Shown here: piece by piece, positions 1 through 64,000 of the stretch
Position numbering within the stretch: the stretch's first letter is position 1
Layout: each line of letters opens with the position of its first letter
Source: Siphonodentalium dalli
Taxonomy: Eukaryota; Mollusca; Scaphopoda; Gadilida; Siphonodentaliidae
Assembly: GCA_032622095.1 (NCBI GenBank)
Contig: CP136063.1
Location: forward strand, 29,762,987-29,826,986
Direction of reading: 5' to 3'
DNA length: 64,000 bases
Position numbers and translations under genes: made by a program
Notes under the pieces: generated by a model
Database searches by the model: none
Told to the model about the DNA's origin: nothing
Seen by the model: the letters and a program-made list of their open reading frames with translations, nothing else

Positions 1-469
1 CCAACTAAAAACGCAAACGCTCTTTATCCATGATGTGGCATATTCGCCGGAAACGAATCAACAACGTGTATAACTCATGTTAAAATTGGTCGGGCGGATT
101 CCAAATCCTAACTTTACGCGTTTATTAGTCCAGTAAATTTCCAGACCAAATTCCAGCCAATTCAGTTGAACCCACCAAACACCTCATAGGGAGATGAACA
201 AGGGAGAGAATACCAACAAAATGGGGCCATAGCTATATATGGTCGAAGTTGGCCAGCGGTCCCAGAATATGGACCCGACCTGTCTCTGTATATAGTATAC
301 CCAAATACCAAAATTACATGTTATCCAGTTGATACTATATAAAGTTATTATCCATAAGTCAAAATCGAGTAGATGGATGGACAGACCGACAGACGGAGAG
401 ATTAATAATATAATGCGTCCATATTCTTTTTAAATTTAAACATATGTTGCACGGGGAGTTTGAGTTTGT
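1..469. other. Intergenic stretch, nothing recognised
   Basis: AT-rich sequence with no open frame of note and no similarity noticed to other parts of the window. It precedes the first block duplicated elsewhere in the window. Confidence 0.4.
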
Positions 470-909
470 TAATTAGCTTTGCACTATGAACTTTATGATT
501 GGATGGCCTTGTTTAAATACTATGTGGCATGCAGTGGATTCCGCACATAGAGTAACGCTCATGGGATGATAACCCGATGCAGTAAAGATCCATTTATACT
601 TACTATTACATGATACCCAATGTATCAGTAGCTCCGTTCCTGTAACCACGCCTCGTTGATAGTGGGTAACTAACGATTCGTATCAACATGAGTTATTTCA
701 TTAGATATGTATCCGAAATGGTTAATTGGTTAATTCTGTTATTCGCGGTCGCTTTTTGTTACAAATACCCATAGCGAGCGCCATGTATGCTTAAATGTCG
801 TGTTAGATTTAATTTAACATACACAATTGCCTTATTCTTTTCCCAAAGATGATAGACATACAGACATCCGCCTTAAAGATGGATTATGTCTTTAAATAAC
901 AAATTTTAA

Positions 910-1556
910 AGGTGGATTATCTCTTTGTAAACATGTATGATATAGTTACCGGGGTATAAAATATTAGATTTGAATCGAAGACTCCTGTCCGGAAATGCTT
1001 CTATCGATTAATATTAATTTTATTTCGAATATTTTCTGGTCTAAAAAGGTGTGTTTGTTCAGCTAACGAACAACAGTGGTTACTGTTAACAGAGACCAGA
1101 AATTATATTGTGCAATTTTGTCACAAATAAACGTTAATTATACTCATTATCGCTTATATCTGTGGAACAAAACAATACAAACAACCAATCTGTGACATTT
1201 GACATTCGTTGCGTAGCGGTAGGAACAGCCCAGTGCTCTATATCGCAATACGGTCTCATCCGAATGGTCGGTTCTAAAAATAGTAACATAAATGGGCCCG
1301 ATTTAATATTCGAAATAAAATCAATATTAATTGATAGAAGCTTTTCCGGACATAGGTCTTCAGTTCATATCTATTATTTTATACCCACGCAACTATTTAA
1401 AATTTGTTATTTAAAGAGATAATCCATCTTTAATATTCGAAATAAAATCAATATTAATTGATAGAAGCTTTTCCGGACATAGGTCTTCAGTTCATATCTA
1501 TTATTTTATACCCACGCAACTATTTAAAATTTGTTATTTAAAGAGATAATCCATCT
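910..1556 (-). mobile_element. TTAA-family MITE nested in another copy, with TTAA target duplication
   Basis: It begins AGGTGGATTATCTC after TTAA at 906-909 and ends CCATCT before TTAA at 1557-1560. The matching place in the duplicate (around 24008) has a single TTAA and no insertion. This shows a 4-bp TTAA target duplication, as known for piggyBac-type transposition. The element has long imperfect inverted ends of roughly 140 bp and no credible transposase gene, so it is non-autonomous. Confidence 0.85.
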
Positions 1557-1557
1557 T
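1304..1557. repeat. 127-bp internal tandem duplication in the nested MITE
   Basis: The stretch starting 'taatattcgaaataaaatc' at 1304 is repeated from 1431, two head-to-tail copies of 127 bp covering the terminal part of the element. Other copies in the window have only one. Confidence 0.8.
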
Positions 1558-1987
1558 TAAATAGTTACGTAGGTATAAAATAATAGACATGAACGGAATA
1601 CCCCTGTCTGGAGAAGCTTCTATCAATTAATATTGATTTTATTTCGAATATTAAATCGGGACCGTTCATGTTACTATTTTTAGAACAGACCATTCGGATG
1701 ATACCATATTGCGATATAGAGCACTGGGCTGTTCCTATGGCTACGCAACGAAAGTCAAATGTCACAGATTGGTTGTTTGTATTGTTTGGTTCCAAAGATA
1801 GACGCACAGGTATAATGAACGTTTATTTGTGACAAAATTGTTACATAAAATTTATGGTCTCTGTTAACAGTAACCACTATTGTTCGTTAGCTGAACAAAC
1901 ACACCTTTTTAGACCAGAAAATATTCGAAATAAAATTAATATTAATCGATAGAAGCATTTTTGGACAGGAGTCTTCGATTCAAATTT

Positions 1988-2602
1988 TGTTTCACATATA
2001 GAAGGTGGCATATAATTGGTAGGTGGCTGTCGGTGCCCGTATACATGTTGTATATTAATTATGATCAAATGTTTCTTTATGATTATGCATGGAAGCTTCA
2101 AGAATAAATAATTCCACTATATATCTAGTTTTCTCTCAGCTGCAATTGTGTTCGTTTGGCTTCAAACAGTATAATTGCGGTTGAGAGAATTCTGGAACAG
2201 ACTATAGTTGGAACGGCGGAAGAAGGGTAACTCTTCCACGTCCTTTCTTGGAGTTTCCATGCGGGAACGACAAACAATTTATTCGAGTTGAACATTTTCT
2301 TAATTATTGACCCACCCGCCACTCCCATTACATTTTTGTTTAATTAATATAGGCGGGCATTCCATAGTTTTGACTCACCGATGCCGGCATCCACTTCCCT
2401 TTTTCACACCACACATTGCTGTGCCACACTCTGCAGGGGAAATTTTGTTTCACCTATAGAAGGTGGCATATAATTGGAAGGTGGCTGTCGGTGCCCGTAT
2501 ACATGTTGTATATTAATTATGATCAAATGTTTCTTTATGATTATGCATGGAAGCTTCAAGAATAAATAATTCCACTATATATCTAGTTTTCTCTCAGCTG
2601 CA
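1988..2602. mobile_element. Possible TRIM-like element: two 157-bp direct repeats
   Basis: Two near-identical 157-bp direct repeats (1988-2144 and 2446-2602) each start TGTTTCAC and end GCTGCA, matching the TG...CA ends of LTRs. They enclose 301 bp. A purine run, caggggaaa (2434-2442), lies just before the second repeat, where a polypurine tract would be. No clear tRNA primer site was seen. The flanking 5-mers (aattt and attat) do not match exactly. It could instead be a simple segmental repeat. Confidence 0.4.
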
Positions 2603-2672
2603 ATTATAACAATATTGAATGTATTAGTGCCCAAATTGCAACAAGCCACAACATATAAACAAATATGTTTAA

Positions 2673-3192
2673 AGATGGATTATCTCTTTAAATAACAAAT
2701 TTTAAATAGTTGCGTGGGTATAAAATAATAGATATGAACTGAAGACCTTTGTCCGGAAAAGCTTCTATCAATTAATATTGATTTTATTTCGAATATTAAA
2801 TCGGGCCCATTTATGTTACTATTTTTAGAACCGACCATTCGGATGAGACCGTATTGCGATATAGAGCACTGGGCTGTTCCTACGGCTACGCAACGAATGT
2901 CAAATGACAAATATTGGTTGTTTGTATTGTTTTGTTCCACAGATATAAGCGATAATGAGTATAATTAACGTTTATTTGTGACAAAATTGCACATAATAAT
3001 TTCTGGTCTATGTTAACAGTAACCACTATTGTTCGTTAGCTGAACAAACACCCCTTTTTAGACCAGAAAATATTCGAAATAAAATAAATATTAATCGATA
3101 GAAGCATTTCCGGACAGGAATCTTCGATTCAAATCTAATATTTTATACCCCGGTAACTATATAATACATGTTTACAAAGAGATAATCCACCT
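2673..3192 (+). mobile_element. TTAA-family MITE, complete copy
   Basis: This 520-bp copy is flanked by TTAA at 2669-2672 and 3193-3196. The left end is AGATGGATTATCTCTTTAAA; the right end read inward is AGGTGGATTATCTCTTTG. The ends are inverted and similar for about 140 bp, including the shared GATAGAAGC core. Short frames inside it recur in other copies only because the copies are similar. Confidence 0.85.
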
Positions 3193-3261
3193 TTAAAACA
3201 GTTGAAATTATGTCAATGAAAAACAAAATGCAAAAAAAAGTGGTCACAAACTGTTTCCGGC

Positions 3262-3806
3262 CTCAGGTACCTCCCACCTCATGTCTCGTAAACCCCCCCA
3301 CCCCCCTGATGTTCTTGCAAATCTTGCTAAATTCTATTCTATTCATGTAGGCTGTATATTCATCTATCGTTTCTCGAATGGTGCTTCTAATCACAACCAC
3401 ATATTTAGACGCACGTTTATTGCGCACAATACGATATTTCCTTTGTTCGATTGATACCGAGATCCTTCTTCTTCTCTTTAACTTTCCATCCATTTAGGGT
3501 AAACCATTCTGGTATGTGCATATGTACAGCAGATAGATTGATAAAACAACAGTTGGATAAAAATCACGGAGATGTCAGGTCTGACTATCAGTCTATGCAA
3601 AATTTCACGTGTGAACAGTTCACGAATATCTTTAGCCAAGAGACAGAGATCGGTATTCTATCTTGGACGGTGTCGCTGCCACGGACGAGGATAAGTCGTT
3701 GAACATCGATGGACCAAGACTGAACGGCAGCTTATCTATAATGATTGCCACTTCACGAGATAAACAGCGCATATATACATGTAGGACTATCTGACTATTC
3801 CACACA
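3262..3806 (+). other. Conserved upstream block of the zinc-finger genes
   Basis: The 5' flank of ZNF1 recurs upstream of ZNF2 (13470-13968), ZNF3 (21780-22264), ZNF4 (36100-36280 plus 38631-38944) and ZNF5 (56305-56577). It holds short frames such as one starting MQNFTCEQFTNIFSQETEIG. The frame is interrupted differently in different copies, which fits untranslated or decayed exon sequence better than a conserved protein. No splice pattern could be proven. Confidence 0.4.
3772..3777 (+). promoter_or_regulatory. TATA-like box of ZNF1
   Basis: TATATA lies 30 bp before the ATG. The same motif occurs before ZNF2 (13940), ZNF3 (22236) and ZNF4 (38900), at 29-40 bp. If used, the 5' leader would be almost absent, so the role is uncertain. 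Confidence 0.3.
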
Positions 3807-4943
3807 ATGGTAGATGCTAACCTGAATAATCATGAGACCACCAACACAGAGAATAAACGACATGATTGTGACGTATGTGGGAAACTGTTCGCCACTTCAG
3901 GCAGCTTGGTGAGACATAAGAGAATCCACACCGGAGATAAGCCTCACCATTGTGAAATATGCGGAAAATCATTTAACCAATCGGGCAGCTTGGTGAAACA
4001 TAAGAGAATTCACACTGGAGATAAACCTTACCCTTGTGCTATATGCGGGGAATCGTTCACTCAATTGAACAACTTGGTGAGACATAAGAGAATCCACACT
4101 GGAGATAAACCTTATCGTTGTGATATATGCGGGGAATCATTTATTCGATCTGACATATTGGTGATACATATGAGAATCCACACCGGAGATAAGCCTTATC
4201 ATTGCGATATATGCGGGAAATCTTTTAATGCATCGAGCGACTTGGTGATACATAAGAGAATCCACACCGGAGATAAGCCTTACCGTTGTGATATATGCGG
4301 GAAATCGTTTAATCGATCGAGCACCTTGGTGGTACATAAGAGAATCCACACCGGAGATAAGCCTTACCGTTGTGATTTATGCGGGAAATCATTTAATCGA
4401 TCGAGCGCCTTGGTGGTACATAAGAGAATCCACACCGGAGATAAACCTTTCTGCTGTGATATATGCGGGAAATCATTTAATGATTCGAGCGCCTTGTCGA
4501 TACATAAGAGAATCCACACCGGAGATAAACCTTATCGGTGTGATTTATGTGGAAAATCATTTAATCGATCGAGCGCCTTGGTGGTACATAAGATAGTCCA
4601 CACCGGAGATAAACCTTTCTGCTGTGATATATGCGGGAAATCATTTAATGATTCGAGCGCCTTGTCGATACATAAGAGAATCCACACCGGAGATAAACCT
4701 TATCGGTGTGATTTATGTGGAAAATCATTTAATACATCGAGCAACTTGGTGACACACAAGAGAATCCACACCGGGGACAAGCCTCACCATTGTGATATAT
4801 GCGGGAAATCATTCAGTCAATCGTGCAGCTTGATGACACATATGCGTATCCACACCGGAGTTAAGCCTTACAGTTGTGATATATGCGGGAAATCATTTAA
4901 TCGATCGAGCGCCTTGGTGGTACATAAGAAAATCCACACCTGA
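3807..4943 (+). CDS. ZNF1: 13-finger C2H2 zinc-finger protein
   Basis: The 378-residue product has a 20-residue N-terminal tail with no recognisable KRAB, ZAD or BTB domain, then 13 tandem C2H2 fingers of 28 residues. Each is C-x2-C-x12-H-x3-H, joined by HTGDKPY linkers (the usual consensus is HTGEKPY). C2H2 arrays of this kind normally bind DNA in the nucleus; the target is unknown. Helix contact positions vary (for example QSGS, RSDI, ASSD, RSSA, DSSA). The start has a good context (cacaATGG) and is shared by all paralogs. The frame ends at a TGA that replaces the Gly codon of a linker; the paralog ZNF4 ends at the same place, so this stop predates the duplication. Further fingers follow in phase. 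Confidence 0.75.
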   Translation: MVDANLNNHETTNTENKRHDCDVCGKLFATSGSLVRHKRIHTGDKPHHCEICGKSFNQSGSLVKHKRIHTGDKPYPCAICGESFTQLNNLVRHKRIHTGDKPYRCDICGESFIRSDILVIHMRIHTGDKPYHCDICGKSFNASSDLVIHKRIHTGDKPYRCDICGKSFNRSSTLVVHKRIHTGDKPYRCDLCGKSFNRSSALVVHKRIHTGDKPFCCDICGKSFNDSSALSIHKRIHTGDKPYRCDLCGKSFNRSSALVVHKIVHTGDKPFCCDICGKSFNDSSALSIHKRIHTGDKPYRCDLCGKSFNTSSNLVTHKRIHTGDKPHHCDICGKSFSQSCSLMTHMRIHTGVKPYSCDICGKSFNRSSALVVHKKIHT

Positions 4944-5519
<576 letters not shown>

Positions 5520-6723
5520 AAATTCCTTAAATCGACATGTAGTTTGCAATCAAATCGAAAAAATAAATTTTCGATATGCCTTTTTATCATCATCATAATA
5601 TGAAAATATAGTATATGTGGAATGTGTCACGTTAAAATGAGCACCGGAGGATCATGTTCCTATTTTTCAGCTGCCATGAAAACGGTAGGCACTTTTATGC
5701 ATGTTTTCTCCGTTACCAACCCGAAAAGGTAGCATATGGGCACATACAGTCTATTTAAACATGTGGCAACAGTTTTATATTGTCACAATCAATACACAAT
5801 GGTGGCTATAGTCACATGCATGCAATTTTATAAAATACTCATGATTCGAGATGTCACTAGCCAGATGTTTAGGGTCAATGGCTACCCGTATATCTTAGGA
5901 TTACCGTGCAATTAAAAATTAATTCCGAATCCAACACTCTTTATCACTCTATATGGTGTATAGACAGACGAAATGGGTCAATTTCTGATGTGGGGATATA
6001 TAAGTTTTCAAAAACAAAACATGTGGAAAATATTGATGTGGCGTTTGTGATATGCGACACACATACTTTACAGTGGGCGTGGTAACGGAGAAGACACATT
6101 TTGGGTCTTTATGTTCCTAAATATTGCGAATCGTTGATGCACACTAAATTTTGAATAATATGTGACACAAACGTGTTCGGTTGAATTTCTAATTTCGCTG
6201 GAAACATATTAACTATTATTTGAAACTACATGCAGTCCCATGTACTTTGAATGTGTATATGTTTCCAGTAAACCCATATCATTGATCTATGCTGGTGCAC
6301 ACAATTCTGTGCATCTAGAAATAAGACCTGCGTAATCATGCCATTCAATTTTATTTGATTACATAAATATAAGAATGTGTTAATATTTTGTCGAACAAGG
6401 AATACCTGACAATTCAAACGCCCGATGTAATATTAGCATGGACATGATGGTAACGGAGAAAACACCTATATATAGTTATATACGACATGTATGCAAGTTT
6501 ATGAATGAGGAATATTTTGCTATATTCAAACCGGTTTTGGACAAGTTTCCAAAAACAACTGCCAAAACAAAATGCATTGTTTTATTCATGGATTGGTACT
6601 AGTATGCAATATGATTAAAATTCGAAATTAATTTTAAATAGCTAGTAGCCTTCAATTAATTTCCTGCCTATTTTTAAATCAATTGAATAAATGTCATCGT
6701 TACTAGTGTCATTCACATTGAGT
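5520..6723. other. Intergenic DNA downstream of ZNF1
   Basis: This is duplicated at 40664-41873 with few changes. A possible poly(A) signal AATAAA lies at 5562-5567, 43 bp after the last stop of the ZNF1 tail (40705-40710 in the duplicate). It also holds three copies of a GGTAACGGAGAA box (5703, 6081, 6449). No gene was recognised. Confidence 0.5.
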
Positions 6724-7275
6724 CTATATGTCTAAACATGACAAACGCGTGAAATTATCACCGTCGTCAAAGACACCGTAATCCTCTCCGCAACCTTCAT
6801 GAAACCACTTGACATAATCTGAGCACAACACCCATTCGTCGCGTTTACTGGGATCGAGTGGATCACCATAAACCCAGCCACACTTCCCACAAGGATACGC
6901 ATCTTGACAGTTATTTTCCGCACTCTTTTTTGAAGCTCGCTTGCCTTTGATGACCGTTGACCGAGAACCATTAGACTCGCGAACATGTGGTACATCGTTG
7001 TGAACTTCCAATTGCATTTCAGGTCGGATTCACCATTTGAAGTTAGGAACGGGTAGCACATAGGGTAAAACGAGGGCGCTTTCGTTGAGGTGAATAAATG
7101 CGACATTAACATTGGCGTGATTGCCCCAATCACAAAATGCGGCGGCGTTCTGTATCACAAATTTACCGGTCTTCACTGCAACGTCAGCCAACCTCTTGGA
7201 GGTCCCTCCAATTCTATCACACGGCCCTTTTCCATGACCTGCTTCCAAATATTGCCAGGTAGCTTTCACGCCCAT
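6724..7275 (-). pseudogene. Broken Cys-rich, HGKGP-motif protein fragment, copy 1
   Basis: On the minus strand the frame runs from 7275 to a TGA at 7030-7032, then continues in phase to 6724. The first part has EAGHGKGPCDRIGG followed by SKRLADVAVK. The second has a zinc-binding pattern: CGKCG, a WVLC..C-type region and WFHEGC. Similar motif pairs occur in repetitive, often transposon-linked invertebrate proteins (recollection, not searched). The N-terminal part is missing. The in-phase TGA is also present in copy 2 at 42180-42182, so it predates the block duplication. Confidence 0.5.
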
Positions 7276-7369
7276 CTTAGAATGATTACTGACAAGGTTG
7301 AAGATATGTCTGTTTCGATATTGGCTGTTGGGTGAATCCTAAATGTGGTGGATGTATTTGACACCGGGA

Positions 7370-7860
7370 ACAATATATAACACCATTTGTTTGACATAAA
7401 TCGGCCAAGGGGCTGAGAAATAGCATATGCATGGGTGTCCTATTTTGAACCCCTCTGAACAGCGACAATTTTGGATCAGGTTGAGGTATGTGAGGTGTTT
7501 AGAAAGAGTACCTGTGGAGGGACACCCCTGGTCGGCGGGCATTTTGGATCGGGTGGTGTGAAAGGGGGGATATTTAGATTATCTTGGGGCACCCTTTGTT
7601 TTACCTAAATCGACCAAGGGGTGCCCTATTTGTACATCTCTGGATGGTGTCCATTTTATATCGTGGTGTGGTGAAGGGGGTGGGGGTATTTAGATTGGCC
7701 CCCTACACACACCTTTTGTTTGACCTAAATCGGCTGAGAAAAGGCACGGTGCCCTATTTGAACCCTTCTGGACGGCGGCCACTTTGGATCTGGATGGGTG
7801 CGTGGATAGAATATGTGTGTGGGGGGCAGCATACAAAACCCTTTGTTTGACATAATTATA
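7370..7860. repeat. G-rich tandem repeat, about 120-130 bp unit, copy 1
   Basis: Imperfect units contain 'ccctttgtttgacctaaat', 'ttctggacggcggcc' and a G-run, starting near 7381, 7590, 7710 and 7837. The duplicate at 42530-43090 has one more unit, which explains the length difference. Short open frames here are by-products of the repeat. Confidence 0.65.
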
Positions 7861-8093
7861 ACAAATTCGAATAAGGAATGGAAGTCACCTTCGTTTTAAT
7901 CGGTACTGTAACGGGGTGAATATATCGTTAAGATAGATAACTCTGGTCGCCAGACAAGAAATCCATCCTACATAACCCAACAGACACTCATCTGCCACTC
8001 AGAGCCCGTCTGTCTGTAGCAGTATGAGCAATGGCAACCCGCACAGTCTCTTTGGTTTTGCTGTCCCATTTTGCCCGGATAGCCTGGCACATT

Positions 8094-8129
8094 GTCCCGC
8101 TTTGCCCAAAGGCACGGGCAAAGTGGGAC
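8094..8129. repeat. Inverted repeat able to form a hairpin
   Basis: GTCCCGCTTTGCCC, an 8-base loop, then GGGCAAAGTGGGAC: a 14-bp stem with one mismatch. It is preserved in the duplicate near 43318-43353. A related half-site occurs at 8063-8077. Confidence 0.5.
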
Positions 8130-8345
8130 AAAACGAGAGGTTCCAAAAGGGACATACCGAGATGTTGTTTGATATCAATGATTACCCGATTATATGCGCC
8201 GATGAATTATATACCAACCAACGGCTTTCCAGTTTTTTTCCGGCGAAAATCCTATCTAAAATTCCTTGAAAACATTTGGTGTCCCGATTTGTCCGGGTCT
8301 CCCCTATTTGTAATTAACCTGATTAGTTTTTTTGTGTTGATCTGA

Positions 8346-9130
8346 GTCAAACAAACCCAGACTGTTGATATAGTATCGTAACGGGGTTCATATGTGCCTA
8401 AAGAATGACGTTTCTGGTGTTCGCTGGTAACGGAGAAAACCGCATATTGTTTACAACATATACAAAAGTCTTGTGATATTAATTAACATGCTCATGTGAT
8501 ATTCTGGGCTTGATAGACGTTCCGTCAGATGAGATTAGCAGTTGGAGTTAACTCGTCGATTTTCTATGTTTTATGGTGGTAACGGAGAAAACATCCTTAA
8601 ATAAACTGTTTGGGGTGTGGCAACTCATCTCTCGTTATTTCTACATATGATTCATTTAGAGCTATATGTACCCCAGGTTACACGTGATACTGCGTTTCTT
8701 TGTATAAAATTACAGGCACGTATAGCAAGTTGTATCCGTCAGTTATGACGGTTTAAATTGATGGTAACGGAGAAAACACCGTTTTCACGGACAACATACC
8801 ATGGTGGACTGCTTCCAAATATAGTAACGTTATAGAATAATCGGTTTTTAATGCGAGAATCGGTCATACAAGTGAGATAATTACATAGGACTTGTATAAT
8901 ATAGTAACGGATTACTCAAGTTTCTGAGCTCATAAAATCGGATACCCAATAACGGACATCCCAAACCAGTCAATTTTGTCACTCAAACCTCCCATTTGTG
9001 AAATATAAGGAAGCTAACCGTATGTGATATATATTCGCCATAAGACCCCTGTTTAATGATGTGTTGCCATCGAGATGGCGGTCGAGACATGCATGAGATA
9101 CATGTACACCCCTCGGACACGTATTTGCCA
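8346..9130. other. Intergenic DNA, no gene seen
   Basis: Holds three TAACGG boxes. The match to the second block copy ends near 8690, where that copy has the palindromic minisatellite instead. Confidence 0.4.
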
Positions 9131-9144
9131 TTTTTCCGCTTTAA

Positions 9145-9354
<210 letters not shown>

Positions 9355-9730
9355 GTTCATGACATTTAATATGTTCGTCGCGGGAGGATTGGAAACAATC
9401 TTAGATTCCGATGACAGAGCAGAAAAGGAGGGCAGAATGAATCTACTTCGTAAATTAGCGCTGCAATATGAACTTTATTATCTTAAATACTACGTGGCAT
9501 GCAGTGGATTCCGCACATAGAGTTTGGTCAAAGCTCATGTGATGATAACCCCAAGTGAAGATATATTTATACTTACTATTAGAACGGTATACCGATACAT
9601 GAGGCCCTATGTATCAGTAGCTCCGTTCCTGTAACAACGCCTCGTTGGTAGAGAGTAACTAACGATTCATATCAACATGTGTTATTTCATGTGTTATTTC
9701 ATGAGATATGTATCCGAAATGGTTAACTGG

Positions 9731-10302
9731 TTAAAGATGGATCATCTCTTTAAAGATGGATTATCTCTTTAAATAACAAATTTTATGGATTATCTCTTTG
9801 TAAACATGTATTATATAGTTACCGGGGTATAAAATATTAGATTTGAATCGAAGACTCCTGTCCGGAAATGCTTCTATCGATTAATATTAATTTTATTTCG
9901 AATATTTTCTGGTCTAAAAAGGTGTGTTTGTTCAGCTAACGAACAATATTGGTTACTGTTAACAGAGACCAGAAATAATATTGTGCAATTTTGTCACAAA
10001 TAAACGTTAATTATACTCATTATCGCTTATATCTGTGGAACAAAACAGTACAAACAACCAATCTGTGACATTTGACATTCGTTGCGTAGCCGTAGGAACA
10101 GCCCAGTGCTCTATATCGCAATACGGTCTCATCCGAATGGTCGGTTCTAAAAATAGTAACATAAATGGGCCCGATTTAATATTCGAAATAAAATCAATAT
10201 TAATTGATAGAAGCTTTTCCGGACATAGGTCTTCAGTTCATATCTATTATTTTATACCCACGCAACTATTTAAAATTTGTTATTTAAAGAGATAATCCAT
10301 CT
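9731..10302 (-). mobile_element. TTAA-family MITE preceded by terminal stubs
   Basis: At 9731-9784 two short copies of the left terminus (AGATGGATTATCTCTTTAAA) stand in tandem. A nearly complete copy in reverse orientation follows from about 9785 and ends before TTAA at 10303-10306. The stubs look like partial excisions or recombination products at the extra TTAA found inside the element's own terminus. Confidence 0.7.
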
Positions 10303-10306
10303 TTAA

Positions 10307-10522
10307 CAATTTTGTCACAAATAAACGTTAATTATACTTATTAGCGCTTATATCTGTGGAACAAAACAATACAAACAACCAATCTGTGACATTTGACTTT
10401 CGTTGCGTAGCCGTAGGAACAGCTCAGTGCTCTAAATCGCAATATGGTATCATCCGAATGGTCTACATTCTGAACATAGTAACATAAACGGTCCCGATTT
10501 AATATTCGAAATAAAATCAATA
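10307..10522 (-). mobile_element. MITE internal fragment
   Basis: Middle part of the TTAA-family element, without either terminus. It is duplicated at 44536-44756. Confidence 0.65.
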
Positions 10523-10540
10523 ATATGACCATACGTAAAC

Positions 10541-11831
10541 GTAATAAAGCCCACGTAGATTAAATCTGGCAGTTTGCAATACAAAATACATTTATAATAA
10601 TTAACTCTTTTGAATTATACTGGTATCGAAATTAGTCGACGAAATTGCTGTGACAAAGATAAAGGGAAATAATGACATTTCTTCCTGTGCTCAAATAGAA
10701 CTTTCGAACTAGTGTTCTTTTGTGCGACACTGTTCACATTTTCACAACATGGTATCTACTCGATGTGTTTACTGGTAACACCGAAGATCTGGTCTGTCTG
10801 ACAGCGTGGAGATATAATACAATTACATTACACTATGCTCCAAGTTGTGTGTTGAAATTCGGCACTACATGTGGAGTGTATGCAGAGTGTGCTGAATAAC
10901 TCACGGTATGTTGCTACACAGCTAAGTCATGTTGTCCAAAAATATCCGATGTCAAATCAAATCTGAGATGGAAATGCTTATTTGCATACCGTTAGGTTGG
11001 AGGGTATTGTGTTAGCACATGGTGACGTCATATAGTATAAAACAGTTCACAATCTGAAGGAACGAGGCCTGTTACAGTCATGTCGCAAGCATAGGGGTGC
11101 TCGTTCCATATCACAACTAAAGAATACATGGGTGACATTAAGAACTAACCACGATTGAACATAGTGACATTAACGGATTGACAGACCCATGTCATGCAGT
11201 GTATGCCGCAAGCATATGAACGCATGCATTTGACACTATATATCAATTGTACCCAATTACAGGTTATGTCATACCGTTATCAGGTGTTATTTGGTTATGT
11301 GCATAGCGTTCCTACATCAATAATGTGTACACTGCTACTACGTCAATAACTCAATTTTCAATATATACGAGGATATGATGATCAACCTGGGAACGCAATG
11401 TGACATTAAGAAATACAATGAACCACTACCGGTTGGACAGACTATTGCCATAACTAGTGTATGTCGCAAGCATATGGATGCACTTATGACACGATATCAA
11501 TATGCACGCTTGGTATAGAATATATACACAAAACTGCGCGTGTGGGTTACTGTTGTCAGTATATCGGACGAGTTCAATGGCGTAGGATGGCACAATCTGC
11601 CAAAAACAGTATTGTTTTCCTTAAGAGGCGCGTGCATGAGTATCATACATCGGTCAGTAACAAACATGCAGTTGGGTCTGTTTACCACACGCTCGATCGA
11701 TATATTCTAACCGACTCTTCCCCACCGATGTCTCTGTATCCACTGTTTCTTGACTGAAAGTGCTCAATTTCAGGTAAAAAACGCATATATTTAACCATAA
11801 AACCTGCTTTTTAGTGACTTCATTTTCACAG
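10541..11831. other. Spacer duplicated at 44770-48480, no gene recognised
   Basis: Low-complexity-free spacer with several 'gtcgcaagcata' motifs (11083, 11206, 11462). The largest frames are under 100 residues and show no domain. At 11496-11501 it has the single ATCAAT that is the empty site for the LINE at 45714-48165. Confidence 0.5.
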
Positions 11832-12904
11832 ATTAGTTGTTTGTATTGTTTTGTTCCACAGATATAAGCGATAATGAGTATAATTAAAGTTTATTTGTGA
11901 CAAAATTGCACAATATAATTTCTGGTGTCTGTTAACAGTAACCACTATTGTTCGTTAGCTGAACAAACACACATTTTTAGACCAGAAAATATTCTAAATA
12001 AAATTAATATTAATCGATAGAAGCATTTCCGGACAGGAGTCTTCGATTCAAATCTAATATTTTATACCCTGGTAACTATATAATACATGTTTACAAATAG
12101 ATAATCCACCTTTAAATAGTTGCGTTGGTATACAATATTAATGGATATGAACTGAAGACCCATGTCCAGAAAAGCTTCTATCAATTAACATTGATTTTAT
12201 TTCGAATATTAAATCGGGACCGTTCATGTTACTATTTTTAGAACAGACCATTCGGATGATACCATATTGCGATATACTAGAGCACTGGTCTGTTCCTACG
12301 GCTACGCACCGAAAGTCAAATGTCATAGATATGTTGTTTGTATTGTTTTGTTCCACAGATATAAGCGCTAATAAGTATAACAATTTTGTCACAAATAAAC
12401 GTTAAAGGTGGATTATCTCTGTGGAACAAAACAATACAAACAACCAAAATGTGACATTTGACATTCGTTGCGTAGCCGTAAGAACAGCCCAGTGCTCTAT
12501 ATCGCAATACGGTCTCATCCATATGGTCGGTTCTAAAAATAGTAACATAAACGGGCCCGATTTAATATTCGAAATAAAATCAATATTAATTGATAGAAGC
12601 TTTTCCGGACATAGGTCTTCTGTTCATATCTATTATTTTATACCCACGCAACTATTTAAAATTTGTTATTTAAAGAGATAATCCATCTTTAATTAAATAA
12701 AATTTCTGGTCTCTGTTAACGGTAACCACTATTGTTCGTTAGCTGAACAAACACACCTTTTTAGACCAGAAAATATTCGAAATAAAATTAATATTAATTG
12801 ATAGAAGCATTTCCGGACAGGAGTCTTCGATTAAAATCTAATATTTTATACCCCGGTATTGGCCGGTAACTATATAATAAATGTTACAAAGAGATAATCC
12901 ACCT
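11832..12904. mobile_element. Mosaic of several TTAA-family MITE pieces
   Basis: At least four pieces in alternating orientation are joined at TTAA: right half to 12111, left interior 12116-12400, a short right terminus at 12406-12420, an interior-to-left piece to 12691, and a right half ending at 12904 before TTAA. The joint at 12112-12115 uses the same TTAA inside the element as the nested insertion at 906. The mosaic is duplicated at 48497-49653. Confidence 0.7.
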
Positions 12905-13968
12905 TTAACGATGGGAACTATTTTATACCGAATACAACACTTTACGAAAGTACTTGGTACGCGTGGAAATGACGATAAATACAAAATATTTAGGTGATGG
13001 GCGATTAACGAAAATTAGTTTTCGACGCCACCGATGAAGAGTTAATATGAAAATAGAATGATAGATTAATACATGCGCAATATAATAAAGTTTATACTCA
13101 CCAAACATACATCATGTATATGCAGGAAATGTGATGATTGTATCATATATTTATAAACATAACAATAGCAATAAAAATTCAAATTCACGATGTGTTCAGT
13201 TTGGTTTCTGTTTCAGTTCATTTTGTATCTGTCAATATCATCTGTTGGTTTCAAGCCGAGAGTTCCGGTTCATTTTCCGGCACGAAATTATCGCCGTCTC
13301 TGGTTCCGGTTACTTAGATTGTATTGACCACAAACCCAATTTTACAAACATCTTGTCTGTAGTTGGTGAAATTTCCATCAGTTGAACGACATATATTCTT
13401 TATTGGCCCTTTTTGGGGAGACAAATGTTGTGACTCTTAACTGCCCGGTAGCATACTTACTCACATGTAGGCTGTGCATTCAACTATCGTTTCGTGGATG
13501 GTGCTTCTAATCACAACCACATATTTAGACGCACGTTTTTGCGCACAAGACGAAATTTCCTTTGTTCGATTGATACGAGATCCTTCCTTATGTTCTTCTT
13601 GTTTTTAACTATCCACCCATTTAGGGTAAAGCATTATGGTATGTACATATGTACAGTATCTAGATTGATAAAACAACAATTGGATACATGTCACGGAGAC
13701 GAGCAGGTCTGACTTTCAGTGTGTGCAAAATTTCAGGTGTGAACAGTTCACAAATATCTTTAGTCAAGAGACGGAGATCGGTATCTTGAACGGTCTCGCT
13801 GCCACGGACGAGGAGAAATCATTGAACATCGATGGACCAAGAATGAACTGCAGCTTATCAATAAATATAGCCACTACACGAGATAAACAGCGGATATATA
13901 TGACTAATCGGTATCTGACGTCACGAGACACACAGCGGATATATAGGACTATCTGACTATTCTACACA

Positions 13969-15218
13969 ATGGGGGATGCTAATCTGAATAACCATGAGAC
14001 CGCCGCACATGTAATAAACGACATGACTGTGATGTATGTGGGAAACTGTTCGCCACTTCAGGCAACTTGGTGAGACATAAGAGAATCCACACCGGAGATA
14101 AACCTTATCGTTGTGATATATGCGGGGAATCATTTATTCGATCTGACATATTGGTGATACATATGAGCATCCACACCGGAGATAAACCTTACCGTTGTGA
14201 TATATGCTGGAAATCGTTTAATACATCGAGCTACTTGGTGACACATAAGAGGATCCACACCGGAGATAAACCTTACCGCTGTGATATATGCGGGAAATCA
14301 TTTAATCAATCGAGCGATGTCGTGGCACATAAGAGAATCCACACCGGCGATAAGCCTTACAGTTGTGATATATGTGGGAAATCATCTAATACATCGCGCG
14401 ACTTGGTGACACATATGAGAATCCACACCGGAGATAAACCTTACCATTGTGATATATGCGGGAAATTGTTTACTACTTATAGCTATTAGGTGACACATAA
14501 GAGAATCCACACCAAAGATAAACCTTACCGCTGTGATATATGCGGGAAATCATCTAATACATCGCGCGACTTGGTGACACATATGAGAATCCACACTGGA
14601 GATAAACCTTATCGTTGTGATATATGCGGGAAATCGTTTAATACATCGAGCTACTTGGTGACACATAAAAGAATCCACACCGGAGATAAACCTTACCATT
14701 GTGATATATGCGGGAAATCGTTTAACACTTCGAGCAACTTGGTGACACATAAGAGAATCCACACCGGAGATAAACCTTACCGCTGTGATATATGCGGGAA
14801 ATCATCTAATACATCGCGCAACTTGTTGACACATATGAGAATCCACACCGGAGATAAACCTTACCATTGTGATATATGCGGGAAATCGTTTAATACTTTG
14901 AGCAACTTGGTGACACATAAGAGAATCCACACCGGAGATGAACCTTACCGTTGTGGTATATGCGGGAAATCATTTAATGAATCGAGCGTCTTGGTGATAC
15001 ATAAGAGAATCCACACCAGAGATAAACCTAACCATTGTGATATATGCGGGAAATCATTTAATCAATCGATCAACTTGGTGACACTTAAGAGAATCCACAC
15101 CGGAGATGAACCTTACCGTTGTGGTATATGCGGGAAATCATTTGATCAATTGAGCATTTTGACGACACATAAAAGAGTCCACACCGGAGATAGCTCCACA
15201 TACATCTCTCCAAATTGA
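13969..15218 (+). pseudogene. ZNF2: C2H2 zinc-finger gene, frameshifted and nonsense-mutated
   Basis: About 14 fingers of 28 residues follow the common N-terminal start. A 1-bp deletion near 14005, seen by comparison with ZNF3, takes the frame out before the first finger. The finger frame reopens at 14067 and stops at a TAG (14487-14489) where a Leu codon was. It then continues in phase to the family C-terminus GDSSTYISPN. One finger has CDICWKSF (Gly to Trp), and the [13 protein letters not shown] finger has lost its first zinc-binding His. Several fingers have Ser instead of the core Phe. A TATA-like box is at 13940. Probably inactive. Confidence 0.75.
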
Positions 15219-15234
15219 ATTCCTGATGTTAAAT

Positions 15235-15345
15235 ATGTTCGGCGAAGGAGGATTGGAAACAATCTTAGATTCCAATGACAGAGCGGAAAAGGAGGGCAGA
15301 ATGAATCTTATCCCTAAATTACTATTTATGTGGCTTCAAGGGTAA
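15235..15345 (+). other. Small 36-residue frame downstream of ZNF2
   Basis: A 36-codon frame containing GGLETILDSNDRAEKEG and ending LWLQG-like then stop follows the zinc-finger stop by 16 bp. The same frame is open after ZNF3 (23413-23523) and ZNF5 (60725-60835), and its start is seen at 9371. Most differences between copies change the residue, so conservation probably reflects recent duplication. It may be 3' untranslated sequence. Confidence 0.3.
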
Positions 15346-15530
15346 AAGATATTTGATTTGAGTCGAGGAACCTATCAGAATAAATCTTCTTCGTAAATTA
15401 GCTTTGCACTATGAACTGTATGATTGGGAGGCCTTGCTCAAATTATATGCAGTACTAGTATGCAGTGGATTCCGCACATAGAGTTTGGTGAAAGCTCATG
15501 GGAAAATAACCCCAGTGAAGATCCATTTAT

Positions 15531-15880
15531 ACTTACTATTAGAACGGTATACATGAGACCCTGCGTATCAGTAGCCCCTTTCTTACTATTAGAACGGTAT
15601 ACATGATACACTATGTATCAGTAGCTCCATTCTTACTATTATAACGGTACACATGAGACCCCATGTGTCAGTAGCCCCATTCTTACTATTAGAACGGTAT
15701 ACATGAGACCCAATGTATCAGTAGCCACGTTCTTACTATTATAACGGTATACATGAGACCCTATGTATCAGTAGCCCCATTCTTAATATTATAACGGTAT
15801 ACACGATACCCTATGTATCAGTAGCTGCATTCTTACTATTAGAACGGTATACATGAGACCCAATGTATCAGTATCTCCAT
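15531..15880. repeat. 50-bp minisatellite, 7 units
   Basis: Seven head-to-tail 50-bp units contain 'acttactattagaacggtat' and 'atgtatcagtagc'. The paralogous flanks near 600, 9575, 23705 and 61020 have only one unit or part of one, so the expansion is specific to this copy. An isolated half unit lies at 16281-16320. Confidence 0.85.
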
Positions 15881-16101
15881 TCCTGTAACCACGCCTCGTT
15901 GATAGAGGGTAACTAACGATTCGTATCAATATGAGTTATTTCATTAGATATGTATCCGAAATGGTTAATTGGTTAATTCTGTTATTCGTGGTCGCATTTT
16001 GTTACAAATGTATGCTTAAATGTCGTGTTAGATTTAATGTAACATACACAATTCCCGTATTCTTTTCCCAAGGATGATAGTCATACAGCCATCCGCCTTA
16101 A

Positions 16102-16980
16102 ATCATTCATGTTTATTGTGAAATAATTTGCACGACATCCCACCGATTTCGAAGAACAAATCTTACTTGAACGCGAATAAATGTAAAATGTGTCCGACGG
16201 CGATCCTCTCACTCGTGGGTACCAATCTTGTTGTCATTTTAATAGAAATGACCAATGTTGGGTCCTAGTATTGCAAATATATACTTACTGATAGAACGGT
16301 ATACATGAGACCCAATGTACCAAATATGGTATGTTAGTTTACAACACCAAAATACAGATCTTTCCTGTCCGAGCAGATATATCAACCATACTTTGTCGGT
16401 TCGAATTTGTCATGGTGGTGGTATGCCAGCACCGCCGGTTCAATCTCTTGTTTGCAATTGATTTTGATACATCAAAGTTGTTGGCAGGATATTTTCAAAC
16501 CAGTGGAATAAGATACATACCAATGACCCATTAAAGCACCACCCTCATATGCATATTACTTGGTGTATTTAAGACTTACGAATAAATCACCGATTTGACT
16601 CGGAAAATTGTTATATGTATCATTTTACCATCATCTCTTAAAGGTACTCAATCCGATTAAGCACCCCTAACTTACTTTTTCTTTGGCTCTATGGGTAATA
16701 ATATTTGATTCGAGTCGATGAACCTATACATCAAAGCTCAGAGTGGTCAGATATTTATTTTTTACGTTTGTAATTTTCTCGAGATAATTGCCACAGAAAC
16801 ACTTATTCAGACGGACGAAGATGGATAACTCTGAACTCAAGTGGTAATAATAACGCAATTTTTACCGAGAACATTCTTTTGATGGCGTGTTCTGGGCCAC
16901 AAACAATAGAAATAACAAAACTTCAAAAATTGATATCTGATCACTGAGCGTTGATGGGTAGGTTCCTCGACTCGAATTAA
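16102..16980. other. Spacer, no gene recognised
   Basis: Contains a copy of the 'gattcgagtcgatgaacc' motif at 16709 and its inverted counterpart near 16961. The same motif is found in the zinc-finger 3' flanks (15356, 23531, 60843). Confidence 0.35.
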
Positions 16981-17107
16981 TTATTCGAAATAAAATTAAT
17001 ATTAAATCGATAGAAGCATTTCTGGACAAGAGTCTTCGATTCAGATCTAATATTTTATACCCCAGTAATTATATAAAACATGCTTAGAAAGAGATAATCC
17101 TCCTTTA
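16981..17107 (+). mobile_element. MITE right-end fragment
   Basis: Right 127 bp of the TTAA-family element, ending at TTAA near 17105. Confidence 0.65.
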
Positions 17108-17116
17108 ACATGAACT

Positions 17117-17588
17117 GGTAAAGTACGGCAATTTTCTAACGTTGCTATTTTTTTCGACTCCGAGCTGAGGTACCTACTGAAATGTGCCAAAATTTGGTAT
17201 AAAACACAGAAATCAGTATGAAGCTCTAACATAAAATTCCATGTTGATTAATATATACTATACAGGGGCCCTAGATGATACATGGGGAGAACGACACCCG
17301 AAAAGACATGTGCTTACTGTCGTTCTTCATTAATATATACTATACAGGGGCCCTAGATGATACATGGGGAGAGCGATACCCGAAAAGACATGTGCTTACT
17401 GTCGTTCTTCCGTGTGTATTACCTTGTTCAATTTATATTATGTATATTATATATTTGGTGGATAAATAAACTATGCTTAAACCAAGTACCACAATTTGCT
17501 AACGTTGCGATTTTTTTCGACTTCTAGCAGAGGTAGCTACTGAAATGTGCCAAAATTGGTTATAAAACACAAAAATCAGTATGAGGCT
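17117..17588. repeat. Direct repeats around an 82-bp tandem duplication
   Basis: A stretch of roughly 110 bp starting 'caattttctaacgttgc' (about 17120-17228) recurs at about 17487-17585. Between them an 82-bp unit starting 'attaatatatactatac' occurs twice head to tail (17247-17328 and 17329-17410). No gene seen. Confidence 0.7.
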
Positions 17589-17845
17589 CCTGGGTTGGGA
17601 GAAAAATAATCCACCATGACCCGGGAAGTGGGCGTGGAAAAATCTCACCTTCGAGTTCAGACTATGGGCGAGCCTCGTTTTCGGCAGAAATATATCCCCC
17701 ATCGGGGTGATATCGTTCCACCCCACACCCCAGGTCAATATGGATAATACTATTCTCATCTCAACCCAACTTCTCCTGAACGTGCACTGCACCCACGTTT
17801 TTCGCATTCAGAATTTTTATTTCTGACATTCCATTCAGGCTTTCG

Positions 17846-17923
17846 ATTAAAGGTGCATTATCTCTTTGTAAACATGTAATATATAGTTACCGGAGTATAA
17901 AATATTAGATCCGAATCGAAGAG
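17846..17923 (-). mobile_element. MITE terminal fragment cut by the next element
   Basis: Right terminus of the TTAA family beginning AGGTGCATTATCTC after TTAA. It breaks off at 'gaatcgaag', where the inverted-repeat element begins. Confidence 0.65.
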
Positions 17924-20079
17924 TTATCTAAGAGTACGTTTATTTTTCTTTTAGAGTTATTGTTCTTAGGTTTAAAAAAGTGCAGGCCGGCCCCCGCTCC
18001 CCCGTTCTACGTGGTGGGGGTCTCATGCACTCCATCCATATCCTGTATTTCTTACATATTATCCCCTACGTGTATATCGCTCACTCGCTCTTGTGTCCCT
18101 CTCCCCTATTGCTCATTTGATCTTCTTCCCTCTTCCCTATTACTCACTTGCTCTTTATCGTGTCCCCACTTGTTCACTTGCTCTTTTTCCCTCTCCCATA
18201 TTGCCCACTTGCTCTTCTTTCCTCTCCATATTGCTCACTTGTTTTTCCCCTCTCCTCACATGCTCTTCTCTCTCCTCACTTGCTCACTTGCTATTTTTCC
18301 CTCTCCTTACTTGCCCACTTGATCTTTTCCCTCTCATCACTTGCTTTTTTCCCTTTCCTCACTTGCTCACTTGCTCTTTTTCTTTCTCCTCACTTGCTCT
18401 TTTCCCTCTCCCCACTTGCTCTTTTCCCTCTCATCACTTGCTCTTTTTCCCTCTCCTCACTTGCTCTTTTTCCCTCTCCTCACTTGCTCTTTTTCCTTTC
18501 CTATATTGCTCACTTCCTCTTTTTCATCTCCCCACTTGCTCACTTCCTCTTTTTCCCTCTCCCCACTTGCTCACTTGCTCGTTTTACCTCTCCTCACTTG
18601 CTCTGTTTTCCTCTCCTCTATTGCTCACTTCCTCTTTTCCTCTCCTCACTTGCTCACTTGTTTTTTCCCTCTCCTCTATTGCTCACTTCCTCTTTTTCCT
18701 TTCCCATATTGCTCACTTGCTCTTTTCCCTCTCCTCACTTGCTCACTCACTTGCTCTTTTTCCCTCTCCTCACTTGCTCACTTGCTCTTTTTCCCTTTGC
18801 TCACTTGCTCTTTTCCCTTTGCTCACTTGCTCTTTTTCTTTCTCCTCACTTGCTCACTTGATCTTTTTCCCTCTCCTCGCTTGCTCACTTGCTCTTTTCC
18901 CTTTCCTCTATTGCTCACTTCCTCTTTTTCCTCTCCTCACTTGCTCACTTCCTCTTTTTCCCTCTCCTCACTTGCTAGCATGTTCTTTTCCCTCTCCTCT
19001 CTTGCTCGTTTTCCCTCTCCTCATTTGCTTTTTTTCTCTCCTCTATTGCTCATTTCTTCTTTTCCCCTCTTCACTGCCTCACTTGTTTTTCCCTCTCCTC
19101 TATTGCTCACTTCCTCTTTTTCCTCTCCCCTATTGCCCACTTGCTATTTTCCATCTCCTCACTTGCTCACTTGCTCTTTTTCCCTCTCCTCACTTGTTCA
19201 CTTGCTCTTTTCCCTCTCCTCACTTGCTCTTTTTTCCTCTTCTCAGTTGTTCACTTGTTTTTCCCTTTCATCACTTGCTCACTTGCTCTTTTTCCCTCTC
19301 CTCACTTGCTCTTTGTCCCTCTCCTCTATTGCTCACTTCCTCTTTTTCCTTTCCCATATTGCTCACTTGCTCTTTTCCCTCTCCTAGCTTGCTCACTCAC
19401 TTGCTCTTTTTCCCTCTCCTCACTTGCTCACTTGCTCTTTTTCCCTTTGCTCACTTGCTCTTTTCCCTTTGCTCACTTGCTCTTTTTCTTTCTCCTCACT
19501 TGATCTTTTTCCCTCTCCTCACTTGCTCACTTGCTCTTTTTCCCTTTCATCTATTGCTCACTTCCTCTTTTTCCTCTCCTCACTTGCTCACTTCCTCTTT
19601 TTCCCTCTCCTCACTTGCTCACATGTTCTTTTCCCTCTCCTCTCTTGCTCGTTTTCCCTCTCCTCATTTGCTTTTTTTCTCTCCTCTATTGCTCATTTCT
19701 TCTTTTCCCCTCTTCACTGCCTCACTTGTTTTTCCCTCTCCTCTATTGCTCACTTCCTCTTTTTCCTCTCCCCTATTGCCCACTTGCTATTTTCCATCTC
19801 CTCACTTGCTCACTTGCTCTTTTTCCCTCTCCTCACTTGTTCACTTGCTCTTTTCCCTCTCCTCACTTGCTCTTTTTTCCTCTTCTCAGTTGTTCACTTG
19901 TTTTTCCCTTTCATCACTTGCTCACTTGCTCTTTTTCCCTCTCCTCACTTGCTCTTTGTCCCTCTCCTCTATTGCTCACTTTCTCTTTTTCCTCTCCCCC
20001 ATTACTCAGGGGCCGGCCTGTGCTTTTTTAAACCTAAGAACAATAACTCTAAAAGAAAAATAAATGTACTCTTAGATAA
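17924..20079. mobile_element. Element with 71-bp terminal inverted repeats and a pyrimidine minisatellite core
   Basis: The left end 17924-17994 and the right end 20009-20079 are inverted copies with three mismatches. They begin TTATCTAAGAGTAC and run to GGCCGGCCCC. Everything between is nearly pure pyrimidine on the + strand. No transposase frame and no clear target duplication were found. It looks like a foldback-type or non-autonomous DNA element whose core became a minisatellite, inserted into a MITE fragment. Confidence 0.7.
18060..20005. repeat. Pyrimidine-rich minisatellite, about 1.95 kb
   Basis: Modules of the type CTCACTTG and CTCTTTTTCCCTCTC alternate throughout. A higher-order duplication of about 644 bp is visible: the 'atgttcttttccctctcc' block at 18979 recurs at 19623. 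Several frames stay open over hundreds of codons only because the sequence has so few purines. These frames translate to Leu/Ser/Phe/Pro low-complexity sequence and are not credible genes. Confidence 0.85.
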
Positions 20080-20690
20080 GCGTTTGTATATACCACACCA
20101 CATTCTCTCTTCTTTCCGCTCCTAAAGGGACGATAGTTCTTCCCATAATTCGAGATAATTCACGGGTTCGATTTATAAACGATATTTATTAATATTTAAG
20201 CTTGAGATAATTCAACCGATTTCAAATCATAAAACCAGTAGTGTGAGAAAATATGGTACATTTTAGCCTAAATTATTTACAAATAGATATATCACCCCTG
20301 GTCAAGTGGTCCTGCTAGTCTGATATGATGTTGGTGATCCTGTTGAATTGGTATGGTGATGGTAGGGCAAACTGATGCTGTTACAAAAAAGTACCATTAT
20401 TTTTCCTAAAGTTGTCGTTTTGGCTTTGTTTGGCTAAACAGAACGATTTGAGAAAAATGCCAGTGTCTATGAAACATTCAAGAACAATTTAAAAAAAAAC
20501 CTCAACAAAGGCTGTGCTAGTGTTTGCAAAACAACATGAATAGCCATCCTTATTATAGTCAAATCACAATTAATACAGCCAGTATTGAAATATTTTGCAA
20601 AATATATGATTTTGAATGTTCGATACAATTATGTTCAGATTATTGGAACACCTCAATCATATGTTTAGAAAAAAATAAGGGTACTTTTTC
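20080..20690. other. Spacer, no gene recognised
   Basis: AT-rich sequence without a match noticed elsewhere in the window. Confidence 0.35.
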
Positions 20691-20694
20691 TTAA

Positions 20695-21220
20695 AGATGT
20701 ATTATCTCTTTAAATAACAAATTTTAAAAAGTTAAAAATTGCGTTGGTATACAATAATAGATATGAACTGAACACCCCTGTCCAGAAAAGCTTCTATCAA
20801 TTAACATTGATTTTATTTCGAATATTAAATCGGGACCGTTCATGTTACTATTTTTAGAACAGACCATTCGGATGATACCATATTGCGATATAGAGCACTG
20901 GGCTTTTTCTACCGCTACGCACCGAAAGTCAAATGTCATAGATCTGTTGTTTGTATTGTTTTGTTCCACAGATATAAGCACTAATAAGTATAACAATTTT
21001 GTCACAAATAAACGTTAATTAACAAAAATTTCTGGTCTCTGTTAACGGTAACCACTATTTTTCGTTAGCTGAACAAACACACCTTTTTAGACCAGAAAAT
21101 ATTCGAAATAAAATTGATATTAATCGATAGAAGCATTTCCGGACAGGAGTCTTCAATTAAAATCTGATATTTTATACCCCGTAACTATATAATACATGTT
21201 TACAAAGAGATAATCCACCT
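20695..21220 (+). mobile_element. TTAA-family MITE, complete copy
   Basis: Flanked by TTAA at 20691-20694 and 21221-21224. It has the left end AGATGTATTATCTC and the usual right end, and belongs to the subfamily with 'gcgttggtatac' and an extra 'gtataacaattttgtcac' part. Confidence 0.8.
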
Positions 21221-21224
21221 TTAA

Positions 21225-22264
21225 CAATGGGAACTATTTTATACCGAATACGAACACTTTACGAAGGTACTTGGTACACGTGGAAATGACGATAAATAAA
21301 AAACATTTATGTGATGGGCGATTAACGAAAATTAGTTTTCGACGCCACCGATGAAGAGTTAATATGAAAATAGAATGATAGATTAATACATGCGCAATAT
21401 AATCAAGTTTATACTCACCAAACATACATGTATATGCAGGAAATGTGATGATTGTATCAAATATTTATAAACATAACAATAGCAATAAAAATTCAAATTT
21501 ACGATGTGTTCAGTTTGGTTTCTGTTTCAGTTCATTTTGTATCTGTCAATATCATCTGTTGGTTTCAAGCCGAGAGTTCGGGTTCATTTTCCAGCACGAA
21601 ATTATCGCCGTCTCTGGTTCCGGTTACTTAGATTGTATTGACCACAAACCCAATTTTACAAACATCTTGTCTGTAGTTGGTGAAATTTCCATCAGTTGAA
21701 CGACATATATTCTTTATTGGCCCTTTTTGGGGAGACAAATGTTGTGACTCTTAACTGCCCGGTAGCATACTTACTCACATGTAGGCTGTGCATTCAAATA
21801 TCGTTTCGTGGATGGTGCTTCTAATCACAACCACATATTTAGACGCACGTTTTTGCGCACAAGACGAAATTTCCTTTGTTCGATTGATACGAGATCCTTC
21901 CTTATGTTCTTCTTTTTAACTATCCACCCATTTAGGGTAAAGCATTCTGGTATATACATATGTACAGTATCTAGATTGATAAAACAACAATTGGATACAG
22001 GTCTGACTATCAGTCTGTGCAAAATTTTAAGTGTGAACAAGTGAATATCTTTAGCCAAGAGACGGAGATCGGTATCTTGAACGGTGTCATTGCCACGGAC
22101 GAGGAGAAATCATTGAACATCGATGGACCAAGAATGAACTGCAGCTTATCTATAAATATGGCCACTACACGAGATAAACAGCGGATATACGGTATATGAC
22201 TAATCGGTATCTGACGTCACGAGACACACAGCGGATATATAGGACTATCTGACTATTCTACACA
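21225..22264 (+). other. ZNF3 upstream flank
   Basis: Matches 12909-13968 upstream of ZNF2. An 84-codon frame (21445-21699; 13131-13385 upstream of ZNF2) differs mainly at residue-changing positions between the two copies, so it is not supported as a gene. A TATA-like TATATA is at 22236-22241. Confidence 0.5.
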
Positions 22265-23396
<1,132 letters not shown>

Positions 23397-23412
23397 ATTC
23401 GTGACATTTAAT

Positions 23413-23523
23413 ATGTTCGTCGAAGAAGGATTGGAAACAATCTTAGATTCAAATGACAGACCGGAAAAGGAGGGCAGAATGAATCTTATCCCTAAATTAC
23501 TATTTCTGTGGCTTCAAGGGTAA
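23413..23523 (+). other. Small 36-residue frame downstream of ZNF3
   Basis: Counterpart of the frame after ZNF2, with several residue changes (for example Ala to Pro at position 18). Confidence 0.25.
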
Positions 23524-23988
23524 AAGATATTTGATTCGAGTCGAGGAACCTATCTATCAGAATGAATCTTCCTCGTAAATTAGCTTTGCACTATGAACTT
23601 TATGATTGGATGGCCTTGCTTAAATACTATGTGGCATGCAGTGGATTCCGCACATAGAGTTTGGTCAACGCGCATGGGATGATAACCCGATGCAGTAAAG
23701 ATCCATTTATACTTACTATTACATGAGACCCAATGTATCAGTAGCTCCGTTCCTGTAACCACGCCGCGTTGATAGAGAGTAAATTCGATTTGTATCAACA
23801 TGAGTTATTTCATTAGATATGTATCCGAAATGGTTAATTGGTTAATTCTGTTATTCGCGGTCGCATTTTGTTACAAATACCCATAGCGAGCGCCATGTAT
23901 GCTTAAATGTCGTGTTAGATTTAATGTAACATACACAATTGCCTTATTGTTTTACCAAAGATGATAGTCATACAGCCATCCGCCTTAA

Positions 23989-24452
23989 AGATGGATTATG
24001 TCTTTAAATAAAAAAATTTAAATAGTTGCGTAGGTATAAAATAATAGACATGAACGGAATACCCCTGTCTGGAGAAGCTTCTATCAATTAATATTGATTT
24101 TATTTCGAATATTAAATCGGGACCGTTCATGTTACTATTTTTAGAACAGACCATTCGGATGATACCATATTGCGATATAGAGCACTGGGCTGTTCCTATG
24201 GCTACGCAACGAAAGTCAAATGTCACAGATTGGTTGTTTGTATTGTTTTGTTCCAAAGATAGACGCACTAATAGGTATAATGAACGTTTATTTGTGACAA
24301 AATTGTTACATAAAATGTATGGTCTCTGTTAACAGTAACCACTATTGTTCGTTAGCTGAACAAACACATCTTTTTAGACCAGAAAATATTCGAAATAAAA
24401 TTAATATTAATCGATAGAAGCATTTTTGGACAGGAGTCTTCGATTCAAATTT
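23989..24452 (+). mobile_element. TTAA-family MITE, right end truncated
   Basis: Follows TTAA at 23985-23988 and breaks off at the same point as its paralog at 1987. The single TTAA near 24008 is the empty site of the nested insertion seen in the partner. Confidence 0.75.
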
Positions 24453-25067
24453 TGTTTCACATATAGAAGGTGGCATATAATTGGTAGGTGGCTGTCGGTG
24501 CCCGTATACATGTTGTATATTACTTATGATCAAATGTTTCTTTATGATTATGCATGGAAGCTTCAAGAATAAATAATTCCACTATATATCTAGTTTTCTC
24601 TCAGCTGCAATTGTGTTCGTTTGGCTTCAAACAGTATAATTGCGGTTGAGAGAATTCTGGAACAGACTATAGTTGGAACGGCGGAAGAAGGGTAACTCTT
24701 CCACGTCCTTTCTTGGAGTTTCCATGCGGGAACGACAAACAATTTATTCGAGTTGAACATTTTCTTAATTATTGACCCACCCGCCACTCCCATTACATGT
24801 TTGTTTAATTAATATAGGCGGGCATTCCATAGTTTTGACTCACGGATGCCGGCATCCACTTCCCTTTTTCACACCACACATTGCTGTGCAACACTCTGCA
24901 GGGGAAATTTTGTTTCACCTATAGAAGGTGGCATATAATTGGTAGGTGGCTGTCGGTGCCCGTATACATGTTGTATATTAATTATGATCAAATGTTTCTT
25001 TATGATTATGCATGGAAGCTTCAAGAATAAATAATTCCACTATATATCTAGTTTTCTCTCAGCTGCA
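24453..25067. mobile_element. Possible TRIM-like element, duplicate copy
   Basis: 157-bp direct repeats at 24453-24609 and 24911-25067 with the same TG...CA ends and the same purine run before the second repeat. Confidence 0.4.
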
Positions 25068-25134
25068 ATTATAACAATATTGAATGTATTAGTGCCCAAA
25101 TTGCAACAAGCCACAACATATAAACAAATATGTT

Positions 25135-25157
25135 TAAAGATGGATTATCTCTTTAAA
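25135..25157. mobile_element. MITE terminal stub between two TTAA sites
   Basis: Only AGATGGATTATCTCT remains between TTAA and TTAA. The paralogous position 2669 carries a complete element. Confidence 0.55.
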
Positions 25158-26313
25158 GTGTAACTGACACGAATTAATAAATCTAAACAATATACAATGT
25201 AAATGATGCATCTATCATCCCTCAATGACAATACAATCGTTGCCAGTCGTGACTACAGCCGAATCGACTACCCGAGACCGATAACTGTAAAGCGCTATGT
25301 TTTTGTTATGATTTTGCACGAAACATGTGGCCTTATTGCGTGACGTAATAGGCAGAGAACCGGCGTGTCATTTACATAATACATTAGTTCATGACGCAAT
25401 TATCTAATTAAATATACTGATATTCTGGTCTTCAGATTTTCGCAATCTTTCTAATTTGTGATGTGTTTTAAGTTATCTGACTGATATAGTATTCACTGTC
25501 AGACATTAACCAAATAAATAAGTTTATGTCGTGCTTAGACTAAGGAATTTGGAAATTCACGCAAATTTGTCACCATGGAAAATCTCGCTGGATAATCAGC
25601 TGCCGATTAGTTTTATTAATATTTTAATAGATGACAGATATGCATAGAATAAATCAAATTCTGGTGGTCTGATTGACACTTTCACTTAGAGAAACATTCC
25701 TTTCTGAATAATAGCTATATTTCTTCTGGTCACGTCTTCACAAACAATGTCATGATTCTGGGTGAAAAATAAAAACAATAACGATTCACCGGCCGGGAAT
25801 GGCGAATCTTGAATGACAATTGCTTTTCTTACAAGAGTGGGGAAGCCGATCGCTCGGAATCGTAGTACTGTTATAACTTTACACATAACTGCATGGTTAC
25901 CGATACTAAATACACCAAACTTTTATTTATACGGACAATTTTAGGCCTATACCGGTATGTGCACTTTTAAGAATACCGGTACCAATTTCTCATCAACTAT
26001 CACAATTTTCGTTAATCTAATATATAAAAGGTTATCAGAAACGCAGGTAATATGACTATTAATTTGTTATATGACCTCAAATATGGTATTTCATCACGTG
26101 ATTTCTGTTTCATCGACAAATTTGTCCATACACTGGGACGTACACATTTTGTTCGAGTATATTTTTGTAATTTTTGTGTGTATAATCTAATGGAAAATAA
26201 TACTATTTTAATAAGAAATTTCAACACATACTTTAATAAGGAAATATATCACTTGAAGTTGATTATAACATATATTTATTCCTTTGTTAGGAACTCTTTG
26301 TAGATAACATATA
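25158..26313. other. Spacer, no gene recognised
   Basis: AT-rich. The largest frames are about 80 residues, without domain or repeat support. Confidence 0.4.
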
Positions 26314-26317
26314 TTAA

Positions 26318-26782
26318 AGATGGATTATCTCTTTAAATAAGAAATTTTAAATAATTGCGTGGGTAATAAATAATAGATATGAACCGAAGACCTATGTCCG
26401 GAAAAGCTTCTATCAATTAATATTGATTTTATTTCGAATATAAAATCGGGCCCATTTATGTTACTATTTTTAGAACCGACCATTCGGATGAGACCTTATT
26501 GCGATATAGAGCACTAGGCTGTTCCCACGGCTACGCAACGAATGTCAAATGTCACAGATTGGTTGTTTGTATTGTTTTGTTCCAACGATATAAGCGATAA
26601 CGAGTATAATTAACATCTATTTGTGACAAAATTGCACAATATAATTTCTGGTCTCTGTTAACAGTAACCACAATTGTTCGTTAGCTGAACAAACACACCT
26701 TTTTAGACCAGAAAATATTCGAAATAAAATTAATATTAATCGATAACTATATAATACATGTTTACAAAGAGATAATCCACCT
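26318..26782 (+). mobile_element. TTAA-family MITE with internal deletion
   Basis: 465 bp between TTAA at 26314-26317 and 26783-26786. About 50 bp of the right arm are missing after 'aatattaatcgata'. Confidence 0.8.
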
Positions 26783-26940
26783 TTAAACCTGAGGACCATT
26801 GTGGAAATAAGTCTGCCCAGTCATTAAAAATAGATATTTTCTTTTCTGTTTCAATAACTGCTGTATACAATCTAAACTGCATGTAACATCATTCAAACTG
26901 TAGGACCTTTTGTAATATGTTTTTACATCGCACCAAATAA

Positions 26941-26972
26941 ATCTATCTATATATCTATCTATCTATCTATAC
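26941..26972. repeat. (ATCT)n microsatellite
   Basis: Interrupted run of ATCT units. Confidence 0.8.
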
Positions 26973-27030
26973 ACAACAATGAAAAAGCTCTTAAGTTTTC
27001 TCTACTTTTTAAACTACTTGACAATAAAAT

Positions 27031-27447
27031 ATGGAAATGAGACAGGCAATCTTATGTCACAATATAATGTTTATAAATAACTCGCCAGATAACCACGCCC
27101 AAAATAGTATATACTTCAGTGTCAGTGACAGCCGATGTACATTCGGAACAAACGCAACACAATATAGATCCTGTGTTAGACATGAACTACGTATCTATGT
27201 CGGTCTTATTTTTCCACAATGCGCAAAAATAAAACAACAAGAACACACGAGTGTTCTTAAGATAAAATATGTTCCACTGTTAAAAAACAAACGTGAAACC
27301 ATTTTGTTGGGTATCGGTACTTTTGGCGGAGTGATACAAATTACAAGGCCAGTACACGTGGGTGCTTTGTTGTGTGAAGTTTATTGCAACACGAGTTTCA
27401 AAATATCATGTATTCGTTGTACTGCATCGCCAGTTTTGCAGAAATAG
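27031..27447 (+). CDS. Hypothetical 138-residue frame
   Basis: Longest frame in an otherwise repeat-poor 2-kb stretch. The product is Cys-rich towards its C-terminus and has no signal peptide, membrane segment or known domain that I recognise. No splice sites or neighbours support it. A frame of this length can occur by chance in sequence of this size, so it is listed only as a candidate exon. Confidence 0.15.
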   Translation: MEMRQAILCHNIMFINNSPDNHAQNSIYFSVSDSRCTFGTNATQYRSCVRHELRIYVGLIFPQCAKIKQQEHTSVLKIKYVPLLKNKRETILLGIGTFGGVIQITRPVHVGALLCEVYCNTSFKISCIRCTASPVLQK

Positions 27448-28363
27448 AACTTCGTGATTCGACTGTACATCTCAGTCAATATCGGGAGGAATTTTCAGAT
27501 ACAACTTCATAGAGGAAAAGTGTTTTAAGTGTATGTTTTGGAAGGAATATTTTCATTTCGACACGTCGTGTTGGCTATTGTATCGCCAGTGTTTCGTGTG
27601 ACCTCATTATATTTTATATACAGAATCGCTTGTTTCGTGCTCGGTTTATCTGGATATACATTGTGGCAAAGAATTACAATACATTATGAAACTTCGTGGA
27701 ATCTTCGTATAGTGATAGAGTTGATGGTGATACTACAAGTTGATAATTAATAGTAGTTCAAAATAAACGTAAATATTTACTGCGTAAATGTCGTCAACTT
27801 GAACGAGGGCTTGAACCAGTTAATATGCTGGTGACGTGAGTACAACACTTTTCTAATTTGTATTCAATTTCGCACATATATCTTATTTTAAGTCATTTGT
27901 CTACGATGAACAGTGTCCCCATCCATAATGTATGTACAATAGTATAGTTAAGACTATATCATTTGGTAGAGTTATACAGAAATTATAAAAAAAATGAAAC
28001 AATTTTAATACTAACATGGCTGGACTATATATGTATATATACCAGTCACATTATTAACCCAACATATCAAGGCCGCCAAGTCTAAACATCTTGTTTGGTA
28101 TATATAAGTGGACGTGGGCACACATTTAGCCCATGTTTGACCACCCCCTCATTTATTTTGTGTATGTAATTTGTTTCTTTTTTGCACATTCGCTCACAAT
28201 ATTATAGGATCACGTTTTATTTGTAATTGTCATTATTTTGTACTTTCATTAAAATAATCAGTGTTCAGCCCACATGCCTACTGTTTTACAGCTAGATAAA
28301 TAACGCAATTAAAACACCAATATATATATTGCTACGAGTAGTACAAGTACGAGTTCTCAACCC
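27448..28363. other. Spacer, no gene recognised
   Basis: AT-rich. A 73-codon frame at 27529-27750 has no support. Confidence 0.35.
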
Positions 28364-28392
28364 GGGGTGGGGTGGGGGGGGGGGGGGTGGGG
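28364..28392. repeat. G-run with G-quadruplex potential
   Basis: Four or more runs of at least four G, including one run of 14, within 29 bp. Confidence 0.6.
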
Positions 28393-28403
28393 TCACCGCT
28401 CGA

Positions 28404-28620
28404 TCATAAAACCCCTTCGAACTTCGTATAGTTCTCGAAATAGCCAGCTAATTTAGCTAAATGTTTATGGCATGATAGACTTGACAGTTTAAAATACTTT
28501 CGTTTTGTGGACACAAATCTTCTCCACTGTCGGGCAATTCTTGCATCTCTTTGGCCACTTGAAGAGAAGATTCTCACAATTTTGGGCAATCCACGTCGCT
28601 AGCATATCACAGATAACATT
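28404..28620 (-). pseudogene. Possible degenerate THAP-type zinc-finger remnant
   Basis: On the minus strand a 61-codon frame (28589-28404) reads RIARQWRRFVSTKRKYF followed by LSCHKHL and a Tyr-rich stretch. The order resembles the second half of a THAP domain (basic W-containing helix, then C-x2-H-x). The first Cys pair is not visible in phase and the frame is short. Sequence upstream on that strand (28700-28735) has CpG-rich motifs including CACGTG and TGACGTC. A chance resemblance is possible. Confidence 0.25.
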
Positions 28621-28918
28621 AAAAACAAAAATTTGCAAAATGAAAACTTCGAAACAAGCCGTGGGCCAAGCACTCGGCCGATGTGTTTACGACCGCATTC
28701 TCTGTCTATGACGTCGTGTGTCACGTGACCGCCGCCATGAGACTTTCTAAAGTCTCTCGAAAATGAAAAAAACTAATGTTTTTCCGAGGCGTATATCTCA
28801 CTAATTAGGCGGTTTCGTGTCGGATTTTTAACTGATCATGATAGAATAGGTAATAGTGGTTTAAATAATCGTATTTTCTGCCCGGTTTGAGCTACTTTTT
28901 TTTATCTCTGACAGCTCC

Positions 28919-29424
28919 ACTTTAAATAACAAATTTTAAATAGTTGTTCGGGTATAAAATAATAGATATGAACTGAAGACCCCTGTCCGGAAAAGCTTCT
29001 ATCAATTAATATTAATTTTATTTCGAACATTAAATAGGGAACGTTTATGTTACTATTTAGAATAGACCATTCGGAAGATACCATGTTGCGATATAGAGCA
29101 CTAGGCTGTTCCTATGGCTACGCACCGAAAGTCAAATGTCCGATATTGGTTATTTGTATTGTGTTGTTCCACAGATATAAGAGATAATGAGTATAATTGC
29201 GTTTATTTGTGACAAAATTGTACAATAAAATTTCTTGTCTTGGTTAATAGTAACAACCATTGTTCGTTAGCTGAACAAACACACCCTTTTAGACCAGAAA
29301 ATATTCGAAATAAAATTAATACTAATCGATAGAAGCATTTCCGGACAGGAGTCTTCGATTCAAATCTAATATTTTATACCCTGGTAACTATATAATACAT
29401 GTTTACAAAGAGATAATCCACCTT
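28919..29424 (+). mobile_element. TTAA-family MITE interrupted by a LINE
   Basis: Lacks the first 15 bp of the left end and is cut at CACCTT by the LINE. Its last bases plus TTAA resume at 35948. Its sequence is a different subfamily from the copy at 2673-3192, although the DNA beyond both (3197 and 35957) is duplicated. Confidence 0.75.
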
Positions 29425-29633
29425 GTCTTGTCTGTTGTTATGTTCCCTCGTTGGTTTTTCGAGGCACCTCAGTGAATGAGTAATCCTAATAACTGTTCTC
29501 CAGAATCCCGTAATATACAGGTGTTGGTTTGCAGCTGCAAAGCGTATCGGTTATTGGCATATATACATGTTGTCTTCGTTTTCCTGTAGCTGTGTACTTG
29601 AAGCTAGGTTTAAAATATTGAGGGCACTGACGG

Positions 29634-32600
29634 TCAGGTTCTCACAGTCTGTTCGGCCACGAGCAGCCGACTTCTTCTCCTGTGTATGTCTGCTAGAAGT
29701 TCCCGGCTGTGTAATTCTATCAGCTCTATATCTCTGTCATTGAAGTCGGTGATGTTTGATATGGATTGGTGAGTGCAGTCAAGCATAAGATGTGTGAATA
29801 GCAGCTGGTTTGACATCAGTATCGGATTTTCTTGTATGATTTCCAGATTCTGTAATTTTTCTTTTACTCTTCTGCGAATGGTATCGTAGAGTGAGCAGTT
29901 GGCAATAACATGCTGGCGGTCTTCAGTCTCTGCTCCACAGATGGGACAGGATTTCTTGATACTGTGCTTGTTGAATGTTGCCCTATTAGACTGCAGTATG
30001 TATGTTCCGGTGATAAACCTCGCCTTTATTTCAGCCCGGTGTACATCATGGCGATTGTTTCTTATGTGACGAAATATATGATGGATCTTGTTGACGTCTA
30101 ATGACTTTGCATTTATATAGCTCAAGGTAGACTTTGTAGCGATCTCAGAGGACCAGTCTTTCTGAGTCTTGTCGGTGATTGCTTTACACAGTCGGTTCTT
30201 CCAGTCCTCAGGTGTTGGTGGATTTTCCAGCAGATTATAGGCATTCGGTAGGTCATAAAGTAGAAGGAGTCGTCTGATCATGGAGAACCATATGTTTGCT
30301 TCTTTACTGTGAACAGCGAGTTGTCTGTAGGCGACCTCCCATTCTATGGTGTTCTTGTCAGAGATTATACGATGGAACAAGTTCAAGCCATTTCGGTGGA
30401 TGACAGTCATGATCGGTAGGGTTCCGACAAGGGCAGTTATGGCTACCGACGCAGTCCTTGTAGGTAGATGGAGTATCTGTCGGAGGATTTTGTTCTGGTG
30501 CGCTTCTAATTTTTTGCTCTCTGTGTCGTTGATGTTAAGAATCTCTAGGCCGTAAGTGAGGCGAGGTGTAACATAGAGATTCCAGAGTTTTATTTTCACT
30601 CTTTGTGTGGCACCTGTTTTCCCATGTAGTCCAGCACCCATCAGAGAGTATGCTGTCTTCCTGGATAACGCAAGTTTTTTCTCGATGTCTGGCTTGTTGT
30701 TATTCTGTCGTATAATCCCGAGATGTTCTACTGCAGATGGTGTGATTATTTTATTGTCATATATGATGAAATCTTTGCTAATCGAGGAGCCATTGTAGAC
30801 TAGTAAGTTACTTTTGGTTGGGTTGATGGTGTATCTCTCCATCCTTGAGTACTGGTCAACTTCTTTGATCATCAGCGTCATAGTTGTTTCCGAGTGTGCC
30901 AGGAGGGCAATGTCATCTGCGCAGGTGACATGCGGTATCGTAACAGTACCAATTTCAGCACCTCGGTAGCTGGTCTCTAATGTCCTCAAGAGGGGGTTAT
31001 TGAAGCGTTTGTAGTGTCCTGTTGAATGAATTTCACCTTGCCGTACTCCCTGGAGTATCTTAAATGTTTGTGACAGAGAGCCTTGCCATTTGACTTTACT
31101 TGTCATGCTCGTGTATATTTCCTTTAGTAGGAGCCAGTCGTGTCCAGTTATGCCATCTAAAAACAGCTTATGTAGGAGGATATCATGGTCGACTATATCG
31201 AAGGCCTTTTGTGCATCAAGGGTGGTGAAAAGTAGCTTCTTTTTTCCTATCTTCGCCTCGTTAATACATTCTGATACTAGAAGTGCAGCATTAAGGGATG
31301 AGGTTCCTTTTGTGAAGCCTTTTTGAAGTTTTGACTGCGTTGGTAGTAGGAGTTTTTCATGTCTAGTATTCAGTATATGTTCCAAAATTTTGAGGATAGT
31401 TGACGTGACGGTTATTCCTCTGTAATTCGCTGGATTGTGAGGGCATCCTTTTTTGTACACGGGTGTCAAGTGGCCTTCCATCATTACTTCAGGAATACAG
31501 CGTGTGTGTACAATCGCATTCAGCAGTTTCGTCAGGTATGGTAAGATAACTGTTTGACAGAGTTTTAGATGCTCACTGGTGATGCCTAGGGAGTCAGCTG
31601 CTTTGTTGTTACTGAGCTTCTTCATTGCATGCTTTACCTCTTCGTCTGTTATGTTATTCATACTAGTAATGCTGGTCTCCTTGTGACAGGTATATTCTAT
31701 CGTTTGTAGGTCATTCCTGATACGATCAATATGTGGGTCATCGAATAGTTCATTTTCGGTCGGAGTGGCGAGCTTTTGAAAGTGCTCCTTCCATCCACTC
31801 ATTATACCTTCTGTAGTTGTGAGTGTTTCTCCATTCACGTTGAGTTCAGATATTGCATGTGAGGAAGTAGATCGTTGTTGTTTGACTAGTTGAGAGAAGG
31901 TCTTTGGATTCGGTTGAGCTTCCACAAGTTTCTCAATGGCCTCTGATCGTCTTCTGGCACTCTCTTGTCGTTGTAATTTCTGCAGAGTGGATTTCGCTTG
32001 TTTCATTTATCTGTATTCACTACTCGTTCTGTCAGGTGTTCCTGCGGTTTTCCACTTCCACCAGACTGCCTTCTCATGCTTAATAGCTGCCTTAATGCCT
32101 TCATTCCAGACTTTTGGTTTAGTTTTTAGCTTTATCTGCTCTTTATGTCCTGGAATGCTGGTCTGAGTTGCTTCGATCAGTACTGTTGTCAGATGTTTTA
32201 CAGAGAGATGTAGTTGGTACTCGGTTGTAGGTTCCTCTAGAAAGTGTTGTAACTTTGAGGATACATTCTCGTTGTATAAAGCTTTGTTACAGCGATCCCA
32301 TTTAGGTTTAGGTGTGATTTTGATGTCGTTTTCAACCTTCTTCGTGGATATTTGGATAGACGCACGAACTGGGATATGATCAGACGTATTCAGTGGTTCC
32401 TTGTTGTCCACTAGCCAGGCGAAAGTCAGCTTTCTGGCAGAGGGATTGCAGAATATGTAGTCAATTTCTGCTGTATCTCTTTCATTTGTGTGAAAAAATG
32501 TGGGCGTTCCTCCTTGTTGTGTAAACAGGTCCTTTTTCTTATAGAACTTTATTAAGTTTGAATCCCTGTCATTTTTTGGGTCTCTTGTTAATGAGGCATT

Positions 32601-33078
32601 GAAATCTCCGCATAAGATCACTGCATGGGAGCTGAATTTTTCCAGAATTTCTTCTATTTCCACAAGTACTGCTCTGAAGTCATCAATTTTCGAGTTCCCT
32701 CTAGCAGACATGTACACACATACTATGCAGGTTGGTGGTTGAGTGAGGAGCTCCAGCACTACTATGCGATTGCTTCCATCCGGGTGTAATCTATATTGTA
32801 GGTCAAGATTCGTATTGAAGAATATTGCTGTTCCACCGTAGCCTCTGGGGACTTGATACGGCGAGATGGGGTCGTGTTCATCCACAGACTTCGCATGCAC
32901 AGCTCTCTTGCTTGATAACTTTGCCATTATGGGTTTTTGAAATGCAAACAACCAGTGTTCCTGGACACATAATGTCTGTTTCCTCCAGGAGTTTGTCTAG
33001 ATAGGCTTCATTGCTTTGGACGTTTCTTATATTTATTGTCGCTAGAATGAGTTGTTTCTTCTCTCCGTCTCCTTCCAC
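29634..33078 (-). pseudogene. LINE ORF2: endonuclease and reverse transcriptase, broken
   Basis: Reading on the minus strand, the N-terminal endonuclease starts at 33078 (ILATINIRNVQ). Its QEHW catalytic-Glu motif (32952-32963) lies in a different frame, so there is a frameshift at about 32963-32967. The endonuclease then continues in the 32951-32007 frame with CGDFNAS, AEIDYIF and TSDHIPV. An in-phase TAA at 32007-32009 separates it from the RT frame (32006-29634). That part has ANYRGITV, LDAQKAFDIVDH, GVRQGEI and a CADD catalytic box (Cys where Tyr/Phe is usual), and a C-terminal CPICGAETEDRQHVIANC zinc motif. ORF2 overlaps ORF1 by 37 bp. As it stands this copy cannot make an intact ORF2 protein. 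Confidence 0.85.
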
Positions 33079-35381
33079 CTTGAGGTCTTCGCCCGGTCCT
33101 GGTACAAAAAAGACTGAGACTCGTGCTCAGCCGATTCCGGTATGTGGGAGCTAACAGAGCTGACGTTTGTTATCTCGGGTGATGGCAGCTGTTTCTGCTG
33201 GTAGTTTTCATCCGTAAATGTCACCACTTTTTTTGGTGTTGAGTGTCTACGATCGTGTCCATAAGGGTTTTTGTTCTTTAGCCTTGGTGGAATAAACGCT
33301 GGCCAGCTTGGATTTGATTTGACTTGTTTGTTTTTTCCACCATCAGTTTTCATATTTTCACGGCCAGTGCTGGTATGCATAGACGGAGTTTGTATATCTT
33401 GCGGAGTCGTCGTTGGAGTTTGATACGTGGAGCTCTCCGTGGGCCTGCGCAGGAGTCTGTGATGTAGGTTTTGTTTTGGTTGACTCACTGGAAGCTGTGT
33501 CGGTGGTGGTCCGCCATGTCCAGAGAAATTTTTGACAAGATATTCAGGTCTGTGCCAGAGGTCAGGTCCCATCGGTGGGGGTCGTGATACATTTGGGGCT
33601 TGATATGGCACATGTGTTGGAAAGGACTGCGGTATCTGCATGTTGTACGGTGGCGGTGTAGCATAAGGGCCATGTTGAGCCGGTTGCCTTTGCAGTTCGT
33701 TGTTTTGCCGTTGCAGTTGGATTTGTAACTCTATGTTCGAGAGACGGTTGTGGATAGACTGGATCTCAAGTCGATTGACCTGCTGGGCCAGGTATGCATT
33801 TTCTGGATTATTTGCTGCATAAGTATAGGGATGGTGTTGAGTACTCTCTGGAATCTGGGAGTTTAAGCCGTTTGATTGCGGTGGCATTTGAAGTGAGGCT
33901 TGCACTCTGAGTACACGGTTTGTGTTTTCTAGATCTTTTATTCTAGCTTCCATTTTTAGCATATAGCTATTGGCCAGCTTCATCTGATCCACGTGGTCAG
34001 TGTTCTCGTCAATTTTCTTAGGTTTCGCTTTAGGACGGTCCTTTTTCTTCTCTCCAGGATCCTTTTCAGGAGGAGTAAGCTGTTCAGTGTGCTTGAAGAA
34101 CTTGTGTTTCGCTTTCTCGGTTGGGTTCAGTTGCTTTTTATTACCATTTGTCATGATTTGTATTTCATCAGATTTTCCAGCATTGTCTTCTCCTGGAGTA
34201 GTGTGGTTTTCATCAGGTTTTCTTGCTGATATTTCCCAGATTTGTTGGTATTTACTTAGTTGTTGAGGAGTTTCCATCTTCTCAGTTGGTTGATTTGGTG
34301 CTTCTACCTTTTTTGAGTTGTCAGTTATACGCACTGCACTATAGGTACTGAGGTTTGATAAGGTGCACATTTCGTTTGACTGGTTTTGACGATCCTCTAC
34401 ATCAGTTGCTATGCCGATACTAGTAGAGACGCCAAGTTGTGTCGAATCGAATTTATGTGGACTTTCTTCATCGTCCAAGCGAATTGTCAGGTGGCGACAG
34501 GATATACAGCTGTATTCAGGCCCTTTCTCACTGTAAAATTTCCAAAGGGCGTCATCCAGGTTTTCACATTCTTTATGGAACCAGTTCAGGCATAAATCAC
34601 AACTGAGCCCCTCGTCGCTGACATACATCTTACAGTGGGGGCAGATCCCGAATTTGCTGTTTTCTTCTGGAGACATTTCCTGTACATCTAGTATTGTGCC
34701 GTTATTATCGATGCAAACCATGCTCATTCCACAGTCCGGATGTTCAACACTCTTGGAAACGCACCAGTCTATGAGGGCAGCAATACGTCTGTCAAGCTGC
34801 GTCATTGATGGCTTCTTCATAACTTGCTGCATGATTTCTGGTAGGACTTCATCGTAAAAGGTGTTAGTGTTTCTCCCATTGATGAGGATTGATGACTGGG
34901 TATTATATAGGTTGATGGTGAATTTGGCTTGTTTACCTGCTTTGCCACTTACTCGCTTCCGGAGAGCTCTGATACTTAGCTCAGGTTGGTTCTTCTTCTG
35001 ATCGACAGAGATGATGCGTTCAGCAACGAATTGATGTCGCTGAGAGAATGCTGGATCAAAAAAGGAGCGCAGGATTTCTTGTTTCAGCAATAGGTAGCAC
35101 CCAGCGTTGCACTCAATTTTTAGTTGACGTCCCATGTCCTTTGGTATTATATTTATGAAGGGTCGATCACAGGCTTGTCGCATTTTTTCAAGCGTCTCCT
35201 TTTCATTCAGGGTGTAATTTTTGTTTCGGACACTGGTGCGAGGTGCATTTACGGTGTCGTTTTTGCTCCGGATGATGCCTGGGGACAGTCCATTACTGGC
35301 ATTAGGTGTAGCGTTGGGCACGATTGCCGAGACTTGGTTGTCTGGGACCGGGTTGACGGTTGCTGTTATGGCACGGCGCAT
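33042..35381 (-). CDS. LINE ORF1: PHD-finger, coiled-coil protein
   Basis: An open 779-residue frame. Residues about 160-185 have the NLYNTQSSILINGRN motif. A PHD finger spans about residues 247-295: CPHC, CDLC, WFHKEC and CISC. A charged, Lys-rich segment and a short heptad-like stretch (about 470-500) follow, then a Gln/Pro-rich region (about 550-680) and a basic tail. PHD fingers in ORF1 are known from CR1-like elements, where ORF1 proteins are thought to bind RNA. The frame is intact although ORF2 is broken, so the insertion is probably young. Confidence 0.8.
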   Translation of the reverse strand: MRRAITATVNPVPDNQVSAIVPNATPNASNGLSPGIIRSKNDTVNAPRTSVRNKNYTLNEKETLEKMRQACDRPFINIIPKDMGRQLKIECNAGCYLLLKQEILRSFFDPAFSQRHQFVAERIISVDQKKNQPELSIRALRKRVSGKAGKQAKFTINLYNTQSSILINGRNTNTFYDEVLPEIMQQVMKKPSMTQLDRRIAALIDWCVSKSVEHPDCGMSMVCIDNNGTILDVQEMSPEENSKFGICPHCKMYVSDEGLSCDLCLNWFHKECENLDDALWKFYSEKGPEYSCISCRHLTIRLDDEESPHKFDSTQLGVSTSIGIATDVEDRQNQSNEMCTLSNLSTYSAVRITDNSKKVEAPNQPTEKMETPQQLSKYQQIWEISARKPDENHTTPGEDNAGKSDEIQIMTNGNKKQLNPTEKAKHKFFKHTEQLTPPEKDPGEKKKDRPKAKPKKIDENTDHVDQMKLANSYMLKMEARIKDLENTNRVLRVQASLQMPPQSNGLNSQIPESTQHHPYTYAANNPENAYLAQQVNRLEIQSIHNRLSNIELQIQLQRQNNELQRQPAQHGPYATPPPYNMQIPQSFPTHVPYQAPNVSRPPPMGPDLWHRPEYLVKNFSGHGGPPPTQLPVSQPKQNLHHRLLRRPTESSTYQTPTTTPQDIQTPSMHTSTGRENMKTDGGKNKQVKSNPSWPAFIPPRLKNKNPYGHDRRHSTPKKVVTFTDENYQQKQLPSPEITNVSSVSSHIPESAEHESQSFLYQDRAKTSRWKETERRNNSF

Positions 35382-35947
35382 CGTTGGTATCGGATTGTTT
35401 GAACCTGGTCGTCAGTGTGGGCCTCTTGGAGGAAAAATAAGTAGGCTGGGCCTCGAATTATATCAAATTCGAAGAGCACAAAACAGTTTCTGATTGTCAG
35501 TAGGTCAATGAGACCTGCGGCTGTTGTTGTTTTGGAATAAAAAAATTCCAGGAAAGTTAAAAACGTTTTGAACAATCATAAAAGTTTTAAAAGTTTTTGA
35601 ACAATCATAAAAGATAACACTAAAATATAATGATGATACTATTTCAACCACCGGCAGAGTTCATCAAGCACTATTTGCAGGTTCTCTCGTCAACAACATC
35701 GGAATTTTTCAGAATTCAAGATGGCGGCCTGGTGATCGCGGAATAAAATACGAATAAAACAACACAATTTGATTTAAAATACGCAAATTTGCGTTAAAAA
35801 GAGTTCGGAGGAAATACAGTCTCTATTCGGACACAAATTCGCACAGCTCGCGTTTTAAAATACACTAAAAGCGATTAAAAACACAAAATTTGGTCAGAGT
35901 ATAGAATTTTCCACGTCCTCTTCAGGGTGCACTCGGTCCGTCCATAG
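35382..35947 (-). promoter_or_regulatory. LINE 5' leader with a YY1-like site
   Basis: About 566 bp precede ORF1. At 35717-35728 the sequence read on the minus strand is GCCGCCATCTTG, which fits the YY1 consensus; human L1 leaders carry a similar site. Whether it is used here is unknown. Confidence 0.4.
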
Positions 35948-36280
35948 CACCTTTAAAACAGTTGAAATTATGTCAATGAAAAACAAAATGCAAAAAAAAG
36001 TGGACACAAACTGTTTCCGGCCTCGGGTACCTCCCACCTCATGTCTCGTAAAAAAAATCCCCCCCCCCTGATGTTCTTGCTAATCAATTATATTCTAAAT
36101 TCTATTCTATTCATGTAGGCTGTATATTCATCTATCGTTTCTCGAATGGTGCTTCTAATCACAACCACATATTTAGACGCACGTTTATTGCGCACAATAC
36201 GATATTTCCTTTGTTCGATTGATACCGAGATCCTTCTTCTCTTTAACTTTCCATCCATTTAGGGTAAACTATTCTGGTAT

Positions 36281-38642
36281 TAGTTGGTGAACCCAACTAT
36301 TCAAACAGAGCTAGACGCTCTCGAATAGTTGGGCCGCCGTAGCTTTATTCACGACCTCCAAGTGCTTTTCCATTATTATGAATTTTTTTCCCACTTATAA
36401 CATGAAAATACAAACATTGTATATAAATTATGTTGAAGACTAATCTGTTCTGAGTGAGTATCAACAAGCTACCCGACGAAAAAAAAAAAATGTGACATTT
36501 GTAGTTGTTTTAAAAATACATGGTAGACTGCTTGCCGAAAAACTATTTCGGCAAAAAATTAGACACTACCCCGCCTCATTTCAATCACCAAATTCACATA
36601 TAACTAGATGGTTTTATCTGCTACCATTATGTTGTAAGATCAAGTGATAATGGCAGATTACGAAGGCATTGTGTACAATACCTGACTCTCGAAATATAAT
36701 CCGAACTTTGAGATAAATCCGAGACCGTTAATTTGTCAACATTTAAAACTTTATCTGTAGTAAATTGACGGAACGGAACAGGCGGAACGAACTTACAACT
36801 ACATAACCGGAAAGGAGATCAGACGATCGGCCGAGTGAAAGCAACAGCAACAACTATTTTTTGAATTTTAAGTTTTAATAAACAATGGAGTTTGATTTCA
36901 AAGAAACAATGACCAAGGGCGTGGCGATATGTGTGGGGACACAATATAAAGTGTAAGCCAAGGCCGTGGCCGGCTCCAAATAAAATGTGTAAACGGAGTG
37001 TTATGTTTGGACCGTTGTTTCTCAATGGATATTAATGAAATTTGGTATATATGTCCGGGCTGAGGCATGGAATACACTAACGTTTGAATTGTTTTTAAAT
37101 TAACAAATTTGTTGATTTTCTTCAACTTTTTCGTTCTGGAACACACATTAATATTCAAATAGTGGTCTCGGTATCAAACGCCCAAGTTCCGACCACGTCG
37201 CCATCGCTATGCGTATATATATAAGATATACGTGCCAATAACGTTGACAAAGCATTGGCGACAATATGGAGTCGAAACCGAGACAACTATCTGAATATTA
37301 TAGTCTAAGAGTCGTCAATTAGTTAAAGCCGATTACCTACGCCGCTAAAACACCGTATGGCTACCTTACATATATATTACAATTTGACGACAGTTGGTAA
37401 GTTAGGGTGTCAATTTGGAAAATTCTCACTCAATTAGGATGTAAACATTTTGGTCTTCACGAAAGAGGTTGGAATAATAATTTGGACACCTAATAAGGCA
37501 CTTTAGCCACGCCCTTAAAAAAAATGATTTGATGATATATGATGATGTCATGGCGATGATGATTTTAATAATAATAATATGTTGATGTCGGATGATGACG
37601 ATGGTGATTATGAAATGGTTACATGCATATATACATATATAATCAATAAGTTTATTTCTCATGAACCTATACACACACATAGGTATGGAGATATAAACAC
37701 AATGGCAGCCGATGGGTCATATGTACGCCACATAAATATGTTTGGCGTATTGGGTAGATGCTCAGCTTTTGGAAATTGAGGCTTTTCTTCGTGTTGGTAG
37801 ACATGCTGACAATGATATTAATGGCACACTTTAACGTGTGTTAGGACATTCTAATGCGGTTTCCGCATATTTTAAATAGTCATGTTCTACCAATCGACGC
37901 GGGGATAGACTCTTTGGGTCAAAATAAGCTCACAGGCAACGAGAGCACACTGATAATTAAAAGTATACTGAATTATTGAGGTTAATATGAGATTAATATC
38001 CAAACAAGGTCGCACCTTCCAACATGACCCATGATGAAATTTTAATTAAATACCCCCACCAAAGCTCAAAACGTGCAGGTCTGAACATGCATATTTTAAA
38101 ACAAAAATAGAAAGTATATGCATGGGTAACCTTTAAAAACATTTGAATATACATATATATATCGTTGTCTCCAAACTCATCGTGTTATCCATTGTTGTTA
38201 TATGTGCTTTTAAAGTTTAAAAATATTTGAATCGAAAATAAACTCGAAACAAACAAGAACATGTTATAGCCGGAATCCAATTATGTTCGTTCCGTTTCCG
38301 ATTCCTTATTCACTGTTTTGACGGATTTTTACAAATACAAAATGGCTGAAAGTTCGAGGCGGTAGAAATATGCTCTCGCTTTATGCGAAGAATGTCACGA
38401 CTAACATCTGAAACATGCATTGACACCACACTAGAAATGTACTAGAAGCTCTGATCTACAAGTATGTGGTAGTTTTGGTTGTTAAATAATATTTTTTAGT
38501 GTGTGTTATCGCTTGTGAAAAGTCGAGTAAATGTCCATACCAATGATTAGTGACGGAGTACTGCTTTCAGTGATATACAGTCCTGACTTTTATAGAGCTA
38601 TGCTCTGATAATAAAAGTCAGGTTTACGGACTATTCTGGTAT
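36281..38642. mobile_element. 2.36-kb insertion with a hairpin at each end
   Basis: Compared with copy 1 (around 3505-3516), the ZNF4 upstream block is split. The 12-mer ctattctggtat stands on both sides (36269-36280 and 38631-38642). Near the left end is an 11-bp stem, CCCAACTATTC (36292-36302) with its inverse (36323-36333). Near the right end is a 12-bp stem, CCTGACTTTTAT (38582-38593) with its inverse (38611-38622). Both loops contain a second 5-bp stem, AGAGC/GCTCT. No frame over 90 residues exists, so it is non-autonomous. ZNF2, ZNF3 and ZNF5 also lack the insertion. The family is unknown. Confidence 0.7.
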
Positions 38643-38899
38643 GTGCATATGTACAGCAGATAGATTGATAAAACAACAATTGGATACATGTCACGGAGAC
38701 GTGCAGGTCTGACTATCAGTCTATGCAAAATTTCACGTGTGAACAGTTCACGAATATCTTTAGCCAAGAGACAGAGATCGGTATTCTATCTTGGACGGTG
38801 TCGCTGCCACGGACGAGGATAAGTCGTTGAACATCGATGGACCAAGACTGAACGGCAGCTTATCTATAATGATTGCCACTTCACGAGATAAACAGCGCA

Positions 38900-38905
38900 T
38901 ATATA
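38900..38905 (+). promoter_or_regulatory. TATA-like box of ZNF4
   Basis: TATATA 40 bp before the ATG. The longer spacing than in ZNF1 comes from a 10-bp insertion at about 38917-38926. Confidence 0.3.
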
Positions 38906-38944
38906 CATGTAGGACTACAATCATGTATCTGACTATTCCACACA

Positions 38945-40081
38945 ATGGTAGATGCTAACCTGAATAATCATGAGACCACCAACACAGAGAATAAACGACA
39001 TGCTTGTGACGTATGTGGGAAACTGTTCGCCACTTCAGGCAGCTTGGTGAGACATAAGAGAATCCACACCGGAGATAAGCCTCACCATTGTGAAATATGC
39101 GGAAAATCATTTAATCAATCGGGCAGCTTGGTGAAACATAAGAGAATTCACACTGGAGATAAACCTTACCCTTGTGCTATATGCGGGGAATCGTTCACTC
39201 AATTGAACAACTTGGTGAGACATAAGAGAATCCACACTGGAGATAAACCTTATCGTTGTGATATATGCGGGGAATCATTTATTCGATCTGACATATTGGT
39301 GATACATATGAGAATCCACACCGGAGATAAGCCATATCATTGCGATATATGCGGGAAATCTTTTAATGCATCGAGCGACTTGGTGATACATAAGAGAATC
39401 CACACCGGAGATAAGCATTACCGTTGTGATATATGCGGGAAATCGTTTAATCGATCGAGCACCTTGGTGGTACATAAGAGAATCCACACCGGAGATAAGC
39501 CTTACCGTTGTGATTTATGCGGGAAATCATTTAATCGATCGAGCGCCTTGGTGGTACATAAGAGAATCCACACTGGAGATAAACCTTTCTGCTGTGATAT
39601 ATGCGGGAAATCATTTAATGATTCGAGCGCCTTGTCGATACATAAGAGAATCCACACCGGAGATAAACCTTATCGGTGTGATTTATGTGGAAAATCATTT
39701 AATCGATCGAGCGCCTTGGTGGTACATAAGATAGTCCACACCGGAGATAAACCTTTCTGCTGTGATATATGCGGGAAATCATTTAATGATTCGAGCGCCT
39801 TGTCGATACATAAGAGAATTCACACCGGAGATAAACCTTATCGGTGTGATTTATGTGGAAAATCATTTAATACATCGAGCAACTTGGTGACACACAAGAG
39901 AATCCACACCGGGGACAAGCCTCACCGTTGTGATATATGCGGGAAATCATTCAGTCAATCGTGCAGCTTGATGACACATATGCGAATCCACACCGGAGTT
40001 AAGCCTTACAGTTGTGATATATGCGGGAAATCATTTAATCGATCGAGCGCCTTGGTGGTACATAAGAGAATCCACACCTGA
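38945..40081 (+). CDS. ZNF4: 13-finger C2H2 zinc-finger protein
   Basis: Paralog of ZNF1: 378 residues, the same N-terminal tail and the same 13 fingers. I count four residue changes (for example Asp20 to Ala, one linker Pro to His) and about five silent changes between the two. This weakly suggests that the 13-finger frame is kept by selection or is simply very young. All 13 fingers keep both Cys and both His. It ends at TGA in the linker Gly codon, as in ZNF1. The insertion at 36281-38642 separates the gene from the distal part of its ancestral upstream region. The likely role is a nuclear DNA-binding protein, with an unknown target. Confidence 0.75.
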   Translation: MVDANLNNHETTNTENKRHACDVCGKLFATSGSLVRHKRIHTGDKPHHCEICGKSFNQSGSLVKHKRIHTGDKPYPCAICGESFTQLNNLVRHKRIHTGDKPYRCDICGESFIRSDILVIHMRIHTGDKPYHCDICGKSFNASSDLVIHKRIHTGDKHYRCDICGKSFNRSSTLVVHKRIHTGDKPYRCDLCGKSFNRSSALVVHKRIHTGDKPFCCDICGKSFNDSSALSIHKRIHTGDKPYRCDLCGKSFNRSSALVVHKIVHTGDKPFCCDICGKSFNDSSALSIHKRIHTGDKPYRCDLCGKSFNTSSNLVTHKRIHTGDKPHRCDICGKSFSQSCSLMTHMRIHTGVKPYSCDICGKSFNRSSALVVHKRIHT

Positions 40082-40663
<582 letters not shown>

Positions 40664-40704
40664 AATTCCTTAAATCGACATGTAGTTTGCAATCAAATCG
40701 AAAA

Positions 40705-40710
40705 AATAAA
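40705..40710 (+). terminator. Possible poly(A) signal after ZNF4
   Basis: AATAAA 42 bp after the final stop of the finger tail, conserved at 5562 after ZNF1. Confidence 0.3.
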
Positions 40711-41873
40711 TTTTCGATATGCCTTTTTATCATCATCATAATATGAAAATATAGTATATGTGGAATGTGTCACGTTAAAATGAGCACCGGAGGATCATGT
40801 TCCTATTTTTCAGCTGCCATGAAAACGGTAGGCACTTTTATGCATGTTTTCTCCGTTACCAACCCGAAAAGGTAGCATATGGGCACATACAGTCTATTTA
40901 AACATGTGGCAACAGTTTTATATTGTCACAATCAATACACAATGGTGGCTATAGTCACATGCATGCAATTTTATAAAATACTCATGATTCGAGATGTCAC
41001 TAGCCAGATGTTTAGGGTCAATGGCTACCCGTATATCTTAGGATTACCGTGCAATTAAAAATTCATTCCGAATCCAACACTCTTTATCACTCTATATGGT
41101 GTATAGACAGACGAAATGGGTCAATTTCTTATGTGGGGATATATACGATTTCAAAAACAAAACATGTGGAAAATATTGATGTGGCGTTTGTGATATGCGA
41201 CACACATACTTTACAGTGGGCGTGGTAACGGAGAAGACACATTTTGGGTCTTTATGTTCCTAAATATTGCGAATCGTTGATGCACACTAAATTTTGAATA
41301 ATATGTGACACAAACGTGTTCGGTTGAATTTCTAATTTCGCTGGAAACATATTAACTATTATTTGAAACTACATGCAGTCCCATGTACTTTGAAGAATGT
41401 GTATATGTTTCCAGTAAACCCATATCATTGATCTATGCTGGTGCACACAATTCTGTGCATCTAGAAATAAGACCTGCGTAATCATGCCATTCAATTTTAT
41501 TTGATTACATAAATATAAGAATGTGTTAATATTTGTCGAACAAGGAATACCTGACAATTCAAACGCCCGATGTAATATTAGCATGGACATGATGGTAACG
41601 GAGAAAACACCTATATGTAGTTATATACGACATGTATGGAAGTTTATGAATGAGGAATATTTTGCTATATTCAAACCGGTTTTGGACAAGTTTCCAAAAA
41701 AAACTGCCAAAACAAAATGCATTGTTTTATTCATGGATTGGTACTAGTATGCATTAAAATATGATTAAAATTCGAAATTAATTTTAAATAGCTAGTAGCC
41801 TTCAATTAATTTCCTGCCTATTTTTAAATCAATTGAATAAATGTCATCGTTACTAGTGTCATTCACATTGAGT

Positions 41874-42431
41874 CTATATGTCTAAACATGACAAACGCGT
41901 GAAATTATCACCGTCGTCAAAGACACCGTAATCCTCTCCGCAACCTTCATGAAACCACTTGACATAATCTGAGCACAACACCCATTCGTCGCGTTTACTG
42001 GGATCGAGTGGATCACCATAAACCCAGCCACACTTCCCACAAGGATACGCATCTTGACAGTTATTTTCCGCACTCTTTTTTGAAGCTCGCTTGCCTTTGA
42101 TGACCGTTGACCGAGAACCATTAGACTCGCGAACATGTGGTGCATCGTTGTGAACTTCCAATTGCATTTCAGGTCGGATTCACCATTTGAAGTTAGGAAC
42201 GGGTAGCACATAGGGTAAAACCAATTTCAGGGCGCTTTCGTTGAGGTGAATAAATGCGACATTAACATTGGCGTGATTGCCCCAATCACAAAATGCGGCG
42301 GCGTTCTGTATCACAAATTTACCGGTCTTCACTGCAACGTCAGCCAACCTCTTGGAGATCCCTCCAATTCTATCACACGGCCCTTTTCCATGACCTGCTT
42401 CCAAATATTGCCAGGTAGCTTTCACGCCCAT
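41874..42431 (-). pseudogene. Broken Cys-rich, HGKGP-motif protein fragment, copy 2
   Basis: As copy 1 at 6724-7275, with the same in-phase TGA. It has two extra codons (Lys-Leu) in the SAL..VLPYVLP region and a few substitutions. Confidence 0.5.
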
Positions 42432-42529
42432 CTTAGAATGATTACTGACAAGGTTGAAGATATGTCTGTTTCGATATTGGCTGTTGGGTGAATCCTAAAT
42501 GTGGTGGATGTATTTGACACCGGGAACAA

Positions 42530-43090
42530 TATATAACACCATTTGTTTGACATAAATCGGCCAATATATACCAAGAAATAGCATATGCATGGGTGTCCTA
42601 TTTTGAACCCCTCTGGACAGCGACAATTTTGGATCAGGTTGAGGTGTGTGAGGTGTTTAGAAAGAGTACCTGTGGAGGGACACCCTACAACACCCTTTGT
42701 TTGACCTAAATCGGTCAACGGGACGAAAAATGGCATGTCATATTTGAACCCTTCTGGTCGGCGGGCATTTTGGATCGGGTGGTGTGAAAGGGGGGGGGTG
42801 GATATTTAGATTATCTTGGGGCACCCTTTGTTTTACCTAAATCGACCAAGGGGTGCCCTATTTGTACATCTCTTGATGGTGTCCATTTTAGATCGTGGTG
42901 TGGTGAAGGGGTGGGGGTATTTAGATTGGCCCCCTACACACACCTTTTGTTTGACCTAAATCGGCTGAGAAAAGGCACGGTGCCCTATTTGAACCCTTCT
43001 GGACGGCGGCCACTTTGGATCTGGATGGGTGCGTGGATAGAATATGTGTGTGGGGGGGGGGGGGGGGGGGCAGCATACAAAACCCTTTGT
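42530..43090. repeat. G-rich tandem repeat, copy 2
   Basis: Five imperfect units against four in copy 1. Ends with a run of 19 G (43052-43070), which is only 6 G in copy 1. Confidence 0.65.
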
Positions 43091-43902
43091 TTGACATAAG
43101 GAATGGAAGTCATCTTCGTTTTAATCGGTACTGTAACGGGGTGAATATATCGTTAAGATAGATAACTCTGGTCGCCAGACAAGAAATCCATCCTACATAA
43201 CCCAACAGACACTCATCTGCCACTCAGAGCCCGTCTGTCTGTAGCAGTCTGAGCAATGGCAACCCGCACTGTCTCTTTGGTTTTGCTGTCCCATTTTGCC
43301 CGGATAGCCTGGCACATTGTCCCGCTTTGCCCAAAGGCACGGGCAAAGTGGGACAAAACGAGAGGTTCCAAAAGGGACATACCGAGATGTTGTTTGATAT
43401 CAATGATTACCCGATTATATGCGCCGATGAATTATATACCAACCAACGGCTTACCAGTTTTTTTCCGGCGAAAATCCTATCTAAAATTCCTTGAAAACAT
43501 TTGGTGTCCCGATTTGCCCGGGTCTCCCCTATTTGTAATTAACCTGATTAGTTTTGTGTTGATCTGAGTCAAACAAACCCAGACTGTTTATATAGTATCG
43601 TAACGGGGTTCATATGTGCCTAAAGAATGACGTTCTGGTGTTCGCTGGTAACGGAGAAAACCGCATATTGTTTACAACATATACAAAAGTCTTGTGATAT
43701 TAATTAACATGCTCATGTGATATTCTGGGCTTGATAGACGTTCCGTCAGATGAGATTAGCAGTTGGAGTTAACTCGTCGATTTTCTATGTTTTATGGTGG
43801 TAACGGAGAAAACATCCTTAAATAAACTGTTTGGGGAGTGGCAACTCATCTCTCGTTATTTCTACATATGATTCATTTAGAGCTATATGTTCCCCAGGTT
43901 AC

Positions 43903-44325
43903 ACGAGAATAAAGTCGTGGGCACGAGAATAAAGTCGTGGGCACGAGAATAAAGTCGTGGGCACGAGCATATTAAGTCGTGGCCACGAGAATAATGTCGT
44001 GGCCACGACCATATTCTCGTGGCCACGAGAATAATCTCGTGGCCACGACTTCATATTCTCGTGGCCACGACATTATTCTCGTGGCCACGACTTCATAGTC
44101 TCGTGGCCACGACTTCATAGTCTCGTGCCCACGACTTCAAATTCTCGTGGCCACGACTATATTCTCGTGGCCACGACTTTATGCTCGTGGCCACGACTTT
44201 ATTCTCGTGGCCACGACCTTATTATCGTGTCCACGACTTCGTAGTCTCGTGGCCACGACTTCATATGCTCGTGGCCACGACTTCATAATCTCGTGGCCAC
44301 GACTTTATTCTCGTGGCCACGACTT
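43903..44325. repeat. Palindromic CGTGGCCACG minisatellite
   Basis: About 20 units of 18-22 bp. The first part is written as ACGAGAATAAAGTCGTGG; after about 44000 the orientation flips to CTCGTGGCCACGACTTTATT. Nearly every unit contains the 12-bp palindrome TCGTGGCCACGA. Copy 1 of the block (8690) lacks it. Confidence 0.85.
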
Positions 44326-44360
44326 AAAAAAAAATTCGGATGTCACCTCCGGGGCTCCAT

Positions 44361-44756
44361 ATATTATATAGTTACCGGGGTATAAAATATTAGATTTGAA
44401 TCGAAGACTCCTGTCCGGAAATGCTTCTATCGATTAATATTAATTTTATTTCGAATATTTTCTTGTCTAAACAGACGTGTTTGTTCCGCTAACGAACAAT
44501 AGTGGTTACTATTAACAGAGACCAGAAATTTTATTTAACAATTTTGTCACAAATAAACGTTAATTATACTTATTAGCGCTTATATCTGTGGAACAAAACA
44601 ATACAAACAACCAATCTGTGACATTTGACTTTCGTTGCGTAGCCGTAGGAACAGCTCAGTGCTCTAAATCGCAATATGGTATCATCCGAATGGTCTACAT
44701 TCTAAACATAGTAACATAAACGGTCCCGATTTAATATTCGAAATAAAATCAATAAT
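44361..44756 (-). mobile_element. TTAA-family MITE, both ends damaged
   Basis: The right terminus is missing its outermost 30 bp and abuts the minisatellite. The left part stops at the same internal point as 10522. Confidence 0.65.
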
Positions 44757-44769
44757 ATGACCATACGTA

Positions 44770-45707
44770 AACGTAATAAAGCCCACGTAGTTTAAATCTG
44801 GCAGTTTGCAATACAAAATACATTTATAATAATTACCTCTTTTGAATTATACTGGTATCGAAATTAGTCGACGAAATTGCTGTGACAAAGATAAAGGGAA
44901 ATAATGACATTTCTTCCTGTGCTCAAATAGAACTTTCGAACAAGTGTTCTTTTGTGCGACACTGTTCACATTTTCACAACATGGTAACACCGAAGATCTG
45001 GTCTGTCTGACAGCGTGGAGATATAATACAATTACATTACACTATGCTCCAAGTTGTGTGTTGAAATTCGGCACGTATACATGTGGAGTGTTTGCAGAGT
45101 GTGCTGAATAACTCACGGTATGTTGCTACATAGCTAAGTCATGTTGTCCAAAAATATCCGATGTCAAATCAAATCTGAGATGGAAATGCTTATTTGCATA
45201 CCGTTAGGTTGGAGGGTATTGTGTTAGCACACGGTGACGTCATATAGTATAAAACAGTTCACAATCTGAAGGAACAAGGCCTGTTACAGTCATGTCGCAA
45301 GCATAGGGGTGCTCGTTCCATATCACAACTAAAGAATACATGGGTGACATTAAGAACTAACCACGATTGAACATAGTGACATTAACGGATTGACAGACCC
45401 ATGTCATGCAGTGTATGCCGCAAGCATATGAACGCATGCATTTGACACTATATATCAATTGTACCCAATTACAGGTTATGTCATACCGTTATCAGGTGTT
45501 ATTTGGTCATGTGCATAGCGTTCCTACATCAATAATGTGTACACTGCTACTACGTCAATAACTCAATTTTCAATATATACGAGGATATGATGATCAACCT
45601 GGGAACGCAATGTGAAATTAAGAAATACAATGAACCACTACCGGTTGGACAGACTATTGCCATAACTAGTGTATGTCGCAAGCATATGGATGCACGTATG
45701 ACACGAT
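44770..45707. other. Spacer, duplicate of 10541-11495
   Basis: No gene recognised. Confidence 0.5.
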
Positions 45708-45713
45708 ATCAAT

Positions 45714-48165
45714 GCTTGCTTGCTTGTTGTGGATTTCCCTCCTTTAAGTGAGGAGCACCCCATTATAATGGGTATAAAAATAATGGAAGTAAAAATAAGT
45801 CAAATAAGACCAGGTAAAACTACAGGATGATAAAATGGTTGGTAAAATTGTGGTACTAGTGAGTTAAAAGATTTGTGTGTGCGTAAGTTGCACTTAAAAA
45901 CTTTTAAGTTGAGCTTTCATATGTACATATGTACATGTATATTTTTGTTTTGTTTTTAAGATTGGTATAGTTAAAATTGTCGTGTTGACAATAATATTTA
46001 CAGGTAGTTGTTTTGCCTGTACAGCTCGGCTAGTTTGTCATTTTATATGTGCTTGTCTGCTTCTGTTTTCAAAGTGTTTACTTTATGCACATGGATTGAG
46101 TATAAGAAATTTCTTGCCAGTTTTTCAATTTGTTCTTTTTCTATATCGGTGAGGTTCCAGGTTTCTAGTTTTGTGCAGTCTAAGGTTAATTGAGTTAAGA
46201 GTTCTGGTTGATCAATAATGTATTTGTCAGTGGTAGTTTTTGAGAGACATAATTTGAGTTTTTGTATGTAACGAAGTCGTTGGTTACTAGTGTTCGTACA
46301 TTGTGAAATGAAGTGTATTCTGTCCTCATCAGCTAGTTTGCATAGTGGACATATGGCAGAGGTCAGGTTTTGTCTGAATCTTTTTCTATTTATTTGTAGT
46401 AAATAAGTGTCTGTCATCAACAATGTTTTTATAATAGCCTTTTTTGTGGCAGCGGGCGAGTATTTTGATGAATCCCATACAAGATGACATTTGCTGCTGG
46501 AATTTTTTTGCAGTTTGATCATTGCTAATGTTGTTTTACTGGAGAACTCTCTGTCATTAATATCATGCCAATATTGGTATATAGCTTTTTTACATATTGT
46601 TTTCCATTTGTTGGCATCTTCCTTACTGTGGATGGTATTTATGATATGCAGTGGGTCAGGAAGGGTATATTTGGAAAGTATGTCTCTGACATGTATAAAC
46701 CAGCTATGGCTGTTGTCATTTTTCATGATAAGTTGCCTTATTGCAAGATCTCGCTCTGCAGAGTTTTGTGTTTTGGCTATATTAATATAGAATGTTGTTA
46801 TTTTGAGATCTATAGTGCCTTGGATGGGAATAGCTCCAATAAGTGCATTTGTAGCAGCATTTGCTGTGCGTGTTGATAAACTCTGCAGTTGTCTCATGGT
46901 TTTTCGTTGGAAACGTTCGAGTTCATCTATGTCTTTTTTTTCATATGTAGGATTTCTATAACATGCAGCATTCTAGGAATGACAAAAGTGTTCCACATTT
47001 GGTATGCTATTACTGGTGATATACCGTTTGTTCCATGTAGGCCTGTACCCATCAAAGAGTATAGGGTTCGTCTGCCCATTGTTATTCGTTTTGGGATATC
47101 TGGGGTATTTGTTGGATTACGCTCTACACCTAGGTGTTTGGTGGAGCCTACGATATTAACAGGAGTTCCACCTAGGACAGTTTTTATTTCACCATTCATT
47201 TTTTGTGTAGATGTTTTCATTTGGACAATTTCGCATTTAGTTGCGTTCATTGCGAATCGATCTTTACATGAGTTGTTGTATACAATACTTGTGAGAGTTT
47301 GTAAATCAGATGTTGTTTTTGCTAAGATGGCTACATCATCTGCACAGGTGGGGGCTGTTATATCAATTGTGCCAATTTTAAACCCAGCTGCATTATTACT
47401 TAGCTGATTTAGCATGTCGTTGTTAAATCTTTTATAGAGCATTGCTGATAATTTAGCCCCTTGTCTTATTCCTTGGTGAAGTAGTATATCTGAGGAGTAT
47501 GATCCACCCCATTTTACCTTTGTATTCGCCTCATGATGTAATGAATTTACAAGTAGCCATAGGTCGCTGTGGATCCCATCAATGAAAAGTTTTCTCAGTA
47601 GGCTTTTATGCCATACAACGTCAAATGCTTTTTCAGCATCCAGGGTTTCTAATATTAATGTCTCATTTAAGTCTTTGCTTTCATTGTATGCTTCAGTTAT
47701 CATAAGCCCAGCAACTAGAGGTGATGTGCCTTGAGTGAAGCCACGTTGCATTTTATTTTGTGATGGTAATAGTATGTTGTCTAGTTTGTCTTGCAGGGTT
47801 GCTTCTAGGATTTTACATATTATGGAGCTGATAGTTATGCCCCTGTAATTCCCTGGTTTTGTTGGGTCTTTGTCCTTTTTTGGTACAGGTGTTAATATGC
47901 CGATTTTTATTTCTTTTGGCACTTCTCGTTTTTCATATATAGTGTTTATGATGTTCATGATTATTGGGGCAGTTTCTTCTATGCTACATGTATATTTGAG
48001 GTGTTCAGCCGTAATTCCAGCATAGTCAGCTGCTTTATTTAGTTTGAGCTTATTGACAATTGTTTTAATTTCATGCAGTGTGACTGGTTCTAAAGATGGT
48101 GTATTAGCACGACATATTTGTTCAATAGCTTCAATATCAGCCGAGACTTGTTTGTGGAATGTATC
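45714..48165 (-). mobile_element. 5'-truncated LINE with 6-bp target duplication
   Basis: Flanked by ATCAAT on both sides (45708-45713 and 48166-48171). The empty site, a single ATCAAT, is at 11496-11501. On the minus strand it contains only the RT part and a 3' tail ending in repeats of GCAA type. It is a different LINE family from the one at 29425-35947, but related in domain order. Confidence 0.85.
46043..48165 (-). pseudogene. LINE reverse transcriptase, truncated and frameshifted
   Basis: On the minus strand the RT domain has NYRGITI, LDAEKAFDVVWH, GIRQGAKLSAMLY and APTCADDVAIL (again Cys in the catalytic box). The frame is lost at a run of eight T at 46934-46941 and continues in another frame to 46043, with CPLCKLADEDRIHFISQC. 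The endonuclease part is absent through 5' truncation. The first residues of the open frame up to 48201 come from flanking DNA. Confidence 0.85.
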
Positions 48166-48496
48166 ATCAATATGCACGCTTGGTATAGAATATATACACA
48201 AAACTGCGCGTGTGTGTTACTGTTGTCAGTATATCGGACGAGTTCAATGGCGTAGGATGGCACAATCTTGATGGCCAGTATTGTTTTCCTTAAGAGGCGC
48301 GTGCATGAGTATCATACATCGGTCAGTAACAAACATGCAGTTGGGTCTGTTTACCACACGCTCGATCGATATATTCTAACCGACTCTTCCCCACCGATGT
48401 CTCTGTATCCACTGTTTCTTTGCTGAAAGTGCTCAATTTCAGGTAAAAAACGCATATATTTAACCATAAAACCTGCTTTTTAGTGACTTCATTTGT

Positions 48497-49653
48497 CACA
48501 GATTGGTTGTTTGTATTGTTTTGTTCCACAGATATAAGCGATAATGAGTATAATTAACGTTTATTTGTGACAAAATTGCACAATATAATTTCTGGTGTCT
48601 GTTAACAGTAACCACTATTGTTCGTTAGCTGAAAAAACACACATATTTAGACCAGAAAATATTCTAAATAAAATTAATATTAATCGATAGAAGCATTTCC
48701 GGACAGGAGTCTTCGATTCAAATCTAATATTTTATACCCTGGTAACTATATAATACATGTTTACAAATAGATAATCCACCTTTAAATAGTTGCGTTGGTA
48801 TACAATAATGGATATGAACTGAAGACCCATGTCCAGAAAAGCTTCTATCAATTAACATTGATTTTATTTCGAATATTAAATCGGGACCGTTCATGTTACT
48901 ATTTTTAGAACAGACCATTCGGATGATACCATATTGCGATATACTAGAGCACTGGGCTGTTCCTACGGCAACGCACCGAAAGTCAAATGTCATAGATATG
49001 TTGTTTGTATTGTTTTGTTCCACAGATATAAGCGCTAATAAGTATAACAATTTTGTCACAAATAAACGATAAAGGTGGATTATCTCTTTGTAAACATGTA
49101 TTATATAGTTACCGGGGTATAAAATATTATATTTGAATCGAAGACTCCTGTCCGGAAATGCTTCTATCGATTAATATTAATTTTATTTCGACCAATATGT
49201 GACATTTGACATTCGTTGCGTAGCCGTAGTAACAGCCCAGTGCTCTATATCGCAATACGGTCTCATCCAAATGGTCGGTTCTAAAAATAGTAACATAAAC
49301 GGGCCCGATTTAATATTCGAAATAAAATCAATATTAATTGATAGAAGCTTTTCCGGACATAGGTCTTCTGTTCATATCTATTATTTTATACCCACGCAAC
49401 TATTTAAAATTTGTTATTTAAAGAGATAATCCATCTTTAATTAAATAAAATTTCTGGTCTCTGTTAACGGTAACCACTATTGTTCGTTAGCTGAACAAAC
49501 ACACCTTTTTAGACCAGAAAATATTCGAAATAAAATTAATATTAATTGATAGAAGCATTTCCGGACAGGAGTCTTCGATTAAAATCTAATATTTTATACC
49601 CCGGTATTGGCCGGTAACTATATAATAAATGTTTACAAAGAGATAATCCACCT
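48497..49653. mobile_element. Mosaic of TTAA-family MITE pieces, copy 2
   Basis: Duplicate of 11832-12904, but with a complete right terminus at 49073-49190 where copy 1 has only a short stub. Confidence 0.65.
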
Positions 49654-49794
49654 TTAACGATGGGAACTATTTTATACCGAATACAACACTTTACGAAGGT
49701 ACTTGGTACGCGTGGAAATGACGATAAATAAAAAATATTTAGGTGATGGGCGATTAACGAAAATTAGTTTTCGACGCCACCGATGAAGAGTTAA

Positions 49795-49890
49795 AGGTGG
49801 ATTATCTCTTTGTAAACATGTATTATATAGTTACCGGGGTATAAAATATTAGATTTTAATCGAAGACTCCTGTCCGGAAATGCTTCTATA
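49795..49890 (-). mobile_element. MITE terminal fragment at the block edge
   Basis: Inserted at TTAA 49791-49794. The empty sites are 'gagttaatatg' near 13048 and 21358. It is cut off at 49890 by the next element. Confidence 0.7.
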
Positions 49891-49990
49891 GTCCAGACGC
49901 CAGGAATTTTTTTTTAGATTCTGTTCAACCGGCCACCAAGAAAATTTCCGCCTATTGCCTGTTGTGGGGAACTACATTGCGGTTCATGTA

Positions 49991-50757
49991 AGGGTGGATG
50001 TAATTTCTGAAAGTGTTGCAAATTTTTTTTATTCATGGTTTTTGATTGAATAAAGCTTAAAATAACCATAAACTGATATTTCAAACTACAGATGACACTT
50101 TATGTCATATTGGCATTATTTCCCTTTAAAATGTTAGGAATAGAGATATTATTTCACATCGCCACACAAGATTTTGGAAAATAAATACTATTTTCGAAAA
50201 TAAATTATTTAAGTGCGTTTTTTGGCCAAATATTTGCTTTCGTTTCAATTTATTTATGAAACTGATTGCACACAGCTTGTAACTCTGGATAATGCCTTGA
50301 ATGACTATTTTTTGTAAAAAATATAAACCTCCCCCCTAAAATTAGAAAATTGTCATTTTTGGCAGTTTTGATCATAAGACGCTTGTTATGTAATATCACA
50401 ATGGAAATACACCAGTACCCGATCTTACCGTTGTCACAATGTCAACGGAGGGTCACATTAGTACCGAGTTGTAGCTTTAAGCTAAACCTAGTGATTGCAT
50501 ATAAATATCCAAGACGGCCTCTATCATTCAATAAGTGAAATCAGACCATACGGATGTGATCATATTATATTTAGTTGCAGGACATAAAGCTCAAGTTTGA
50601 ACAACTTCTGAATGCCTAAAAGTTCATACAGCAACTGAAAAAGTTAACTTCCATAGTTTTGTAAGGTGATATAATCCTGAGTTGTAAGAATTTACATTCA
50701 CAACAAGCACTGAAATGGCAATATAATCATTTTGTTTTTTGGGAAAAATTTCGCCAC
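49991..50757. repeat. Left inverted arm
   Basis: Inverted copy of 54241-55070. Short frames within it are not genes. Confidence 0.75.
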
Positions 50758-50905
50758 TAAGTAAAATAACATGTGCAAATTGTAATTGGTACGAAATAAA
50801 ACTAGTTGGGTATGCTATAAACTTTTCTCATCGCTCACTTCTCCGTCACTCGTACAGTTGTCACACAGTTATGCATTGAACATCCTCTTTCCTACAACGG
50901 CAACG

Positions 50906-53900
50906 TCATGTACTGCAATCGGACTTGCACTTGCATATGGTGAGTTCGAGAACGGCAGTCGGAGCTGGAGCGAGTGACATCATTTCCGGAACAAGGTGGC
51001 CATTATAATTATTAAGTATCCAGCCATTTGGGTCATGGTAATGGCAGCAACAACATTGGGAAAAGAGCATGAGTCCATATATACGTTCGATAGTTAACGC
51101 GTTTTGGGTGCGATTGAATGAGTCCATGGTCGGTGGTAGTTTGTCCCTTCTCACGTTCTTCGTAGCGCAAGTCATCCAGGGATAAGGAATCACGGTTGGA
51201 ATAAACCAAAGAAACAAGAGACACAAATGTTTCCCTCATATGGTTCGGAATGCGAGTCGGGTCCTCCCCCCATCTGCGTAAACGCCGGGATCAGTTCTGG
51301 GTGATCTTTCAATGTTCTGAACCATTTCAATTTCCTAATATAACTGAATGCGTTTGTCGAATCGCATCCGCTCAATTAATGAATTGCTGGAATAATCAGT
51401 GACATGTCCTTGCCCACAACATTTGCACATTCATGCACTGGGATATATCGACGTCGTTTGCCATTACCAGTTAGGATGAATAACTCGTATACCCAGTAGT
51501 ACACAAAACATTGGGCACATCGCCAGAACGTCTGAGTCACCACTCCTAATAATGAATATTTCAACTTGCAGTTCACTTGCTGCATGCCCCAAGTGTACGA
51601 ACATTCTTGAGTCAAGTTTTTTCGCGGTCGGACTCAAGATACCCAGACCAACCGCAACCATCCTTTGAGAAAAACATTACTTTCTTTGAATCTGGAAATC
51701 CACCCGCAAGAAACACTTGCTGGTCATGCGGCAACAACAATGGTATCTTTAGGGACCAATTATTGAATAAGAAGTTGACCATGTTTATTTTGTGAAGTTC
51801 TGTTCGAGTAATGCATTCCACTCATTTCCAAAGTTTGCAACGCAACTGAGGATTTTGAATGGGGCGTGATATAGAACCGGTTTAGAGCTGCAGACTGGCA
51901 ACACAAATTCCGATATTTACCACAGTCCATATTTATGGATTGTTGTATGGCCATAACATGCCAAACTTCAGAGAAAGGCTGGCATGTGTCTTTCGGAAAA
52001 ACGACAAATGCTATATGCAGTTTCTTCTCGAACATTAGTCTCGACTCCGCTACATTGACTATGGCCCCACCGGGCGTAGTTTACATGTTTACACATGAAA
52101 TCCAGAGGAATCATTTCTGCTGGTGTCCCAATTTCATGCAACACATTATCATGGTCAATTAGATGCGGCGGTTCAATGTGTTCTTCGTAGCAACTAAGCC
52201 AGTCTAAAACGACTTCCACCTCAACTGTCCAAATGCTTTGTTCATCAAACGAACTCCACGGTTATATACGACTTTCCACATTCAATCCGGTTTACAGTGG
52301 CGCCACCATGCACCCAGGTTCTATAACAATGTCCTCGAAGCCACTTCATAGCTATGTACATCCCTACCATCGTCGTTATCAAATTCATCAGGGTTCCTCC
52401 ATTCAATCATATGAGCCTTGCAGTATGTTGCTTCGTCGTATGCTACATAAGACCAATTCTGTCCTAGAGTCCTGAACAAATTCTGAAATCGTTTCGTCGT
52501 TGTATCTACTGTTTCAAAATCAGTCGCTGAACCAGGAACCATCGGACAACATCCAAGGTTAGTCTTCGTCACGTTGATTCGATTAGTGACACTAGCATGA
52601 TATACACTCCAGCCAGGAACGTATTCCGATTTACCTCTCTCAAAATGTACATCGAATAACTTAGTCGGTATTGTGTAAGAGAACATAGCTTTTGTCTCAT
52701 GTATGCATGTTCTTTGGAACACACGTTGAACCAACGGATGCACATTTTCCAGTTAGATGCACTGGGCCCGGTTGCTTCCCTCTGAGATTAGGACACACGA
52801 ATATTATTATTAAATGAAATATGGTTTCTGGTTGGCGTTCATCCTTCTTTGGAATCACACCGAAGCAACCCTACTGAGATCAGCTGCCTGATATAACACC
52901 ATATTCACCAAGTCGTGGTTATATCCACCTACATATGCTGTCACTGCCCCATATGTCATATTGGTTGGCACTGTCAATCCGTCTCTCTCAATTTGTTAAA
53001 AACATGTGTAATACTGGACGATAACTGCAGTTCCTTAAGCATAGCCCTGGTGTTTGATGCGACATTGATGGCATTCTGTATATTAAGGGATTTACTGATC
53101 GCGAGTTCAGGTTTAGTCCGTGATTTATCAATAACACACACTTTGTCAGAGTAATTCAGTTCAATCTTTTCCTTCGGTTTCTGTTTAGTGTAGACCTTGC
53201 TACACTTCGGTTTGCCTATTTGTCGTAATATGTCCAGGAACTTTGATAGTAGATGACCCATATCATATGTGACACCTTTTTCAAAGTCCGGGAGAATACA
53301 CCCATCAAATGTTCCAGTGCAACATCGTATGGGGTAATCGTGTTACTGGATGTGGTGGTCTCCAGCAGATATTTACTATGACACAACCTGTGATGTCTTG
53401 CCTCAAGTGCTATCAACTTCAAAAAGTCAAACCCAACACGCCGTTGCATTATGTCATCCTCCTTTTCCTTCGCACATCGTTCGGTAGTTTCGCAAGATGT
53501 AAATGTACTGACCCGAACTAATGTCTTTACTCCCAAGTGAGACAACTGTTAGCATATAAGACATCTAGTTTTGACGTCGAAATATTCTCTTGTAACTTGT
53601 GGATTTGTCTGATCAACAGTCGTGGATGTGGGCTGTTTGACTAATCTGAGATCCGAAGAACTTGTGAAACTGGAGATTGGAGAAACAATTCTTATGCAAA
53701 CTTATGTTGAGATCTTTAAGGTAAATTCCATATTCTTCATATGATGATCGACGAACATCCAGAGCAACTGAAAACGATTCCAAACAAGAATCAGAAGCTT
53801 TCCGCAGATTCTCGTCTTTTAATTTCTGACATACTAAACACCGTTTGAAATTCAACGAAAGTTTACACTTTTTGGCAACGGGTATTAATTTGAGAGGACT

Positions 53901-53948
53901 CGTCTCCATTTCAATTGAATCACTGTAATCTCCAGTTAAATGCAGCAA
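50906..53948 (-). pseudogene. Broken multidomain protein with FEN/XPG-like motifs
   Basis: Read from 53948 down to 50906 in changing frames. In order: a Cys motif CLVCQKLKDENLR; a second C/H segment (53545-53216); VPGWSVYH, then TDFETVD and YDEATYCKAHMIEWRNPDEF (52743-52321); MCKHVNYARW (52219-51968); EVWHVMAIQQSINMDCGK (52035-51760); FLAGGFPDSKKVMFFSKDG (51821-51612); LDSRMFVHLGHAA and RSGDSDVLAMC (51661-51464); MSGCDSTNAFSY (51375); KLPPTMDSF, GWIL and a final ICKCKSDC. I recognise this order from large uncharacterised proteins that are repeated in many invertebrate genomes, where the segments read EADT...DTDVLVL...GCDTTSAF. Many frameshifts make it non-functional. Confidence 0.6.
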
Positions 53949-54240
53949 ATTATTAAGGTTTGATACCAGGAATTTTCCGGAAAATTACAAAGCGGGCAGT
54001 ATCAGTTAGAAAACATTAATGAATCGAACGCTGATTTTAGCCCTAAAAATGCACTTCATTGAGTATTTTTCGAAATCAGTATAACTATTAGAGCTTGTGT
54101 TGTAGCTACGACATATGAAATCTTTATTTTAACATAATGATGATTAGTAATGCCATAAAGCCATAACTTGTCATAGCTAATTCGAGTTTTCGGTTTATGG
54201 TTATTTTAAGCGGATAACGATGATGCGGATAACGATGAAT

Positions 54241-55070
54241 AATGGCGAAAAATAACTTTTTCACACAACAAAATAATATTGCCAGTTAAGTGCTTGTTGT
54301 ACATGTAAATTCCTATAACTCAGGATTATATTACTTTACGAAACTATGAAAGTTAACTTTTTTCAGTTGTTGTATGAACTTCTAGACATACACAAGTTGT
54401 TCAAACTTGGGTTTTAAGTCCTGCAACTAAATATAAATTGATCACATCCGTATGGTCTGATTTCGCTTATTGGATGTAGAAGCCGTCTTTAATATTTATA
54501 TGCAATCCAAGGGTTTGGTTTAGAGCTACAGCCCGGTACTAACTTGACCCTCCGGTGACATTGTGAACACGGTAATATCGGGTACGGGTGTATTTCCATT
54601 ATAATATTACAGAACAAGCGTCTTTTTAACGAAACTGCAAAAAATGACAATTTTCTAATTTTAAGGGGGAGGGTTATATTTTTTACAAACAATAATCATT
54701 AGAGGCAGTATCTGAAGTTTGTATCTGGCAATTTGACTTCCCAGTTTATTGTAGAAATTTATTACTCTTTGAAACAAGGAATTCATTAGGGACATTACAA
54801 GCTGTGTGCCATCAGTTTCAGAAATAAATTGAAACGAATGCAAATATTTTCCCAAAAAAAACCCTTAAATATTTTTTCCAAAATCTTGTGTGGCGATGTG
54901 GAATACAATATCTATTACTAAGATTTTGAAAACAAATAATGCCAAAATGACATAAACTGTCATCTGTAATTTGAGTTTTCAGTTTATGGTAATTTTAGGT
55001 TTAATTCAATTAAAAACCATGAATAGAAAAAAAAAAGCAACACTTTCAGAAATTACATCCACCTACCCTG
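54241..55070. repeat. Right inverted arm
   Basis: Inverted copy of 49991-50757. Confidence 0.75.
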
Positions 55071-55165
55071 CCTGTGAAAATAGTACTGTCATCCTGAATA
55101 ATGGCAAAATGTCCTCCATTTGCATTGTTTACATTCTTAGGAACAATTTTTCTTGGTATGGGAGA

Positions 55166-56304
55166 CCATAATATCCTAACATTATTTTTGCGATAGCCGA
55201 TACACATACCATGGGGGCGGGGCGGCCATGATTACAAACAAACCTATCCGTCAATACTAGATTACGATTACGAATGGAACTCGATCAGTATAGACAATCG
55301 CGCATGGGATCAAGCTTTTGATTGTGCCCATCAATATATATGGGTTATAAGCTATATGATTGTACCTGATAACCGACAATTTCTCGATTAATTTACATTC
55401 AAATGTTATTAAACGTATTTTTCTCCACAATGTTTTTCTCCCAGTGCACCAAAATAGAATTGACCGGAAGTGAACTCGCACAAGGAGTCCGTCGTAAAAT
55501 ATGACATATTTCGTCGGAATACGGTACTTTCCTATTCATAAATATGTTTTATATAGGCTATTTGATTTTAGAATAATAAAATATTCTGAAACATGTAAGT
55601 TTTCTATTTATGTGATTTGCGTAATAATACGACATCTTGTAATCTCGCTTTCGACTATATACTGGTAATTCTAAAAATAAAATATCAACATTTCCATCTG
55701 TAAACAGCACAAAACTTCATAAATCGTGGGTAATCAAGCAACTAAATTAATTCCAACAACTTAAATAAACTGAAGGCATCGATTTCATATCATAAACTTG
55801 CCCGATTGCAGGATCGAATTGCTTCTCTGGTCGATTTTCATGTACCTGCCGCGAATTAAAAAATGACAACAACATCATGAACATGTGTTTACAATAGAAA
55901 TATGGCGACTGGCTCCCAAGAAAAACTGACACGTTTTAGCGGACGTTTTTCAAACGATACAGTGAACATTAATCTAAAGCATAGCTCCTTGGCTCTTAAC
56001 GGTATGTCACTTATCATAATGGGCTGCCTAATGATACTGTTGAAGTTATAGTTTTTCACATTTGAATGCCAAAACAATGCCATAATATTGCAGATATACT
56101 CTGTTTCAAAGTCATTTTTCTGGTACAAAAAGCTTTTTAGCTCACATCTATTTACGGCACCTCCTTTAACGATATATGCTCTATATATTATCTCTATGTT
56201 GTTATATCTATTTCTGTCTGCTTTTATGTGAAAAATACCAATTTTGTCAGCCCGTTTCCAGACATTTTTTATGAAACAGACTTTGCCATCCCCTTAACTA
56301 CCAA
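55166..56304. other. Spacer, no gene recognised
   Basis: Frames up to about 80 residues only, and no match to other parts of the window. Confidence 0.4.
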
Positions 56305-56577
56305 GCCATTTAGGGTAAAGCATTCTGGTATGTACATATGTACAGTATCTAGATTGATCAAACAACAATTGGATACAGGTCTGACTATCAGTCTGTGCAA
56401 ACTTTTACGTGTGAACAGTTCACGAATATCTTTAGTCAAGAGACGGAGATCGGTATCTTGAACGGTCTCGCTGCCACGGACGAGGAGAAATCGTTGAACA
56501 TCGATGGACCAAGAATGAACAGCTTATCTATAAATATTGCCACTACAAGAGATGAACAGCGGATATATAGAACTATG

Positions 56578-57381
56578 CAAGGGCGTAATTCTGGGTATGG
56601 CTGGGCGGTTTTGGCCGTACCAATATTTTGCTGGCAAAGGTGAATAATATACTTATAACAGGACCAATGTTAATAATCCTGTCATTCCCACCACTATGCC
56701 CAATTAACTTATTAGTAAGTTATTACGAGTATTGGAACAACGAATTGATCATAATGTTTGATCAGTACACGTAGTTATGAATGATAATTTGCATCATGTT
56801 CCGTGTATACGTGTAGGCATGTGCGTGGTATAGATCTGGCGTTATATATAAACATCACGACCAATGGCCCTTTCAGTCATAACACAAACTCCTTTCCATA
56901 TTATATAGGGCTGTATGGGCCTATTCCTAAGTTATGCTCCATGGCTAAGCACTGCCAGGAAAGTGCATCGGCCAAATGTGTACGTGGTATTGACGTATGG
57001 ATTTTGGTAAATTTAGTTGTTACGATACATGTATCGCCAATCGTAGGCGTGTTACTATCATGTGCCAAATTCAGTCAATCGCGTATAGGCTATAGAATTT
57101 TTGTTCAACCAGTTAGCACTAAATATTACTTATTTCCATTTTTGTAACCACTTCTATATGCATGTATATATATCAGGAAACCAAGTAAAACGCGTCATTT
57201 TGAATGCAATATTAAAAGATTTCATCAGGCAGGCCTCCGAACCCCCTCTTCTTGTGTTCTCTCCCACTCTTGTGTTCTCTCCCACTTGCTGCTTTGCAGC
57301 TCGGATAATGCTTCACAGCATATGTAAATTGTGCCCATATTATTCGGCCGTACGAATACTGGTATGACCGCTACGCCCCTG
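56578..57381. mobile_element. hAT-like non-autonomous element, 804 bp
   Basis: The ends are CAAGGGCGTA and, read inward from the right, CAGGGGCGTA, a form common in hAT elements. The 8-mers gaactatg (56570-56577) and ggactacc (57382-57389) are both near the intact target ggactatc of the other copies, fitting a decayed 8-bp target duplication. A 114-codon frame inside shows no transposase feature. Confidence 0.7.
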
Positions 57382-57404
57382 GGACTACCTGACTATTCTA
57401 CACA

Positions 57405-60209
<2,805 letters not shown>

Positions 60210-60223
60210 ATTCGTGACGTTAA

Positions 60224-60718
60224 AGGCACGTGAGGTCTTAGTGGTCGAAAATATTCATATTTGTTCCAATCACCGTAAACAGAAAAACATTAAAACGCAT
60301 ACAGTTTCGTTCATATTTATACCATGAGCATCGCGTAAACAGCATGTTATCATAGAGATTTACTATATTTTACATAATCAAGAGCCTGATTGTGTTACAG
60401 AAGACAACACAATGCTGCTGGCTAATCACACACAAATGGCATAAACGCTCTTTATTCATTCCATATCAGGAATTATCCCACAAAGAACGCTCTTTATGTT
60501 TACCATCATAATATAAACAAACACCAGAAAAGTAACTTTTATGCTTTTGTTTACATAACAATGGTCAAAAATATGACAATAAGATACTGTTTATGCGATA
60601 TTTCTTATTTTTATACGGACAAAGTATGTCTACATTTTGTTGTTCTTTCTGTTTGTGGCAATTTTTGACGGGTGGAAATATTTTCACAGGATACCCACCG
60701 CCAAGGCCAACCGTACCT
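60224..60718. mobile_element. Second TTAA-target non-autonomous element, 495 bp
   Basis: Flanked by TTAA at 60220-60223 and 60719-60722. The outermost bases are AGGCACG at the left and AGGTACG read inward from the right. Paralogous flanks at 15230, 23408 and 9366 have the site without insertion. No gene inside. Confidence 0.7.
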
Positions 60719-60724
60719 TTAAAT

Positions 60725-60835
60725 ATGTTCGTCGACGGAGGATTGGAAACAATCTTAGATTCCAATGACAGAGCGGAAAAGGGGGGCAGAATGAATCTTA
60801 TCCCTAAATTACTATTTCTTTGGCTTCAAGGGTGA
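60725..60835 (+). other. Small 36-residue frame downstream of ZNF5
   Basis: Same frame as after ZNF2 and ZNF3, with a few residue changes. Confidence 0.25.
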
Positions 60836-61031
60836 AAGATATTTGATTCGAGTCAAGGAACCTATCTATCAGAATGAATCTTCTTCGCAAATTAGCTTTG
60901 CACTATGAACTATGATTGGGAGGCCTTGCTCAAATTATATGCAGTACTAGTATGCAGTGGATTCCGCACATAGAGTTTGGTGAAAGCTCATGGGAAAATA
61001 ACCCCAGTGAAGATCCATTTATACTTACTAT

Positions 61032-64000
61032 AAACCGGGACAATAAATGTTATCAAACGTTGAACGGTCACCAGAAACCTCGATATTAGTCATTTCCGAC
61101 CATAATTAGCATCGGATTATATATTAACCCATCGTGTAATATGTCAAAATTACACACTTTGTTACAACACCCATATATAACTGCTTCCTCCCTAATACAT
61201 GGCTACAAATCAGAAGTTTATCTATGTCTAATTAATGAGAGTATACAGTTCTATCGAAATCGGGCGAAAAATGTTACTTTGCATCATTAACCCCAAAGCT
61301 GTGGCGGTTTTTCGTCCAATGTACCGAAGCTTCGTGACATGTACCGAAGCTTCGTGACGTGTCAGAACTCCAAGAATATACCAAAACCGGGACAACAAAT
61401 GTTATCAAACGTTGAATGATCACCAGAAACCTCGATATTAGTCATTTCAGACCATAATTAGCATCGGATTATATATTAACCCATCGTGTAATATGTCAAA
61501 ATTACACACTTTGTTACACCCACCCATATATAACTGCTTCCTCCCTAATACATGGCTACATATCAGAAGTTTATCTATGTCTAATTAATGAGAGTATACA
61601 GTTCTATCGAAATCGGGCGAAAAATGTTACTTTACATCATTAATCCGAAAGCTGTGGCGGTTTTTCGTCCAATGTACCGAAGCTTCGTGACATGTACCGA
61701 AGCTTCGTGACGTGTCAGAACTCCAAGAATATACCAAAACCGGGACAATAAATGTTATCAAACGTTGAATGGTCACCAGAAACCTCGATATTAGTCATTT
61801 CAGACCATAATTAGCATCGGATTATATATTAACCCATCGTGTAATATGTCAAAATTGCACACTTTGTTACACCCACCCATATATAACTGCTTCCTCCCTA
61901 ATACATGGCTACATATCAGAAGTTTATCTATGTCTAATTAATGAGAGTATACAGTTCTATCGAAATCGGGCGAAAAATGTTACTTTACATCATTAACCCC
62001 AAAGCTGTGGCGGTTTTTCGTCCAATGTACCGAAGCTTCGTGACATGTACCGAAGCTTCGTGACATGTCAGAACTCCAAGAATATACCAAAACCGGGACA
62101 ACAAATGTTATCAAACGTTGAATGGTCACCAGAAACCTCGATATAAGTCATTTCAGACCATAATTAGCATCGGATTATATATTAACCCATCGTGTAATAT
62201 GTCAAAATTACACACTTTGTTACACACACCCATATATAACTGCTTCCTCCCTAATACATGGCTACATATCAGAAGTTTATCTATGTCTAATTAATGAGAG
62301 TATACAGTTCTATCGAAATCGGGCGAAAAATGTTACTTTACATCATTAATCCGAAAGCTGTGGCGGTTTTTCGTCCAATGTACCGAAGCTTCGTGACATG
62401 TACCGAAGCTTCGTGACGTGTCAGAACTCCAAGAATATACCAAAACCGGGACAACAAATGTTATCAAACGTTGAATGGTCACCAGAAACCTCGATATTAG
62501 TCATTTCAGACCATAATTAGCATCGGATTATATATTAACCCATCGTGTAATATGTCAAAATTGCACACTTTGTTACACCCACCCATATATAACTGCTTCC
62601 TCCCTAATACATGGCTACATATCAGAAGTTTATCTATGTCTAATTAATGAGAGTATACAGTTCTATCGAAATCGGGCGAAAAATGTTACTTTACATCATT
62701 AACCCCAAAGCTGTGGCGGTTTTTCGTCCAATGTACCGAAGCTTCGTGACATGTACCGAAGCTTCGTGACGTGTCAGAACTCCAAGAATATACCAAAACC
62801 GGGACAACAAATGTTATCAAACGTTGAATGGTCACCAGAAACCTCGATATAAGTCATTTCAGACCATAATTAGCATCGGATTATATATTAACCCATCGTG
62901 TAATATGTCAAAATTACACACTTTGTTACACCCACCCATATATAACTGCTTCCTCCCTAATACATGGCTACATATCAGAAGTTTATCTATGTCTAATTAA
63001 TGAGAGTATACAGTTCTATCTAAATCGGGCGAAAAATGTTACTTTACATCATTAACCCCAAAGCTGTGGCGGTTTTTCGTCCAATGTACCGAAGCTTCGT
63101 GACATGTACCGAAGCTTCGTGACGTGTCAGAATTCCAAGAATATACCAAAACCGGGACAATAAATGTTATCAAACGTTGAACGGTCACCAAAAACCTCGA
63201 TATTAGTCATTTCAGACCATAATTAGCATCGGATTATATATTAACCCATCGTGTAATATGTCAAAATTACACACTTTGTTACACCCACCCATATATAACT
63301 GCTTCCTCCCTAATACATGGCTACATATCAGAAGTTTATCTATGTCTAATTAATGAGAGTATACAGTTCTATCGAAATCGGGCGAAAAATGTTACTTTAC
63401 ATCATTAACCCCAAAGCTGTGGCGGTTTTTCGTCCAATGTACCGAAGCTTCGTGACATGTACCGAAGCTTCGTGACGTGTCAGAACTCCAAGAATATACC
63501 AAAACCGGGACAATAAATGTTATCAAACGTTGAACGGTCACCAAAAACCTCGATATTAGTCATTTCAGACCATAATTAGCATCGGATTATATATTAACCC
63601 ATCGTGTAATATGTCAAAATTACACACTTTGTTACACCCACCCATATATAACTGCTTCCTCCCTAATACATGGCTACATATCAGAAGTTTATCTATGTCT
63701 AATTACTGAGAGTATACAGTTCTATCGAAATCGGGCGAAAAATGTTACTTTACATCATTAACCCCAAAGCTGTGGCGGTTTTTCGTCCAATGTACCGAAG
63801 CTTCGTGACATGTACCGAAGCTTCGTGACGTGTCAGAACTCCAAGAATATACCAAAACCGGGACAACAAATGTTATCAAACGTTGAATGGTCACCAGAAA
63901 CCTCGATATTAGTCATTTCAGACCATAATTAGCATCGGATTATATATTAACCCATCGTGTAATATGTCAAAATTACACACTTTGTTACACCCACCCATAT
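61032..64000. repeat. 353-bp satellite array, 8 full monomers, running off the window
   Basis: Monomers start AAACCGGGACAA at 61032, 61384, 61737, 62090, 62443, 62796, 63149, 63502 and 63855; the last is cut by the window edge. All spacings are 353 bp except the first (352). Each monomer ends with two 20-bp copies of ATGTACCGAAGCTTCGTGAC containing the palindrome CGAAGCTTCG. No open frame of note. Confidence 0.95.

Follow-up and report, generated by a model that had tools for sequence, protein, structure and literature searches.

Structure of the element copy in the window

The window, that is the whole stretch of 64,000 nucleotides analysed, contains a broken gene on the minus strand between long inverted arms. 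By BLAST of the window the arms were located at 49993-50751 and 54254-55063, matching at 86% over 465 bp and at 81% over 291 bp (E 8e-153 and 4e-80, respectively). A preliminary description of this DNA had placed arms of about 770 and 830 bp around one minus-strand gene; the arms and the minus-strand coding were recovered, but the gene is not intact, its frames being broken and parts of it deleted. The left terminal inverted repeat lies at the 3′ end of the gene and comprises 863 bp (49889-50751), as delimited by arm homology and by a first base common to other copies. It starts with the 14-bp tip TAGTCCAGACGCCA (49889-49902, plus strand), which is shared with other copies whose tips start at the same base, and the left end is accordingly found two bases further out than position 49891, where it had been set. 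The right terminal inverted repeat (54254-55063) is truncated: the window copy lacks its outer part together with the right tip, and the one exact tip in the window is that at 49889. Positions 49891 and 55165 as paired element ends were rejected on the right side, because arm homology stops at 55063, the right tip is absent and there is no element end at 55165. In copy L011 the counterpart of the window's right arm extends to a mirror-image tip, and the arm measures about 946 bp. The outer arm segment occurs a third time, in diverged form, just inside the right arm of the window copy (54001-54211; 68.5% over 216 bp).

The gene remnant (50845-53984, minus strand) is interrupted by stops, frameshifts and internal deletions. 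It begins with cysteine/histidine modules at the N-terminus, where two CxxC ... HxxC units lie in separate frames (53216-53984); a less broken version of these modules is present in L029. The middle domain with the motifs VPGWSVYH, TDFETVD, DEATYCKA and NYARW (51970-52752) is presumed to be a DDE/D transposase core; it is followed by the second half of a FEN/XPG-like nuclease in broken frames (LDSRMF ... SGDSDVLAM ... GCDSTNAF ... KLKWFRTL; 51240-51625) and by a C-terminal cysteine-rich tail (CKCKSDCST*RCRCRKEDVQC; 50845-50940), with similar tails in L029, L039 and L040. Relative to L029, whose middle domain lies at 4644-5786 on the minus strand, about 455 bp are missing at the junction of a first internal deletion (52994-53007, minus strand) and 861 bp at that of a second one (51793-51794, minus strand), which takes out the first half of the nuclease. 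Every motif of the single gene proposed earlier was found on the minus strand; the motifs are, however, split between broken frames, with VPGWSVYH, EVWHVMAIQQSIN and GCDSTNAF sharing one frame, NYARW, LDSRMF and SGDSDVLAM another, and stops between them. In distant families, with members at C1:209957607 and C5:173890863, the middle and nuclease domains are located within one long open frame.

Further copies, target duplications and empty sites

Other copies were examined for flanking inverted repeats. The same arms and tips recur in the host genome with differing flanks and with target duplications of 3 bp, as expected for the DNA transposon that had been suspected. Copy numbers are lower bounds, 40 of 253, 86 of 826, 99 of 3691 and 108 of 2034 candidates having been scored. 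The 16-base tip has 56 exact copies in the genome, and the backwards control gave 0. For the duplication count 20 copies were fetched and 16 were kept. L009 and L010 were dropped as segmental duplicates in which the right tip is lacking, L023 because of a second tip in the same orientation and flanks shared with L024, and L027 as tipless. Both ends carry the exact tip TAGTCCAGACGCCA in 13 of the 16 two-tipped copies, whose 12-base flank pairs are all different. Their length ranges from 5258 to 5942 bp; all are deleted copies, and greater length is to be expected of a full element.

An exact 3-bp target duplication was present in 13 of these 16 copies and no duplication in the other three, and a 2- or 4-bp duplication was observed in none (0/16). 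Among mixed left and right flank pairs, taken for comparison, 22 of 240 agree at 3 bp. When the joined flanks of the 16 copies were searched for empty sites, two clean sites and two weak partial ones were obtained, the remaining 12 being without match in the DNA searched. At the clean sites the joined flanks match other repeats at 100% over 102 bp (L015) and at 98.3% over 117 bp (L016), in both cases with the 3 bp present once. Recurrence with different flanks, 3-bp duplications and empty sites therefore define a transposon with inverted repeats of about 0.9 kb. The window locus belongs to a real and recently copied cut-and-paste transposon, and the window copy is dead, lacking part of the gene.

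The losses are shared by related copies. Stretch C445-690 is absent in all 19 copies examined (the window copy and 18 sisters) and stretch B155-285 in 18 of them, with 13 residues covered in the remaining one; the mean pairwise K2P distance among the 19 copies is 0.0295, a difference of about 3%. Since their genes are fragmented and without the first nuclease half, these copies were presumably moved in trans; they represent a dead derivative with deletions, which spread by means of transposase from another source. Relatives with more of the gene were also found, and such fuller relatives lie at C3:59285000 and C3:11722000. The 3′ arm of L031 is identical to the window's left arm at 94% (395 bp) and 85% (583 bp) and carries the exact tip, and the nuclease region of the gene adjoining this tipped arm is open. 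In L029 the tip TAGTCCAGACGCTA, one base off TAGTCCAGACGCCA, precedes a gene that contains an open frame of 1036 aa. A copy combining both tips with a full gene was not seen among the copies examined, and the stretches after the gene in L030 and L036 (about 780 and 540 bp, respectively) resemble the window arms over no more than 38 bp. The protein family is likely to be the transposase, as had been suggested.

Probable nuclease relationship of the encoded protein

The likeness to FEN/XPG nucleases that had been noted in the protein motifs received moderate support from profile comparison of the C-terminal part, but none from Pfam. With five members compared against four archaeal FEN1 proteins, HHalign gave a score of 28.9 (P 0.0017), and 0 of 300 column shuffles scored as high (largest 22.5); its own probability for the match was 15% with five members and 2% with four. 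In the alignment, which covers the C-terminal part, GCD falls on GTD and the helix-hairpin-helix after it is in register. The same comparison using close relatives only yielded no signal. No Pfam family reached the cut-off in any protein piece scanned, the middle domain included. PF00867 (XPG_I) matched seven places in the genome, none of them at the places listed for the transposon; the best match of the PDB sequence search was no better than E 1.4, and nothing above the cut-off was obtained from NCBIfam for two window pieces. Weak Pfam matches to L1R_F9L (E 0.0007 to 0.15) were discarded, being short and failing to reach the curated cut-off. Relatives outside the host were found in none of the viral contigs, prokaryote genomes and phages searched.

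By eye, the ordered motifs D, D, E-x-E/D, D-x-D and G-x-D and a helix-hairpin-helix are present in L029, L039 and L040. The acidic motifs are kept in L039 and L040, which are 35% and 33% identical to L029, respectively; L041 has VYAD in place of EEAD. A pattern of five motifs, devised once the protein had been seen, fits L029 via the neighbouring ESD and LGKD and also fits 15 of 20000 shuffles. The C-terminal part is probably related to FEN1/XPG nucleases. It resembles these enzymes (PDB 1b43, 1rxv, 3ory and 4wa8) in the order of acidic motifs and in the profile alignment of GCD and helix-hairpin-helix, but differs from them in lying beyond the reach of Pfam XPG_I and phmmer and in being embedded in a long transposon protein.

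Classification of the element

The window locus is very likely a decayed non-autonomous DNA transposon with terminal inverted repeats of about 0.86-0.95 kb and 3-bp duplications, a deletion derivative of a larger and most likely AcademX element. The gene of the larger element encodes N-terminal modules of the zinc-binding type, then a presumed DDE/D core and a FEN1/XPG-like nuclease, and ends in a tail rich in cysteine. The transposase from fuller copies would bind the repeats, cut at the tips and make insertions staggered by 3 bp; flaps formed during excision or gap repair may be processed by the nuclease half.

It is unlikely that the element represents a superfamily not yet named, unrelated to Academ, in which a DDE-type or other transposase is fused to a FEN-like nuclease and 3-bp duplications are made. 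This would agree with the failure of every Pfam family to reach the cut-off in the protein pieces scanned, but a 3-bp duplication together with a nuclease is what PMC10045372 describes for AcademX, and the curated mean of 5565 bp for bivalve Academ elements, taken from PMC10294476, is near the 5258-5942 bp measured here, though on deleted copies. Quite unlikely, too, is a DDE-plus-FEN1 lineage distinct from Academ, in which the fused flap nuclease would aid excision or end processing and the spread would be largely confined to a 52-Mb zinc-finger-bearing block of one chromosome.

That a palindromic gene block was multiplied without transposition, by segmental duplication along with the zinc-finger clusters of the chromosome, is very improbable. 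Large duplicated blocks within the window itself, the flanks that L009 and L010 share with the window at about 98%, the common flanks of L023 and L024, and the position of 45 of the 56 exact tips within 52 Mb of one chromosome, C3, would all fit such a process; it is nevertheless refuted for the 16 counted copies by their 16 different flank pairs starting at the tips, by 3-bp duplications in 13 of them, by the two clean empty sites and by the location of three of the 16 on other chromosomes (C1 and C6). Segmental duplication holds among L009, L010 and the window copy, which have the same right truncation, and for L023 and L024. Membership in CACTA/EnSpm, PIF-Harbinger or Zator, where 3-bp duplications also occur, is hardly credible, as no Pfam transposase model reached the cut-off, the tip TAGTCC (TAGTCCAGACGCCA) is not the CACTA or CACTG that marks CACTA/EnSpm, and only five of the 13 duplications (four TTA, one TAA) fit the 3-bp TWA of PIF-Harbinger while eight do not.

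To our knowledge, proteins of this family are common and unexplained in invertebrate genomes. No Pfam model reached the cut-off for the relatives tested. The defined ends, the 3-bp duplications and the empty sites, together with a probable FEN1-like nuclease, provide an identity for such proteins, in a transposon whose deleted derivative outlives its own gene and crowds into one chromosome block. The 52-Mb block rich in tips also carries zinc-finger arrays, and this crowding offers a setting for the study of how transposons divide chromosome space with C2H2 zinc-finger clusters. It is a useful case, most likely within the already named Academ group and not radically new.

Terminal inverted repeats are a feature of Academ, the nuclease of which is of the XPG type, and the window family has such repeats as well (863-bp arm in the window, about 946 bp in L011, shared 14-bp tip). 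AcademX, a lineage within the superfamily Academ (Kapitonov and Jurka 2010; Kojima 2020; via PMC10045372 and PMC4455052), is characterized in PMC10045372 by 3- or 4-bp target duplications and a nuclease. The 3-bp duplication and the probable nuclease found here agree with this lineage, by description and not by sequence, so that the transposon put forward as possibly undescribed or little known fits a lineage already published. Bivalve Academ elements, as presented in PMC10294476, are similar in length, are autonomous consensus elements and occur among molluscs almost only in bivalves. Unlike them, the window family represents a derivative formed by deletion. Kolobok transposons duplicate TTAA at the target, and the window family 3 bp instead. 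According to PMC9587614, KolobokP/E/D/H are eukaryotic DNA transposons in which a nuclease or helicase accompanies the DDD/E transposase as an accessory enzyme; they are comparable to the window family in this combination of transposase and accessory enzyme, but their nucleases are of other types and KolobokP has long direct repeats.

Arms, tips and target sites

The host genome of 2.23 Gb is represented by nine contigs, and the window corresponds to C3:29762987-29826986. Its size, together with C2H2 zinc-finger arrays, points to an animal host. The inverted arms that had been proposed to surround the gene were borne out by BLAST, which placed them at 49993-50751 and 54254-55063. The left repeat of the window copy is 863 bp long, and the corresponding arm of L011, another copy, ~946 bp. 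The right arm of the window copy ends at 55063, and its right tip was looked for within the window and not found. A diverged third copy of the outer arm segment is located inside the right arm at 54001-54211, so that the arms contain an old internal duplication.

Searching the host genome at the DNA level with the gene region gave at least 76 matches (40 of 253 candidates were scored), and 20 stretches with their flanks were taken for comparison. L009 and L010 are segmental duplicates of the window locus, as their similarity extends past the element; in the remaining fetched copies the similarity to the window comprised the element and otherwise dispersed repeats and zinc-finger arrays. Left-type tips, where present, start at the base equivalent to 49889. 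Two tips were identified in 16 copies, which span 5258 to 5942 bp and have flank pairs that are all distinct. Both tips were exactly TAGTCCAGACGCCA in 13 of these, and one altered tip each was found in L013, L017 and L028. An exact 3-bp target duplication was present in 13 of the 16 two-tip copies (none at L013, L022 and L028) and a 2-bp or 4-bp duplication in 0/16, while mixed flank pairs, used as control, agreed in 22/240. Thus, arms and target duplications, whose recurrence in other copies had been suggested as a check, are recurrent. The target sites tend toward C-TNA-G (C before in 7/13, T first in 9/13, A last in 10/13, G after in 7/13; a small sample without control).

Empty sites were detected for two copies: uninterrupted repeats elsewhere match the joined flanks of L015 (100% identity, 102 bp) and of L016 (98.3%, 117 bp). 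Those of L024 and L025 gave weak partial matches (81% over 57 bp and 73% over 94 bp), and no empty site was matched by the other 12 in the DNA searched. L015 and L016 are inserted in copies of the dispersed repeat found at window positions 48494-49889, where nested copies with inverted parts occur (ATAGAAGC...GCTTCTAT).

Genomic distribution and surroundings

A genome-wide count gave 56 exact matches to the 16-base tip and none to its backwards control. Of these tips, 45 are located within C3:11.1-63.2 Mb, a 52-Mb stretch amounting to 2.3% of the genome (binomial chance ~4.5e-63, with the stretch set by the hits themselves and the count inflated by segmental duplicates). Local hopping, weak purging, low recombination and block duplication are candidate causes of this concentration. 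When 22 loci (L009-L029 and L031) were scanned for C2H2 zinc-finger motifs, nine had at least two, and in L031 the tip directly follows zinc-finger coding sequence.

The window itself harbors large C2H2 zinc-finger arrays at 3795-4943, 13998-15218, 22253-23077, 38933-40081 and 57393-59950, some of which sit in blocks duplicated inside the window (e.g. 3503-7527 and 38630-42685, 97%). Moreover, minus-strand frames at 29634-35411 and 46043-48216 resemble, by eye, endonuclease- and reverse-transcriptase-like proteins of non-LTR retrotransposons, a low-complexity repeat at 17976-20063 forms a long open frame (SLLTCSFSLSSLALF...) with several frames open, and a tandem repeat with a period of ~353 bp and ~98% identity reaches from 61032 to the window end at 64000.

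Gene remnants and fuller relatives

The preliminary description had assigned a series of protein motifs to one minus-strand gene. All of the motifs are on that strand, but they are spread over several frames with stops between them; the gene of the window copy is therefore a remnant, which also lacks the first half of the FEN/XPG-like nuclease domain. Compared with L029, a relative with a fuller gene, five copies lack ~455 bp and 861 bp of coding sequence as well as a third stretch of ~230 bp, with near-constant junctions. Among 19 copies including the window, L009 and L010, the coding stretch C445-690 is missing in all 19 and B155-285 in 18, with 13 residues covered in the remaining one, and the gene is split into 12 to 16 pieces in each. 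Since copies dead in the same way are nevertheless closely similar (mean pairwise K2P 0.0295), they were presumably spread by transposase supplied in trans. The second deletion is also found in the more diverged L032, L033, L034 and L037, which makes an old age of the deleted lineage probable.

In L029, an open frame of 1036 aa is preceded by one of 327 aa, and the tip TAGTCCAGACGCTA is located upstream of the gene. The 5′ arm of L029 shares 72-77% identity with the arms of the window copy and of L011 over segments of 158-190 bp; its 3′ arm is lost where a 165-bp satellite array (L029:1-2830) starts. L031 has an exact tip, an adjoining gene with an open nuclease region, and a 3′ arm matching the left arm of the window with 94% (395 bp) and 85% (583 bp). 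An inverted tandem repeat of YGPVPPRDGH units (L031:5564-5934) occupies the expected place of the missing 5′ half of its gene. Downstream of the gene in L030 (~780 bp) and L036 (~540 bp) no arm similarity beyond 38 bp was found, and none of the stretches examined combined both tips with a full gene.

Encoded protein and known superfamilies

The protein comprises two N-terminal CxxC...HxxC modules and a middle domain with a putative DDE/D core, followed by a C-terminal region that ends in a cysteine-rich tail. In three distant families the middle and C-terminal regions apparently share one open frame, to judge by the agreement of frame and open-frame length (C1:209957607 and 209959347, 1174 aa; C5:100815781 and 100817503, 959 aa; C5:173890863 and 173892642, 1542 aa). 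L039 and L040, 35% and 33% identical to L029, preserve the D, FD/CD, EEAD, DTD and G-C/S-D motifs; L041 has VYAD where EEAD is expected.

The claimed likeness to FEN/XPG nucleases found moderate support in profile comparison. When a profile of five members was compared by HHalign with one of four archaeal FEN1 proteins, the score was 28.9 (P 0.0017), reached by 0 of 300 column shuffles (largest 22.5); GCD was aligned on the FEN1 GTD, and the segment after it on the helix-hairpin-helix. With four members the score was 24.9, the highest of 100 shuffles being 22.5 and the reversed comparison giving 16.7. However, the program's own probability was only 15% and 2%, respectively, close relatives alone gave no signal with the FEN1 profile, and Pfam scans of protein pieces yielded no family at cut-off. 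Pfam XPG_I matched seven places in the genome, none among the listed transposon loci. The C-terminal domain is thus best regarded as a probable, though not certain, FEN/XPG nuclease. Transposase from fuller copies would recognize the long repeats, cut at the tips and insert with the 3-bp stagger seen in the duplications, and the nuclease may trim flaps at the cut ends or during gap repair.

CACTA elements have their own signature tip, with which the tip found here is at odds. PIF-Harbinger elements duplicate TWA, against which the varied target triplets speak. The AcademX nuclease is of the XPG type. Judged by described features, the element is likely a new AcademX member. AcademX is described with 3- or 4-bp target duplications and an encoded nuclease (PMC10045372). 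PMC10294476 places Academ, among molluscs, almost only in bivalves and gives a mean length of 5565 bp for curated bivalve elements, compared with 5258 to 5942 bp for the two-tip copies of this scaphopod.
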